A stretch of DNA of 48,417 nucleotides, from NCBI GenBank assembly GCA_902806175.1, contig CADCVQ010000147.1, positions 1 through 48,417 of the forward strand, in the 5' to 3' direction. Of the stretch, positions 1-48,417 are shown one piece after another; the stretch's first letter is position 1, and each line of letters starts with the position of its first letter. Position numbers and translations under genes: made by a program. Under the pieces are notes generated by a model. The model saw only the letters and a program-made list of their open reading frames with translations. It was not told the DNA's origin and did no database searches. The DNA is from an uncultured Solirubrobacteraceae bacterium. Lineage in GTDB: Bacteria > Actinomycetota > Thermoleophilia > Solirubrobacterales > Solirubrobacteraceae.

Positions 1-759
1 ATTCAAGTTGCACTCATCCTGCTGCTGGCCACCGTGATCATCGCGGCGGCCGCGATCTTCCTCCTCGCGACGATCATGCAGCTGTTCAAGATCAACTCCG
101 GGCTGAGCGTCGTGCTCCCGCTCGTGGGCCAGATCGTCCAGAAGACGGCGCCGGTCAACCCGGTCGTCGACGACATCAACGCAAACCTCGTCGTGACGCG
201 CGACGCGCTCGAGAACCTCATGCTGAAGAAGGCCGGCCCGGACTCAGCAGGCCTCGTCGAGTCGCTGTTCCCCGGCGAGGGCGCGAAGTTCCTGCGTCGC
301 GTCGGGCGGTCGGGCAAGGTCGTCAACGTCGGCACGGTGTACACGCGTGGCGTGGGCATCCTTGCCGGCCTGGGCCGCGGCGCGCCGATCGGCGTCGCGC
401 ATGCCAAGGGCGCCGCTGTCCGCGACCCGCAGTACTCCACGACGGAGGTGGCGAAGCTCTACCCGGCCCCGCCCGACCGTCGTAACCCGAACCTCAACAT
501 CCCCAAGGCACCGGTCATCGGCAAGGACCCCGTGCACAGCCCGTACGAGGTCGCGCAGACGCCCGGCACGCGTACGCGCGACGCGCAGGGTCGCAAGATC
601 GAGGAGCCTGCGCCGCCGCCACCGGCGCCGACAGGCAAGATCGATGTTGCGCCTCCTGCGCCGGAAGAGGCCGAGAAGCCGGCTGCGCCGGCCCAGGCCG
701 ACCCACCGAGCAGCCCGGGCCGCCTGTCGGCCAAGGGCTCTCGGCCCTGGGAGCGCTGA
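1..759 (+). CDS. Membrane-anchored hypothetical protein (5' partial)
   Basis: The reading frame is open from the first base of the window, so the true start lies upstream and the N-terminus is missing. The visible part begins with a strongly hydrophobic helix of about 25 residues, then a polar domain with no motif I recognise, and ends in a long Pro/Ala-rich low-complexity tail that looks extracytoplasmic. A GTG codon at 34 lies inside the hydrophobic segment and is unlikely to be the start. The gene ends just before a strong intrinsic terminator, so it is probably the last gene of its operon. I do not assign a function. Confidence 0.75.
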   Translation: MQVALILLLATVIIAAAAIFLLATIMQLFKINSGLSVVLPLVGQIVQKTAPVNPVVDDINANLVVTRDALENLMLKKAGPDSAGLVESLFPGEGAKFLRRVGRSGKVVNVGTVYTRGVGILAGLGRGAPIGVAHAKGAAVRDPQYSTTEVAKLYPAPPDRRNPNLNIPKAPVIGKDPVHSPYEVAQTPGTRTRDAQGRKIEEPAPPPPAPTGKIDVAPPAPEEAEKPAAPAQADPPSSPGRLSAKGSRPWER

Positions 760-767
760 CAACTGAC

Positions 768-797
768 AAAGAGTCCGGCTTCGGCCGGACTCTTTTT
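768..797 (+). terminator. Intrinsic terminator with UUCG tetraloop
   Basis: A perfect 12-bp stem (768-779 paired with 784-795) closes a TTCG tetraloop and runs into a T-tract at 793-797. It sits 8 bases after the stop codon of the preceding gene. It is one of the few classical hairpin-plus-U-tract terminators in this window. Confidence 0.92.
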
Positions 798-812
798 CGG
801 GCTGGGGGACCC

Positions 813-1424
813 GTGAACCGCAAATGGCTGGTCGGGGGCGTCGCGGCGTTCCTTGCGCTCGCCGCCGTGCTCGCGCTCGTCGTCGGCGGCGTCGTCGGCC
901 GCAGCATCGTGCCATCTGCGACGGAGCCCGAGACGCCTGCTGTCGAACCCGACAAGACGCCGAGCACCCTTCGCTTCACCGATACGCTGACGGACGTCTC
1001 GATCGCTTACCCGTCGACCTGGCAGCGCCGGTTCCCGAGCGATCAGGCGGTCCGCCTGGTCGCCTCCTCACCCGACGCCTCGGCCGCCGTGAGCATCAGC
1101 GTCCGCAAGTCCGGTCTCGAGACGATCACGATGCAGACGCTGCCGATCGTGCGGCCGCTGACGGACGACCTTCTGCGCGAGGACCCCCGCATCGCGACCG
1201 TCCCCGAGCCGGTCGCGGTGACGGCGGATGGCCTTCCCGGCTACCGCTACACCTACACCTACCGGCGCGCCGAAGGCGGCGCGGGCGCGCACATCCACTA
1301 CTTCCTCTTCAAGGGCGACCGCCTGATCCAGATGGTCCTGCAGGCGGTGCCCGCGTCGAAGCTCGCATCGCTGCAGCCGACGTTCGACGAGGTCGCGCGG
1401 ACGTTTCGCAAAGGGCCTGCCTGA
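813..1424 (+). CDS. Membrane-anchored PsbP-like (DUF1795-type) protein
   Basis: 203 residues with a GTG start preceded by a GGGGGA ribosome-binding site. Residues 5-30 form one hydrophobic anchor, followed by an acidic/Pro linker and a domain of about 150 residues. The pattern of that domain (YPSTWQR near residue 67, a central YRYTYTY strand, and a terminal F..VA.TF segment) resembles the PsbP/DUF1795 fold seen in many actinobacterial lipoproteins and anchored proteins. No lipobox cysteine is present, so it is probably held by the N-terminal helix with the domain outside the membrane. The role is unknown, and the family call rests on pattern only. Confidence 0.7.
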   Translation: MNRKWLVGGVAAFLALAAVLALVVGGVVGRSIVPSATEPETPAVEPDKTPSTLRFTDTLTDVSIAYPSTWQRRFPSDQAVRLVASSPDASAAVSISVRKSGLETITMQTLPIVRPLTDDLLREDPRIATVPEPVAVTADGLPGYRYTYTYRRAEGGAGAHIHYFLFKGDRLIQMVLQAVPASKLASLQPTFDEVARTFRKGPA

Positions 1425-1527
1425 CCACGGTTCATGCGCCGTTCATCGAGTCGACCACGCGCTGACACCGTGCCGACCTAGCCTCGCGACGGCGGAGGAG
1501 GACGCAACAATCGGAAAGGGGTGGCGC

Positions 1528-1908
1528 GTGGCCACGGCCGCCGGAAGGCACGACGCGATGTACCAGCAGATCGGAGGAGAGGCCGGCCTGAAGAAGGTTG
1601 TTGACCACTTCTACGAGCGACTCTGGGTCGATCCCGAGCTCAAGGCGTACTTCAACGAGATCGACGGCGAGCAGCTCAAGAAGCACCAGGCAATGTTTCT
1701 GACCTTCGTGCTGGGCGGCGGCGCCAACGAGTGGTCCGGCGTATCGCTCGGCTCGGCGCACTCGGAGCTGAACATCACCGACAGCGCCTTCACGAAGGTC
1801 GCCTGGCACCTGACCATGACGCTGAACGAGCTCGACATCAGCCGCTCGCTCACCATGATCATCAACGGCTTCGTCGAGGGCGTCCGCGGCCAGGTCGTCA
1901 GCGCCTGA
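1528..1908 (+). CDS. glbN: Truncated haemoglobin, group I-like
   Basis: A 126-residue 2-on-2 globin. From the GTG start at 1528 (GGAAAGGGG upstream), the family signature YQQIGG is at 12-17, the FYERL segment near 28-32 supplies the expected distal Tyr (Y29), F42 is near the CD1 position, HQ at 53-54 is in helix E, and the likely proximal haem ligand is His78 in the GSAHSEL segment. A second possible start is the ATG at 1558. Group I trHbs bind O2 and NO and often detoxify NO. The gene stands alone, with a hairpin after it that it shares with the convergent DUF4383 gene. The group I call is from motifs only. Confidence 0.93.
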   Translation: MATAAGRHDAMYQQIGGEAGLKKVVDHFYERLWVDPELKAYFNEIDGEQLKKHQAMFLTFVLGGGANEWSGVSLGSAHSELNITDSAFTKVAWHLTMTLNELDISRSLTMIINGFVEGVRGQVVSA

Positions 1909-1969
1909 GCGCAGCCGCGCGGGGCCGACGCACCGGCAGAGCACCCCCATCATCCGAGTCCGGACGAAA

Positions 1970-1999
1970 CGACACGCGAGCCCGACGGCTCGCGTGTCG
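1970..1999. terminator. Bidirectional hairpin between convergent genes
   Basis: A perfect 13-bp GC-rich stem (1970-1982 with 1987-1999) closes a 4-base loop between two convergent genes. There is no long T-tract on either side, as is common in high-GC actinobacteria, so termination is inferred from stem strength and position. Confidence 0.7.
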
Positions 2000-2040
2000 C
2001 TTGCTGCGTGCAGGTCTGGGTCTGCCGGCTCTCGGCCGTG

Positions 2041-2481
2041 TCAGCCGGTCCGCAGGCCGCTGCGCTTGGCAGCCGCCTCGGACTGTGCGACCGAGATCAG
2101 GCCTGCGCCCAGCGCCGTGACGCCCGTGAAGATGTGGACGAAGTTCTCGCCGTCGCCTGCACCGTTCATCGAGATGATCGTCAGGTTGTCCGGCGCGACG
2201 ACGCCGATCACGAAGGCCACGATGTAGAAGAGCCCCACTCCCATGAGGGCGCCTTCGGTGGACGGCGCCGAAAAGCGCGTCATCAAGATCAGAAACGCGC
2301 CGACCGTGATGTGGACGACATTATGCAACGGGTTGACGCTCGCGAAGCCGAACAGCAGCGTGTCCCCGGTGTCCGCGAGGAAGTTGCCGAAGCCGGTCAC
2401 GAAGAACCCGATGATGCCGACGGCGACGTAGCCCGCGCCGATCAGCAGCGACGCCCCGGCGGCGAGACTCTTGTTACCCAT
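2041..2481 (-). CDS. DUF4383 family membrane protein
   Basis: About 146 residues with four hydrophobic segments. The conserved NPLHNVVH signature after the second helix region is typical of DUF4383, a small integral membrane family common in actinobacteria and of unknown function. I prefer the ATG at 2481 (MGNKS) because GGGAGG and AGGG lie upstream of it; a GTG at 2493 is in frame but overlaps that Shine-Dalgarno sequence. It is convergent with the haemoglobin gene and follows moaA on the same strand after about 125 bases, so it may or may not be co-transcribed with moaC-moaA. Confidence 0.85.
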   Translation of the reverse strand: MGNKSLAAGASLLIGAGYVAVGIIGFFVTGFGNFLADTGDTLLFGFASVNPLHNVVHITVGAFLILMTRFSAPSTEGALMGVGLFYIVAFVIGVVAPDNLTIISMNGAGDGENFVHIFTGVTALGAGLISVAQSEAAAKRSGLRTG

Positions 2482-2605
2482 GTATCCCTGCACCTCCCAC
2501 TCGATGAGCTGGCGATCCTACTTGCGGCAATTGACCGTCTGGGCGCCAACTCGCGCCCTTCCAGCCCCCTGTACCAGCCCCCTACGCAGCGCGAGGCGAA
2601 AGGGA

Positions 2606-3607
2606 TCAGCCGCCGATCTGCGACATCGAGCGCTCGGGCTGGCGGTAGCCGGGCTCGTTGACGTGATGCTTGAGCTCCTTGCGCCAGACGGCGTCACGGA
2701 TCGTCTCGCGCAGCTCGTCGTCGCAGGCCCCGGCGCGCATCGGCGAGCGCAGGTCGGTTTCGTGCAGGCTGAACAGGCAGGTGCGCAGCTTGCCCTCGGC
2801 GGTCACGCGGATGCGGTCGCAGTCGCCGCAGAACGGCTCCGAGAGCGGGTTGATGAAGCCGATCTTCCCCTGGCCGTCGACGAACCGGTACACGCGCGCG
2901 GTGGCGCTCGGCTCGCGCGGCACGGCCTCCAGCGGATAGACCTCGTGGATCGCGGCGCGGATCTCGTCGCCGGTCAGCACGAGGCTCGGGTCCCACGCGC
3001 GGTCCGCATCCAGCGGCATGAACTCGATGAAGCGCACCTCGTAGGGATGCGTGCGCGCGAACTCGGCCATCGGCAGGATCTCGGTCTCGGTGAACCCGCG
3101 CATGCCGACCGCGTTGATCTTGATCGGATGCGCCTCCGGGAAGCCGGCCAGCACCTCGAGGCCGCGCAGCACGCGCGGCAGCGCGTCGCGCCGGGTCATC
3201 TCGAAGAAGCGGTCGCGCTGCAGCGAGTCGACCGAGACATTGAAGCGGTTGATGCCGGCCTCCACAAGCGCCGCGGCGTCGCGCTCGAGCAGGAAGCCGT
3301 TGGTCGTGACGCTGAGGTCGCGCACGCCGGGAACCGCGCCGAGCAGCGCGGCGAGGCGCGGGAACTCGCGCCGCACGAGCGGCTCGCCGCCGGTGAGGCG
3401 CACGTCGTGCACGCCCATCGACGCCAGCAGCGTCACGATCCGCTCGATCTCCTCGAAGCTCAGGACGTCGTCGCGCTCCAGCCAGGGCAGGCCCTCCGCC
3501 GGCATGCAGTACTGGCAGCGGAAGTTGCAGCGGTCGGTGACCGAGATCCGCACGTCGCGGATCAGCCTCTTGTGTCCGTCCTGCAGCGGCTCAATGTTGC
3601 TGCTCAT
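2606..3607 (-). CDS. moaA: GTP 3',8-cyclase MoaA
   Basis: About 333 residues. A radical-SAM enzyme that, with MoaC, turns GTP into cyclic pyranopterin monophosphate, the first step of molybdenum cofactor synthesis. The SAM-cluster cysteines C27, C31 and C34 lie in TDRCNFRCQYC, the GGEP motif follows, and the C-terminal substrate cluster is formed by CGDC followed by a later Cys in LRTC. The protein ends in the conserved Gly-Gly tail. The ATG at 3607 has GGAGG four bases upstream; an adjacent GTG at 3610 is too close to it. The gene overlaps the end of moaC by about 17 bases, indicating translational coupling. CO dehydrogenase in this window needs the product cofactor. Confidence 0.97.
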   Translation of the reverse strand: MSSNIEPLQDGHKRLIRDVRISVTDRCNFRCQYCMPAEGLPWLERDDVLSFEEIERIVTLLASMGVHDVRLTGGEPLVRREFPRLAALLGAVPGVRDLSVTTNGFLLERDAAALVEAGINRFNVSVDSLQRDRFFEMTRRDALPRVLRGLEVLAGFPEAHPIKINAVGMRGFTETEILPMAEFARTHPYEVRFIEFMPLDADRAWDPSLVLTGDEIRAAIHEVYPLEAVPREPSATARVYRFVDGQGKIGFINPLSEPFCGDCDRIRVTAEGKLRTCLFSLHETDLRSPMRAGACDDELRETIRDAVWRKELKHHVNEPGYRQPERSMSQIGG

Positions 3608-4085
3608 CACGCCTCCATGTACCCGATCGCCCGCCGGATTTCGCCAGCAGCTCCACTCGCTCGATCACGACGCCGCGCTCGATGCCCTTGACCATGTCGT
3701 AGACGCACAGCGCACCGGCGGCGCATCCGACCATCGCCTCCATCTCCACTCCCGTGCGAGCGTGTACGCGTGCGGTGGCCGTGACGATCACCGTACCCGC
3801 GTCGGCATCGACGTCGATGTCCACGTCGACGGAGTTCAGCGGCAGCGTGTGAGCGAGCGGGATCCACTCGTCGGTGCGCTTCGCCGCCTGGATCGCCGCC
3901 AGCCGCGCGGTGCCGATGACGTCGCCCTTGGGCGCGTCGCCGGCCATGACGGCGGCCGCCGTCTTCGGCGTCATCCGCACGACGGCACGCGCCGTCGCGA
4001 CGCGATCGGTCTCGGGCTTTGCGCCCACATCGACCATCCGCGCTCGCCCGTCTGCGTCGAGATGGGTCAGAAGTTCACTGCTCAT
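3591..4085 (-). CDS. moaC: Cyclic pyranopterin monophosphate synthase MoaC
   Basis: About 164 residues, typical MoaC length. It rearranges the MoaA product to cyclic pyranopterin monophosphate. Visible family features are the N-terminal LTHLD..GRARMVDVGAKP segment, the KGDV segment, the active-site AAKRT.EWIPLAHTLPL block and the C-terminal EMEAMVGCA..ALCVYDMVK block with the catalytic Lys and Asp. I chose the ATG at 4085 because it gives the usual MoaC N-terminus; an in-frame GTG at 4115 directly abuts a GGGAG and is also possible. First gene of a moaC-moaA pair. Confidence 0.95.
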   Translation of the reverse strand: MSSELLTHLDADGRARMVDVGAKPETDRVATARAVVRMTPKTAAAVMAGDAPKGDVIGTARLAAIQAAKRTDEWIPLAHTLPLNSVDVDIDVDADAGTVIVTATARVHARTGVEMEAMVGCAAGALCVYDMVKGIERGVVIERVELLAKSGGRSGTWRRDEQQH

Positions 4086-4293
4086 AAGGTCTGCACCGCG
4101 TGCAAGTTCACGCACCTCCCGGTTGACGCCACCGTATCGAAGTGCCCGTCCGTGACCGACTCGCGACCCGAGATCGCGGGGCTGCGCGCCACGCTCGCGA
4201 GCGCCTGCGCGCCAACACCTGGGCCGGCGCAGCGATTGCTACGTTACGAAAGCGGCGATACCCCGAGGGAGCAACGCAAGAGGAGAGCGATCC

Positions 4294-4506
4294 ATGCCCG
4301 AGATGTCCGAGGTCCCGGAGAAGAGCGACAGCACCGAAGCGCTGATGTGCCTGTTTCCGGGTTGCGACAGTCCGGCGGTTCCGCCGCCCAACAAGACCGA
4401 CAACCCCAAGCGCCAGGGCCCGCCCCCGCGTTTTTGTGAGCGCGAGGACCACAACGCGGCGTCGGCGCACCTGGAGCGCCAGCGCCTGGAGAAGGAAGCC
4501 GGCTGA
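4294..4506 (+). CDS. Small cysteine/histidine protein, possible zinc finger
   Basis: 70 residues with a good ribosome-binding site (AAGAGGAGAG) eight bases before the ATG. The centre carries C..PGC, then a Pro/Lys-rich stretch, then FCEREDHNAASAHLERQR. Two Cys followed by Cys and His at this spacing resembles small zinc-binding or DNA-binding modules of actinobacteria, and the tail is basic and helical. It lies between moaC and the LysR gene and runs convergent to the latter. I cannot assign a function; the zinc idea is inference from residue spacing. Confidence 0.7.
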   Translation: MPEMSEVPEKSDSTEALMCLFPGCDSPAVPPPNKTDNPKRQGPPPRFCEREDHNAASAHLERQRLEKEAG

Positions 4507-4526
4507 ACCCTCGGGCACGCGCCGCG

Positions 4527-5489
4527 CTAGCTCCATCGCGTGCCCATGTGAACGAAGCGCTCCGCGGGGACCCCGCCCCCACGAGCGAGCATCGCCCGCG
4601 TCGCCTCGGGCGTCGTGATGAAGCGCCGCAGCGCCTCGGCCGCCGTCGTGCGCAGCTCGGGACGCAGCGTGCTGACGTACCACAGGCCCGAGATCGGGGT
4701 TCCGCGGACGTCGAGCTCGACGAGCGAGCCCCGCTCGAGCTCGTCGCGCACGGTGTGCGCGATCGCGAGCGTGACGCCGCGCCCCGACGCCACCTGCGCG
4801 AGCGCCGCTGCGAAGTTCGGATAGGCGCGCGTGCGCCGCGGCGCGATCGACTGCCGTGCGAGGAAGGCGCCGGTGTCGGTCGAGCGCTCGTTCTCAGATG
4901 GCCCGAGCAGCCAGGGCGTGCTGACGAGCGCCGCCGGCGCGAGCCCCTTCGACGACGACAGCGTGTGCCCGGGCGCCGCGACGACGATCAGCGCGTAGCG
5001 CAGAAACGGCTCGGACAGCATCGCCGGCACGTCCAGGCGCTCGGTGACCGGCGGGCCCAGCGTGATGTCCGCCGCCCGGTTGGCGAGCAGTCCCGCGTGC
5101 TCCTCGCGCCGCGCGACCTGCAGCTCGACGTCGACTTCGGGATGGCGGTGGCTGAACACGCTGAGCAGCGGGCCGGCGGCGAACTCGGCGAAGGGCGCCG
5201 TCGCCGCCACGCGCAGCGTCGTCTTCTGCGCATCGCCCGCCCGTACGACGCGGCGCGTCTCCTCTGCGAGATCGAGGATCTCGGTCGCCGCGCTCGCCAG
5301 CCGCCGCCCCCCGGGCGTCAGCTCGATCACGCCGCCCGATCGGATGTACAGCTTGTCGCCGAGCTCGCGGCGAAGGGCTCCGACTGCGCCGGATACCGCC
5401 GGCTCGGAGACCGCGAGCGCATGCGCTGCGGCCTTTACGGAGCCGAGCCGGGCGACGGTTACGAAGGAGCGAAGCTGCGAGAGAGTCAA
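4527..5489 (-). CDS. LysR-family regulator, divergent from the cox operon
   Basis: 320 residues. The N-terminal 60 residues carry the LysR winged helix-turn-helix (TLSQLRSFVTVARLGSVKAAA..L.VS.PAVSGAV..L), followed by a periplasmic-binding-protein-like effector domain. The start is a TTG at 5489; a stop codon lies directly before it in frame, and the first residues fit the family start exactly. The gene is transcribed away from coxM with about 90 bases between them, the usual arrangement for a LysR protein controlling the divergent operon. A 9-bp inverted repeat in that gap is a candidate binding site. Regulation of CO oxidation is inferred from position. Confidence 0.93.
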   Translation of the reverse strand: MTLSQLRSFVTVARLGSVKAAAHALAVSEPAVSGAVGALRRELGDKLYIRSGGVIELTPGGRRLASAATEILDLAEETRRVVRAGDAQKTTLRVAATAPFAEFAAGPLLSVFSHRHPEVDVELQVARREEHAGLLANRAADITLGPPVTERLDVPAMLSEPFLRYALIVVAAPGHTLSSSKGLAPAALVSTPWLLGPSENERSTDTGAFLARQSIAPRRTRAYPNFAAALAQVASGRGVTLAIAHTVRDELERGSLVELDVRGTPISGLWYVSTLRPELRTTAAEALRRFITTPEATRAMLARGGGVPAERFVHMGTRWS

Positions 5490-5518
5490 TTAAGCGAACG
5501 CTTCATCCGGTTTGCACT

Positions 5519-5543
5519 GCGATCCTAGCGCGCATAGGATCGC
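5519..5543. promoter_or_regulatory. Inverted repeat in LysR/coxM divergent region
   Basis: Perfect 9-bp arms GCGATCCTA (5519-5527) and TAGGATCGC (5535-5543) are separated by 7 bases, midway between the divergent LysR and coxM starts. It does not match the strict T-N11-A LysR box (the equivalent positions are C and G), so LysR binding is a positional inference. Confidence 0.55.
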
Positions 5544-5579
5544 CGCCGGACCACTTTCGGAGGAGAGGAGCGTCACACC

Positions 5580-6461
5580 TTGGCAATGCAGACCCCAGCG
5601 CCCTGCGACTACTCGCGGGCAACGAGCGTCGACGACGCCATAGCGCAGCTTCAAGCGCTAGGCGGCAACGCTCGAATTCTGGCGGGTGGTTACAGCCTCA
5701 TCCCAATGATGAAGCTGCGCCTCGCCAACCCCGGCCACGTCATCGACATCAACCCGATCGAGCCGGAGCTGAACTACATTCGCCAAGAGGGCAACGAGAT
5801 CCGGATCGGCGCGCTCACGCGTCACGTGAACATGCTCGAGTCCGATCTGCTCGCCCGTACGTTCCCGGACATCTTCCGCGAGGCCGAGGCCGTCCTCGCC
5901 GACCCCGTCGTCCGCAACCGCGGCACGATGGGCGGCTCGCTGTGCCAGTCCGACCCCGCCGAGGACCTCTCGGGCGTCGTCGTGGCCCTCAAGGGCAAGG
6001 CGGTCCTGCGCGGGCCGGGCGGCGCCGAGCGCGTCGTCGAGATGGACGAGTTCCACATCGGGCCGTACATGACTGCGGTCGGCCCCACGGAGATGCTGAT
6101 CGAGGTGCGCTTCCCGATCCACCCGGGCTTCGGCGGCGCGCACGAGAAGGTCGAGCGCCGCGCCGGTGACTTCGCGATCGTGGCGGCGTCGGCCGCGTTG
6201 AGCATCCAGGGCGGCACGATCCAGACGGCCGGCGTCGCGTGCAGCGCGGTCGGTCCGACGACGATGCACATCAAGCGCGCAGAAGAGGCGCTGGTCGGCA
6301 AGGCGCCGTCCGAGGAGCTGTTCCAGCAGGCCGGCCAGATGGCCTCGGCCGACTGCTCGCCCAACAGCGACGGCCGTGGGCCCGCTGACTACAAGCGCGC
6401 CGTCGCCGGCGTGCTGACACAACGCGCCCTCAGCCGCGCCGCGGCCACGGCCCTGCGCTAG
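5580..6461 (+). CDS. coxM: CO dehydrogenase medium (FAD) subunit CoxM
   Basis: 293 residues. It carries FAD in the CoxMSL hetero-hexamer and passes electrons from the CoxS iron-sulfur clusters to the acceptor. Visible FAD-binding motifs are AGGYS (35-39), close to the AGGHS of characterised CoxM, followed by LIPMMKLRLA, and TMGGS (116-120) inside RNRGTMGGSL. The TTG at 5580 lies 9 bases after an AGGAGAGGAG site and is preferred; the ATG at 5586 is the alternative. It is the first gene of a medium-small-large order typical of form I CO dehydrogenases, and coxS follows after 10 bases. Confidence 0.96.
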   Translation: MAMQTPAPCDYSRATSVDDAIAQLQALGGNARILAGGYSLIPMMKLRLANPGHVIDINPIEPELNYIRQEGNEIRIGALTRHVNMLESDLLARTFPDIFREAEAVLADPVVRNRGTMGGSLCQSDPAEDLSGVVVALKGKAVLRGPGGAERVVEMDEFHIGPYMTAVGPTEMLIEVRFPIHPGFGGAHEKVERRAGDFAIVAASAALSIQGGTIQTAGVACSAVGPTTMHIKRAEEALVGKAPSEELFQQAGQMASADCSPNSDGRGPADYKRAVAGVLTQRALSRAAATALR

Positions 6462-6471
6462 GAGGAGATAC

Positions 6472-6996
6472 ATGCTCGTATCCATCTCGATCAACGGTCA
6501 GGTGTACTCGCACGACGTCGAGCCGCGCCTGCTGCTGGTCCACTTCATCCGTGAGTACGCGGAGTTGCACGGCACCCACTGGGGCTGTGACACATCCAAC
6601 TGCGGCATCTGCATCGTCCTCATGGACGACCCGCAGAGCGACCAGCCGCCCTATCCCGTCAAGTCGTGCACGATGCTCGCCGCCATGGCACAGGGCTACG
6701 AGATCACGACGGTCGAGGGCATGGCCAAGCCAGACGGCACGCTGGACCCGATCCAGATGGGCTTCCACGAGATGCACGCACTTCAGTGCGGCTTCTGTAC
6801 CCCGGGCATGATGTCCACGGGGCGCTGGCTGATCGAACGACATCCGAACCCAACGCAGATGACCGACCACGAGATCCGCGACGGAATCTCCGGCAACCTG
6901 TGCCGCTGCACGGGCTACGACAACATCATCAAGGCGATTCGGTGGGCAGCCGCCTACATCGAAGAGCACCCCGAGTCCGCTAGGACAGCGAGGTAA
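6472..6996 (+). CDS. coxS: CO dehydrogenase small (2Fe-2S) subunit CoxS
   Basis: 174 residues with two [2Fe-2S] clusters. The N-terminal ferredoxin-like cluster is bound by C39, C44, C47 and C66 (CDTSNCGIC then C). The C-terminal helical cluster is bound by C106, C109, C144 and C146 (CGFCTPG then CRC). This is the complete ligand set for the xanthine-oxidase-family small subunit. An AGGAGGAG ribosome-binding site precedes the ATG. It relays electrons from the molybdenum-copper site in CoxL to FAD in CoxM. The gene lies between coxM and coxL with 5-10 base gaps. Confidence 0.97.
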
Positions 6997-7001
6997 CCCG
7001 C

Positions 7002-9437
7002 ATGGCAACTGTTGAGACAGGACCAGGACGGCATCCCGAGTGGTATGCCCACGCAACCGGTGACAAGTTCGGCAAGATAGCCGACGCGCCGATCGGCTTC
7101 GGCCACATGAAGCGCAAGGAGGACGCGCGCTTCATTCGCGGCCTCGGCGACTACATGGACGACGTCCGCCTTCCGGGCATGCTGCACGGCGCGATCCTGC
7201 GCTCGCCGTACGCCCACGCGAGGATCAACTCGATCGACACGTCGGCTGCGCTCGCGCATCCGAAGGTCGCCGCGGTGATCATCGCCAAGGATCTCGAGAC
7301 GCTCGGTCTGGCGTGGATGCCGACCATCTCCTACGACACGCAGGCCGTGCTCGCAGGCGACAAGGTCCGCTTCCACCTCCAGGAGGTGGCGTTCGTCATC
7401 GCGACCGACGCCTACGCGGCGCAGGACGCCCTGCAGCTCATCGACGTCGACTACGACGTGCTGCCGGCGATCGTCAACTGCCGCAAGGCGCTCGATCCCG
7501 ACGCCCCGCTGATTCGCGACGACAAGGTCGGTCAGACCGACAACCTCGCGAGCCCGCTGTGGGAGGCCGGCGACAAGGCCAACTGCGACCGCGTGTTCGC
7601 GGAGGCCGACGTCGTCGCCAAGCGGACGATCCTCGATCCTCGTTCGCACCCGTGCCCGATGGAGACATGCGGCATGGTCGCCGACATGAACCCGGCGACC
7701 GGTCAGCTGAACATCTACAACGGCAACCAGGCGCCGCACGCACACCGCACGGTGTACGCGCAGGTAGCGGGTCTGCCCGAGCAGAACATCCGCATCCTCT
7801 GCAACGACATCGGCGGCGGCTTTGGCAACAAGGTGCCGGTCTACCCGGGCTACGTCTGCGCGATCGCGGGTTCGATCGTCGCCGGCGCACCGGTGAAGTG
7901 GATCGAGGACCGCTCGGAGAACCTGGCCTCGACCGGGTTTGCTCGCGACTACCTGATGTACAGCGAGATGTGCTCCAAGGGCGGCAAGATCACGGGGCTG
8001 CGCGTCGACACGATCGCCGACCACGGCGCATTCGACTCGACCGCTCAGGCCACGAAGTTCCCGGCCGGCTTCTTCCACATCGTCACGGGGTCCTACGACC
8101 TGCAGGGCGCGCACTGCCAGGTCAAGGCCGTGTACACGAACAAGGCACCGGGCGGCGTCGCCTACCGCTGCTCCTTCCGCATCACCGAGGCCGTCTACCT
8201 CGTGGAGCGGATGGTCGACGCGCTGGCGATGGAGATGAACGTCGATCCGGTCGAGCTGCGCATGCGCAGCTTCATCCGCTCCGATCAGTTCCCGTACGAG
8301 ACGCAGACCGGTTGGGTCTACGACTCGGGTGACTACCACAAGGCCATGAAGCTCGCGATGGAGATCGCGGACTACGAGGGCCTGCGCAAGGAGCAGCAGG
8401 AGAAGCTCGCCAGGGGCGAGATGATGGGCATCGGCATCGCCTTCTTCACCGAAGGCGTCGGCGCCGGTCCGCGTCGCCACATGGACATCCTCGGCCTGGC
8501 GATGAACGACGGCGCCGAGCTGCGGGTCCACCCGTCCGGCAAGGCCGTCGTCTCGCTGTCCGCGCAGACGCAGGGCCAGGGGCATGAGACGACGTTCGCG
8601 CAGATCGTCGCCGAGGAGCTCGGCATCTCGCCGAACGAGATCATGGTCCGCCACGGCGACACCGACAAGACCCCGTACGGCCTCGGCACGTACGGCAGCC
8701 GGTCGACGCCGGTCTCCGGCGGCGCCGTCGCGGTCGTGTCGCGCAAGGTGCGCGACAAGGCTCGCCAGTTCGCGGCGCTCATGCTCGAGACGCGCGCAGA
8801 GGACCTCGCGTGGGAGAAGGGCCGCTGGTACGTCAAGGGCGACCCGGAGCGTGGCTCCACGATCGAGTCGATCGCCGAGTACGCCTACAGCGCCTCGAAC
8901 CTCCCCGAGGGGCTCGAGGGCGGCCTGGACGCCAACGCCGTGTACGACCCGCCCAACCTGACGTACCCCTTCGGGGCGTACATCGCGGTGGTCGACGTCG
9001 ACCCCGGCACCGGCAAGGTCCACATGCGTCGCTTCATCGCAGTCGACGACTGCGGCGTGCGGATCAACCCGATGGTCGTCGAGGGCCAGATCCACGGCGG
9101 TCTCGTCGAGGGCATCGGTCAGGCGCTCATGGAGATCATCTCGTTCGACGAACAGGGCAACTGCCTGAACGCGTCGTTCATGGATTACCTCCTGCCGACG
9201 GCGCTGGAGTGCCCGGAGCATGGCTTCGAGCTCGGCGAGACGGTCACGCCGTGCCCGCACCATCCGATCGGCGCCAAGGGCGTCGGCGAGAGCCCGTGCG
9301 TCGGGTCCCCGCCGGCCATCGCCAACGCGGTCGTCGACGCGATGTACCACGCCAAGGGCGTCAAGCACATGGACATGCCGTGCTTCCCCGCCCGCGTGTG
9401 GGCGGCGATGAACGGTCGCGAGCAGCCCCCGCAGTGA
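7002..9437 (+). CDS. coxL: Form I CO dehydrogenase large (Mo-Cu) subunit CoxL
   Basis: 811 residues, full length for CoxL. It oxidises CO to CO2 at a CuSMo centre carried on molybdopterin cytosine dinucleotide. The diagnostic form I active-site loop AYRCSFR is at 387-393, with C390 as the copper-ligating cysteine; form II enzymes have AYRGAGR. The GGGFGNK loop begins at G271, QGQGHE at 524-529, and the catalytic-base Glu falls at E763 in KGVGES. All catalytic motifs are intact, so I expect an active aerobic CO dehydrogenase. The stop overlaps the next start by GTGA. Confidence 0.98.
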   Translation: MATVETGPGRHPEWYAHATGDKFGKIADAPIGFGHMKRKEDARFIRGLGDYMDDVRLPGMLHGAILRSPYAHARINSIDTSAALAHPKVAAVIIAKDLETLGLAWMPTISYDTQAVLAGDKVRFHLQEVAFVIATDAYAAQDALQLIDVDYDVLPAIVNCRKALDPDAPLIRDDKVGQTDNLASPLWEAGDKANCDRVFAEADVVAKRTILDPRSHPCPMETCGMVADMNPATGQLNIYNGNQAPHAHRTVYAQVAGLPEQNIRILCNDIGGGFGNKVPVYPGYVCAIAGSIVAGAPVKWIEDRSENLASTGFARDYLMYSEMCSKGGKITGLRVDTIADHGAFDSTAQATKFPAGFFHIVTGSYDLQGAHCQVKAVYTNKAPGGVAYRCSFRITEAVYLVERMVDALAMEMNVDPVELRMRSFIRSDQFPYETQTGWVYDSGDYHKAMKLAMEIADYEGLRKEQQEKLARGEMMGIGIAFFTEGVGAGPRRHMDILGLAMNDGAELRVHPSGKAVVSLSAQTQGQGHETTFAQIVAEELGISPNEIMVRHGDTDKTPYGLGTYGSRSTPVSGGAVAVVSRKVRDKARQFAALMLETRAEDLAWEKGRWYVKGDPERGSTIESIAEYAYSASNLPEGLEGGLDANAVYDPPNLTYPFGAYIAVVDVDPGTGKVHMRRFIAVDDCGVRINPMVVEGQIHGGLVEGIGQALMEIISFDEQGNCLNASFMDYLLPTALECPEHGFELGETVTPCPHHPIGAKGVGESPCVGSPPAIANAVVDAMYHAKGVKHMDMPCFPARVWAAMNGREQPPQ

Positions 9438-10522
9438 GAAACGACGCGCTTGCGCGGCGAGCTGAAGAGCTCGCCGCGCAGGGCGCGGCCTTCGCGACCG
9501 CGACCGTCGTGCGCGCCCAGCGCCCGACGAGCGCGCACGCCGGAGACGTCGCGCTCATCACCAGCGATGGCAAGATCGAGGGCTTCGTCGGCGGCATCTG
9601 CGCGGAGCACAGCGTCAGGCTGTTCGCCTGGACGGCGATGAAGTCCGGCAAGCCGCTGCTTCTGCGCATCCTGCCGGAGGTGAGCGACGACATGAAGACC
9701 GGAACAGAAGAAGACGGCGCGGTGACGGTGGAGAACACGTGCCTGTCGGGCGGCGCGATCGAGATCTTCCTCGAGCCGACGCTACCGACCCCGCGCGTGA
9801 ACATCGTCGGCTCCAAGCCGATCGCCGCCGCGATCGAGCGGCTGGGGTCGGAGTTCGATCTCGACATCGCAGCGGTCGGCGACAACCCCGCGGAGATCCG
9901 CGAGGGCGACCTCGGCATCGTCGTGGCCGCTCACGGCAAGGGCGAGCTCGAGGCGATCCGCGCCGGCCTGGAGGCCGAGCTTCCATACGTCGGGCTCGTC
10001 GCGAGCCCCAAGCGCGGAGCCGCGCTCATCGAGGAGCTGCGCGAAGCCGGCGTTGCCGACGACCAACTCGAACGCGTCGACTGTCCGGCCGGCCTGGACA
10101 TCGGCGCGCAGACCCCGCCCGAGGTCGCGCTGACGATCCTCGGACGGCTCATCGAGACGCGCTACGGCGGCTCGTACACGCCGCCGCTGCGCTCGCCCAG
10201 CAGCGAGCCGCCCCCGCAGTTCGCGGTCGACCCGATCTGCGGGATGACCGTCACGATGGTGCCCGACACGCCCCAGCTCGAGCACGACGGCGAGACGATC
10301 TGGTTCTGTCGCGAAGCGTGCAAGACCGAGTACGCCGCAGGGCTGACGGGCGACGCGCCGGCCAAGCCCGCGACCGCGGTCGACCCCGTCTGTGGGATGA
10401 CCGTCCTGGCGACGCCGGACACCCCGCATCTCGAGCATGACGGCGAGACCGTCTACTTCTGCTGCGAGGACTGCAGGACGAAGTACCAGCAGGAGCACAT
10501 GGATGTCGTCGCCGCGGGCTGA
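9434..10522 (+). CDS. XdhC/CoxI-family maturation protein fused to two YHS domains
   Basis: 362 residues from the GTG at 9434, which overlaps the coxL stop by four bases. Residues about 1-100 match the XdhC/CoxI N-terminal domain (FATATVV, GFVGGICAEHSV, a later C.SGG), about 112-245 the XdhC Rossmann domain, and about 265-355 two YHS repeats beginning VDPICGM (C269) and VDPVCGM (C320), each with a downstream FC..C.T.Y pair. XdhC proteins load sulfurated molybdenum cofactor into apo-enzymes; YHS domains are cysteine modules found in metal-transport proteins. Its place directly after coxL argues for Mo/Cu-site assembly. A copper role for the YHS part is inference. Confidence 0.9.
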   Translation: MRNDALARRAEELAAQGAAFATATVVRAQRPTSAHAGDVALITSDGKIEGFVGGICAEHSVRLFAWTAMKSGKPLLLRILPEVSDDMKTGTEEDGAVTVENTCLSGGAIEIFLEPTLPTPRVNIVGSKPIAAAIERLGSEFDLDIAAVGDNPAEIREGDLGIVVAAHGKGELEAIRAGLEAELPYVGLVASPKRGAALIEELREAGVADDQLERVDCPAGLDIGAQTPPEVALTILGRLIETRYGGSYTPPLRSPSSEPPPQFAVDPICGMTVTMVPDTPQLEHDGETIWFCREACKTEYAAGLTGDAPAKPATAVDPVCGMTVLATPDTPHLEHDGETVYFCCEDCRTKYQQEHMDVVAAG

Positions 10523-11123
10523 GCCGTTCATCACCGGGCTCGTGCTCGGGGCGGGCGGATCCAGGCGCCTCGGACGGCCCAAGCAGCTGCTGCCCTACGG
10601 CGACCGTCCGCTGCTGGGCCACACGCTGGACGTCGCGCGCCGGTGCGGCTTTGACCAGCTCGTCGTCCCGCTCGGCGGCGCCGCGGACGAGGTCCGCGAG
10701 CGCGTGGATCTGTCCGGCGCCGACATCGTCGTCAACTACGACTATGGCGAGGGCTGCTCGTCGTCGATCGCCGCGGCGCTCGCGACGGTCGATCGGCGCT
10801 GCGAGGTCCTCGTGCTGATGCTCGGCGACCAACCCGGCGTGACGCCGGCGACCGTGCGCGACCTGCTCGCCGGGCGCGGGGACGCGGCGCTCGCCGTCTG
10901 CCGCTATGACGACGGGCGCGGGCACCCGCTGGCCTTCGAACGTCGTATGTTTTCCGAGCTCGCCGATCTGCACGGCGACAAAGGTGTATGGCGCCTGCTG
11001 GACGAGCGCGCCGATGAAGTCGTCGAGGTACGGATCGCGGGCAACGTGCCGCTCGACGTGGACACGCCCGACGACTATCAGGCCGTGCTCGCGGAAGCCG
11101 GCTTTACGGAGGTGACGGCATGA
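10503..11123 (+). CDS. MobA-like molybdenum cofactor nucleotidyltransferase
   Basis: 206 residues from the ATG at 10503, overlapping the XdhC-YHS gene by 20 bases. The N-terminal LGAGGSRRLGRPKQLLPYGDRPLL (15-38) is the nucleotide-binding signature of MobA/MocA-type NTP transferases, and D-Q-P in LGDQPGV is the metal-binding site. CoxL carries the cytosine dinucleotide form of the cofactor, so this is most likely the CTP:molybdopterin cytidylyltransferase (MocA-type). The CTP rather than GTP specificity is inferred from operon context. Confidence 0.88.
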   Translation: MSSPRAEPFITGLVLGAGGSRRLGRPKQLLPYGDRPLLGHTLDVARRCGFDQLVVPLGGAADEVRERVDLSGADIVVNYDYGEGCSSSIAAALATVDRRCEVLVLMLGDQPGVTPATVRDLLAGRGDAALAVCRYDDGRGHPLAFERRMFSELADLHGDKGVWRLLDERADEVVEVRIAGNVPLDVDTPDDYQAVLAEAGFTEVTA

Positions 11124-12040
11124 GCCGCCTGAAGCGCAGTGAAGAGCTCGAAGAGGAGATGCGGCGGATCATCCCGAGCGTGGAGAAGCTCGGCCAGCTG
11201 CTGGGAGACGTCGACTACCTCGCCGACGAGGGTCTTGCGACGTCCGCCTACCTGGCGCTGCGCCTGCCGCAGCCGCTGCTGCTCGAGGGCGAGGCCGGCG
11301 TCGGCAAGACCGAGCTCGCCAAGGCCATCGCGGAGGTGCTCGAGACCCCGCTGATCCGCCTGCAGTGCTACGAGGGCATCGACGCGTCCGAGGCGCTGTA
11401 CGAGTGGAACTATCCGCGCCAGCTGCTGAGCATCCGGATCGCGGACTCCAAGGGCGAGGATCTCAACGAGGAGGGCCTGTTCGGGCCCGACTACCTCATC
11501 CGCCGGCCGCTGCTGCGCGCCCTGGAGCACAAGGGACCGCGTCCTGCCGTCCTGCTGATCGACGAGCTCGACCGCGCCGACGACGACTTCGAGGCCTTCC
11601 TGCTCGAGCTGCTCGCCGAGGCGACCGTGACGATCCCGGAGATCGGCACGATCACCGCGACGCATCCGCCGATCGTGATCCTGACGTCCAACCGCACGCG
11701 TGACCTGCACGACGCCGTCAAGCGCCGCTGCCTGTACCAGTGGATCGACTACCCGACCCCGCAGCGCGAGGTCGACATCGTCCGCCGGCGCGTGAAGGGG
11801 GCCTCGGCGACGCTCGCCGTCCAGGTCGCCGACGCCGTCTCGCGCATGCGCGAGTCCGACATCCAGAAGCCTCCGGGCATCGCCGAGGCGATCGACTGGG
11901 TGGCCGCGCTGGACCTGCTCGGCGTGGAGCACCTGGACGTCGCGACCGCCGATCGCACGCTCGGCTCGGTGCTGAAGTACAGCGAAGACCAGGAGGTCGT
12001 TCGCTCGGCCGGCCTGGATCAGCTCGTCGAGAAGCGGTGA
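11120..12040 (+). CDS. coxD: MoxR-family AAA+ ATPase CoxD
   Basis: 306 residues, with ATGA overlap to the previous gene. Walker A GEAGVGKT is at 57-64, Walker B LLIDELDRAD near 141-150, and a sensor-1 Asn in ILTSNRTRDLHDAVKRRCLY. This is the MoxR subfamily that works with VWA proteins as a metal-site chaperone. In studied carboxidotrophs CoxD is needed for sulfuration of the CoxL molybdenum centre. The paired VWA gene coxE follows after 34 bases. Confidence 0.95.
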   Translation: MSRLKRSEELEEEMRRIIPSVEKLGQLLGDVDYLADEGLATSAYLALRLPQPLLLEGEAGVGKTELAKAIAEVLETPLIRLQCYEGIDASEALYEWNYPRQLLSIRIADSKGEDLNEEGLFGPDYLIRRPLLRALEHKGPRPAVLLIDELDRADDDFEAFLLELLAEATVTIPEIGTITATHPPIVILTSNRTRDLHDAVKRRCLYQWIDYPTPQREVDIVRRRVKGASATLAVQVADAVSRMRESDIQKPPGIAEAIDWVAALDLLGVEHLDVATADRTLGSVLKYSEDQEVVRSAGLDQLVEKR

Positions 12041-12074
12041 CCGCAGTGGCACGGACCCGCGGGACGGACCGCTG

Positions 12075-13505
12075 ATGGTCGAGAAGCAGGAGCACGGTGC
12101 CGAGCAGGACAACGGCGCCGTCCCGAACTTCGCGGTCGTCGACTTCGACGTCGACCTGCCCGGGCTGGCGAGCGCCTTCAGCCAGCGCCTGCACGAGGCG
12201 GGCGTGCCGGTGACGCCGTCGCAGACCGAGCAGTACACGCGCGCGCTGAAGCTCACCAAGCCCGTCTCGCGGCGGCGGCTGTACTGCACGACGCGCGCGA
12301 TCTTCGTCACCGGCTTTCAGCAGGTGGCGGCGTTCGACCGCGTCTTCGCGCAGGTCTTCGGCTCTCGCAAGCGGTCGGTCAACCCCGACGACTACGACGT
12401 CGAGCTCGAGGAAGCGCCCGTCGACCAGGTCGACAGCGAGACGCCCGAGGACATGGACGACCAGAACGTCATGGAGCGCGAGGGCGGCCAGGAAGCCATG
12501 AACATGAACGCCGGCGAGGGCGACGACGAGGAGGACGAGGACGACACCGAGGAGGAGCAGCTCGTCCCGATGCAGGAGGCCAGCGAGGAAGAGGCGCTCA
12601 GCCACAAGAACTTCCAGGCGCTCAACCACGAGGAGCTGGCGCTGCTGTACCGGCTCATGGTTCGCCTGCAGCTCGCCACGCCCGACCGCACCACGCGTCG
12701 CAAGAAGCGCGGTCGCCGCGGCGAGCACATGGACATGCGCCGCACGCTGCGCAAGAGCCTGCACACCGGCGGTGACCCGATCGTGCTGTCGCGCAAGCGC
12801 CGGCGCGTGCATCCGCGCCGGCTCGTGCTGCTGTGCGACATCTCGGGCTCAATGGAGCCCTACGCGCGCGCCTACCTGCAGTTCCTGCACGCGGCCCGCG
12901 CGACCGGGCCCTACGCCGAGGCATTCGTCTTCGCGACCCGGCTGACGCGGCTGACGCGTCAGCTCGCCGGGCGCAACCCGCAGCGGGCGATCCGGCGCGC
13001 GACGGAGGCGGCGCCGGACTGGTCCAGCGGCACGCGGATCGGTGACGCGCTGAAGGAGTTCAACGACCGCTACGGGCGGCGCGGGATGGCGCGCGGGTCG
13101 GTCGTCGTGATCCTCTCCGACGGCTGGGAGCGCGGCGATCCGGCGCTCGTCGGGCGCGAGATGCAGCGCCTCTCACGGCTGGCCTACCGGATCGTGTGGG
13201 TCAACCCGCGCGTGGCGGCCAAGGGCTTCTCGCCGAAGGCGGGCGGCCTCGTCGCGGCGCTGCCGCACTGCGACGCGCTCGTCAGCGGTCACACGCTCAA
13301 GTCGCTCGAGGAGGTCGCAGACGCGATCGCCGCCGAGCGCGACTACGACCCGCTGCTCGCGAGCTGGCGGGTGCCGAGCATCGACGACGAGCCCGAGGAA
13401 GACAGCTGGGGCGTCGCCGGGACGACCGAGCGGCACGTCGCGATGCCCAGCGGATACGGCGCGTACAAGGGCAATACGTCGCCCGGTTCCAACTCGGGAC
13501 TATGA
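12075..13505 (+). CDS. coxE: VWA-domain protein CoxE
   Basis: 476 residues. The N-terminal part has the CoxE-type helical region, then an extremely acidic Asp/Glu stretch (about 115-180), a basic segment, and a C-terminal VWA domain with the MIDAS motif DISGS starting at D255 plus SSGTRIGDAL and LSDGWERGD. CoxE is the partner of CoxD and in studied systems is linked to copper insertion into the CuSMo site. The ATG at 12075 has only a weak ribosome-binding site (GGGACGGA). It is the last classical cox gene before a 153-base gap. Confidence 0.94.
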   Translation: MVEKQEHGAEQDNGAVPNFAVVDFDVDLPGLASAFSQRLHEAGVPVTPSQTEQYTRALKLTKPVSRRRLYCTTRAIFVTGFQQVAAFDRVFAQVFGSRKRSVNPDDYDVELEEAPVDQVDSETPEDMDDQNVMEREGGQEAMNMNAGEGDDEEDEDDTEEEQLVPMQEASEEEALSHKNFQALNHEELALLYRLMVRLQLATPDRTTRRKKRGRRGEHMDMRRTLRKSLHTGGDPIVLSRKRRRVHPRRLVLLCDISGSMEPYARAYLQFLHAARATGPYAEAFVFATRLTRLTRQLAGRNPQRAIRRATEAAPDWSSGTRIGDALKEFNDRYGRRGMARGSVVVILSDGWERGDPALVGREMQRLSRLAYRIVWVNPRVAAKGFSPKAGGLVAALPHCDALVSGHTLKSLEEVADAIAAERDYDPLLASWRVPSIDDEPEEDSWGVAGTTERHVAMPSGYGAYKGNTSPGSNSGL

Positions 13506-13658
13506 GCTTTCCCAGCACATCCGGAGGCGCCGACAGGACGGGCGCGGTGCCACCGGAACTGTCATACTGGCGCCCGCCTGAACCGCGACCATCGACGGTC
13601 GCACGATCCTTGGGAGGGACCGTGATCTGCCGAACAACACAAACGAGGGGAGCTGTTC

Positions 13659-14108
13659 ATGGCTAGCGTGTACCGCGCTATCTACCTGCGCGTTCATCCG
13701 ACCGGGAAGTGCACGCTCAGCCTGAGCTGCGACGGCGGCGGGCAGGATGCGCAGCTGGCCCAGGTGGTCGGCGACGAGCTCGGCATGCCCTCGGGTGACG
13801 TCAAGGTCGTCCCGCAGGATCTCGACCGCTTCGGCGGCGGACACGGGTACGTCACGCAGTCCAGCCCCGGTCTGCAGGACGCGACGCGCAAGACGTGCGC
13901 GAAGATCAAGGACAAGGCGCGCTACCTCGCCGGCGGCATGCTCGGCACGTCACCGCAGTCGCTGTCGTGGAACGGCGACAACTTCGGCGGCAAGCGCATC
14001 GAGGAGATCGCGCTGTACGCCCACGGCGGCGCGATCGAGCTTCCGCTCGGCCCCGACGGTCGCCAGCTCGAGGGTTCGCTGGACGCGCAGACGACCTTCC
14101 GCAACTGA
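13659..14108 (+). CDS. Stand-alone CoxL-domain-like mini-protein
   Basis: 149 residues with its own ribosome-binding site (GAGGGGAG). Residues 10-104 align with CoxL 507-604 of this same operon: LRVHPTGK against LRVHPSGK, SLS, AQVV against AQIV, DELG against EELG, D.D, KDKAR against RDKAR, and W104 against W604, with one two-residue gap. This is part of the cofactor-binding region of CoxL, but the QGQGHE and GTYGSRS cofactor loops are replaced by DGGGQDA and GGHGYVTQ, and the AYRCSFR loop lies outside it. It is therefore not a CO dehydrogenase. The frame is intact with normal codon use. Possible roles are scaffold, dimer partner or cofactor decoy in CoxL assembly; function unknown. Confidence 0.85.
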   Translation: MASVYRAIYLRVHPTGKCTLSLSCDGGGQDAQLAQVVGDELGMPSGDVKVVPQDLDRFGGGHGYVTQSSPGLQDATRKTCAKIKDKARYLAGGMLGTSPQSLSWNGDNFGGKRIEEIALYAHGGAIELPLGPDGRQLEGSLDAQTTFRN

Positions 14109-14136
14109 CGAACGCCAGCAATACCGCGCTGTAGAC

Positions 14137-14163
14137 CCACCGGCCTGCTCTGCAGGCCGGTGG
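14137..14163 (+). terminator. GC hairpin at the end of the cox operon
   Basis: A perfect 12-bp stem (14137-14148 with 14152-14163) closes a 3-base loop 28 bases after the mini-protein stop. No T-tract follows. It also lies just beyond the end of the small minus-strand gene, so it could act in both directions. Confidence 0.75.
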
Positions 14164-14177
14164 TCGTTGGAGGCGGG

Positions 14178-14312
14178 TCAGTCGCCGCGCTTCCAGGGAC
14201 GCCGGCGCGTGCGCAGGCTCGCCATGATCGCCACGTAGGTGGCCCCGAGCACGGGAACCGCCATCGCGATCGTCTCCTCGAGCGGAATCCCCGCGATGTG
14301 GGCGACGGTCAT
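14178..14312 (-). CDS. Small single-pass membrane protein
   Basis: 44 residues from the ATG at 14312: MTVAHIAGIPLEET, then one hydrophobic segment (about 16-32), then an Arg-rich tail RTRRRPWKRGD. The charge pattern predicts the basic C-terminus inside. The Shine-Dalgarno (GAGCGGG) is modest. It lies 54 bases after the YceI gene on the same strand, so the two may share a transcript. No family is recognised. Short length keeps the confidence moderate. Confidence 0.55.
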   Translation of the reverse strand: MTVAHIAGIPLEETIAMAVPVLGATYVAIMASLRTRRRPWKRGD

Positions 14313-14366
14313 GGGCACCCGCTCATCGTATCCGTTGGCAGCGTCGGCTCAGCCCTGGATCCAGGC

Positions 14367-14891
14367 TCAGGCGAGCTTGCCCTCGACCACGACGTTCACC
14401 TCGTCGTTGACCTTCAGTGCGCCGAACAGGGCCGAGTACGGCTTGATGCCCCAGTCGCTCTGCTTGAAGGCCGCGTTGCCCGTGACGGTGCCCCCGGTCT
14501 CGCTGAGGTCAAAGCTGATCGGCTTGGACTTGCCGCCCACCTCGAGGTCTCCACTGACCTTGAGGCCGTCGCCTGCCGTCTCGACGCTCGAAGACGTGAA
14601 GGTGATGTCCTTCTTCTTGAGCACGTCCTTGTCGATCGTCTTGTGGATGTCGTCGATGTCGTCGTCCTTGAGGGCCTGCATGCCACCCTTGCCCTCGCGC
14701 ACGCGCAGCGACGTCGAGTCCGCGCTGAGTGAAAGGCTTGAACTGTCACCAACCTCGAGCGTCGCCTCCCAGGACGTGACGTCGATGATGAGGTCGTGTC
14801 CTGCCTTGGCCGCAGCGCCGCTGCGTCCCGTCTCGACATGAAGAGACGCGTTGTCGGGTCCGAGCTTGTATGTCCCTGCCTGAATCGCCAT
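14367..14891 (-). CDS. YceI-family lipocalin-like protein
   Basis: 174 residues. The GTYKLGPDNASLHVETG start, the alternating beta-strand pattern, the ITFTSSSVE strand and the terminal SDWGIKPYSALFGALKVNDEVNVVVEGKL segment are typical of YceI proteins, which form an eight-stranded barrel that binds long isoprenoids. There is no signal peptide, so it appears cytoplasmic. It is divergent from coxG across about 195 bases. A link to quinone handling next to CoxG is possible but only suggested by position and family. Confidence 0.88.
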   Translation of the reverse strand: MAIQAGTYKLGPDNASLHVETGRSGAAAKAGHDLIIDVTSWEATLEVGDSSSLSLSADSTSLRVREGKGGMQALKDDDIDDIHKTIDKDVLKKKDITFTSSSVETAGDGLKVSGDLEVGGKSKPISFDLSETGGTVTGNAAFKQSDWGIKPYSALFGALKVNDEVNVVVEGKLA

Positions 14892-15085
14892 CGGCGGATT
14901 CTATGAAGACACGCTCATGTTCGGCGGCTCCCTACGTGCCCCACGCCGAGCGGGCGGACCGGCTGCGGACCTGAAATACTCACCCGCTGCTCAGCGCCAT
15001 GCTGCCCCGGCGGCGGCGGCACCGCGCGCGAAGGAACGTTTGGGACGAAGCAGCCGTCATACCTGGACAAAGGAGGAGGCGCAGC

Positions 15086-15511
15086 ATGCCGACGTTGAAC
15101 AACACGTTCCCCGTAACCAACCCGGATCACGCCTGGAGCATCATCAGCGACCTCAACAAGCTTGTGCCGTGTGTTCCCGGTGGCAAGGTCGTATCGGCGG
15201 ACAGCGCCGAGTCTGTCAAGGCCGAGATCGACGTGAAGATGGGGTCGATGGGCATGAAGTTCACGGGGCCGGTCACGATCGAGTCGGCCGACGCCGGCAG
15301 CAAGACGGTAAAGATCAAGGCCAACACCAAAGAGGCCGGCGGACAGAGCAACGCCTCCGGCGACGTCACGATCGCTGTCGGCGGCGGCGAGGGCAAGATC
15401 GACGCGACCGCAAACGTCAGCGGCAAGGCCGCATCGATGGGCGAGGGCACCATCGTTGCCGTGCTCGAGCAGCTCATGAAGTCCTTCGCGGCGAACGTCG
15501 GGAAGGCGTAG
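15086..15511 (+). CDS. coxG: CoxG-type SRPBCC protein
   Basis: 141 residues from the ATG at 15086 with a strong AAAGGAGGAGG site. It shows the CoxG/SRPBCC pattern: NTFPVTNP..AWSIISDLNKLVPCVPGG, then VKAEIDVKMGSMGMKFTG, and a terminal helix VLEQLMKSFAANVGKA. CoxG proteins partner CO dehydrogenase in electron delivery to membrane quinone and usually carry a C-terminal extension for membrane binding. That tail is absent here; the protein ends with the SRPBCC helix. A hairpin follows the stop. Confidence 0.9.
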   Translation: MPTLNNTFPVTNPDHAWSIISDLNKLVPCVPGGKVVSADSAESVKAEIDVKMGSMGMKFTGPVTIESADAGSKTVKIKANTKEAGGQSNASGDVTIAVGGGEGKIDATANVSGKAASMGEGTIVAVLEQLMKSFAANVGKA

Positions 15512-15513
15512 CC

Positions 15514-15561
15514 AGACCGCCGGCCGGGTGCGTTCGAAGCGCTCCCGGCCCGACGCGGTCT
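15514..15561 (+). terminator. Hairpin after coxG
   Basis: A two-part stem pairs AGACCGC (15514-15520) with GCGGTCT (15555-15561) and GGCCGGG (15522-15528) with CCCGGCC (15544-15550), starting 2 bases after the coxG stop. There is no T-tract. It probably ends the coxG transcript. Confidence 0.6.
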
Positions 15562-15708
15562 CTCATCCGGACGCAGCTGCGCCATATCCGCGGGCGGTAC
15601 GCGGTCGCGCTCGCGCGCGCGAGTAAGGTGTCCGCTGTGCTTTGCACACGCCCCGCGCGGTCCTGCGACCGCCGCTGGGCGCCGAGTGACAGTGGAAGGA
15701 GCGAGGCG

Positions 15709-16026
15709 ATGAAGGACGTAATCGAGGACGTCGATCGCTGGGTCGGGGAGGGGGCGCAGGTGGCGATCGCCACCATCACCGGCACCCGCCGTTCGGCTCC
15801 GCGTCCGCCGGGCGCGAAGATGGCGATCAACGACCGGGGCGATGTCTCGGGGATGGTCTCGGGAGGCTGCGTCGAGGGCGCGGTGATCGAGGTCGCAGAC
15901 ACGATCCTCAACAACGGCGGCGAGCCGCAGCTGCTGACGTTCGGCATCGCCGACGAGGAGGCGTGGGACGTCGGGCTGCCCTGCGGCGGCGAGATCGACG
16001 TCTGGGTGGAGCGCTTCGAGCCGTGA
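15709..16026 (+). CDS. coxI: XdhC/CoxI N-terminal-domain protein
   Basis: 105 residues from the ATG at 15709 (GGAAGGAGCGAGG upstream). It contains only the XdhC_CoxI domain: VAIATITGTRRSAPRPPGAKMAIN, GMVSGGCVEGAV and GLPCGGEIDVWVE, with the two conserved Cys-containing loops. This domain binds and hands over molybdenum cofactor. The Rossmann half is encoded by the next gene, overlapping by GTGA, so the usual XdhC architecture is split over two proteins. The symbol follows domain type, not proven orthology. Confidence 0.9.
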   Translation: MKDVIEDVDRWVGEGAQVAIATITGTRRSAPRPPGAKMAINDRGDVSGMVSGGCVEGAVIEVADTILNNGGEPQLLTFGIADEEAWDVGLPCGGEIDVWVERFEP

Positions 16027-16787
16027 GCATCCACGAGCAGTTCGCGCAGATCGCGCGCGAGGACGGACGCGCAGCGCTCGTCACGGTCGTGCAGGGCCCG
16101 CACAAGGGCGAGAAGCTGCTCGTGCGCATTGACGGCACCTCCGATGGCACGCTCGGCGATCCCGAGCTGGATGCTCAGGGCAAGGCCGACGCCGAGGACC
16201 TCATGTGGGCAGAGCGCTCCGAGGTGCGCGGCGATCTGTTCATCGATGTCATCAATCCCGACCCGCGGATCGTCATCTTCGGCGCCGTCGAGTACGCGCA
16301 GCACCTGTCGGCGCTCGCGCGCGTCTGCGGCTGGCGCCCCTATGTCGTCGATCCGCGCGCGCGCTTTGCGACCCCGGAGCGCTTTCCCGATGCCCTCGGC
16401 GTCGTCGCGGCGTGGCCCGAGGAGGCCTTCGAGCAGCTGGGTGCACCGGACAAGGGCACGTACATCGTGATCCTCACGCACGATCCCAAGCTCGACGATG
16501 CGACGCTGCTGATCGCGTTGCGCTCGGATGTCGCCTACATCGGCGCGATGGGCTCCAAACGCGCGCAGAAAGACCGTCGCGAGCGACTGCTCGCCGCGGG
16601 CGTGCCGGAGGAGGACCAGGGGCGCATCAGTGCGCCGGTCGGACTGGATCTGGGCGCGACGAACGCGCGTGAGACCGCGCTGTCGATCATGGCCGAACTC
16701 GCGGCGGTGCGTCATGGACGCGCCGGTGGGCGGCTGTCGCAGTCCAAGGGCGGCGGGCGAATCCACGCGGCCGCCGAAGCCAAGTAG
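16023..16787 (+). CDS. XdhC Rossmann-domain protein (CoxF-like)
   Basis: 254 residues from the GTG at 16023, overlapping the CoxI-type gene. After an N-terminal region of about 75 residues comes the XdhC C-terminal Rossmann domain: RIVIFGAVEYAQHLSALARVCGWRPYVVDPRARFATPERFP, then YIVILTHDPKLDD, then VAYIGAMGSKRAQKDRRERLL and ISAPVGLDLGA, a classic XdhC ending. It forms a functional unit with the preceding domain in molybdenum hydroxylase maturation. With the fused XdhC-YHS protein this gives two XdhC systems for one CO dehydrogenase. Confidence 0.92.
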   Translation: MSIHEQFAQIAREDGRAALVTVVQGPHKGEKLLVRIDGTSDGTLGDPELDAQGKADAEDLMWAERSEVRGDLFIDVINPDPRIVIFGAVEYAQHLSALARVCGWRPYVVDPRARFATPERFPDALGVVAAWPEEAFEQLGAPDKGTYIVILTHDPKLDDATLLIALRSDVAYIGAMGSKRAQKDRRERLLAAGVPEEDQGRISAPVGLDLGATNARETALSIMAELAAVRHGRAGGRLSQSKGGGRIHAAAEAK

Positions 16788-16817
16788 TGGACCACTGGAC
16801 GACGCCGGCACCGCGTG

Positions 16818-16838
16818 CCCCGGAAATGACCTCCGGGG
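16818..16838. terminator. Convergent hairpin
   Basis: A 7-bp stem CCCCGGA/TCCGGGG (16818-16824 with 16832-16838) with a 7-base loop lies between the stops of the plus-strand XdhC gene and the minus-strand hypothetical gene. No T-tract. Confidence 0.5.
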
Positions 16839-16862
16839 AACGCGGACCAGCCGCGCCTGGGT

Positions 16863-17363
16863 CTACTTGTTGAAGACCTTGTCGAGCAGGCCCGAGCTGG
16901 TCAGCAGGTTGCCGCCCTGCTCGAGCAGCCCCGTCGCCTGGTCGAGCATCGCCTTGCGACCCGCCTCGTCGGCGGTCACGTACGCCACGCCAGCGGCGAC
17001 GACGCCGAGCCTGGCGAGTGCCATCATCGGGTGGCGACGCCCGACGAGGCCGAGCAGCTGCGCGTTCGTCGCCGCGAGCGAGTACATCGCCGGCGCGAGC
17101 TGTGCGTTGCGCTTTGAGTTTCTCATTCGCATCCCTTTCAACGCTGGTGTCCGACGCCCCAGGCCGAGCGCGCGGAGCGGCATGCCGGCGGCCGCGCCGA
17201 TCCCGCCGGCACCTGCGACGAACCCGATCGCGGCGCCCGCCGACGCGAGCACATCCTCCCGCACCGTGACCATACCTGGCTTCTGCGCGCCCGTCGCGAC
17301 CACGAGCGCGTCCGCATCGGGCGCGCCGGCGCTCGTGTCATTCGTGATCGGCTGGCGCGTCAT
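16863..17363 (-). CDS. Hypothetical protein with Gly/Ala-rich hydrophobic segments
   Basis: 166 residues, no family recognised. A polar N-terminus of about 40 residues is followed by a Gly/Ala-rich hydrophobic stretch (about 41-66), a basic linker (RRTPALKGMRMRNSKRNAQL), a second hydrophobic region (about 90-130), and an amphipathic tail ending LLDKVFNK. It may be membrane-associated with two passes. It sits 51 bases downstream of another minus-strand hypothetical that also ends hydrophobic, and the two could form an operon between the CO dehydrogenase and hydrogenase clusters. Confidence 0.65.
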   Translation of the reverse strand: MTRQPITNDTSAGAPDADALVVATGAQKPGMVTVREDVLASAGAAIGFVAGAGGIGAAAGMPLRALGLGRRTPALKGMRMRNSKRNAQLAPAMYSLAATNAQLLGLVGRRHPMMALARLGVVAAGVAYVTADEAGRKAMLDQATGLLEQGGNLLTSSGLLDKVFNK

Positions 17364-17414
17364 CGCGCCAACCTGATCATGTTCTCGCGCGCGCGTGTAT
17401 GGGTGCGATCGCTG

Positions 17415-17720
17415 CTAGCGGACAATCCACCTCACCACCCGGGCACCGACGAAGCCGGCGGCGACGGCGACGGGCACCTTGAGCGCCGGGTCGAGGTCGT
17501 CGTACTTGGACTTCAGCTCGGCGAGCATCTCGCCGACGTCCAGCTGGCTCGGGTCGATCGAGGTGACCTGGTCGAGGATCTCGAAGGGGTCCAACGACCC
17601 CAGCTGTCCGACGAGGGCGCCGGCCTTCTCTCCGATCTCGCTGACGGGTACGCCAAGCGCCCCAAGCTTGTCCAGCGCCTGCTCAATGGGATCCTGCGTC
17701 ACCGATCGGCCTCTTGACAC
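17415..17720 (-). CDS. Hypothetical C-terminally anchored small protein
   Basis: 101 residues from the GTG at 17720, ten bases after GGGAGG; a second GTG at 17702 is possible. The body is acidic and helical with repeated DP.E/DPSQ turns (SLDPFEILDQVTSIDPSQLDVGEML), and the last 20 residues (VPVAVAAGFVGARVVRWIVR) form a tail-anchor-like helix. No family recognised. It is divergent from the hydrogenase operon and shares the upstream region that carries the TGGTACCAC repeats. Confidence 0.65.
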   Translation of the reverse strand: MSRGRSVTQDPIEQALDKLGALGVPVSEIGEKAGALVGQLGSLDPFEILDQVTSIDPSQLDVGEMLAELKSKYDDLDPALKVPVAVAAGFVGARVVRWIVR

Positions 17721-17769
17721 GCGGTCTCATCCTCCCTTTCCCGGTCTGGGCGAGCTTCTCGTCCCGCCC

Positions 17770-17848
17770 GGGCGTTGGTACCACGGGTGCGCGGGCGGGC
17801 GCAAGGTGATCGGCGCATCTAGTGCGGACGTGCTGGGCGTGGTACCAC
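17770..17848. promoter_or_regulatory. Repeated TGGTACCAC boxes upstream of hypC
   Basis: The segment GGGCGT(T)GGTACCAC occurs at 17770-17784 and 17835-17848. The second copy contains the perfect 10-bp palindrome GTGGTACCAC (17839-17848). The 9-mers TGGTACCAC are 64 bases apart. They lie in the 188-base gap between a minus-strand gene and the first hydrogenase maturation gene and are candidate operators for the hydrogenase operon; the protein that would bind them is not known. Confidence 0.5.
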
Positions 17849-17908
17849 TGGCCCTGCTCATCAGTGAGCGGTGTGGCAACGCAGCACGAACGGGGGGTTC
17901 GACGTCGT

Positions 17909-18187
17909 ATGTGCCTGGCAATTCCCGGACAGATCCTCGAGGTGGTAGACGAGAGCAATCGCCTCGCGAAGGTCGACGTGGCGGGGGTGCAGCGCAACGT
18001 GAACATCGGACTTCTCGATGACGATGGTGATGGCGTGGGACCGGGCGACTGGGTGCTCATCCACGTGGGCTTCGCGATGTCCAAGGTCGATGAGGCGGAG
18101 GCTCTCGAAACGCGGCGTATGCTTGAGAGCATGGGCGAAGACTACGAACAAGAGCTCGAAGAGCTGAAGGCGAGCATCATCGAATGA
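17909..18187 (+). CDS. hypC: Hydrogenase maturation chaperone HypC
   Basis: 92 residues. It starts MCLAIPGQI, with the Cys2 that carries the Fe(CN)2CO unit with HypD and then binds the large subunit precursor; H52 sits in the conserved LIHVGFA block. Standard length for HypC. A GGGGGG stretch lies 11 bases upstream. It is the first gene of a long plus-strand hydrogenase operon and overlaps the next gene by ATGA. Confidence 0.95.
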   Translation: MCLAIPGQILEVVDESNRLAKVDVAGVQRNVNIGLLDDDGDGVGPGDWVLIHVGFAMSKVDEAEALETRRMLESMGEDYEQELEELKASIIE

Positions 18188-18447
18188 AACGTCTCAGCAC
18201 CGACGCGGCCGCCGCGCCGGCACCGACCTGCGACGCCAGCACCAGCTGCATCACGTGCGGCGACGTCGCCATCCCCCTGACGGTCCTCCGCCTCGACGAG
18301 GAGAGGGGACTTGCGCTCTGCGCGGATGACGACGGGAAGTCCGAGACGGTCGAAACCGACCTGGTCGCTCCGGTGGCGCCGGGGGATCGACTCCTCGTCC
18401 ACGCCGGCACCGCCATCGCACGACTCACTGAGGAGGTCCCTGCATGA
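18184..18447 (+). CDS. HypC/HupF-related accessory protein lacking the Cys2 start
   Basis: 87 residues, ATGA overlap on both sides. The core (CITCGDVAIPLTVLRLDEERGLALCADDDG, then VAPVAPGDRLLVHAGTAIARL) follows the HypC/HupF beta-barrel pattern, including the GD.LLVHAG..I block. Instead of beginning with Met-Cys it has an N-terminal extension and a cluster of cysteines (C16, C22, C25). It is a known companion of HypC in actinobacterial hydrogenase loci. The cysteine cluster may bind metal or substitute for Cys2; that is inference. Confidence 0.85.
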   Translation: MKRLSTDAAAAPAPTCDASTSCITCGDVAIPLTVLRLDEERGLALCADDDGKSETVETDLVAPVAPGDRLLVHAGTAIARLTEEVPA

Positions 18448-19559
18448 AGTACGTAGACGAGTTCCGCGACCCCGCGCTCGGGGAAGTTCTCGCGGGAGAG
18501 ATCCTGGGTCTAGTGGAGCCCGGCCGCCACTACAAGTTCATGGAGGTCTGCGGCGGCCACACGCACTCGATCTACAAGTACGGGATCGACGACCTGCTGC
18601 CCGCGAACGTCGAGCTCGTGCACGGGCCCGGCTGTCCGGTCTGCGTGATCCCGATGGGCCGCGTCGACGACGGCATCTCGCTCGCGCATCAGCCCGACGT
18701 GATCTTCACGTGCTTCGGCGACATGCTGCGCGTGCCCGGCTCCGCCGGCACGCTGCTGGACGCCAAGGCCGAGGGCGCCGACATCCGCATGGTCTACTCA
18801 CCGCTGGACGCGCTGCGGATCGCGAAGGCCAATCCGCAGCGGCCGGTCGTCTTCTTCGCGATCGGCTTCGAGACGACCGCGCCGTCGACGGCACTGACGC
18901 TCAAGCGCGCAAAGGCCGAAGGCGTCTCGAACTTCTTCTGCATGTGCAACCACGTGACGATCGTGCCGCCGCTGCGCGCGCTGCTCGATTCGCCCGACCT
19001 GCGCCTGGACGGCTTCATCGGCCCGGGTCACGTCTCGACCGTCGTGGGCGTCCGGCCGTTTGAGTTCATCCCGACCGAGTACGGCAAGCCGATCTCCGTC
19101 GCCGGCTTCGAGCCGCTGGATGTGCTGCACGCGATCCACATGATCCTCACGCAGCTCAAGGACGGCCGCTGCGAGGTCGAGAACCAGTACGCCCGCGTCG
19201 TGCCCTACGACGGCAACCCGCGCGCGCTGCAGGTCATGTCCGAGGTCTTCGAGCTGCGCCCGCACTTCGAGTGGCGCGGCATGGGCTTCATCTCCCAGAG
19301 CGGCCTGAAGCTCTCGGAGGCCTACGCCGACATGGACGCCGAGATCCAGTACGGCGTCCCGGGCATCCGCGTGGCCGATCCGAAGGCCTGCCAGTGCGGC
19401 GAGGTCCTCAAGGGCGTCATCAAGCCGTGGGAGTGCAAGGTGTTCGGCTCCGGCTGCACGCCCGAGCGGCCGATCGGAACGTGCATGGTGTCCAGCGAGG
19501 GCGCCTGCGCCGCGTATTACAACTACGGGCGGTTCGCCCGCGAGCGCGAGGTCGTATGA
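18444..19559 (+). CDS. hypD: Hydrogenase maturation factor HypD
   Basis: 371 residues, full length. It is the scaffold on which Fe(CN)2CO is assembled. Signature blocks are VCGGHTHSIYKYGI, HGPGCPVCVIP, FFAIGFETTAPSTA, IGPGHVSTVVG and the C-terminal [4Fe-4S] region with Cys in CQCG, W.CKVFGSGCTPE and GTCMVSSEGACAAYYNY. All expected cysteines appear present. It overlaps the HypC-like gene by ATGA and precedes hypE by 22 bases. Confidence 0.98.
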   Translation: MKYVDEFRDPALGEVLAGEILGLVEPGRHYKFMEVCGGHTHSIYKYGIDDLLPANVELVHGPGCPVCVIPMGRVDDGISLAHQPDVIFTCFGDMLRVPGSAGTLLDAKAEGADIRMVYSPLDALRIAKANPQRPVVFFAIGFETTAPSTALTLKRAKAEGVSNFFCMCNHVTIVPPLRALLDSPDLRLDGFIGPGHVSTVVGVRPFEFIPTEYGKPISVAGFEPLDVLHAIHMILTQLKDGRCEVENQYARVVPYDGNPRALQVMSEVFELRPHFEWRGMGFISQSGLKLSEAYADMDAEIQYGVPGIRVADPKACQCGEVLKGVIKPWECKVFGSGCTPERPIGTCMVSSEGACAAYYNYGRFAREREVV

Positions 19560-19581
19560 GTAGCGTCGACCGGAGGGCGAA

Positions 19582-20670
19582 ATGAGCTCTCCCGTATCCG
19601 AGCGCGAGCAGAAGGTCCTGAACATCATCGAGACTGCGCGCGCGAAGCGTCAGAAGTTCCGCGACACGCAGATCACGATGGCGCACGGGGCCGGCGGCAA
19701 GGCGACGCAGAGCCTCATCGAGGGCCTGCTCGTGCCGGCGTTCGCCAACGCGACGCTCGAGGCGATGGCCGACGCCGGCACCGTGCCGGTGCTCGGCGGC
19801 AACGTCGCCATGACGACGGACTCCTTCGTCGTCAACCCGATCACGTTCCCCGGCGGGACGATCGGCGAGCTCGCCGTCAACGGCACGGTCAACGACCTCG
19901 CGATGGCCGGCGCCAAGCCGCTGGCGCTGACGCTCGCGTTGATCCTCGAGGAGGGCCTGCCGGCCGACATCCTCAAGGAGCAGGTCGCAGCGATCGGCGC
20001 GACGGCCGCCGCCGCCGGCGTGCCGATCGTCGCGGGTGACACGAAGGTCGTCGAGCGCGGCGCGTGCGACCAGATGTACATCTGCACCACCGGCATGGGC
20101 GTGCTCGACGATCGCGCGAGCCTGTCGCCGTCGTCGCTGCAGCCCGGCGACAAGATCCTCGTCTCCGGGCGCATCGGCGACCACGGAACGGCGATCATGC
20201 TGGCGCGCGGCGAGTTCGACCTCGACGCCGACATCGTCTCGGACACCATGTCCCTTTGGCCGATGGCCGACACGCTGCTCGATCGGGCCGGTCCGTCGCT
20301 GCGCTGCCTGCGCGACGCGACCCGCGGCGGCGTCGCATCGGTTCTCAACGAACTCGCTCGAGCATCGCGCGTTGCGATGGTCATCAACGAGGCCGCGGTG
20401 CCGGTGCACCCGGCAGTCGCAGGCGCCGCGGAGATCCTCGGGATCGACCCGATGCACGTGGCGAACGAGGGGAAGATGGTTGTGATCGTTGCCCCAGAGG
20501 CAGCGGACGCAGCCCTGGCCGCACTGCGGTCGGCACCGGGCGGCGAAGAGGCCGCCATGATCGGTGAGTGCAGGACCGAGCCCGAAGGCATGGTGTTGAT
20601 GGCCACCGCCTTCGGAGGAAAGCGCGTAATGGATCAGCTCGTGGGAGATCCGCTGCCGCGCATCTGTTAG
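19582..20670 (+). CDS. hypE: Hydrogenase maturation factor HypE
   Basis: 362 residues. An ATP-dependent dehydratase that converts the HypF-supplied thiocarboxamide on its C-terminal cysteine to thiocyanate. The N-terminal MAHGAGGKATQSLIEGLLVPAF motif and the invariant C-terminal PRIC (final residue Cys362) are both present. GGAGGG lies six bases before the ATG. It ends 20 bases before the hydrogenase structural genes. Confidence 0.98.
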   Translation: MSSPVSEREQKVLNIIETARAKRQKFRDTQITMAHGAGGKATQSLIEGLLVPAFANATLEAMADAGTVPVLGGNVAMTTDSFVVNPITFPGGTIGELAVNGTVNDLAMAGAKPLALTLALILEEGLPADILKEQVAAIGATAAAAGVPIVAGDTKVVERGACDQMYICTTGMGVLDDRASLSPSSLQPGDKILVSGRIGDHGTAIMLARGEFDLDADIVSDTMSLWPMADTLLDRAGPSLRCLRDATRGGVASVLNELARASRVAMVINEAAVPVHPAVAGAAEILGIDPMHVANEGKMVVIVAPEAADAALAALRSAPGGEEAAMIGECRTEPEGMVLMATAFGGKRVMDQLVGDPLPRIC

Positions 20671-20690
20671 TCAAAGGGAGGAGTACATAT

Positions 20691-21755
20691 ATGGCCTCGA
20701 TCGAATTCGCACCGAGGCAGCATGAGACGGAGCAGATCACGGCTCACGTGATCTGGATGACGTCTGGGCTGAGCTGCGATGGCGACTCGGTTGCCATGAC
20801 GTCGGCTGTCAACCCGAGCCTCGAGGACATCATCACGGGCGCGATCCCGGGCATGCCGAAGGTGGTGGCACATACCCCGGTCCTCGCGTACGAGAACGGC
20901 GCCGAGTTCATGCAGGCCTGGTACGACGCCGAGGCCGGCAAGCTCGACCCGTTCGTCCTCATCGTGGAGGGCTCGATCCCGAACGAGAAGATCAACGGCG
21001 AGGGTCACTGGGCGGGCATGGGTGTCAACCCGAGCGACGGCCAGCCGATCACGACCAACGAGTGGATCGATCGCCTCGCGCCGAAGTCGGCCGCAACGGT
21101 TGCCCTTGGCACCTGCGCGACCTACGGCGGCATCCCGGCGATGAAGAACAACCCGACGGGCGCCATGGGGCTCTGCGACTACCTCGGATGGGGTTGGAAG
21201 TCGGCCGCCGGACTGCCCGTCATCAACATCCCCGGCTGCCCGGCGCAGCCGGACAACACGACCGAGTCGCTGACGGTGCTCGTGATGGCCCTGGCCGGCA
21301 TCGCGCCGGTCCCGGAGCTCGACGATCAGCACCGCCTGACGATGCATTTCGGGCGCACCGTGCACGAGGGCTGCAACCGCGCTGCCTTCTACGAGCACGG
21401 CAACTTCGCGACGGAGTACGGCTCCGACCACCGATGCTTGGTCAAGCTCGGGTGCAAGGGTCCGGTCGTGAAGTGCAACGTCCCGATCCGCGGTTGGCAG
21501 AGCGGCGTCGGCGGGTGCCCGAACGTGGGTGGCATCTGCATGGCTTGCACGATGCCGGGCTTCCCCGACAAGTACATGCCGTTCATGGATGAGGACTCCA
21601 AGGCGAAGCTGTCGTCGAACACGGCGAAGTTCACCTACGGGCCGCTGCTGCGCTACTTCCGCAACCAGTCGATCGAGCGCAACTACGACAAGGAACCGGA
21701 CTGGCGCCACCCGCGCGAAGAGATCACCTCGGGCTACAGCCCGCACTGGACGTAA
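20691..21755 (+). CDS. hhyS: Group 1h [NiFe]-hydrogenase small subunit
   Basis: 354 residues, ATG preceded by AAAGGGAGGAG. The iron-sulfur subunit of the high-affinity actinobacterial hydrogenase that oxidises atmospheric H2. The proximal-cluster loop reads LSCDGDS (C29, D32) where standard enzymes have CxxC, matching the known three-Cys/one-Asp coordination of this class. Further ligands lie in GTCATYGG, NIPGCPAQPDN, and the C-terminal HRCLVKLGCKGPVVKCNVPIR and GGCPNVGGICMACTMPGFPDK blocks. There is no Tat signal peptide, again as in group 1h. The large subunit follows after 17 bases. Confidence 0.96.
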   Translation: MASIEFAPRQHETEQITAHVIWMTSGLSCDGDSVAMTSAVNPSLEDIITGAIPGMPKVVAHTPVLAYENGAEFMQAWYDAEAGKLDPFVLIVEGSIPNEKINGEGHWAGMGVNPSDGQPITTNEWIDRLAPKSAATVALGTCATYGGIPAMKNNPTGAMGLCDYLGWGWKSAAGLPVINIPGCPAQPDNTTESLTVLVMALAGIAPVPELDDQHRLTMHFGRTVHEGCNRAAFYEHGNFATEYGSDHRCLVKLGCKGPVVKCNVPIRGWQSGVGGCPNVGGICMACTMPGFPDKYMPFMDEDSKAKLSSNTAKFTYGPLLRYFRNQSIERNYDKEPDWRHPREEITSGYSPHWT

Positions 21756-21772
21756 GGGAGAGACACAGACAC

Positions 21773-23554
21773 ATGGCCACACTGCAAACACCGACTACGA
21801 CCTCCGGCGTCGTAGTCAAGGAGATGGCGTGGGATCCGATCACCCGTATCGTCGGGTCGCTCGGCATCCACACGGAGATCGACTTCACGAACCGCAAGGT
21901 CAACAAGTGCTACAGCACGTCGATGATCTTCCGTGGATTCGACATCTTCATGAAGGGCATCGATCCCCGCGATACGCACTTCATCACGAGTCGTATCTGC
22001 GGGATCTGCGGAGACAACCACTGTACGGTCTCCTGCCTGAACCAGAACATGGCCTACGGGGTCAAGCCGCCGAAGCTCGGCGACTATGCCTTCAACCTGG
22101 CCGAGAGCGCGGACTACATGTTCGACCACGCGATCTTCAACGATTGCATGGCCAACGTGGACTTCTGCGAGCAGATGGTCAAGGAGACCAACCCGTCCGT
22201 GCTCGCGAAGGCCGAGAACACCTCGGCCCCGCATTCGGACATCCACGGCTACAAGACGATCGCGGACATCATGCGCGCGCTGAACCCGTTCACGGGTTCG
22301 TTCTACCTGGAGACGCTCGGCGTCGCCCGGTACACGCGCGAGATGTACTGCCTCTTCGGCGGCCGGCACACGCATCCCTCGACGATCATGCCGGGCGGCT
22401 GCAGTGCGGACATCACCCATCAGACGATGACCGACTACTACGTGCGGCTCATGCGCTACATGGACTACATCAAGCGCACGGTGCCGATGCACGACGACCT
22501 GTATGACTTCTTCTACGAGGCCATGCCGGGGTACGAGCGGGTCGGCTACCGCGACACGGACATCATCTGCTGGGGCGCGTTCGACGATCCCGAGTACGTG
22601 ACGTACGAGTACAAGACCATGACCGACTGGGGCCGCAAGCGTTTCATCACGCCTGGCCTCGTCTTCAAGGGCGAGCTGATCACGACCGACCTGGTCGAGA
22701 TCAACCTCGCGATGCGGATCCTCCTGGGCCATTCGTACTTCGACGACTGGGACCAGGAAGAGACGTTCGTCACGCACGATCCGCTCGGCAACCCCGTGGA
22801 CAAGCGCCACCCGTGGAACAAGCAGACCCTGCCGAAGCCGCAGAAGCGCGACTTCAACGACAAGTACTCGTGGGTCGCGGCGCCGCGCATGTACGACAAG
22901 CGCAACGACATCTACGTTGCGACCGACACCGGTGGCGGTCCGTTCGCGCGCAACTGGTGCACGGCGAAGGCTGGGCTCGTCGACATCGGATACATGAAGG
23001 CGACGGGGCACAGCCTGCAGATGGTGCTGCCCAAGTCGCTGAACATGCCCGAGATGGAGCTCGAGTGGAAGATCCCGCCGTGGTCAAACGCGATCGAGCG
23101 TGACCGCGCGCGTACGTACCATCAGGCCGTTGCGGCGCTGATCGGTCTGTACAACCTGGAGAAGGCCCTCGTCGAGGTCCGCGCCGGGCGCGTCAAGTCC
23201 TGGAACAGCTTCACCGTTCCGGAGGAGGCCGTCTCCGTGGGGTTCCATGAGGCCGCTCGCGGCGTCATCAGCCACCACATGGTCATTCGCGACGGCAAGG
23301 TCGCGAACTACCAGCCCTATCCCCCGACCCCGTGGAACGGGAACCCGCGCGACAAGTTCGGGACCCCGGGACCCTACGAGGACGCTGTCCAGAACACCCC
23401 GATCTTCGAGGAGAACGGGCCGGACAACTTCAAGGGGATCGACATCATGCGCGCTGTGCGCTCCTTCGACCCGTGCCTGCCGTGCGGTGTGCACATGTAC
23501 ACCGGCAAGGGCCGCGTCAAGAAGGTCCAGCACACGCCGACGGGGATGTGCTGA
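21773..23554 (+). CDS. hhyL: Group 1h [NiFe]-hydrogenase large subunit
   Basis: 593 residues. It carries the NiFe(CN)2CO active site. The L1 motif RICGICGDNHC has C76 and C79; the L2 motif DPCLPCGVH has C568 and C571. After H574 there is a 19-residue tail ending in Cys593, which the maturation protease encoded at 26.6 kb should remove once nickel is inserted. All four Ni-binding cysteines are intact. GGGAGAG lies before the ATG. Confidence 0.97.
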   Translation: MATLQTPTTTSGVVVKEMAWDPITRIVGSLGIHTEIDFTNRKVNKCYSTSMIFRGFDIFMKGIDPRDTHFITSRICGICGDNHCTVSCLNQNMAYGVKPPKLGDYAFNLAESADYMFDHAIFNDCMANVDFCEQMVKETNPSVLAKAENTSAPHSDIHGYKTIADIMRALNPFTGSFYLETLGVARYTREMYCLFGGRHTHPSTIMPGGCSADITHQTMTDYYVRLMRYMDYIKRTVPMHDDLYDFFYEAMPGYERVGYRDTDIICWGAFDDPEYVTYEYKTMTDWGRKRFITPGLVFKGELITTDLVEINLAMRILLGHSYFDDWDQEETFVTHDPLGNPVDKRHPWNKQTLPKPQKRDFNDKYSWVAAPRMYDKRNDIYVATDTGGGPFARNWCTAKAGLVDIGYMKATGHSLQMVLPKSLNMPEMELEWKIPPWSNAIERDRARTYHQAVAALIGLYNLEKALVEVRAGRVKSWNSFTVPEEAVSVGFHEAARGVISHHMVIRDGKVANYQPYPPTPWNGNPRDKFGTPGPYEDAVQNTPIFEENGPDNFKGIDIMRAVRSFDPCLPCGVHMYTGKGRVKKVQHTPTGMC

Positions 23555-23561
23555 GGGCCTA

Positions 23562-24176
23562 GTGGCTACTGAGCACCAAGCTCCGGAAGAGCTGGTCGAG
23601 CGGGTCCAGGAACTCCTGGGCTCGCTCGACGAGATCGCCGATCCTGTCGCGCAGAACCGCGTACAGGAGCTCATCGGCGCAGTTCTCGAGTTGTACGGAG
23701 CTGGTCTGGAGCGGATCCTCGGCGTCCTCGCGGACGCCGGGGAGCCGGCGCTCCCGATCCGCGACGCACTGCTCGACGACGGCGTCGTCGCAAGCCTGCT
23801 GCTGATCCACGGCCTGTTTCCGGTGCCGCTGGAGGAGCGCGTCATGCAGGGCCTGGACAACGTCCGCCCGTTCCTCGCGGGTCACGGCGGCAACGTCGAG
23901 CTCGTCAGCGTCGAGAACGGGATCGCCCGGCTGCGGCTGCAGGGCAGCTGCGACGGCTGTCCGGCCTCGGCGTCGACGCTGGAGAACGCGTTGCGTGAGG
24001 CGATCGACGAGGTCGCTCCATATCTGCTCGGGCTCGAAGTCGAGGGCGTCGTCGGGCTGGACGAGGAGCAGGCCACCCCGGCGGGGCTGTCGCTGCCGAT
24101 GGTCCAGGTTGGAGGGACGAGTTTGCCGGTGGCAGATGCGCCCTACACCGAGTGTCCGTCGGGCGTGGGGAAGTGA
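23562..24176 (+). CDS. NifU C-terminal-domain protein
   Basis: 204 residues from the GTG at 23562. The central region (about 87-160: VMQGLDNVRPFLAGHGGNVELVSVENGIARLRLQGSCDGCPASASTLENALREAI) is a NifU-like Fe-S scaffold domain with the CxxC pair. It is flanked by an N-terminal helical extension of about 85 residues and a C-terminal tail of about 40 residues. Such a gene regularly follows hhyL, where it may deliver or repair Fe-S clusters of the small subunit or take part in electron transfer. The exact role is unproven. GTGA overlap with the next gene. Confidence 0.9.
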   Translation: MATEHQAPEELVERVQELLGSLDEIADPVAQNRVQELIGAVLELYGAGLERILGVLADAGEPALPIRDALLDDGVVASLLLIHGLFPVPLEERVMQGLDNVRPFLAGHGGNVELVSVENGIARLRLQGSCDGCPASASTLENALREAIDEVAPYLLGLEVEGVVGLDEEQATPAGLSLPMVQVGGTSLPVADAPYTECPSGVGK

Positions 24177-24796
24177 CTGCCGGCGGACGCCTGCCTTCCA
24201 CGCTTGTGACAGGCCTGGGCCGCCTTGCGCGGCCCGCGCCTGTTCAGACCGAGAAGTGCGAGATCTGTGGAAGGCCGCTGTCAGACGACCACCGGCACCT
24301 GCTCGAGCTCAACGAGCGACGCATCCTGTGTTCGTGCGAGCCCTGCCTGGCGATGAAGTCGGGACTGGAGAGCTACTGCCCCGTCGGAACGCGGACGCTG
24401 TGGCTCGACGACTTCGTGTTCCCGGACGAGCTGTGGGCGGCCTTCCAGCTGCCCGTGGGTCTGGCCTTCTTCATGCGCTCGACGGGAACGAACCGCGTCG
24501 TCGCGCTGTACCCGAGCCCGGCCGGCGCGACAGAGTGCGAGTTGCATCTCGAGAGCTGGGACAAGCTGCTCGAGCTCAACCCGATCCTGCGTGATCTCGA
24601 GGCCGATGCCGAGGCGCTCGTCGTCAACCGCATGGTCGGCGCGCACCAGCACGCGATCGTGCCGATCGACGAGTGCTACCGCCTCGTCGGCCTGATCAAG
24701 TCGACGTGGGAGGGCATCTCGGGCGGCAACGCGATCGCCGATGCCGTGCCCAAGTTCTTCGAGTACGTACGCCACAAGGCCGGAGTTGTCGGATGA
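24173..24796 (+). CDS. DUF5947 family protein
   Basis: 207 residues from the GTG at 24173. The N-terminal third has KCEICGRPL, a downstream DDHRHL and ILCSCEPCLAM: two CxxC pairs plus His that probably bind zinc or another metal. The rest is mixed alpha/beta with no known catalytic motif. DUF5947 genes occur in group 1h hydrogenase operons of actinobacteria; their function is undefined. Translationally coupled on both sides, which argues for stoichiometric production with the hydrogenase. Confidence 0.85.
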   Translation: MTAGGRLPSTLVTGLGRLARPAPVQTEKCEICGRPLSDDHRHLLELNERRILCSCEPCLAMKSGLESYCPVGTRTLWLDDFVFPDELWAAFQLPVGLAFFMRSTGTNRVVALYPSPAGATECELHLESWDKLLELNPILRDLEADAEALVVNRMVGAHQHAIVPIDECYRLVGLIKSTWEGISGGNAIADAVPKFFEYVRHKAGVVG

Positions 24797-25500
24797 GTTC
24801 CCAATCAGACGCTGCGAGGCCGCCGAGTGAGGAACGTGACTACAGGCCGGAGGTCACCTTCGAGGTCCTCGGCGTCGCGCACGAGCCCTTTGCCGCTCAG
24901 CCCACGCTGCGCTTCGAGCTCAGCGTGTTCGAGCCGACGGACCGGCCGATCTACGCGATCTCCCTGACCGCGCAGATCAACTTCGATCCCGCGCGGCGCG
25001 AGTACGACGCAACGACGCGCGAGGATCTCTACGAGCTGTTTGGCACGCCCGATCGCTGGCCCTCGACGACGCGCAGCTTCCTGTGGACTCACGCGAGCAC
25101 GATCGTGCACTCGTTCGCCGGCGCCATCACGTTCGGATTGGAGGTCCCGTGCACGGCGGATCTCGAGATGGTTGCCTCGCGATATGTCTCGGCGCTGCCC
25201 GACGGAGACGTGCCGTTGACCTTCCACTTCACCGGTCGGGTGCTGTACCAGGGGCCGCAGCGCCAGGTTCAGGTGCTGCACCTGCCGTGGCACACCACGG
25301 CACAGTACCGGATGCCCGTCACCGCCTGGAAGGACATGATGAAGCACCATCATGGTGAGTCGGGCTTCGTGATCCTGCACAACGACACGCTCGAAGAGTT
25401 CAAGAGGTACAAGCGAGCCCATGGCCTGCACAGCTTCGACGCGGTCGCCCTCGACCTGCTCAAGCACGTGCCCGTAGACGACGAAGGAGAGAACGGATGA
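24793..25500 (+). CDS. DUF6084 family hydrogenase-associated protein
   Basis: 235 residues with ATGA overlaps at both ends. Predominantly beta, starting VTFEVLGVAHEPFAAQPTLRFELSVFEPTDRPIYAISLTAQI, which fits the DUF6084 family. No signal peptide, membrane helix or obvious metal ligands, apart from a KHHHGES segment near residue 190. The family is confined largely to hydrogenase loci and its function is unknown. Confidence 0.82.
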   Translation: MSSQSDAARPPSEERDYRPEVTFEVLGVAHEPFAAQPTLRFELSVFEPTDRPIYAISLTAQINFDPARREYDATTREDLYELFGTPDRWPSTTRSFLWTHASTIVHSFAGAITFGLEVPCTADLEMVASRYVSALPDGDVPLTFHFTGRVLYQGPQRQVQVLHLPWHTTAQYRMPVTAWKDMMKHHHGESGFVILHNDTLEEFKRYKRAHGLHSFDAVALDLLKHVPVDDEGENG

Positions 25501-26639
25501 CCAGCGGCATCGAACCGATCAGCCCCGCGACCCCGTCCGACGTCGGCATCACGTCGTCGAAGTCGCACCTCGAGCGGCTCGTCGACTCGCTGCTGTTCGA
25601 GGGCTACGCGCTCTACCCGTACACTCCGGGCGCGACGAAGAACGCGACGCCGACGCCGTTCGGGATAGTCTATCCGGCCGACTACGCAAAGCATCAGTCA
25701 CACGCGTTCGACCGCATGCAGATGCAGGGCGTCGTGACCTCCGCCGATGCGGTCGTCACCGGCGAGGTGCGCTTTCTGCAGCCGTCCGGCGAGCAGCACC
25801 AAGCCGTCGAGCGGCGCGTGCAGCTCGGCGCGGCGCCCTCGACGGTGAAGTTCGAGTTCGGCGATCTGGAGGGCAAGGCGGAGCTGATCGTCGAGCGGCT
25901 GCCGGATGGCCACGGGCGCGTGACGCTGCAGGTCGAGAACATCACGCCGCTGACCGACGAGGAGCAGACCGCCGACCGCAAGGAGGCGCTGCTGAAGAGC
26001 ATGCTCTCCACGCACCTGCTCGCGAGGGTCATGGGCGCAGAGAAGTTCATCTCGCCGCTGGAGCGCGGGGATGACGGCGTCGCCGGCTGCTGCCAGGTGA
26101 ACACCTGGCCCGTGCTCGCGACACCACAGGACGACGCCCTGCTGGCGCCGACGATCCTGCTGCCAGAGCATCCGGAGATCGCCCCTGAGAGCGTCAACGA
26201 CTTCTTCGACGGCACCGAGATCGAGGAGGCGCTCGTGCTGCATATTCAGGCGCTGTCGGACCAGGAGCGCGAGGAGATCGCAGCTCAGGACCCGAAGGTG
26301 CGCGAGATGCTGGCGCGAGCCGACGCGACGACGCCCCAGCAGCTGATGGATCTCCATGGCCGCGTACGGATCGAGGATCCGCCCGGCGAGCGCGATGTCA
26401 CCTTCAACGGCGTCAGGTACCGCCGCGGGGACAAGGTCATCTTGCACCCGCCGCAGAACGCAGACGTCTACGACAAGATGCTCGACGGCCGCTCTGCGAC
26501 GATCCACAGGCTGTTTCTGCGCGTCGACGATCGCCTCCACATCGGTGTCACGGTCGACGACGATCCGATGCAGGAGATTCTGGGGGAGAGCGGGCGCTTT
26601 CTGTTCTTCTTCGCCGAAGAGGTCGAGGTGCTGACGTGA
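25497..26639 (+). CDS. Conserved hydrogenase-operon protein of unknown function
   Basis: 380 residues, not recognised beyond its locus. The first half (LERLVDSLLFEGYALYPYTPGATKNATPTPFGIVYP) resembles the start of a conserved family that accompanies group 1h hydrogenases; the middle has helical acidic segments and a CC pair (VAGCCQVNTWP). The C-terminal part (GVRYRRGDKVILHPPQNADVYDKMLDGRSATI) looks like a small beta-barrel of SH3 or KOW type. Coupled by ATGA and GTGA overlaps to both neighbours. Possibly a scaffold for hydrogenase assembly or membrane linkage; this is inference. Confidence 0.8.
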   Translation: MTSGIEPISPATPSDVGITSSKSHLERLVDSLLFEGYALYPYTPGATKNATPTPFGIVYPADYAKHQSHAFDRMQMQGVVTSADAVVTGEVRFLQPSGEQHQAVERRVQLGAAPSTVKFEFGDLEGKAELIVERLPDGHGRVTLQVENITPLTDEEQTADRKEALLKSMLSTHLLARVMGAEKFISPLERGDDGVAGCCQVNTWPVLATPQDDALLAPTILLPEHPEIAPESVNDFFDGTEIEEALVLHIQALSDQEREEIAAQDPKVREMLARADATTPQQLMDLHGRVRIEDPPGERDVTFNGVRYRRGDKVILHPPQNADVYDKMLDGRSATIHRLFLRVDDRLHIGVTVDDDPMQEILGESGRFLFFFAEEVEVLT

Positions 26640-27265
26640 GCGAGGACGAGCAGCGAGACAACGAGACGCTCGAGCCGCCGCGCGACAACTGGCGCCCGCC
26701 GGCGCCGGATGCGCCCCTGGAGCTGAGTGAACCGGACGTGTCCGGGCGTCCCAAGCAGGTGCTGATCGCCGGCATCGGCAACGCCTGGCAGCGCGACGAC
26801 GGCTTTGGCAGCGAGGTCGCGCGGCGCCTCGAGGGCCGCGAGCTGCCCGAGGGCATCGCGGTGATCGACTTCGGTACCGGCGGCCTGGATCTCGCCTACC
26901 AGGTGATGTACGGCTACGACGGCCTGCTGATGATCGACGTCAGCCGCCAGGGCGGATCGCCCGGAACGCTGTACGTGATGGAGGTCGACGAGGACGAGGT
27001 CCCCGGCGGCTCGGTCGAGGACGGCGAGGTCCTCAACCCGCACGCGATGGATCCCGAGACGGTCCTGCGCTTCATCAAGATCACCGGCGGCTGGCCGGGC
27101 AAGGTCGTCATCGTCGCGTGCGAGCCCGCAACGATCGAGGAGATGGGCGTCGGCCTGACGCCGGCCGTCGAGGAGGCCGTCGATCGCGCGGTCGACCTCG
27201 TCCTGGAGACCGCCAAGGAGCTGCTCACCGACGAGGCGTACGCGTCGGTCGACGACGCGAAGTAG
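26636..27265 (+). CDS. HyaD-type hydrogenase maturation protease
   Basis: 209 residues with a GTG start overlapping the previous stop. After an N-terminal extension of about 40 residues the peptidase domain begins VLIAGIGNAWQRDDGFGSEVARRLE, the family signature that includes the DDG.G loop, and continues with LLMIDVSR and VIVACEP. Enzymes of this family remove the C-terminal tail of the large subunit after nickel insertion, here expected after H574 of HhyL. Only one such protease is visible, so it is the likely partner. Confidence 0.92.
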   Translation: MSEDEQRDNETLEPPRDNWRPPAPDAPLELSEPDVSGRPKQVLIAGIGNAWQRDDGFGSEVARRLEGRELPEGIAVIDFGTGGLDLAYQVMYGYDGLLMIDVSRQGGSPGTLYVMEVDEDEVPGGSVEDGEVLNPHAMDPETVLRFIKITGGWPGKVVIVACEPATIEEMGVGLTPAVEEAVDRAVDLVLETAKELLTDEAYASVDDAK

Positions 27266-27270
27266 ACGAC

Positions 27271-27636
27271 GTGCACGAGTTCGATCTTTCGAGCGCGATC
27301 GTCGCAACGGTCAACAAGCACGCCGAGGGGCGCAGGGTCACGCACGTGACGCTGCGCATCGGCCGGCTGCGTCAGGTCGTCAAGGACACGCTCGAGTTCT
27401 ACCTGGCGATCGTCGGCAAGGACACCCCTTGCGAGGGCGCTACGCTGGAGATCATCGACGTTCCGGCGGTTTTGGTCTGCGACACCTGCCAGAACGAGTG
27501 GCAGATCGAGATCCCGGCGTTCATCTGCGGGACCTGCGGACCCGGAGCGGTCGAGGTCAAGACGGGCGAGGAATTCATGGTCGAGTCGATCGAGGTCGAG
27601 GACGAGGAGGACGCGGCATGCACCGCACCAAGGTGA
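27271..27636 (+). CDS. hypA: Nickel metallochaperone HypA
   Basis: 121 residues. The GTG at 27271 gives the essential N-terminus fMet-His-Glu (H2 is a nickel ligand), which decides the start. The zinc site is C70, C73, C86 and C89 (CDTC and CGTC). It delivers nickel to the hydrogenase with HypB. It overlaps hypB by 19 bases. Confidence 0.95.
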   Translation: MHEFDLSSAIVATVNKHAEGRRVTHVTLRIGRLRQVVKDTLEFYLAIVGKDTPCEGATLEIIDVPAVLVCDTCQNEWQIEIPAFICGTCGPGAVEVKTGEEFMVESIEVEDEEDAACTAPR

Positions 27637-28355
27637 GGGTCGTCGAGGACGCTCTCGACGCCAACAACACGATCGCATCGGCGAACCGCGGTGATTTCGA
27701 TCGCTCCGACGTCACGGTCGTGAACCTCATGAGCGCTCCCGGCGCGGGCAAGACGACGCTGCTGGAGCGCGGCCTGGAAGGGCTCGCCGAGGAAGGACTT
27801 CGCGTCGGCGTCCTCGAGGGCGACGTCCAGGGCAGCTTCGACGCCGACCGGCTGTCGGTCCTGCACATCCCAGTCGTGCAGCTCAACACCGACAACGGCT
27901 TCGGCGGCGAGTGCCATCTCGACGCGAACATGGTCCGCTCGGCGCTGCCGGCGGTCCCGCTCGCCGAGCTCGACGTCCTGATCGTCGAGAACGTCGGCAA
28001 TCTCGTCTGCCCGGCGGAGTTCCGCATCGGGGAGGACTCGCGGATCATGGTCTGCTCGGTGACCGAGGGCGAGGACAAGCCGCTGAAGTACCCGCTCATG
28101 TTCCGCGCCTGCGAGCTCGTCGTCATCAACAAGGTCGATCTGCTCGAGCATCTCGACTTCGACGTCGACCGCCTCGAGGCGAACATCCGCCAGGTCAACC
28201 ACCACGCCACGGTCATGCGCGTCAGCGCGAAGACCGGCGAGGGCGTCGAGGAGTTCCGCACGTGGCTGAAGGACCTTCCCGCGCGGGTGGCGGCCGAGGC
28301 AGCTCACGATCACGAGCACCACGACCACGCCGACCACGAGCACGCACCCGCGTGA
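27618..28355 (+). CDS. hypB: Nickel GTPase HypB with C-terminal His-rich tail
   Basis: 245 residues. The P-loop SAPGAGKTT is at 39-47, and the EGD, ENVGNLVCPAEF and NKVDLLEH motifs of the SIMIBI GTPase follow. HypB drives nickel transfer through HypA. The last 16 residues contain seven histidines alternating with Asp/Glu, a nickel-storage type tail; most His-rich HypB proteins have this stretch at the N-terminus instead. The ATG at 27618 lies within the end of hypA, indicating coupling. Confidence 0.95.
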   Translation: MHRTKVRVVEDALDANNTIASANRGDFDRSDVTVVNLMSAPGAGKTTLLERGLEGLAEEGLRVGVLEGDVQGSFDADRLSVLHIPVVQLNTDNGFGGECHLDANMVRSALPAVPLAELDVLIVENVGNLVCPAEFRIGEDSRIMVCSVTEGEDKPLKYPLMFRACELVVINKVDLLEHLDFDVDRLEANIRQVNHHATVMRVSAKTGEGVEEFRTWLKDLPARVAAEAAHDHEHHDHADHEHAPA

Positions 28356-29578
28356 GCCAGTCGGCGCTCATCGGCGCCGAGCGGGTCGAGGCTCTGCTGC
28401 GCGACCGCAGTGAGTGCAACGCGCAGTTCTTTGCCGCGGAGGCCGAGCGGCTCGCGCGCCTGTGCCACAGGATGGCCGAGCGCTTCGCGCGCGAGGGCCG
28501 CCTCGTGGCCTTCGGCGCAACACCCGCCGACCGCTCCGACGCGCGCCACGTCGCGGTCGAGTTCGTCCATCCGGTCATCGTCGGCAAGAGCGCGCTGCCG
28601 GCGCTCGGGATCGCCGGCGAGGGCGGTCGCGTCGCCGCCCAGGTCGCGCTCGAGGCCGAGGGCGAGGACATCGCGATGGGCTTTGGCGAGAACCCCGACA
28701 CGTTCGCCGCGCTCGGCGCGGCGCGCGAGCGCGGCTGCCTGACGATCGCGTTCGCGCCTGGCTCGGGCGCGGAGTGGGAGTTCGACCTCTCGGGAGTGCC
28801 GGATCCGTTCATCCGGCAGGAGATCGTCGAGACGCTCTACCACCTGCTGTGGGAGCTCGTCCACATCTTCCTCGACCACCGCGGGCTGCTCGAGGGCCGT
28901 GCCGCCAAGCCCGTCCACGACCCGGGCGCGTCGAGCTTCCTCTATCCCTTCCTCACCCAGCAGGAGCACAACCTCGACGAGATCCTCGACGACGTGCGCA
29001 AGTCGATGCTGCTCAAGGCCGACGAGGTCATGGCGCTGCGCGCGCAGTCGCTCACCGAGGGCTGCGACACGCTACTCGTCGCCGCGCGCGTCCTGCGCGA
29101 GCGCCTCGATGCCGGCGGGCGGCTGATCGCGCTCGGCAACGGCGGCTCGGCGACCGACGCGATGGACGTCGTCGCCGACTTCCACACCCCGCTGTACGGC
29201 GGCCCCCCGCGGCGCGCGCTGGACCTCACCGAGGACACCGGCATCATCACCGCCGTCGCCAACGACATCGGCACGGAGGAGATCTTCCAGCGCCAGGTGA
29301 TCGCCTATGGCCGCGCGGGCGACGTGCTGCTCGCCCTGTCGACGAGCGGCAACTCGCTGAGCATCCTCGAGGCGCTCAAGGAGGCGCGCAAGCGCAAGCT
29401 CGTGACGATCGCCTGCGTCGGCTACGACGGCGGCAACGTCGCCGCGAACAACCTCGCCGACCACATCATCGTCACGCGCTCGCAGAACATCCCGCGCATC
29501 CAGGAGGCGCAGGCGAGCGTCTACCACGTGCTGCGCGAGCTCGTCGAGCTCGTCGGCCCGCAGATCCCGGCGCCGTGA
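28352..29578 (+). CDS. Double SIS-domain sugar-isomerase-like protein
   Basis: 408 residues with GTGA overlap on both sides. The C-terminal half is a GmhA-like sugar-phosphate isomerase (SIS) domain: LIALGNGGSATDAMDVVADF with the substrate loop at 262-266, then ALSTSGNSLSILEAL. The N-terminal half (about 10-190) has a similar helix-strand order but lacks the Ser-rich loops. Phosphoheptose-isomerase-like genes are regular members of actinobacterial hydrogenase loci, with unclear purpose. The N-terminal domain could be regulatory or bind a maturation partner. Sugar substrate unknown. Confidence 0.85.
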   Translation: MSQSALIGAERVEALLRDRSECNAQFFAAEAERLARLCHRMAERFAREGRLVAFGATPADRSDARHVAVEFVHPVIVGKSALPALGIAGEGGRVAAQVALEAEGEDIAMGFGENPDTFAALGAARERGCLTIAFAPGSGAEWEFDLSGVPDPFIRQEIVETLYHLLWELVHIFLDHRGLLEGRAAKPVHDPGASSFLYPFLTQQEHNLDEILDDVRKSMLLKADEVMALRAQSLTEGCDTLLVAARVLRERLDAGGRLIALGNGGSATDAMDVVADFHTPLYGGPPRRALDLTEDTGIITAVANDIGTEEIFQRQVIAYGRAGDVLLALSTSGNSLSILEALKEARKRKLVTIACVGYDGGNVAANNLADHIIVTRSQNIPRIQEAQASVYHVLRELVELVGPQIPAP

Positions 29579-31869
29579 GCACACAGTCCGAGGGGGCGAA
29601 GCGGCGCGTCCGCGCCCGCGTGGACGGCACCGTGCAGGGCGTCGGCTACCGGCCGTTCGTGTTCCGCCTCGCGGGCGAGCTGGGGATCGCCGGCTGGGTG
29701 CTCAACGACGAGCGCGGCGTGCTCGTCGAGGCCGAGGGCGCGCCCGATGCCGTCCACGTGTTCCTCGCGCGCCTGCGCGCCGACGCGCCGCCGCTGGCTG
29801 AGGTGCGCGGCGTCGAGGCGCAGGACGTGCCCGTCGTCGGGGCGCCCGGCTTCGAGATCGTCGCGAGCGCGCACGGCGGCGCCGCGACAGCGTCGGTCAC
29901 GCCGGACTCCGCGACATGCGAGGACTGCCTCGCGGAGCTCGCCGATCCCGCCGACCGCCGCCACCGCTATCCGTTCTTGAACTGCACGAACTGCGGGCCG
30001 CGCTTCACGATCGTGCGCGGGATCCCCTACGACCGCCCGCTGACGACGATGGCGGGCTTTCTGATGTGCGACGCCTGCCGGGCGGAGTACGAGGACCCTG
30101 CCGACCGTCGCTTCCACGCCCAGCCCAACGCCTGCCCCGTCTGCGGACCGCAGGTCCGGCTGCTCGAGCGCGACGGCAGCCCGGTAGAGCGCACCGCCGG
30201 AGCCGACGCCGTGCGTGCCGCCGCCGACGACCTGCTCGCGGGCCGGATCCTGGCAGTCAAGGGCCTCGGCGGCTACCACCTCGCGTGCCGCGCCGACAGC
30301 GAGGATGCGGTCGCCGCGCTGCGCGCACGCAAGCGCCGCGAGGATCGCCCGTTCGCGCTGCTCGTTCGCGATCTGCAGACAGCGCGCGAGCTCGTCGAGC
30401 TGGGGCCGGGCGAGGAGGCGTTGCTGACCTCGCGCGCGCGGCCGATCGTGCTCGCGCGGCGCTTGGCGGGCGCTGCGGTGGCGGCGTCCGTCGCGCCCAA
30501 CGCTCCCGACCTCGGTCTGATGCTGCCCTACACGCCGCTGCACGAGCTGCTCGCGAGCGACACCGGCGTGCCGCTCGTCATGACGAGCGGCAACCTGTCC
30601 GACGAGCCGATCGCGTTCTCCGACGACGACGCGCGCGAACGCTTGAGTGCGATCGCCGACCGCTTCCTCGTGCATGACCGGCCGATCGCGACGCGGACCG
30701 ACGACTCGGTCGTGCGCGTCGTGCGCGAGCGACCGCTCATGCTGCGCCGGTCGCGCGGCTACGTGCCTGCGAGCCTCGATCTGCCCGTGCCGGCAGCAGT
30801 CGACGTGCTTGGCGTCGGCGCGGAGCAGAAGAATGCGTTCTGCGTCGCCAAGGGCGCGCGCGCCTGGCCGAGCCACCACATCGGCGACCTCAAGAACTAC
30901 GAGACGCTGCAGTCCCTCGAGACCGGCATCGAGCACTTCCAGAACCTCTTCGAGGTCGCGCCGCAGCTGCTCGTCCACGACCTGCACCCCGACTATCTCT
31001 CGACGCGCTACGCGCTGGGCCGCGAGGACGTGCAGCTGTTCTCCGTCCAGCACCACCATGCGCATCTCGCGGCGACGCTCGCCGAGCACGGCGAGACGGG
31101 CCCCGCCGTCGGCGCGATCTTCGACGGCACCGGCTACGGGACCGACGGCACGGTGTGGGGTGGTGAGATCCTCGTCGGCGGCCTGGACCGGATCGAGCGC
31201 TGCGGCCGGATCCGTCCGATCCGCATGCCAGGCGGTGAGCGCGCGATCGCCGAGCCGTGGCGGATGGCGGCGGCCTGGCTGACCGAGATCCAGGCCCCGC
31301 TGCCGCCGGCGTTCGAGGACATCGCGCAGCCGCGCTGGAACATGGTCGCGCGGATGTCGACCAACGGCATGGGCTCGCCGTTTACGTCCAGCGCCGGGCG
31401 GCTGTTCGACGCCGTCGCCGCGCTCTGCGGCGTGCGCCTGGAGGTCACGTACGAGGGCCAGGCGGCGATCGAGTTCGAGGCACTCGCCGACCGCGCGGCC
31501 GCCGACCCCTACCCGCTGGAGCTCGAGCACCGCGGCAGCGCCATCGCGCTCGACGTCCGCCCGACGATCGTCGCGGTGCTCGACGACATCGCCGCCGGGG
31601 TGCCCGTGGGGACGATCTCCGCGCGCTTTCATGCCGGCCTCGCCCACGCGACCGCCGCGGCGCTCGTCCTCGTCGCCGAGCGCCGGCAGCTCGCCCTCGT
31701 GGTCTTGTCCGGCGGCGTCTTTCAAAATCGCCTGCTGCTCGAGCTTACGAGCGCCGGCCTCGAGCAGGCGGGGCTGCGCGTGCTCGTGCCCGAGCGGTTG
31801 CCTCCCAACGACGGCCAGATCGCCTTCGGCCAGGTCGCCATCGCGGCGGCACGCCTTGCGGCGGGCTGA
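29575..31869 (+). CDS. hypF: Carbamoyltransferase HypF
   Basis: 764 residues, full length. Domains in order: acylphosphatase (about 8-98, RVDGTVQGVGYRPFVFRLA), two zinc fingers (about 115-190, CEDC/CTNCG and CDAC/CPVCG), a YrdC-like domain (about 205-385, LAVKGLGGYHLAC) and a Kae1-like domain (about 400-764, VQHHHAHLAATLAEHG and LSGGVFQNRLL). It turns carbamoyl phosphate and ATP into the carbamoyl adenylate that supplies the CN ligands of the NiFe site through HypE. The GTG start overlaps the SIS gene. Confidence 0.98.
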   Translation: MSTQSEGAKRRVRARVDGTVQGVGYRPFVFRLAGELGIAGWVLNDERGVLVEAEGAPDAVHVFLARLRADAPPLAEVRGVEAQDVPVVGAPGFEIVASAHGGAATASVTPDSATCEDCLAELADPADRRHRYPFLNCTNCGPRFTIVRGIPYDRPLTTMAGFLMCDACRAEYEDPADRRFHAQPNACPVCGPQVRLLERDGSPVERTAGADAVRAAADDLLAGRILAVKGLGGYHLACRADSEDAVAALRARKRREDRPFALLVRDLQTARELVELGPGEEALLTSRARPIVLARRLAGAAVAASVAPNAPDLGLMLPYTPLHELLASDTGVPLVMTSGNLSDEPIAFSDDDARERLSAIADRFLVHDRPIATRTDDSVVRVVRERPLMLRRSRGYVPASLDLPVPAAVDVLGVGAEQKNAFCVAKGARAWPSHHIGDLKNYETLQSLETGIEHFQNLFEVAPQLLVHDLHPDYLSTRYALGREDVQLFSVQHHHAHLAATLAEHGETGPAVGAIFDGTGYGTDGTVWGGEILVGGLDRIERCGRIRPIRMPGGERAIAEPWRMAAAWLTEIQAPLPPAFEDIAQPRWNMVARMSTNGMGSPFTSSAGRLFDAVAALCGVRLEVTYEGQAAIEFEALADRAAADPYPLELEHRGSAIALDVRPTIVAVLDDIAAGVPVGTISARFHAGLAHATAAALVLVAERRQLALVVLSGGVFQNRLLLELTSAGLEQAGLRVLVPERLPPNDGQIAFGQVAIAAARLAAG

Positions 31870-31892
31870 GGCGGCCGTATCCTCTGCTCGGG

Positions 31893-32375
31893 ATGGACAG
31901 CTTCGCGCTGAGTGAGCGCTGGAACGGCTGGTCGCGCCTGGACACGATGGTCGCGGCCGCGCGCGCCGCGGTCACCACGGGACCGCTGGATCCGCTCGTC
32001 TGCGAGGTGACGATCGAGGGCGACGAGCAGACCGTCACCCTCGACGGCCTCGACGCGCTCGAAGCGCTGCTCGGCGCCGGCGAGGATCCGCTGTCGCTGG
32101 ACATCTACGTCGCGCACGCCGTCGAGGACGAAGCCAGCCTGATGCTCGTCTACAACGGGCGCTGGCTGCAGATCAACGGGTCGGGCAGCGACTGGACGCG
32201 CGCGCGACAGGCCTACGACGCTGCCTATGTCGAGCTCGCGCTCGTGTACGGCATCACGACGTTCAAGCTGCCCGAGCTGCCGGCGGACACGGTCGCGCAG
32301 ACGCGCCGGCGGATCGGCGTCAAGGACCAGGATCCGGGCCGCGAGCCCGGTCCGCCCGGCGCAGCGCGGCGCTAA
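31893..32375 (+). CDS. Hypothetical protein at the end of the hydrogenase operon
   Basis: 160 residues from the ATG at 31893, 23 bases after hypF. It starts MDSFALSERWNGWSRLDTMVAAARAAV and has a mixed alpha/beta composition, a Trp-rich strand (LMLVYNGRWLQINGSGSDWTRARQAYD) and a disordered Pro/Arg tail. No family recognised. The closing end overlaps a convergent minus-strand gene by four bases. Co-transcription with hypF is likely from spacing. Confidence 0.7.
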   Translation: MDSFALSERWNGWSRLDTMVAAARAAVTTGPLDPLVCEVTIEGDEQTVTLDGLDALEALLGAGEDPLSLDIYVAHAVEDEASLMLVYNGRWLQINGSGSDWTRARQAYDAAYVELALVYGITTFKLPELPADTVAQTRRRIGVKDQDPGREPGPPGAARR

Positions 32376-32776
32376 GGTCGCGGCGCGCCGGGGCGGCCTG
32401 GCGCCGCGGGCGGCTCGCCCCGATCGCCCGGTCCCGGCATGAACGACTCCGGGATCCTCAGCGTTCCGTCGGGCTCGCCCGTGATGCCGTCCGGCGGCCA
32501 GCGCTGGGGAAACGGCGGGCGCTTCCAGACCCACTGCTCGCCGCAGTAGGCGTAGTGGAAGCGGATCGACTTCAACAGGTCACGGCGGTGGTCCGGGCAG
32601 GCGTAGCGGCGCGGCCCGAGCAGGCCGCCGGCGTGCCACACGAGCCACTTACCGGGCATCGCGTCGATCAGCTCACCGAAGAGATCCTCGCGCGTCGAGG
32701 CTCCGATCGAGCTGCGCGTGGCGTCGTCGGGCAGGCAGCCGCAGACGTCGCATCTGAACCAGTAGCGAACCGGCAT
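32372..32776 (-). CDS. Hypothetical zinc-ribbon-like protein
   Basis: 134 residues. The N-terminus MPVRYWFRCDVCGCLPDD has a CxxCxC group, and a later RRYACPDHRRD followed by HYAYCGEQW may supply further ligands, consistent with a structural metal site. The C-terminal 35 residues are Pro/Gly/Arg-rich and probably disordered. It is divergent from the metal importer and convergent with the previous gene. Function unknown. Confidence 0.65.
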   Translation of the reverse strand: MPVRYWFRCDVCGCLPDDATRSSIGASTREDLFGELIDAMPGKWLVWHAGGLLGPRRYACPDHRRDLLKSIRFHYAYCGEQWVWKRPPFPQRWPPDGITGEPDGTLRIPESFMPGPGDRGEPPAAPGRPGAPRP

Positions 32777-32796
32777 GAGCGTGCAAGCGTATGCTG

Positions 32797-32815
32797 ATTG
32801 CGACCTTGTGGCAAT
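32797..32815. promoter_or_regulatory. Candidate Fur/Zur-type operator
   Basis: A 19-bp imperfect palindrome, ATTGCGACCTTGTGGCAAT, with seven of eight matching positions per arm (ATTGCnAC and GTnGCAAT). It ends 23 bases before the start of the metal-binding lipoprotein gene. Size and placement fit an operator of a Fur-family repressor such as the one encoded at 35.5 kb; binding is inferred. Confidence 0.55.
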
Positions 32816-32838
32816 AGCGGTACGTTGCGGCCGAGTCG

Positions 32839-33855
32839 ATGCTCGCGCGTGTTCGCCATCTGCCGCTGCTGTGCCTCGTGCTGTCGCTCGCGATCGCGAG
32901 CAGCGGCTGTGGCCGCGACGATCCCGACGCCGCGTCGGCGGGCGGCGCCAGGCTGCGGATCGGGACGACGGTCGCGCCGATCACGAACATCGTCGCGAAC
33001 ATCGGCGGCGATCGCGTGCGGATCACCGGCATCGTCCCCGAGGGGACGAACTCGCATACGTTCGAGCCCAAGCCGAGCGTCGCCGAGCTGCTCGCGGGGC
33101 TCGACGTGCTCTACGTCAACGGCCTCAAGCTCGAGGAGCCCACGAAAGAGCTTGCCGCGGACAACCTCGCCGACGACGGTGAGATCATCGAGCTCGGGAC
33201 GCTGTCGATCCGGCCGAGCGAGTACGCCTACGACGTCTCGTTTCCGAGGTCCGGCGGCAAGCCCAACCCGCACCTTTGGACACACCCGAAGTACGCGCTG
33301 AAGTACGCCGAGATCGTGCGCGCGGACCTCAGCAGGCGCGACCCCGACAACGCCGCCTACTTCGCCGCGAATCTCGAGCGCTTCCGGGCCGAGGTGCGCG
33401 CACTGGACAAGGCGATGCGGACGGCGTTCGCGACGATCCCGCGCCCCAGGCGCAAGCTTCTGACCTACCACGACGCCTACGCCTACTTCGGCCGCGACTA
33501 CGGCTGGGACATCATCGGCGCGATCCAGGTCGCGAACTTCGAGGACCCGACGCCGAAGGAGGTCGCGCGCCTGATCGACCAGGTCAGGCAGACGAAGGTC
33601 AGCGCGATCTTCGGCTCCGAGGTCTTCCCGAGCCCTGTGCTCGAGCAGATCGGCAGGGAGGCCGACGTCACGTATGTCGACGTCCTGCGCGACGACGACC
33701 TGCCGGGCGAGCCGGGCGATCCGGAGCATTCGTGGATCGGCCTCATGCGCTTTGACTACGTGGCGATGACCGAGGCCATGGGCGGCGACGCCGGCGCCCT
33801 GAAGGCGCTTCAGGCCGGCGACGTGGCCCCCGACACGGCGTCCTATCCGCAATGA
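32839..33855 (+). CDS. Zinc/manganese-type ABC transporter substrate-binding lipoprotein
   Basis: 338 residues. A lipoprotein signal peptide ends at SSGC (Cys about 24), followed by a cluster A-I metal-binding protein: IVPEGTNSHTFEPKPS, PHLWTHPKYALKYAEIV, LLTYHDAYAYFGRDYGWDIIGA and an IFGSEVFPSP block supply the typical His/His/His/acid ligands. It captures Zn2+ or Mn2+ outside the membrane. There is no long His-rich loop, which leaves zinc versus manganese open. No clear ribosome-binding site is visible upstream. First gene of a three-gene importer. Confidence 0.92.
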   Translation: MLARVRHLPLLCLVLSLAIASSGCGRDDPDAASAGGARLRIGTTVAPITNIVANIGGDRVRITGIVPEGTNSHTFEPKPSVAELLAGLDVLYVNGLKLEEPTKELAADNLADDGEIIELGTLSIRPSEYAYDVSFPRSGGKPNPHLWTHPKYALKYAEIVRADLSRRDPDNAAYFAANLERFRAEVRALDKAMRTAFATIPRPRRKLLTYHDAYAYFGRDYGWDIIGAIQVANFEDPTPKEVARLIDQVRQTKVSAIFGSEVFPSPVLEQIGREADVTYVDVLRDDDLPGEPGDPEHSWIGLMRFDYVAMTEAMGGDAGALKALQAGDVAPDTASYPQ

Positions 33856-34640
33856 CCGGTCGCCACGAGCTGCTCGCGCTGACCGGCGTCACCTGCGGCT
33901 ACGTCGACGAGGCGGTCCTCGTCGGCGTCGACCTCACGATCCACGACCGCGAGTTCGTCGGGATCGTCGGCCCGTCGGGCGCGGGCAAGACCACCGCGCT
34001 GCGAGTCCTCGCCGGCAGCATGCACCCCGCGCGCGGCCGCGTCGCACGGCGCCCGGGGCTGCGGATGGCCTACGTCCCGCAGGTCGAGACGATCAACTGG
34101 AGCTTTCCCGTGACGGTCTTCGAGTGCGTGCTGATGGCGCGCGTGACGGGCCGCAGGCTGCCGTGGGCCAGCCGTGCCGAGCGCGCGCAGGTTGCCGACG
34201 TGCTGGCGCGGCTGGACATCGGCGATCTGGCCGACCGTCACATTCGCGAGCTGTCGGGCGGACAGCAGCAGCGCGTGTTCATCGCGCGCGCGCTGCTCGG
34301 CGAGCCGCAGCTGCTGCTGATGGACGAGCCGACGTCGGGCGTCGACGTGCGCCTGCGCCACGAGATCATGCACCTGCTCGACGACCTCAACTCGCGCGGC
34401 ATGGCGATCGTCCTGACGACGCACGACCTCAACGGGATCGCCGCGCACCTGCCGCGCATCGTGTGCCTGAACCGCAGCGTCATCGGCGACGGCGCGCCGC
34501 ACGAGGTCCTCAACGCCGACGTGCTCGAGCGCACCTACGGCGCGAGCATGCAGGTGCTCGAGCACGGCGGGATGCCCGTCGTCGTCGACGGCTATCGCCG
34601 CGCGCACGCGCCGCACCATGCCGAGAGCCACCACGCATGA
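33852..34640 (+). CDS. Metal ABC transporter ATP-binding protein
   Basis: 262 residues, ATGA overlap with the binding-protein gene. Walker A is GPSGAGKTT, the signature motif LSGGQQQRV, Walker B LLLMDEPTSG and the switch His lies in TTHDLNG. The protein ends in a His-containing tail (HAPHHAESHHA) that could sense or buffer metal. It energises the importer with the adjacent permease. Confidence 0.95.
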   Translation: MTGRHELLALTGVTCGYVDEAVLVGVDLTIHDREFVGIVGPSGAGKTTALRVLAGSMHPARGRVARRPGLRMAYVPQVETINWSFPVTVFECVLMARVTGRRLPWASRAERAQVADVLARLDIGDLADRHIRELSGGQQQRVFIARALLGEPQLLLMDEPTSGVDVRLRHEIMHLLDDLNSRGMAIVLTTHDLNGIAAHLPRIVCLNRSVIGDGAPHEVLNADVLERTYGASMQVLEHGGMPVVVDGYRRAHAPHHAESHHA

Positions 34641-35500
34641 TCGACGAGCTCCTGCGCCCCTTTGACTTCGAGTTCTTTCGCAACGGTCTGCTCGTCGCCA
34701 CGATGGCGGGCGCGCTGTGCGGCGCGATCGGCGTCTACGTCGTGCTGAAGGGCATGAGCTACATCGGCCACGGGCTGTCGCACGCGCTGTTCGGCGGCTT
34801 TGCCGCAAGCTCGTTGCTGGGCGTGAACTTCCTGCTCGGCGCCGGTGCGTGGGGGATCGCCTCGGCGCTCATGATCAACACGGTGACGCGGCGGCGGGTG
34901 ATCGGTTCCGACGCGGCGATCGGTGTGATCACGACGGCGTCGTTCGCGCTCGGGCTGGCGCTGTTCGCGCTGTTCGGGACCGCGGGGCGCAGCTTCGACG
35001 CGGCGCTGTTCGGCAGCATCCTCGGCGTCGGGACAGACGACGTGATCGCGATCTTCGTGGTCAGCATCCTGGCGTTCGCGCTGATCTTCCTGCGCTACCG
35101 GGCGCTGCTGTTCACGACGTTCGATCCCGAGGTGGCCGATGTCGCGGGCGTCGACACCGCGCGGATGGACGCCCTGCTGACCGTGGTGCTGGCGTGCTCG
35201 ATCCTCGCGACGATGCAGGTGCTCGGCGTCACGCTCGTCGCGGCGGTGCTCGTCATCCCGGCGGCGATCGCGCGGATGCTGACCAACTCGTTCGCGCGCA
35301 TGTTGCAGTTCGCCACCGGGATCGGCGCGGTCTGCGGCTTCGTCGGGATGAACCTCAGCTATCACCTGGACGTGCAGTCGGGCCCGACGATCGTGCTCAC
35401 CGCGGCGACGCTGTTTGCGATCGTCTTCGTCACGACCGGCGTGACGGGCCGGCGGCGCGCGGCCGCGATCACCGCGCGCGGGCCGGTCGCGGCGCGCTGA
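34637..35500 (+). CDS. Metal ABC transporter permease
   Basis: 287 residues, ATGA overlap. It has about eight hydrophobic segments and the ABC-3 family pattern: GVYVVLKGMSYIGHGLSHALFGG near residue 34 and VLGVTLVAAVLVIPAAIARML near 205. It forms the membrane channel of the zinc/manganese-type importer. A convergent Fur-family gene begins its stop only 9 bases downstream. Confidence 0.94.
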   Translation: MIDELLRPFDFEFFRNGLLVATMAGALCGAIGVYVVLKGMSYIGHGLSHALFGGFAASSLLGVNFLLGAGAWGIASALMINTVTRRRVIGSDAAIGVITTASFALGLALFALFGTAGRSFDAALFGSILGVGTDDVIAIFVVSILAFALIFLRYRALLFTTFDPEVADVAGVDTARMDALLTVVLACSILATMQVLGVTLVAAVLVIPAAIARMLTNSFARMLQFATGIGAVCGFVGMNLSYHLDVQSGPTIVLTAATLFAIVFVTTGVTGRRRAAAITARGPVAAR

Positions 35501-35509
35501 GCGCTCGCT

Positions 35510-36028
35510 TCAGTCCTCACGCGCGCCGCGCCCGCCGTTGCGCTTCTTCGCGCAGCGCGCGCAGAGCCCGACGATCGGGAAGTGCGAGAAGCGCGCCTCG
35601 AAGCCCGACAGATCGCGGACGGCGTCGCGGACGCCGTCGAGCGCCGCCGGCTGCACCGACTCGAGCGCCCCGCACGACTCGCACGCGAGGTACTCGCGGT
35701 CGCCGAATCCCTCGAGCACGTAGCGGCCGGGGCCGTGGCCGGCGTGGAAGTGGCGCACGAGGCCGAGCTCGCCGAGTGTCTCGAGGTTGCGGTAGACCGA
35801 CGCGATGTCCGACTGCGTCATCTTGCCGCCGAGGCCGTCGGCGATCTCCTCCGCCGAGATCGGCGCGCGCGCGGCGAGCAGCGCCTCGAGCACGAGCCGG
35901 CGGGCCGACGTGAGGCGCAGACCGCTCGCGCGAACGACGTCGATGGCCTCGTCGAGGTCGGCGACCACGACGGGTTGGCGGTCAGGAGAAACGGTCACGA
36001 TCCTGCGCGCAAACTTAGCGGACCGCAC
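35510..36028 (-). CDS. Fur-family metalloregulator (probably Zur-like)
   Basis: 172 residues. The winged-helix domain (GLRLTSARRLVLEALLAARAPISAEEIADGL..KMTQSDIASVYRNLETLGELGLVRHFHAGHGPGRYVL) and the dimerisation domain with HFHAGHG and two structural CxxC pairs (CESC and CARC) fit Fur/Zur. The start at 36028 (GTG) is the longest; another GTG at 35998 begins closer to the conserved region, and neither has a clear ribosome-binding site. Its neighbourhood with the metal importer and the 19-bp palindrome supports zinc-dependent repression, by inference. Confidence 0.9.
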   Translation of the reverse strand: MRSAKFARRIVTVSPDRQPVVVADLDEAIDVVRASGLRLTSARRLVLEALLAARAPISAEEIADGLGGKMTQSDIASVYRNLETLGELGLVRHFHAGHGPGRYVLEGFGDREYLACESCGALESVQPAALDGVRDAVRDLSGFEARFSHFPIVGLCARCAKKRNGGRGARED

Positions 36029-36053
36029 GTCCTGCGGGCAGATGCAGGGCGGA

Positions 36054-36221
36054 TCAGTCCTCCGGCGGCCGGTGGCGCAGCACGCCGACGATCCCGCTGG
36101 CGAACATGCCCAGCACGAGCAGCGCGACCAGGGTCAGAAAGGTGATCCCGGAGGTCACTGCGACGTAGACGGTGAGCGCGGACAGCATCCCGATGAACAG
36201 CATCGCCGCGGCGAGGATCAC
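36054..36221 (-). CDS. Small two-helix membrane protein
   Basis: 55 residues from the GTG at 36221, 10 bases after the rhomboid stop. Two hydrophobic segments (about 1-21 and 25-46) are followed by a short basic/acidic tail RHRPPED. No ribosome-binding site is obvious, so an upstream start or coupling to the rhomboid gene is possible. No family recognised. Confidence 0.5.
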   Translation of the reverse strand: MILAAAMLFIGMLSALTVYVAVTSGITFLTLVALLVLGMFASGIVGVLRHRPPED

Positions 36222-36231
36222 GCCGCGCGGG

Positions 36232-37005
36232 CTAATACACGGGGTACTTCGGCGGCACCGTGTAGTCCTTCTTGCGGCTGGCGAAGAACTTGATCAGCAG
36301 CAGCCCGAAGACGAAGCCGCCGATGTGTGCGAAGTACGCGACGCCGCCGCCACCGCCCGCAGGAGTGGCCGTCTCGGCGACGCCGTAGAACAGCTGCAGC
36401 AAGAACCACAGGCCCAGGACGAGCATGGCGGGCAGCTCGAGGATCGTGAAGAAGAACACGATGAAGATGATCGTCACGACGCGCGCGCGCGGATAGAGCA
36501 GGATGTAGCCGCCGAGGACGGCTGCCACAGCCCCCGACGCGCCGATCGTCGGCACCGCGGCGTCGAGGTCGATCACGGTCTGCGCCAGCAGCGCCGTGAT
36601 CCCGCCGAGCAGGTAGAACGCGGTGAACTTCACGTGGCCCATCGAGTCCTCGACGTTGTTGCCGAAGATCCACAGAAACAGCATGTTGCCGCCGAGGTGC
36701 AGGATGCTGCCGTGCATGAACATCGACGTGAAGACCGTGAGGATCGCCGGCGGCTGGTCGGGCGCCGTACCCTGGACGCCCGGCTGCCCCTCGCAGGCGA
36801 TCTGCTCTGCGGCGATCGCGCACTCCTTGCCGGGGTGCGTGATCTCGTAGGGGATCGCCCCGTAGTCGACCACGATCTGGTCATCGGGTCCGCTGAGGAT
36901 GCCGCCGCGCTGCAGCAGGAAGTACGCGATCACGTTGATCACGATGAACGCGATCGTCACGTACGCCGTGCGGTCGGTCGGGATGTTGTCCTTGAGCGGG
37001 AACAC
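36232..37005 (-). CDS. Rhomboid-family intramembrane serine protease
   Basis: 257 residues. Catalytic Ser157 lies in IGASGAV and the partner His227 in YFAHIGGFVFG; the GGNMLFLWIFGNNVED segment of the family is at 105-120. About six membrane helices, plus a loop after the first helix with two cysteines (near 62 and 71). Rhomboids cut transmembrane substrates within the bilayer; the target here is unknown. Confidence 0.95.
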   Translation of the reverse strand: MFPLKDNIPTDRTAYVTIAFIVINVIAYFLLQRGGILSGPDDQIVVDYGAIPYEITHPGKECAIAAEQIACEGQPGVQGTAPDQPPAILTVFTSMFMHGSILHLGGNMLFLWIFGNNVEDSMGHVKFTAFYLLGGITALLAQTVIDLDAAVPTIGASGAVAAVLGGYILLYPRARVVTIIFIVFFFTILELPAMLVLGLWFLLQLFYGVAETATPAGGGGGVAYFAHIGGFVFGLLLIKFFASRKKDYTVPPKYPVY

Positions 37006-37059
37006 GCGGGCTCGCGCGGACCCTACCCTGCGCCGCAGCCCAGCGGCCGATGCCGCGGC

Positions 37060-37632
37060 TCAGGCGCGCGCGATCCGCGCCTGCACGGCCGCCATGAGGT
37101 CGCCGGGCACGCCGGTCGGGTCGATCAGCCGCTCGAGCGCGAGCCCGTTGGCGAGCGCCAGGCTGACGATCGCCCAGCGCTCGCTGCCCAGCGGGCTGTC
37201 CTGCGGGCCGATCGCGGCGAGGCCGTCGCGAAAGCGACGGTAGCGCGCGGAGAACTCCTCCAGCACGGCCGGCTCGCGCGCCGCGTGCGTCCAGAACTCG
37301 ATCGAGAGCAGGAGAAACTGCGTGTTGCGCTCGTCGACCGGGCGCTCGGCGATCGCGCGGAAGCGCGACTCGTCGTCGGGGTGAGGGTCCAGCAGGGCGC
37401 GCAGCTCCTCCAGGCGGCGCTCCATCACCTGGTCGAAGAGCGCGAGGAAGAGCCCGGCCTTGCTCTTGAACGTCGAGTAGACGGCGCCCTTCGTGTAGCC
37501 GGCGTCGTCGGCGATGTCGTCCAGCGACGTCCCGTGGTAGCCGTGGACGAAGAAGCGCCGCTCGGCGGCCTCGATGAGCTCGGCGCGCGTCCGGGCGCTG
37601 CGTTCGGCGCGGGTCGGACGCGCGCCGGCCAT
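37060..37632 (-). CDS. TetR-family regulator
   Basis: 190 residues. The first 60 residues hold the TetR helix-turn-helix (ELIEAAERRFFVHGYHGTSLDDIADDAGYTKGAVYSTFKSKAGLFLALFD), followed by a variable ligand-binding helical domain. It begins one base after the stop of the upstream GST-like gene, so the two are co-transcribed. Repeated boxes before the GST-like gene are its likely operator, giving autoregulation. Confidence 0.95.
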   Translation of the reverse strand: MAGARPTRAERSARTRAELIEAAERRFFVHGYHGTSLDDIADDAGYTKGAVYSTFKSKAGLFLALFDQVMERRLEELRALLDPHPDDESRFRAIAERPVDERNTQFLLLSIEFWTHAAREPAVLEEFSARYRRFRDGLAAIGPQDSPLGSERWAIVSLALANGLALERLIDPTGVPGDLMAAVQARIARA

Positions 37633-37633
37633 G

Positions 37634-38434
37634 TCAGGCGCTCCGCGTGCGCAGGGGCGCGGCGATCTTCGTGTCGTGGTCGTCGTCGTGGCGTTCGCGC
37701 TCGCGCATCAGCGCCATCCACTCCTCCGGCACGACCGGGCCGAGGTGGCCCTCGTAGTCCGGTGCCACGCGGCGCGCGAACTGCGCTGCGGGGCGGCCCT
37801 CGATGTACGGCGCGAAGTCGTCGGACAACAGCAGCGCCGAGACGTTGACGGCGATCTGGTAGTCGGCGGCGTTGAGCTCCGCGCCGCCGAGCAGCCCCTC
37901 GGCAAGCCAGGCGTCGATCTGGTCCAGGCGCGACGCCAGCAGCCCGACGTCCTCGCGACCGGCGTCATCCGACGCCCGGTGCACGCCGGCGGCGAGCTTG
38001 ATGATCACTGGCGCCCACATGCGCACGAGCGTGCGGCGCAGCGGGCCGCCACGGCCGAGGATGCTCATGAAGGCCCTGCGGTCGCGGCGGCTCGCGCAGT
38101 AGAAGATCCGGCGCGTCGCGTTCTGCAGCTCCTCGCCCCAGCGCTCGGCGTGCTCGACGGCCAGCCGCGCCTGCGGGTCGGCCGGGAACAGGGGCTTGTC
38201 GGGATACAGCTCGTCGAGAGCGCGCGCGATCCAACGCGTGCCCTGCACGCGAACGCCGCCGACCTTGATCGCCGGGACGCTCATCGTGGTGAAGCCCATC
38301 ACGAGCATCATCGGCGCATGCGCGGCCGGCGGCAGCTTCACGAATGTGTAGTCCAAGCCCTTGTGCTCGAGCATGAGGCGACCCGTGTAGACCGCGTTTG
38401 AGCCCATGAAGCCGTACAGCTTTACCTGTGCCAC
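37634..38434 (-). CDS. Glutathione S-transferase-like protein
   Basis: 266 residues from the GTG at 38434, with AAGGAG seven bases upstream. The N-terminal thioredoxin-like domain (VKLYGFMGSNAVYTGRLMLEHKGLDYTFVKL, with VPAIKVGG and an altered SNAI-type segment) is followed by an all-helical GST C-terminal domain (AELNAADYQIAVNVSALL). Actinobacteria mostly lack glutathione, so the thiol substrate is open. The divergent TetR-type repeats and the downstream TetR gene suggest inducible detoxification. Confidence 0.85.
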   Translation of the reverse strand: MAQVKLYGFMGSNAVYTGRLMLEHKGLDYTFVKLPPAAHAPMMLVMGFTTMSVPAIKVGGVRVQGTRWIARALDELYPDKPLFPADPQARLAVEHAERWGEELQNATRRIFYCASRRDRRAFMSILGRGGPLRRTLVRMWAPVIIKLAAGVHRASDDAGREDVGLLASRLDQIDAWLAEGLLGGAELNAADYQIAVNVSALLLSDDFAPYIEGRPAAQFARRVAPDYEGHLGPVVPEEWMALMRERERHDDDHDTKIAAPLRTRSA

Positions 38435-38480
38435 CCGAATCTCCTTGTTTCCCCGTCGCGCACTGTCCGTTCGGTGCACG

Positions 38481-38510
38481 TACCGTCAGTATCTTGATAC
38501 CGCCGGTATC
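38481..38510. promoter_or_regulatory. Tandem repeat operator before the GST-like/TetR operon
   Basis: Two 13-bp copies TACCGTCAGTATC (38481-38493) and TACCGCCGGTATC (38498-38510) are 17 bp apart; the second forms the palindrome GATACC-GCC-GGTATC with its neighbours. This is the usual size and symmetry of TetR operators, placed in the 81-base gap upstream of the GST-like gene. Confidence 0.65.
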
Positions 38511-38515
38511 CTACG

Positions 38516-39502
38516 TCAAGCCGGGATGGCGGCGAGCGGGCCATCGCCCGGCTCGTCCTGCGCGATGTGCTGGTCGGCGTGATAGCTGGATCGCACGAGC
38601 GGCCCGGCGGCGATGTGCTCGAAGCCGAGCTCGTAGGCCGCGACTTCCAGCGCCTTGAACTCGTCCGGATGCCAGTAGCGCACGACCGGCAGGTGGCGCT
38701 CGGTCGGGCGCAGGTACTGGCCGACGGTGAGCACCTGCACGCCGTGCTCGCGCAGGATCGCGAAGGTCTGCACCATCTCGTCGTGCGTCTCCCCGAGGCC
38801 GACCATCAGCCCCGACTTCGTCGTCACCTCATCGCCGCCCATCTCCTTGGCGTTGCGCAGGACGCGGCAGGAGCGCTCGAAGCGCGACCCGCGCCGCGCG
38901 ACCGGATACAGCCGCGGCACGACCTCGACGTTGTGGTTGAAGACGTCGGGGCGCTCCGCGATCACCTTCGCAAGCGGCATCTCCTGGCCGCGGAAGTCGG
39001 GCGTCAGCACCTCGACCTTGCAGCGGGGCGCCTGGCGGCGGACCTGGCGGATCACGCCGACGAAGGCCGACGCGCCGTAGTCGGGCAGGTCGTCGCGGTC
39101 GACGGACGTGATGACCGCGTGACGCAGCCCCATCTGCGCGATCGAGCGCGCGACGCGCGCCGGCTCGAGCGGGTCGTTCCACGTCGGCTTTCCCGTGCGC
39201 ACATTGCAGAAGCCGCAGCGCCGCGTGCACGTGTCGCCGAGGATCATGAAGGTCGCCGTCCCCCGCTCCCAGCACTCGCCGACGTTCGGGCACGCCGCCT
39301 CCTGGCAGACCGTGTGCAGGTTTTCGTCCCTGATGAGCTGCGTCAGCTCGCGGTAGCGCTCCCCGCCCGGCGCCGGGACCTTGAACCAGGGCGGCTTGCG
39401 CTCGCGCATCGGGCGCACGTCGGGACCGAGCACGCTGAGCACGTCCATCCCGCCGGGATTGGCGCGCGAGCGCGTGGAGAGCCTGCGTTCCTCGGTGGCC
39501 AT
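38516..39502 (-). CDS. lipA: Lipoyl synthase LipA
   Basis: 328 residues. A radical-SAM enzyme that inserts two sulfurs into protein-bound octanoyl groups. Auxiliary-cluster cysteines are in CQEAACPNVGEC and the SAM-cluster cysteines in CTRRCGFC; the C-terminal RSSYHAD serine motif supplies the auxiliary-cluster serine. It matures the lipoyl domains of the E2 proteins encoded downstream in this window. Third gene of lipB-methyltransferase-lipA. Confidence 0.97.
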   Translation of the reverse strand: MATEERRLSTRSRANPGGMDVLSVLGPDVRPMRERKPPWFKVPAPGGERYRELTQLIRDENLHTVCQEAACPNVGECWERGTATFMILGDTCTRRCGFCNVRTGKPTWNDPLEPARVARSIAQMGLRHAVITSVDRDDLPDYGASAFVGVIRQVRRQAPRCKVEVLTPDFRGQEMPLAKVIAERPDVFNHNVEVVPRLYPVARRGSRFERSCRVLRNAKEMGGDEVTTKSGLMVGLGETHDEMVQTFAILREHGVQVLTVGQYLRPTERHLPVVRYWHPDEFKALEVAAYELGFEHIAAGPLVRSSYHADQHIAQDEPGDGPLAAIPA

Positions 39503-39538
39503 TGCTCTTCTTCGAGGGTAGCGGCCGGCCGGTGGCCA

Positions 39539-40252
39539 CTAGGGCCGGCAGAGGAAGATCAGGTCCGCTGCCAGCAGGCCGTGCCGCGCGGCGTCCTGCG
39601 GCCCGAGCTCGGCGTGCAGGTCGACGACCGCGACGGTGAACCCCGCGGCGTCCAGCCGCTCGCCGATGTCGCGTGCGTAGAGGCGGACGTGGTCGGCCTG
39701 CAGGAACTCGCGCTGGCGGTCGGCCGGCGACGTGATCGCGGGATCCTCGTAGGTGCCCGCGCGGTCGAGCGCCAGCGGAACCATCACAAGACACCAGCCG
39801 TCCGGCGCGGTGACGCGGCGCAGCTCGCGCATCGCGGCCGCGTCGTCGGGCACGTGTTCGAGCACGTGCGAGCACAGCACCGCGTCGAAGGCGCCGTCGG
39901 GCAGCTCCAGCGCGGTGACGTCGAGGTGCAGGTCGACATCCTGGGAGCGGTCGAGGTCGGTCGTGACGTAGCGCAGGCCGGGCCGCTGCGCGAGGCGCTC
40001 GCGCAGGCACCATTCGGGTGAGAAGTGCAGCAGCGACCCGGCGCCGGCGAGCAACTGCGGGCGGCGCTCGAACAGCAGCCACTGCGCGCGGTGGCGCTCG
40101 TGCGATCCGCAGCGCCAGCACAGCGCGTCGGGCCGGTTCCAGTCGTCCTTGAAGCGGTCAAAGCCGTGCTCGCAGAGCGGGCACCGCACCGCGCTGCCGC
40201 GGTGCCGGGCCGTCGCGGCGCGCACGCGGACCGCGGTCGCCAGGCGGTTCAT
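39539..40252 (-). CDS. SAM-dependent methyltransferase with Cys-rich N-terminus
   Basis: 237 residues from the ATG at 40252, which overlaps the lipB stop by ATGA. After a basic N-terminus comes CPLCEHGFDRF and a CWRCGSHERHR block, a likely zinc site, then a class I methyltransferase core: LLHFSPE, VTTDLDRSQDVDLHLDVTALELPDGAFDAVLCSHVLEHVPDD and GWCLVMVPL. The substrate is unknown; similar Zn-finger methyltransferases act in surface polysaccharide loci. Its position between lipB and lipA, with coupling to lipB, is unusual. Confidence 0.85.
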   Translation of the reverse strand: MNRLATAVRVRAATARHRGSAVRCPLCEHGFDRFKDDWNRPDALCWRCGSHERHRAQWLLFERRPQLLAGAGSLLHFSPEWCLRERLAQRPGLRYVTTDLDRSQDVDLHLDVTALELPDGAFDAVLCSHVLEHVPDDAAAMRELRRVTAPDGWCLVMVPLALDRAGTYEDPAITSPADRQREFLQADHVRLYARDIGERLDAAGFTVAVVDLHAELGPQDAARHGLLAADLIFLCRP

Positions 40253-41001
40253 CCGCCGCCGACTGGTCGAGCTGGATGAGATGCCGCTGTGGGCGGCATC
40301 TCGTCCACCTCGGCGTGCAGCCGATCGAGGTGGATCCGTCGCGGCGTCAGTTCGAATGCCTCGGCGAAGCGGGCAGCGGCGCTCGCGCGGACCGCGGGCA
40401 ACGGCAGCGTCGCGCCGCTTGCGCCGGTCTCCTTGATGACCGACGTCATCTGCACGTTGTCCAGCCCGCACGCGACGACCCAGCTGAACGGCTGCAGGTC
40501 GTTCTGGACGTTGATCGCGAAGCCGTGCGTCGTGACGCCGCGCGCGACGTGGACGCCGATCGACGCGATCTTGCGGTCCGCCGCCGTCCACACGCCGGTG
40601 AAGTCGGGGCCATCGCCGGGCCGGGCGTGCGCGGCGATGCCGGCGTCGGCGAGTGTCGCGACGATCGCCTGCTCCATCGTGCGCAGGTAGGCGATGACGT
40701 CGTCGATGCGCATGATCGGATAGCCGACGAGCTGCCCCGGGCCGTGGTAGGTGAGCTTGCCGCCGCGGTCGGTGTCGACGACGTCGATGCCCTGGCTGCG
40801 ATACCAGGCCTCGCCCATCGGCAGCTCGCGCACGTCCGAACGGCGGCCGCGGGTGTAGACGGGCGGATGCTCGAGCAGCAGCAGCGTGTCGCAGATCTCA
40901 TCCTGCTGGCGCGCTGCGCGAACGCGCTCCTGCAGCGCGAGGGCCTCGCGGTAGTCGATCGTCGGCAGGTCGCAGACCCACAGCTCGCGCGCGCCGGTCA
41001 T
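40249..41001 (-). CDS. lipB: Octanoyltransferase LipB
   Basis: 250 residues. It moves octanoate from acyl carrier protein to lipoyl domains. The active-site features are visible: LLEHPPVYTRGRR, GGKLTYHGPGQLVGYPI, the KIASIGVHV segment with the catalytic Lys, and VACGL with the catalytic Cys. It overlaps the LysR gene upstream by four bases and the methyltransferase downstream by four bases. Confidence 0.96.
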   Translation of the reverse strand: MTGARELWVCDLPTIDYREALALQERVRAARQQDEICDTLLLLEHPPVYTRGRRSDVRELPMGEAWYRSQGIDVVDTDRGGKLTYHGPGQLVGYPIMRIDDVIAYLRTMEQAIVATLADAGIAAHARPGDGPDFTGVWTAADRKIASIGVHVARGVTTHGFAINVQNDLQPFSWVVACGLDNVQMTSVIKETGASGATLPLPAVRASAAARFAEAFELTPRRIHLDRLHAEVDEMPPTAASHPARPVGGG

Positions 41002-41912
41002 GCGTCGATGATCGCAGGCCGGCGCGTCGGGTCGAACACGCTGAGCGTGAGCGCGCGGAAGGCCTGCGCGGCGGGCGAGTGGCGCCGTTTGGCGCGCGAT
41101 GCGAGCGTCACATCACGCGTCAGGGCGGGTTTGACGAGGCCGGCCACGGCGACCGGCGCGCCGGAGCCCATGGCGTCCGAGCGCGGCAGGATCGCGACAC
41201 CCAATCCGCTGGAGACGAGGCTGCGGATCCGCCGGCTCTCGTTGGACTCGAGCGCGATGCGCGGCTCGAAGCCCGCGCCGCCGGCGGCGGAGTCCAGCAG
41301 TTCGCGCAACCGCGATCCCGGACGGAAGCTGATGAAGGGATCGCCCGCGAGCTCGGTCAGGTCCACGCCCTCGCGGCCGGCGAGCTTGTGATGCGTGGGC
41401 AGGACGGCGACGAGCTCCTCGCTGACGAGGTGATGCAGCTCCAGGTCGCGGCTTTGGATGTGCTCGGTGACAGACAGGAAGGCGAGGTCGATCACGTCGT
41501 CGCGCAGCATCTCTGCGAGCTCCTCGCTGGACTGCTCGCGCACGGTCAGCTCGATGGCGGGATGGCTGCGGTGAAAGGACGCCAGCAGCAGCGAGAGGTC
41601 GACCGGCCCCATCGTGTGCAGCGCGCCGACGGCGAGGCGACCGCTCTTGACGCCGGCGAGCGCGGCGAGCTCGGCCTGCGCGTCGTCGACCTCGGTCAGG
41701 ATGCGCCGCGCGCGCGCCACGAGCAGCTCGCCCGCGGCCGTCAATGCGACCCGCCGCGTCGTGCGCTCGACGAGCGTCAGGCCGACCTCTGCCTCCAGGC
41801 GCCGGATCTGCTGGGAGAGGCCCGGCTGCGCGATGTGCTCGCGCGCGGCGGCGCGGGTGAAATGGCGCTCGTCGGCGAGCGCGACGAGGTAGCGCAGCTG
41901 GCGCAGTTCCAT
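40998..41912 (-). CDS. LysR-family regulator upstream of lipB
   Basis: About 304 residues. Helix-turn-helix MELRQLRYLVALADERHFTRAAAREHIAQPGLSQQIRRLEAEVGL at the N-terminus, then an effector domain. The ATG at 41912 gives the family-standard start; a GTG at 41918 is also in frame. The gene overlaps lipB, so regulator and lipoate genes share a transcript. Its sequence is of the OxyR/CbbR-like class, and the target and effector are unknown. Confidence 0.93.
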   Translation of the reverse strand: MELRQLRYLVALADERHFTRAAAREHIAQPGLSQQIRRLEAEVGLTLVERTTRRVALTAAGELLVARARRILTEVDDAQAELAALAGVKSGRLAVGALHTMGPVDLSLLLASFHRSHPAIELTVREQSSEELAEMLRDDVIDLAFLSVTEHIQSRDLELHHLVSEELVAVLPTHHKLAGREGVDLTELAGDPFISFRPGSRLRELLDSAAGGAGFEPRIALESNESRRIRSLVSSGLGVAILPRSDAMGSGAPVAVAGLVKPALTRDVTLASRAKRRHSPAAQAFRALTLSVFDPTRRPAIIDA

Positions 41913-42004
41913 ACGCACAGCTTATGAGTTTCAGGGGACACGTGTATTAGACTTCTTGATCGCGCTGAGGCACCATAGTTGAGCCCCACCGCACACCCGC
42001 GCAT

Positions 42005-42112
42005 CACCGCCAGGCCGGCCTTCTCTCCTCCCTCCGCTGGCCTGGCCGGTGCGCTGTCTCTCCCCAAAGCAGTGCGAAGGGCACGTCGACTTTCTCCCCG
42101 GCGTGCCCTTCG
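42005..42112 (+). other. Two strong hairpins in the leader of the small Cys-rich gene
   Basis: Hairpin one pairs CACCGCCAGGCC (42005-42016) with GGCCTGGCCGGTG (42039-42051) with a single bulged C and a pyrimidine-rich 22-base loop. Hairpin two is a perfect 11-bp stem (42075-42085 with 42102-42112) with a 16-base loop. Both lie in the longest gene-free stretch, 29 bases or more before the ATG at 42141. They could be a structured leader or terminators of a short unseen transcript. Confidence 0.45.
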
Positions 42113-42140
42113 TGGTTGCGCGGCTAGGCTGGCCGCAGCG

Positions 42141-42509
42141 ATGAGATACGCGGACCCCTTTCGCGACGCCGGGCGGCCCGAGACGACCGATCACGACTTC
42201 CTGCTGAACTGCTCGTGCGGAGCCGAGCAGCGGATGGACGAGATGACGCTCGACGAGACCGGGCCGATCACGCTGTATGAGTGCAAGCGCTGCACGAAGA
42301 GCATCGCCGGCGTGATGACCGACGACCCCGACCTCGAGATCCACGCCCCGCAGTCGATGACCCGGCTGCAGGAGCGGGCGGGCCATCACCTGCGCGGCTA
42401 CATCATCGGCTCGCGCGTCGACGTCGCGCTGCGACCCGAGGGCGGCGAGCGCGATCTGCTGCTGATCCCGGCGACGCCATACTTCTTCGTCCAGTACCTC
42501 AGCCTGTAG
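42141..42509 (+). CDS. Small Cys-rich hypothetical protein (copy 1)
   Basis: 122 residues from the ATG at 42141. Cys pairs CSCGAEQ and CKRCTKS suggest a zinc ribbon (CxC and CxxC), followed by an SIAGVMTDD segment and a second half with GHHLRGYIIGSRVDVALR and a terminal LLLIPATPYFFVQ. The next gene has the same order of motifs, so these two are paralogues. Function unknown. Confidence 0.72.
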   Translation: MRYADPFRDAGRPETTDHDFLLNCSCGAEQRMDEMTLDETGPITLYECKRCTKSIAGVMTDDPDLEIHAPQSMTRLQERAGHHLRGYIIGSRVDVALRPEGGERDLLLIPATPYFFVQYLSL

Positions 42510-42537
42510 GGCGGCCGTTCGCCGTAGGCTGCGGGTC

Positions 42538-42924
42538 ATGAAGCTCTCCGAGGCCTTCCGCGAAGCCGGCTTCTGGTTTCGCGTCGGCGACTACCAGTTC
42601 CGGTTCACCTGCCGGTGCGGGGCGGCCCTGCAACTCGACCAGTGCCCGATGTCCGCGCGCGCAGACGCGACCGTCTACTCCTGTCCGCGGTGTGAGGCCG
42701 ACATCGCGGGTGTGGCGCTGGACGCCACGTCGGCGCACGTGTTTCCGGGTGCTTCGCGCTCCGCGGACGAGGACGGGCATCGCATGTGTGGCCACGTCTT
42801 CGGCGCGAACGTCGACATGGAGCTGTGGCCGGCCGCCGCCGCGGAGCCGTTTCTGCGCATACCGCGGCGGCCGGCGTTCTTCACGAGCCGCGGTCTCGGC
42901 GGCGGGCCCCCTCAGGCCTCGTAG
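42538..42924 (+). CDS. Small Cys-rich hypothetical protein (copy 2)
   Basis: 128 residues, 28 bases after copy 1 and similar to it in layout: CRCGA, CPRCEADIAGVALD, GHRMCGHVFGANVDMEL and a terminal LRIPRRPAFFTS. Its end overlaps the convergent E2 gene by about 13 bases. The tandem arrangement points to duplication. Function unknown. Confidence 0.72.
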   Translation: MKLSEAFREAGFWFRVGDYQFRFTCRCGAALQLDQCPMSARADATVYSCPRCEADIAGVALDATSAHVFPGASRSADEDGHRMCGHVFGANVDMELWPAAAAEPFLRIPRRPAFFTSRGLGGGPPQAS

Positions 42925-44189
42925 CTCTCGACGCGCTTCTTGACGTTCGCCAGGAACCGCGCGGCAAGCGCTCCGTCGAGCGCGCGGTGATCCCAGGAGA
43001 GGCCGAGGATGACCATCGGGCGGATCGCGATCGCGTCCTCGCCGAAGGCGTCGGTGACGACGACCGGGCGCTTGATGATCGCCTCGACGTCGAGGATCGC
43101 GACCTGCGGCTGCGCGATGACCGGCGTCGCCATCATCGAGCCGAACTGGCCGGGGTTCGTGATCGTGAACGTCGTCCCGCGGACGTCGTCGGGGCTGAGC
43201 TGACGCGCGCGGGCGCGCCGCGCGAGGTCGCGGATGCGGCGCGCGAGGCCCTCGGGCGAGAGGTCCTGGGCGCCGCGCACGACGGGCACGATCAAGCCGT
43301 CCTCGCCGAGCGAGACGGCGATGCCGAGGTTGACCTGCTCATGGACGGTATGCGTCTCACCCTCCAGCCAGGCGTTCAGCAGCGGGTACTCGACGAGCGC
43401 GCCGATCGTGCACCGGGCGATCAGCGGCAGCGCGGTGATGCCAAGCTGCTTGCGCGCGATCTCGACGCGCGAGACGTCGACCTCGATCCACGTCGTGCAG
43501 GTCGCGGCCGTCTGGAGCGAATGCTTCATGTGCTGGCCGATCGACCGGCGCATGCGCGAGAGGGGCCGCCCCTCCGGCGCGACGTACGGCCCGCTCAGGG
43601 ACGCGCCCGCACCGGCCCGGTACGGGCTCTCGATGTGCATCGCCGGCTCGTCCGGCGGCTGCGCGCGCCGGCCGCCGCGCGCCTGGACGTAGGCCATGAC
43701 GTCCTTCTTCTGGACGCGGCCGTCGCGGCCGCTGCCCTCGACGTCGTCGAGGTCGACGCCATGTTCGTCGGCGATCCGCTGGACGACCGGAGAGTAGCGG
43801 CGCGACATGCGCCCGCCGACCGCGCGCGGGCCGCCCTCGGGCACAGCGATGGGCGCCGGTGGCGACCCCGCGTCCGCGGCGGCCGCCGCGCGGGCGGCGT
43901 GGCCCGCGCGCGACGGGCGCTCGTCCTCGGAGCTGTGCGGCTCGCCGGGGCGCGCGTCGGTCGCGATCCGCGCGAGCGTCGTGCCGACGTCGACGGTCGC
44001 GCCGACCTGCACGAGGACCTCGATGAGTCGCCCGCTGGCGGGCGACGGCACCTCGGTGTCGATCTTGTCCGTCGAGATCTCGCAGATCGTCTCGTCTGCC
44101 TGCACCCAGTCGCCGCGCTGCTTGCGCCACTCCACGAGGGTGCCCTCCGCGACGGAGACGCCCATCTGCGGCATCGTCACGTCGACCAC
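42912..44189 (-). CDS. 2-oxoacid dehydrogenase E2 (dihydrolipoamide acyltransferase)
   Basis: 425 residues from the GTG at 44189. One lipoyl domain (about 1-77) has the lipoylated Lys in EISTDKIDTEVPSP; a Pro/Ala/Glu linker is followed by an E1/E3-binding domain (about 128-165, YSPVVQRIADEHGVDLDDVEGSGRDGRVQKKDVMAYV) and the catalytic domain with the intact LSWDHRALDG motif near the end. Branched-chain or pyruvate specificity cannot be decided. It follows E1beta and E1alpha in one operon; no E3 gene is visible. Confidence 0.93.
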   Translation of the reverse strand: MVDVTMPQMGVSVAEGTLVEWRKQRGDWVQADETICEISTDKIDTEVPSPASGRLIEVLVQVGATVDVGTTLARIATDARPGEPHSSEDERPSRAGHAARAAAAADAGSPPAPIAVPEGGPRAVGGRMSRRYSPVVQRIADEHGVDLDDVEGSGRDGRVQKKDVMAYVQARGGRRAQPPDEPAMHIESPYRAGAGASLSGPYVAPEGRPLSRMRRSIGQHMKHSLQTAATCTTWIEVDVSRVEIARKQLGITALPLIARCTIGALVEYPLLNAWLEGETHTVHEQVNLGIAVSLGEDGLIVPVVRGAQDLSPEGLARRIRDLARRARARQLSPDDVRGTTFTITNPGQFGSMMATPVIAQPQVAILDVEAIIKRPVVVTDAFGEDAIAIRPMVILGLSWDHRALDGALAARFLANVKKRVESYEA

Positions 44190-44199
44190 GGTCGCGCGA

Positions 44200-45165
44200 T
44201 CAGTACTCGAGGAGCTGACGGCAGGCCTCCCTCACGCGCTCGACGGACGGCAGGACGGCCGCCTCGAGCGGCGGCGAGAACGGGATCGGGACGTCTGGCG
44301 TGGCGACCCGCAGGACGGGCCCGTCGAGATCCTCGAACGCCCGCTCGGCGATCAGCGCCGACACCTGGGCGCCCGCGGCGCACGTGTAGTTGGCCTCGTC
44401 GACGACGACGACCTTCGAGCAGTGATGCACGGCCCCGAGGATCGCCTCCTCGTCGAGCGGCACGAGCGAGCGCAGGTCGAGCACCATGATCGACGCGCCG
44501 TCGAGATCGGCTGTCGCCTCGAGCGCCGTGTGCACCATCTGGCCGTAGGCGATGACGACGAGGTCGTCGCCCTCGCGCGCGACGCGCGCTCGAAACGGCG
44601 TCTCGTAGGAACCGTCCGGCACCTCGCCCTTCACGCGCCGGTAGAGGTTCTTGTGCTCCATGTAGATGACCGGGTTGGGATCGCGGATGCTCGCGATCAT
44701 CAGCCCCTTCGCGTCCTCGGCCGTGCTCGGCGCGACGACCTTCAGCCCCGGCGAGTGCATGAACCACGCCTCCGGGTTCTGCGAGTGAAACGGGCCGCCC
44801 GAGAAGCCGCCGCCGCTGGGCAGCCGCACCGTGATGTTCACCGGCAGGCCCTGGCGGTAGAGCATCTTGCCGGCGACGTTGACGATCTGGTCGAAGCCGC
44901 AGGAGACGAAGTCGGCGAACTGCATCTCGCAGACCGGCCGCAGCCCGACGACGGCGGCGCCGACGGCGGTGCCGACGATCCCCGACTCGGCGAGCGGCGT
45001 GTCCATGACGCGGTCGGCGCCGAACTCCTCGATGAACCCGTCGGTCACCTTGAACGCCCCGCCGTAGACGCCGATGTCCTCGCCCATCAGCAGGACGCGC
45101 TCGTCGTCGCGCATCTCCGTGCGCAGGCCGTCGGAGATCGCGCGCAGGTAGGTCATCTCGGTCAT
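44200..45165 (-). CDS. 2-oxoacid dehydrogenase E1 beta subunit
   Basis: 321 residues. Transketolase-like pyrimidine-binding domain: TYLRAISDGLRTEMRDDERVLLMGEDIGVYGGAFKVTDGF, then RVMDTPLAESGIVGTAVGAAVVGLRPVCEMQFADFV and a C-terminal ferredoxin-like domain. It pairs with E1alpha, which it overlaps by four bases, to decarboxylate 2-oxoacids with thiamine diphosphate. Ten bases separate it from the E2 gene. Confidence 0.95.
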   Translation of the reverse strand: MTEMTYLRAISDGLRTEMRDDERVLLMGEDIGVYGGAFKVTDGFIEEFGADRVMDTPLAESGIVGTAVGAAVVGLRPVCEMQFADFVSCGFDQIVNVAGKMLYRQGLPVNITVRLPSGGGFSGGPFHSQNPEAWFMHSPGLKVVAPSTAEDAKGLMIASIRDPNPVIYMEHKNLYRRVKGEVPDGSYETPFRARVAREGDDLVVIAYGQMVHTALEATADLDGASIMVLDLRSLVPLDEEAILGAVHHCSKVVVVDEANYTCAAGAQVSALIAERAFEDLDGPVLRVATPDVPIPFSPPLEAAVLPSVERVREACRQLLEY

Positions 45166-46232
45166 GAGCGAAACCCACTCCAGGGGGCGGCGCCGTCCTC
45201 GAGCAGGACCTCGTCGTCATCGCGCGATGCAAAGAGGCGATCGGTCGCCGTCGCGGGGTCGGGCATCGGGCCCGCAAGCGCCTTCCTCGCGGCCGCGTCG
45301 ACCTCCGCGCGGACCTCCTTGACGAGCGCGTCGACGTCGACGCCGAGCTCCTTCAGGCGGTTGCCCTGGCGGTCGATCGGGTCCTTCTGGCGCCACTCCT
45401 CGACGAGCGCCTTGGGCACGTACTTCATGTCGTCGTGGGCGCCATGGCCGTGCATCCGCATCGTGACCGCCTCGATCAGCGTCGGCCCGCCGCCGCAGAC
45501 CGCGCGCTCGCGCGCGGCGCGCGTTGCCTCGAACATCGCCTCGGCGTCGTTGCCGTCGACCGAGACGCCGGGAAAGCCGTACGCCGCGGCGCGCTCGACC
45601 GGGTTGACGGCGAACTGCTGCTTGATCGGGGTCGAGTACGCGAACTGGTTGTTCTCCAGCACGAAGATCACCGGCAGGCGCTGGACGCCCGCCCAGTTCA
45701 TCGCCTCGTGGAAGTCGCCGCGCGAGGTCGATCCGTCGCCGAACCACGTCAGCGCGCAGCGCTGCTCCTTGCGCAGCTTGAAGGCCATCGCCATGCCGGC
45801 CGCGACAAGCATCATGTCGGGCAGCATCGACACCATCCCGACGCAGCCCGTGCGCAGGTCGCCGAAGTGCACGTTGCCGTCGCGGCCGCTCGTGATGCCC
45901 GCCTCGCGCCCCATGTACTGGCTGAGGATCGCCGCCGGCGCAACGCCGCGCACGAGGTGCGCCCCGAGGTCGCGGTGCAGCACGCAGAGGCGGTCGGCGG
46001 GTGCCATCGCCCAGGTCGCGCCGACCGAGACGGCCTCCTGGCCGAAGCCGTCATAGAAGGAGCCGGGGACCTTGCCCTGGCGGTAGAGGTTCATCGCGCG
46101 CTCCTCGATCGCGCGCATGAGGAGCATCGCGCGCAGCAGGCCGACCCGGTCGTCCACGGTCAGATGCGCGGACGGGCACTCCTGGGCGGCGGTGCTGGGA
46201 CCGATCGGAACATCCGTGCTGCTGGTCGCCAT
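45162..46232 (-). CDS. 2-oxoacid dehydrogenase E1 alpha subunit
   Basis: 356 residues. The thiamine diphosphate motif is GDGSTSRGDFHEAMNWAGV...NNQFAYSTP, and the GKVPGSFYDGFGQEAVSVG start region and MRMHGHGAHDD phosphorylation-loop-like segment are typical. It is the first gene of an E1alpha-E1beta-E2 operon. The length and motifs fit pyruvate, acetoin or branched-chain enzymes equally. Confidence 0.95.
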   Translation of the reverse strand: MATSSTDVPIGPSTAAQECPSAHLTVDDRVGLLRAMLLMRAIEERAMNLYRQGKVPGSFYDGFGQEAVSVGATWAMAPADRLCVLHRDLGAHLVRGVAPAAILSQYMGREAGITSGRDGNVHFGDLRTGCVGMVSMLPDMMLVAAGMAMAFKLRKEQRCALTWFGDGSTSRGDFHEAMNWAGVQRLPVIFVLENNQFAYSTPIKQQFAVNPVERAAAYGFPGVSVDGNDAEAMFEATRAARERAVCGGGPTLIEAVTMRMHGHGAHDDMKYVPKALVEEWRQKDPIDRQGNRLKELGVDVDALVKEVRAEVDAAARKALAGPMPDPATATDRLFASRDDDEVLLEDGAAPWSGFRS

Positions 46233-46356
46233 CTTCGCCTTTCGTTCTGGGCGGTCAAGGCGGGATCGCCGCCTCGCCTTTTCGAGTCTCGTCGGGATCT
46301 CCGCGCGGGACGCGAACCGTCATGACCGAGGGTACCGGGTACGTACGCTGCTTGAT

Positions 46357-46974
46357 ATGGCAGAGGTTGCACGCGAACGTCGCCAGCAGGGGATGCGGCG
46401 CATGCGCTGGCGGTTGCGCGGCGCGTGGCTGTGGCCTGCGTTCGTCGTCGCGACGCTGCTCGAGGTCGCCCTGCTGCACTGGCTGCCGATCGCCGGCGAG
46501 GGCAGCGGCTTCGTCGGCGGGCTGCTGCTCGCCGGCTGGCTGAACATCATCGCGGTGGCGGTGCTCGGCGGGCTCGGCGGGATCGTCCTGCGCCGTGTGC
46601 GCGGCGACCTGCCAAAGGTTGTGGCCGACAACTACGCCGGCCTCGCGGCGCTGGCCGTCGTCGCCTGCGGATTTCTCGTCGCCGGGCTCGTGCACCGGCC
46701 CGAGCTCGCCGCCGATCGCACGGCGTTCGCCGAGCAGTCGAGAGCGGTGCGGCTGTGGGTAGAGGCCCACGCCGACGACTTCGCGCGCGCGCACGTCGGT
46801 TCCGCCGACTCGGTGATGGTCGACACGAACCTCTACCGCACGTGCGTGCCGGGGCCCCGGCCGCGGCGCTGGCTGTGCCTGATCGTCGACACGTCGCACA
46901 GCCCGCCGCGCGTCAAGCGCGACCCCAACCGCGAATCCAACGTCTCGCAGAATCCGCGCGGGGGCTTCAGGTAG
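46357..46974 (+). CDS. Hypothetical membrane protein
   Basis: 205 residues from the ATG at 46357. A basic N-terminus is followed by three hydrophobic segments (about 23-43, 50-75 and 88-112) and a polar domain of about 90 residues containing NLYRTCVPGPRPRRWLCLIVDT, with two cysteines that could bond outside the cell. No family recognised. It is divergent from E1alpha over about 124 bases. Confidence 0.7.
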   Translation: MAEVARERRQQGMRRMRWRLRGAWLWPAFVVATLLEVALLHWLPIAGEGSGFVGGLLLAGWLNIIAVAVLGGLGGIVLRRVRGDLPKVVADNYAGLAALAVVACGFLVAGLVHRPELAADRTAFAEQSRAVRLWVEAHADDFARAHVGSADSVMVDTNLYRTCVPGPRPRRWLCLIVDTSHSPPRVKRDPNRESNVSQNPRGGFR

Positions 46975-46983
46975 AAGCGCGAA

Positions 46984-47616
46984 ATGCCGATGAGTCTGTG
47001 CATGGCCGGAACCAGGGCACTCTTCGCGTCGATCGGAGCCAGCGTCGCTCTCGTGGCGGCGGCCGCGCTGTCGCTGCTGGCGATCAGCGCCGTCTTCGCG
47101 TTCGGCGGCTGGTCGGACTCCGTTTCGGCCTCCGACACCCAGGCCGCCCTCGTCCTCGGTGGATCGGACTCGGCAGAGCGCCGCGGCCGGGTCATCGCCG
47201 TGCCCCGCGCAGATCGCGGCGTCGCGTCGGCGCCGGCCCGCACGCCACGGCGCGAGCGTTCAGCCGCCGAGCGCGTCGCCGACCCGCCTGACGCGCCTGA
47301 CGCAGCTCCGCAGGTCGCGCGGGACGGCCCGGGCTCGGGCAGGCTGCCGCCGATTCCTGTTGATCGGCCGCGTCCGCAGGCCGAGCCCTCGGGCACTTCT
47401 CGGCCGAAGACGGGCGACCACGTGCGCAAGGCGGGCGACACGCTGAGCTCCACCGTGCAGGACGCCGGCACCGCGCTGGCGAATGTGACGCAGCCGCTGG
47501 CTCCCCCCGTCAGCGTCGCCGTTCAGCAGGTGCTCAACCTCGTCGCCGAGGCCGTGCGCCGCGCCGCGGACGGGTTGGGCAACACGCTCGACACGCTGCT
47601 GCCGCCGAGGCAGTAG
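46984..47616 (+). CDS. Hypothetical secreted or anchored Pro/Arg-rich protein
   Basis: 210 residues. A hydrophobic signal or anchor (about 10-40: ALFASIGASVALVAAAALSLLAISAVFAF) precedes a long Pro/Arg/Ala-rich low-complexity region and a C-terminal amphipathic helix region (STVQDAGTALANVTQPLAPPVSVAVQQVLNLVAEAVRRAADGLGNTL). It is 9 bases after the previous gene and ends 3 bases before the convergent E2 gene. Function unknown. Confidence 0.7.
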   Translation: MPMSLCMAGTRALFASIGASVALVAAAALSLLAISAVFAFGGWSDSVSASDTQAALVLGGSDSAERRGRVIAVPRADRGVASAPARTPRRERSAAERVADPPDAPDAAPQVARDGPGSGRLPPIPVDRPRPQAEPSGTSRPKTGDHVRKAGDTLSSTVQDAGTALANVTQPLAPPVSVAVQQVLNLVAEAVRRAADGLGNTLDTLLPPRQ

Positions 47617-47619
47617 GTC

Positions 47620-48417
47620 TCAGAACGCGAGCGCCAGCGGGCGCTCGAGGAGCTCGCGGACGCGCGCGAGGAACTCCGCGGCCTGCGCGCCGTAGAGGAT
47701 CCGGTGGTCGCAGGCGAGCGTGACGTTCATGGTGTGGCGGGCGACCAGCGCGCCGTCGTGGCCGACGACGGCCCGCGGTGCGACTGCGCCGACGGCGAGG
47801 ATCGCCGCCTGCGGCGGGTTGATGACCGCCGTGAAGTCGGTCACGCCGTACATGCCGAGGTTCGAGACGGTGAACGTCGCGCCGCTGAGCTCCGGCGGCG
47901 TGATCGCGCCTGCGCGGACGCGCTCGGCGAGCGCCCGCGTGTCGCGCGCGATCTCGCGCAACGACTTGCTGTCGGCGTCGAAGACCGTCGGCACGACGAG
48001 CGCGTCGACCGCCGCGACCGCGACGCCGACGTTGACGCGGCCGTAGAGCTCAAAGCGCGCGTCGCGATACCTGCCGTTCGCCCGCGGGAACTCGCGCAAC
48101 GCCAGCGCGCAGGCCTTGACGACCATGTCGTTGTAGGAGGGAATCGCACCCGCCGGCGCGTCGCCGCCGAGCACCTTGAGCTCCGCGCGCAGCGCGACGC
48201 AGGCGTCCATGTCGATCTCCGTGCGCAGCTCGAACGACGGAATCGTGGCGCGCGACTCGGCCATGCGGCGGGCGATCAGGCCCTGCACGCGCGTGAGCTC
48301 CTGGATGGTGACGTCGCCCTTGGCAGTGCCGGTGTCGGCGACGGTGGTGGGCGCGGGCGGCGGCGGAGGCGGCGGCGCAGTGCCGGCGGCGGGCGGCGCG
48401 GTGGGCTGGGCCACGGG
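47620..48417 (-). CDS. Second E2-type acyltransferase, catalytic region (5' partial)
   Basis: At least 265 residues; the frame stays open to the last base, so the N-terminal lipoyl and binding domains probably lie outside. A Pro/Ala linker precedes the catalytic domain: IQELTRVQGLIARRMAESRATIPSFELRTEIDM, then FTVSNLGMYGVTDFTAVINPPQAAILAVGA. The active-site motif reads CDHRILYGAQAAEFL, where the usual catalytic Asp of DHRxxDG is Tyr. It may be an altered acyltransferase or a structural E2. Distinct from the E2 at 43 kb. Confidence 0.88.
   Translation of the reverse strand, partial: PVAQPTAPPAAGTAPPPPPPPAPTTVADTGTAKGDVTIQELTRVQGLIARRMAESRATIPSFELRTEIDMDACVALRAELKVLGGDAPAGAIPSYNDMVVKACALALREFPRANGRYRDARFELYGRVNVGVAVAAVDALVVPTVFDADSKSLREIARDTRALAERVRAGAITPPELSGATFTVSNLGMYGVTDFTAVINPPQAAILAVGAVAPRAVVGHDGALVARHTMNVTLACDHRILYGAQAAEFLARVRELLERPLALAF

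Follow-up and report, generated by a model that had tools for sequence, protein, structure and literature searches.

The window, a stretch of 48,417 nucleotides from an uncultured Solirubrobacteraceae bacterium (contig CADCVQ010000147.1), encodes a molybdenum-containing CO dehydrogenase (Mo-CODH) operon on its forward strand. The genes coxM and coxS (5580..6996, placed by locus comparison) are followed by a form I coxL with the motif AYRCSFR (7002..9437, recognized by BLASTP, TIGR02416 and Pfam). An XdhC-type gene of uncertain start (9437..10522), coxD for a MoxR-type AAA+ ATPase (11120..12040, assigned by position and sequence) and coxE for a VWA protein of 476 aa (12075..13505, placed by locus comparison) come next. 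The XdhC-type protein ends in two YHS-like repeats (CGM...FC..C) recognized by eye, and a role as a copper-handling chaperone is possible. A small forward-strand gene (13659..14108), which begins about 150 nt behind coxE and does not overlap it translationally, encodes a CoxL-derived protein of 149 aa, hereafter the mini-protein, which we analyzed by homology, fold prediction, a tree and column comparison. A scan for sigma-70 promoters in the gap between coxE and the mini-protein gene found none. On the other side, a YceI-like gene identified by locus comparison is inverted (14367..14891, reverse strand). A perfect 12-bp hairpin between the two genes (14138..14164, z -2.5 for the stretch) has no T run and is possibly the shared transcript end of this convergent pair. 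The gene coxG (15083..15511, forward strand, start codon uncertain; Pfam and locus comparison) and two XdhC-type genes follow in operon direction. An earlier reading made from the sequence alone (the sequence-only reading) had the mini-protein gene closing the operon. The gene does sit after coxE, but the inverted YceI-like gene, coxG and the two XdhC-type genes lie further 3'.

The mini-protein is homologous to the large subunit of the enzyme encoded beside it. It shares 39% identity with the CoxL of its own operon over 148 aligned columns (BLASTP, E 3e-21), and the matched part covers CoxL residues 507-648 (about 8520-8945). The Pfam domain MoCoBD_2 (PF20256) is matched at 2e-11, with 44.4 bits against a gathering threshold of 27, as a partial domain spanning profile positions 51-173 of 283. 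The NCBIfam model TIGR02416 is matched at 1.2e-16, with a score far below the cut-off for a full CoxL (60 versus 991 bits), and the sequence of CoxL from Mycobacterium smegmatis (PDB 8uem) at 1.7e-17. The agreement of BLASTP with the Pfam and NCBIfam models and with 8uem identifies the similarity as homology, and by this measure the mini-protein belongs with the Mo-CODH large subunit CoxL. The sequence-only reading had aligned residues 10-104 with CoxL 507-604; the homology holds and runs about 45 residues further, to CoxL 648. At 149 aa the mini-protein is not a full-length CoxL. The motifs AYxCSFR and GVGES lie outside the copied segment, and the motif regions of the active-site Cys (AYRCSFR) and Glu (GVGES) are missing. 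The open reading frame starts with ATG, preceded by GAGGGGAG and with no further in-frame start 5', and the ribosome-binding site and intact frame first noticed in the window recur across copies.

The predicted structure agrees with this homology. An AlphaFold2 model of the mini-protein, built on an alignment of 30 sequences, has a mean pLDDT of 88.5 and a pTM of 0.85. The top PDB matches in Foldseek are solved Mo-CODHs (8uem_A, E 4e-12, TM 0.78). VIA-align superposed 140 residues of the model on 8uem_A 488-641 (rmsd 2.1 A, Z 9.3), and matches to further members of the xanthine oxidase family reach Z 12.7. The structure check proposed for the mini-protein alone hence returned the corresponding domain of solved Mo-CODH CoxL. 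The scaffold common to the mini-protein and CoxL comprises RVHPTGK, ELGxP, a long helix and LPxGxEGxLDAQ. The loops of the QGQGHE and GTYGSRS type, which presumably hold molybdopterin cytosine dinucleotide in CoxL, are absent from the mini-protein. Column comparison showed the loops QGQGHETTFAQI (with QGQGHETTF) and GLGTYGSRSTP to be near-invariant in 62 CoxL domains, whereas the 34 mini-proteins mostly carry xDGxE and FGxGHG(Y/F)NTxPS at the former cofactor loops. The loop replacement first recognized in the window is thus family-wide. Among the mini-proteins, G28, R57, F58, G59 and G61 are invariant and H62 occurs in 97%. Two divergent members look transitional. The mini-protein of genome G050 (L086, 7827-8258) keeps SQGQE, with GNSFN at the position of GHGYN, and the CoxL-like one of G114 (L095) keeps SSGQE.

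Two functional readings start from these loops. Residues conserved specifically in mini-proteins (G28, E30, R57, G61-H62-G63, Y/F64 and N65) are concentrated where the two cofactor loops used to be, and a Cys/His microprotein described below co-occurs. The mini-protein might accordingly bind or carry the molybdenum cofactor, copper or a sulfur ligand at the remodelled loops and hand it over to CoxL. We consider such a carrier very unlikely, given that the CoxL loop residues are gone, only part of the cofactor cradle is present and no metal motif is recognizable in the mini-protein, while in the genus of the window the site itself drifts, with D for E30 and V for N65. Single-domain copies without catalytic residues that compete with their parent are also a known regulatory principle. 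With its cofactor loops replaced, the mini-protein could be an inhibitory decoy of the CoxL domain, which would titrate CoxE or XdhC or block CoxL assembly and switch the enzyme off. An inhibitor of this kind is distinctly unlikely in our assessment. The replacement loops are themselves conserved rather than drifting freely, the gene always lies within the biosynthetic operon, and no regulatory gene is tied to it.

Stand-alone mini-proteins were found in 40 Thermoleophilia genomes in total, and a 41st (G408) holds the first 13 residues at a contig end. Within the window's order, 32 of 232 genomes encode a stand-alone relative, told from full CoxL matches by score and reading-frame length, in frames of 151-217 codons and at 45-96% identity. 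Of 399 genomes of the class, 27 were mini-positive by a profile of 30 stand-alone sequences (A1), and they cover several families inside and outside the order. Applied to a sample of 396 Actinomycetota genomes, the profile found no mini-protein outside the class, and the matches there were full CoxL. Candidate members outside the phylum, sought among plasmids, were rejected as well. The annotated plasmid matches proved to be large subunits of the XDH family or CoxL, and the two unannotated top matches (Nonomuraea, Cupriavidus) lie inside frames of 864-888 aa. A tree of 97 domain sequences places the 34 mini-proteins in a single clade (SH-aLRT 99), nested among form I CoxL with no supported exact sister. 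CoxL sequences from operons with a mini-protein likewise group together (94). On average, divergence among the mini-proteins is 2.6 times that of the matching CoxL domains. Their dN/dS within the genus ranges from 0.07 to 0.36 (NG86), similar to coxE, coxL, coxG and the YceI-like gene, and 40 columns are invariant in the alignment of 30 mini-proteins. The mini-protein has a single origin and is under purifying selection.

Coverage of only part of a CoxL Pfam domain could also be expected from a decaying, functionless fragment of a duplicated coxL. The intact frame and ribosome-binding site, the invariant columns, the dN/dS values and the constant position across several families of the class contradict a pseudogene or debris, and we assign this explanation a negligible probability. 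The sequence-only reading had likewise argued against decay, and had named absence from all related cox operons together with relaxed selection as evidence that would count against its proposal. Related operons do encode the protein, under the selection just described. A split catalytic subunit was also discarded, as every contig that permits a check carries an intact coxL.

The position of the gene was compared across 34 loci (33 and the window), with some contigs beginning inside the operon. The gene order is coxM-coxS-coxL-(XdhC)-(MobA-like)-coxD-coxE-mini, mostly continued by YceI-coxG. The survey of cox operons suggested by the sequence-only reading found the mini-protein gene following coxE throughout the related operons of one CoxL clade. 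The gene adjoins coxE in all checkable loci, with a gap of 48-258 nt in 32 loci and 481 nt in L095 (L067 was left out of this measurement). Such a position by coxD and coxE in the cox operons of relatives is shared with maturation factors of the CoxD/E/F group. The adjacency survives rearrangements. In G050, coxD is inverted and YceI-coxG relocated, and the mini-protein gene still follows coxE after 48 nt; in G069 it lies on the opposite strand and still adjoins coxE. A CoxL at least 74% identical to that of the window accompanies a mini-protein wherever the contig reaches far enough. In seven complete operons of the sister CoxL clade (L101, L102, L109, L110, L112, L113 and L118; CoxL 66-71% identical), coxE is followed by coxG, with neither a mini-protein nor a YceI-like gene. 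Nine loci (L072, L076, L078, L079, L082-L085 and L119) contain a second, lone form I CoxL 3' of coxG, which is 63-67% identical to the window's CoxL, has AYACSFR where the motif was found and lacks adjoining coxM and coxS.

The YceI-like gene beside coxG deserves separate consideration. YceI-type proteins bind polyisoprenoids or quinones, and the YceI-like protein may therefore share the role of CoxG. An alternative reading takes the mini-protein as an extra structural subunit of the mature enzyme in these bacteria, which would sit on the CoxL dimer through the same surfaces as the domain has within CoxL and link the enzyme to CoxG or YceI for contact with quinones or the membrane. The YceI-like gene and coxG follow the mini-protein gene in most loci, and YceI is missing from mini-less operons. 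CoxG has been implicated in membrane recruitment (PMC4240915, PMC6794299). Distances among mini-proteins also track those among CoxL domains, with a Mantel r of 0.91 that shared descent can likewise produce and at least partly explains. We consider an extra subunit rather unlikely, as YceI and coxG moved in G050 while the mini-protein gene stayed at coxE. Such a subunit would also leave two further features of these operons unexplained, a tail on CoxE and the Cys/His microprotein.

Every mini-linked CoxE has a conserved C-terminal tail (WASATPVPGSSVAMPSGYGPSRGNTTPGW), which in the window lies at about 13407-13502 on the forward strand (..DSWGVAGTTERHVAMPSGYGAYKGNTSPGSNSGL). Its consensus is EPWASATPVPGSSVAMPSGYGPSRGNTTPGW, preceded by an acidic linker. 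Tails of the form W.SATPVPGSSVAMPSGYGPSRGNTTPGW were seen in the window, L067-L099 and L104, and in mini-containing operons only. The tail is present in 34 of 34 mini-protein loci (shortened or divergent in L079, L095 and L067) and in none of the nine complete CoxE of mini-less operons, an association with a Fisher p of 2e-9 uncorrected for relatedness. An origin of the tail as a copied CoxL segment was rejected, as the best local alignment (ATPVPGSSVAMPS to STPVSGGAVAVVS) was barely above shuffles (p 0.09). CoxE and the mini-protein share one frame in the window, and a read-through construct joined the tail to the mini-protein across the stop codons. AlphaFold2 predicted the tail of this construct to be disordered (pLDDT about 42) and undocked, and direct contact between tail and mini-protein is therefore not predicted. 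The junk linker and the shallow alignment make this a weak negative. The tail may therefore bind CoxL or CoxD instead, or the docking idea may be wrong.

The Cys/His microprotein was traced by profile search and locus comparison. Its members have about 60 aa and the pattern CIYPGC...FC...HNA, or C-x4-C-x~18-C-x4-H-N-A in general terms. Of the 34 loci, 28 encode it between coxE and the mini-protein (e.g., around 8927-9155 in L068). In the five genomes of the window's genus, it lies instead between moaC and a LysR-type gene 5' of coxM; the window's copy has 70 aa (MCLFPGC...FCEREDHNA, 4294..4506, forward strand). The profile matches 28 of the 399 class genomes, including 26 of the 27 mini-positive ones and missing only G050. 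The other two are G408, with its mini-protein at the contig end, and G117, whose weaker match has the motif at the head of a longer open frame on a contig without a cox gene. A Pfam search with the microprotein returned no family. The microprotein probably binds metal. Mini-proteins of the window's genus contain three cysteines (C18, C24 and C80 in the window; two in G069) that are mostly missing elsewhere, and this is the genus in which the microprotein is gone from its usual site before the mini-protein.

Neighbors, rearrangements and the CoxE tail all point to CoxE, and the mini-protein is thus most simply a CoxL mimic acting in the CoxE step. We suggest, with a probability of about one half, that it is a stand-alone, non-catalytic copy of a CoxL domain that serves as an accessory in Mo-CODH maturation together with CoxE and hence the CoxD AAA+ motor. 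In Oligotropha, copper incorporation requires CoxE and CoxF and sulfuration requires CoxD, and coxE mutants make a Cu-free enzyme (PMC4240915). Metal insertion, by NorQ/NorD for example, or remodeling of a target enzyme is the work of MoxR/VWA pairs, and within the CODH cluster of mycobacteria the MoxR ATPase binds the VWA protein (PMC9976466, PMC12657314). The location at coxE is well supported; the mechanism is our inference. The copied piece is the first half of MoCoBD_2, and the mimic may be recognized by the same partners that handle CoxL. The mini-protein could position CoxE/CoxD on CoxL, or it could substitute for the CoxL subdomain as long as sulfur and copper are being inserted into the opened Mo site. 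The microprotein might be its metal-handling companion. Our confidence in any mechanism more detailed than a CoxE-linked accessory is much lower. Among the roles named in the sequence-only reading, action on maturation proteins fits the CoxE adjacency and the CoxE tail better than a dimer cap does.

We propose only tentatively that the CoxL-domain mimic, a CoxE docking tail and a metal-binding Cys/His microprotein form a clade-specific module, in which a duplicated piece of the target would have joined the MoxR/VWA machine that installs the Cu-S-Mo site. Several observations speak against the maturation reading. No contact between tail and mini-protein is predicted, the genes do not overlap translationally, and the G069 copy lies on the opposite strand. 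YceI and coxG are equally close to the mini-protein gene, and to our knowledge neither is a maturation gene. Co-occurrence in one clade is also partly common descent because one gain can carry several linked genes.

Comparison with known systems sets the mini-protein apart from each. It shares homology with residues 507-648 and the predicted fold with the MoCoBD_2 domain of CoxL (PF20256, TIGR02416), but stands alone at 149 aa with replaced loops and is encoded beside an intact coxL. CoxD and CoxE, its proposed partners, are encoded with it and resemble other pairs of MoxR-AAA+ and VWA proteins (NorQ/NorD, CbbQ/CbbO), from which the mini-linked CoxE differs by its additional C-terminal tail. 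We know of no companion derived from the target enzyme in the described pairs. Moco chaperones of the XdhC/CoxF type likewise assist enzymes of the xanthine oxidase family and are encoded in the operon. They showed no relation to the mini-protein in sequence or fold, and an XdhC-type protein has its own gene in the window and in most loci. Foldseek and VIA also matched the mini-protein to a 330-residue chain of nicotinate dehydrogenase (3hrd_B), which we take to be a separately encoded piece of the Mo subunit. That chain is half of a split catalytic subunit, whereas the mini-protein has a complete parent CoxL. LpdD, a small cofactor-binding UbiD chaperone, offers a precedent for a small protein encoded beside an enzyme gene and aiding cofactor loading, but it is neither homologous to the mini-protein nor derived from the enzyme it serves (PMC10865409).

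The mini-protein, the CoxE tail and the Cys/His microprotein are a clade-specific accessory set of the Mo-CODH operon. We found no description of any of the three in the open-access papers searched, in keeping with the sequence-only reading, which knew of no such protein in described CO dehydrogenase systems. The association of the tail and the microprotein with the mini-protein is new here. Aerobic CO dehydrogenase takes about 250 teragrams of CO out of the atmosphere each year (PMC6794299), and missing maturation factors of Mo-CODH have been called for (PMC4240915). A conserved three-part set tied to CoxE in one clade provides defined candidates for assembly of the CuSMoO2 site, and sister operons without the mini-protein provide a natural comparison. 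If true, the maturation reading would make the mini-protein a clear case of an enzyme domain reused in that enzyme's own assembly apparatus.

Follow-up and report, generated by a model that had tools for sequence, protein, structure and literature searches.

The window analyzed here, a stretch of 48,417 nucleotides from an uncultured Solirubrobacteraceae bacterium, carries a run of seven forward-strand genes in which, as originally predicted, four genes (23562-26639) lie between the subunits of a hydrogenase and a protease. The genes and their features are as follows:

20691 to 21755, forward strand: hhyS, group 1h [NiFe] hydrogenase small subunit (354 aa; Pfam Oxidored_q6 and NiFe_hyd_SSU_C)
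21773 to 23554, forward strand: hhyL, group 1h large subunit (593 aa; PDB match HofG, 5aa5)
23562 to 24176, forward strand: hhyE, short form, GTG start (204 aa; Pfam NifU, 5.7e-18), with an N-terminal helical adapter (residues 1-95) and a NifU domain (residues 96-151)
23949 to 23960, forward strand: CxxC (CDGC) of the HhyE NifU domain, residues 130-133
24173 to 24796, forward strand: DUF5947 gene (207 aa; Pfam PF19372, 1.7e-59)
24257 to 24346, forward strand: DUF5947 site CxxC-x7-HxH-x10-CxCxxC (C29, C32, H40, H42, C53, C55, C58)
24793 to 25500, forward strand: DUF6084 gene (235 aa; Pfam PF19562, 4.1e-68)
25497 to 26639, forward strand: gene of the fourth protein, P380 (380 aa; assigned to neither a Pfam nor an NCBIfam family)
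25566 to 26360, forward strand: N-terminal part of P380, residues 24-288, putative relative of the DrmA N-terminal region (profile and fold)
26394 to 26636, forward strand: C-terminal SH3-like barrel of P380, residues 300-380 (AF2 model)
26636 to 27265, forward strand: HycI/HupD-type maturation protease, final gene of the run (TIGR00072, 1.2e-35)

The hhyE gene sits where C. necator and M. intracellulare have their NifU-family genes. It is separated from the end of hhyL (23554) by a gap of 7 bases with no overlap, and from hhyE to the protease each junction is a 4-base overlap (GTGA, ATGA, ATGA, and GTGA). These overlaps had been read as a sign of near-equal expression; because others occur elsewhere in the window (hypC-hypC2-hypD at 18184 and 18444, and two genes at 33852), they indicate an operon but are uninformative on that point.

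Group 1h hydrogenases take H2 from air in soils and form part of the main atmospheric H2 sink, and a hallmark of the group is an aspartate replacing one proximal-cluster cysteine (CxxD). Searched against PDB sequences, HhyL matched HofG (5aa5) at 3.1e-277, with the second-best match at 5.6e-46; identity to four other sequences each was 65-66% for HhyL (HhyL/HofG) and 56-59% for HhyS (HhyS/HofK). Both nickel motifs of HhyL, the N- and C-terminal CxxC, are present (C76-C79 and C568-C571), and HhyS carries the CxxD arrangement, with C29 found in 71/71 and D32 in 70/71 sequences; column-conservation counts rest on ORFs that were complete and spanned 75% or more of the seed profile, in sets that hold many mycobacteria and whose sequences are not independent. 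The search of PDB sequences found HofKG (5aa5) as the only group 1h structure and returned no convincing chain match for DUF5947, DUF6084, or P380.

The four-gene set is a standard companion of group 1h enzymes and is not peculiar to the window. Of 80 named loci with P380, 59 carry all seven genes in this arrangement, a conservation that makes it more than chance; the 80 are the best of 560 confirmed, so that distant relatives are under-sampled. Order and coupling are kept in loci of Actinobacteria, Chloroflexi, Acidobacteria, Verrucomicrobia, Proteobacteria, Eremiobacterota, and Bacteroidota. One locus (L009) was set aside, as hhyL, hhyE, and DUF5947 are missing between fragments. In the 396 genomes examined from the phylum, P380 and DUF6084 accompany hydrogenases of group 1h exclusively. 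Of the 41 genomes assigned to group 1h (36 scoring above 1000 bits plus five partial matches judged by eye; 19 other matches were of another type or fragments), 35 have P380, versus 4 of 355 other genomes; the six group 1h genomes without it comprise five contig ends and one relic hhyL fragment, and the four P380 genomes outside the group have contigs starting or ending close upstream. The actinobacterial-type hydrogenase locus on pHG1 of C. necator H16 (hofKG-PHG066-067-068-069-070) matches the window gene for gene along the whole run of seven, with PHG066-069 described as four ORFs of undefined function (PMC4377017); its HhyE is without any CxxC and its P380 is longer, at 476 aa, whereas the window HhyE has a CxxC and the window P380 is short. 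The mycobacterial hhySLE operon is likewise made up of HhyS, HhyL, the NifU-family HhyE, DUF5947, DUF6084, P380, and the protease, but its HhyE is long, with two C-terminal CxxC.

Given this distribution, we consider it very improbable that the four proteins are passengers or regulators merely travelling with the operon: order and coupling persist across the bacterial groups listed above, the DUF5947 site is invariant, and hhyE is reported as essential for Hhy activity (PMC6883350). What speaks for passengers is a Nannocystis genome from which three of the four are missing; it keeps hhySL and P380, lacks DUF5947 and DUF6084 genome-wide, and yields only a generic Nfu-domain match, so that, if the Nannocystis enzyme works, three of the four are dispensable somewhere. 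DUF6084 is also absent from three Streptomyces-like genomes and Catenulispora, and P380 is the most tightly retained member. For Methylacidiphilum strains no hhyE is reported in PMC6688271, and one of these strains, SolV, is described as oxidizing subatmospheric H2 (PMC7174314). Mean identity between loci was 0.37-0.43 for the four proteins, 0.44 for the protease, and 0.69-0.73 for the catalytic subunits. In distance correlations (38 loci after thinning 65), the accessory proteins track HhyS slightly better than HhyL; since the protease likewise tracks HhyS better, nothing was concluded from these correlations, which show shared inheritance and not contact.

The window HhyE has a single CxxC (130-133) and is missing the two C-terminal CxxC of the full-length form; truncated forms are described as a known subset (PMC6883350). 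Retained in the window, this CxxC has disappeared from 19 of 74 loci, including that of C. necator, and is kept in 11/29 short and 44/45 long forms, a pattern across homologs which suggests that the Fe-S ligands of HhyE are dispensable. Conservation is concentrated elsewhere, as 16 of the 19 columns that are at least 90% conserved fall in residues 14-98. A natural HhyE-DUF5947 fusion occurs in one locus (L019); in another (L112), HhyE and DUF6084 share one frame around a low-complexity stretch, a possible misassembly that was left unused. In M. smegmatis, hhyE is reported to be required for Hhy activity, with the deletion complemented, and the deletion mutant to give no activity band even with nitroblue tetrazolium (NBT) as an artificial acceptor (PMC6883350); a missing assembly step fits this lost band better than a missing downstream wire. 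The same report has HhyL, HhyS, and HhyE co-localizing on native gels, places hhyE in the structural and not the maturation operon, and favors electron transfer (PMC6883350), and a small-subunit maturation role has been proposed for a NifU-like gene between Nostoc hupSL and the hyp genes (PMC3126725).

As far as the alignments indicate, DUF5947 (PF19372 at 200.9 bits, cut-off 25) is the sole member of the four with an invariant metal-type site. The original prediction gave it two CxxC pairs; the actual motif is CxxC-x7-HxH-x10-CxCxxC, whose five cysteines and two histidines are each conserved in 78/78 sequences and whose pattern recurs in 104/106 of a wider set. Structural zinc sites just as typically show a CxxC...CxCxxC pattern with HxH, which weighs against the use of this site as an electron exit. 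That alternative, which we regard as rather doubtful, would make DUF5947 a redox center (rubredoxin-like iron or a mixed Cys/His cluster) passing electrons from the distal cluster of HhyS to quinone or another carrier, with P380, DUF6084, and HhyE as a docking frame. It would account for the seven invariant ligands, and it agrees with the statements in PMC6883350 that a PHG067 homologue is the proposed electron acceptor of C. necator, that the M. smegmatis Hhy operon is without a cytochrome b gene, and that HhyE co-localizes with HhySL; by gene order, PHG067 corresponds to DUF5947. It is opposed by the reported loss of dye reduction without HhyE (PMC6883350), by the losses of the HhyE Fe-S ligands, by the Nannocystis genome, which has no DUF5947 though hhySL and P380 are kept, and by the want of a membrane segment in the four window proteins, whose highest 19-residue Kyte-Doolittle mean is 1.64. 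Among relatives, means of at least 1.8 were reached by 4/83 P380 and 1/80 DUF6084 sequences. With a hydropathy maximum of 1.64, a membrane link by transmembrane helix was rejected for the window proteins. Of the proposed role tied to HhySL, the functional association is thus supported (one cassette, found only with group 1h, and HhyE needed [PMC6883350]), but the electron exit or membrane link is not, in view of the hydropathy, the CxxC losses, and the NBT result (PMC6883350); DUF5947, with its invariant Cys/His site, may still be an electron carrier. The four proteins look more like an assembly crew than a wire or membrane anchor.

DUF6084 (PF19562 at 229.5 bits, cut-off 25) is modeled by AF2 (pLDDT 91) as a beta-sandwich with three C-terminal helices, its fold matching IrmA (Z 10.1) and LEA14 (Z 9.4); the prediction of an Ig/LEA-like sandwich is new here. 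In the P380 model, residues 34-221 match DrmA 148-423 (fold Z 9.0), and the PADLOC DrmA profile matches 30 of 64 P380 relatives (best 4e-14, in L043, at profile positions 59-337), with no match to the window P380 at E 1. The relatives' profile matches and the fold together suggest, for the first time, a kinship between the N-terminal domain of P380 and the chassis of DrmA, an anti-phage helicase whose N-terminal half has been called a structural chassis (PMC9142583). Unlike DrmA of DISARM, P380 has no helicase family match and sits in hydrogenase operons, and HhyE, DUF5947, and DUF6084 of the window gave no convincing DISARM match. No true DrmA turned up among 246 genomes from the window's own phylum, where matches fall in the helicase part, among 188 genomes of the Nannocystis phylum, or among 339 of the L064 phylum, and the A5 profile, run against PDB sequences, failed to recover DrmA. 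A tblastn search of plasmids with the L043 protein gave 12 records; the four loci examined (L002-L005) are hydrogenase loci.

The predicted barrel-like C terminus of P380 is borne out by the AF2 model (residues 300-380), and the barrel is encoded as a separate gene in 14 loci. Its match to PetP-like SH3 proteins (fold Z 7.4) is tied with NusG and BAH domains; a closer kinship with PetP has no sequence support, PetP being absent from the results of the profile searches. The "CC pair" (residues 198-199) proved to be chance and was ruled out as a redox motif, with the first cysteine found in 76/83 relatives and the second in 4/83.

These folds could also suit a purely structural role, with P380 and DUF6084, neither redox-active nor assembly factors, arranging HhySL at the membrane periphery into a large quinone-feeding particle, much as HucM organizes Huc. 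Neither model carries a cofactor motif, the folds being all-beta or mixed, P380 is the most tightly retained member, and HucM is reported to oligomerize Huc and reach the membrane (PMC10017518). We hold this to be improbable, as neither model shows anything like the C-terminal amphipathic helix with which HucM builds a tube reaching the membrane, the group 1h structure on record comprises just HofKG, and Huc is reported to stay active without HucM (PMC10017518), whereas Hhy is inactive without HhyE (PMC6883350). Huc (group 2a) resembles the window system in HucE, a NifU-domain relative of HhyE (PMC6883350), but the C-terminal Rieske motif of HucE is missing from the window HhyE.

Our best explanation, toward which we lean, is that the products of the four genes act together in the cytoplasm as a module devoted to assembling the group 1h hydrogenase, serving HhySL as the unrelated HupGHIJK/HoxOQRT serve group 1d enzymes. 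The N-terminal helical region of HhyE would bind the unfinished small subunit, making HhyS the likely client, and HhyE with an intact Fe-S domain would deliver clusters. DUF5947 would be the metal or redox member, perhaps guarding or tuning cofactors in air like the rubredoxin-like HoxR; DUF6084, with its beta-sandwich, and P380, combining a DrmA-type chassis with an SH3-like barrel, would be a scaffold holding precursor subunits; and the HupD-type protease, encoded by the next gene, would then lock the large subunit. Client binding, the sequence of these steps, and what each protein does in them are inferred. HhyS of group 1h is not known to undergo Tat export, which would otherwise need guarding. 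Counted for assembly were the cassette's place between a structural gene and the protease, its exclusivity to group 1h, the need for HhyE, the ligand loss, the L019 fusion, the lack of membrane segments, the protease-like identity, and the proposal for the Nostoc NifU-like gene (PMC3126725); counted against it were the co-localization of HhyE with HhySL, which fits a stable subunit (PMC6883350), its gene's place in the structural operon, the PHG067 acceptor proposal, and the Nannocystis, DUF6084-less, and hhyE-less Methylacidiphilum genomes. HupGHIJK/HoxOQRT, of group 1d small-subunit maturation, are alike in lying between structural and hyp genes and in expected role, a comparison made for Nostoc (PMC3126725), but share no family with the window's four proteins, which gave no Pfam match at E 1 to any of their families, rubredoxin included.

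More tentatively, group 1h enzymes may have their own P380-centered assembly machine, unrelated to HupGHIJK, in which DUF5947 is a new Cys/His metal protein, an anti-phage helicase chassis is reused as a precursor holder, and the HhyE Fe-S site is an option discarded by many lineages. The comparison bears on how group 1h enzymes are assembled in oxygen and on their electron exit route, and the link between a hydrogenase helper and an anti-phage helicase domain is a structural lead for both. From the comparison we expect HhyE Fe-S ligands to be mutable in some hosts, DUF5947 ligands not, and P380 to be the least dispensable.

Between hhyL and the protease gene, the window holds four genes, the last of which encodes the 380-residue protein P380:

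23562-24176: NifU-domain gene (204 aa), which is hhyE
24173-24796: DUF5947 gene (207 aa)
24793-25500: DUF6084 gene (235 aa)
25497-26639: P380 gene (380 aa)
start 26636, downstream of the P380 gene: HycI/HupD-type protease gene

Every junction of the four genes through the protease (4/4) is a 4-base overlap, GTGA or ATGA, which bears out the coupling proposed in the original prediction, and 7 bases separate the end of hhyL from the start of hhyE. Among PDB entries, HhyL matches HofG of C. necator best (5aa5, 3.1e-277), with the runner-up far lower, and HhyS has the CxxD variant, which we take to be a group 1h feature; judged by sequence, hhyS and hhyL are of group 1h. The nearest matches of the window P380 are those of loci L006-L008 (81-89% identical). 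The four-gene set is real and is the companion set of an already known operon. The same four ORFs are recorded as unknown in C. necator (PMC4377017) and in methanotrophs (PMC12319191), and a literature text search on DUF6084 and DUF5947, by name and Pfam number, returned a single paper, on aurodox biosynthesis.

Searches of plasmids for P380 and DUF6084 relatives brought up C. necator pHG1, a mycobacterial plasmid, Methylocystis, and Kitasatospora, each showing the order hhyS-hhyL-NifU (or a short form)-DUF5947-DUF6084-P380-protease. With a P380 alignment as query, 560 relatives were confirmed across species genomes, and the loci of the best 80 of these 560 were analyzed. The seven-gene order was intact in 59 of these 80; 11 were partial, mostly cut by contig ends, and agreed as far as present (6 start at hhyL and 5 retain just the last two or three genes), and the remaining 10 had rearranged, fused, or missing genes. 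The 4-base overlap of DUF6084 with P380 recurs in 66/79 pairs. Two Bacteroidota loci, L021 and L043, have hhyE downstream of the protease and P380 split into two genes. On a Mycobacterium intracellulare plasmid (L003, 14944-25266), a complex I (nuo) run lies directly 3' of the group 1h operon and is a possible electron partner of the plasmid-borne enzyme.

Linkage to the enzyme was measured in 396 genomes of the window's phylum, where DUF6084 was found in 37, P380 in 39, and HhyL profile matches in 60. Group 1h matches score >1000 bits, clearly apart from the ~420 to 620 bits at full length for the other type, and 41 genomes were counted as group 1h; P380 was present in 35 and DUF6084 in 33 of these 41, and the two occurred in 4 of the 355 genomes not so counted. 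Reading the regions showed that, of the six group 1h genomes lacking P380, five had a contig that stops inside the operon, and the sixth had an hhyL relic alone. The contigs of the four cassette genomes without hhyL start or stop near the operon start; of the 19 genomes with only other-type matches, a single one, G216, has the cassette, on a contig of this kind. DUF6084 was not found genome-wide in three Streptomyces-like genomes that have P380, a NifU-type gene, and DUF5947. New here is a minimal group 1h operon, hhyS-hhyL-P380-protease, in Nannocystis exedens (L029, about 6000-10418); a search of its 12.1 Mb found no DUF5947, DUF6084, or HhyE and only a generic Nfu-domain match. Because of the group 1h linkage, the losses of DUF6084, and this minimal operon, P380 is the cassette member bound most tightly to the enzyme.

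The domain make-up of P380 and its probable relation to DrmA, the helicase of the anti-phage system DISARM, are also new here; a literature text search pairing hydrogenase with DrmA found nothing. The P380 model (pLDDT 82.5, pTM 0.70) has two parts. Residues 34-221 align with DrmA 148-423 (Z 9.0, 170 residues, rmsd 3.9, 13% identity), with the next folds well below at Z 5.6, and, independently of the fold comparison, the PADLOC DrmA profile matches 30/64 P380 relatives. The best match is L043 (residues 42-320 to profile 59-337, 4e-14), followed by L021 at 6.2e-11; P380 of these two loci is the closest to DrmA. When 30 relatives were scanned singly, 26 had a match at E 10, many of them weak but all inside profile positions 59-339, and 4 had none; the window P380 has no match at E 1. 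As predicted, the protein is modeled to end in a barrel, SH3-like and spanning residues 300-380, for which PetP (Z 7.4), NusG (7.3), and a BAH domain (7.3) are tied; profile searches supported none of these relations by sequence. In 14/115 loci with P380, the barrel is encoded by a gene of its own, confirming that the protein has two domains.

According to a published study (PMC6883350), deletion of hhyE in M. smegmatis lowered H2 oxidation as loss of hhyL did and eliminated the Hhy band, also when nitroblue tetrazolium was the acceptor, complementation succeeded, and HhyE co-migrates with HhySL; its authors prefer electron transfer for HhyE and leave assembly possible. The NifU CxxC is kept in 55 of 74 complete HhyE and lost in 19, including those of C. 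necator, Methylocystis, and Kitasatospora; it is present in 44/45 long (≥260 aa) versus 11/29 short HhyE (Fisher p 7e-9, uncorrected for shared ancestry). Among columns at least 90% conserved, 16/19 fall within residues 14-98, the N-terminal helical part. Because the CxxC is often lost and the N-terminal part is best conserved, the alignments argue that an Fe-S wire through HhyE is no general requirement, and binding by the N-terminus would be the likelier common function. The electron exit suggested in the original prediction is weakened as a general role of HhyE by the 19 losses and the missing dye band, and no membrane segment that would support the suggested membrane link was found in the four window proteins.

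The most economical reading is that the four genes would form a dedicated assembly module for the group 1h enzyme, with HhyE as adapter, DUF5947 as metal or redox component, and DUF6084 and P380 as scaffold, and with the protease acting after them. This would account for the operon position, the dye activity gone without HhyE, the lack of membrane segments, the optional HhyE Fe-S site, and the divergence of the four proteins between loci, which is much like that of the protease. By itself, it leaves the co-migration of HhyE with HhySL and the Nannocystis case unexplained. In the main rival reading, DUF5947 is an electron acceptor. Counted from the GTG at 24173, its C29, C32, H40, H42, C53, C55, and C58 are present in 78/78 sequences, and the ligand pattern is found in 104/106 of a wider set, one exception having all ligands but a longer spacer and the other being N-terminally truncated. 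The site is a metal-type Cys/His site whose sequence is compatible with either zinc or iron; the contrast between an apparently dispensable HhyE site and an invariant DUF5947 site is new here. HhyE and DUF5947 share a single open frame in one metagenome assembly (L019), a hint of contact between them. For the putative scaffold member DUF6084, the model (pLDDT 91) combines a beta-sandwich with C-terminal helices and most resembles IrmA (Z 10.1, 102 residues, rmsd 3.0), then plant LEA14 (Z 9.4, 137 residues, rmsd 3.7); many further sandwich folds score just below.

The window's own genome has two more [NiFe] large subunits in tandem (C164:9887-11557 and 13821-15539), each with its own small subunit 5' and with a NifU-domain gene and proteases adjoining; no DUF5947, DUF6084, or P380 lies near them, and they are a different hydrogenase type. 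In the window, a second HypC-family gene (18184-18447, 87 aa, N-terminal Cys cluster) overlaps the preceding hypC and the following hypD by 4 bases each. Convincing family matches were found neither for two minus-strand ORFs upstream of hypC (16863-17720, 166 and 101 aa) nor, in Pfam/NCBIfam, for a 161-residue ORF 3' of hypF (31890-32375). Upstream of the hydrogenase operon, 7002-16787 encodes a CoxL-like molybdenum enzyme subunit, a MobA-like transferase, an AAA ATPase, CoxE, and two XdhC/CoxI proteins, likely a CO dehydrogenase-type cluster beside the high-affinity hydrogenase.
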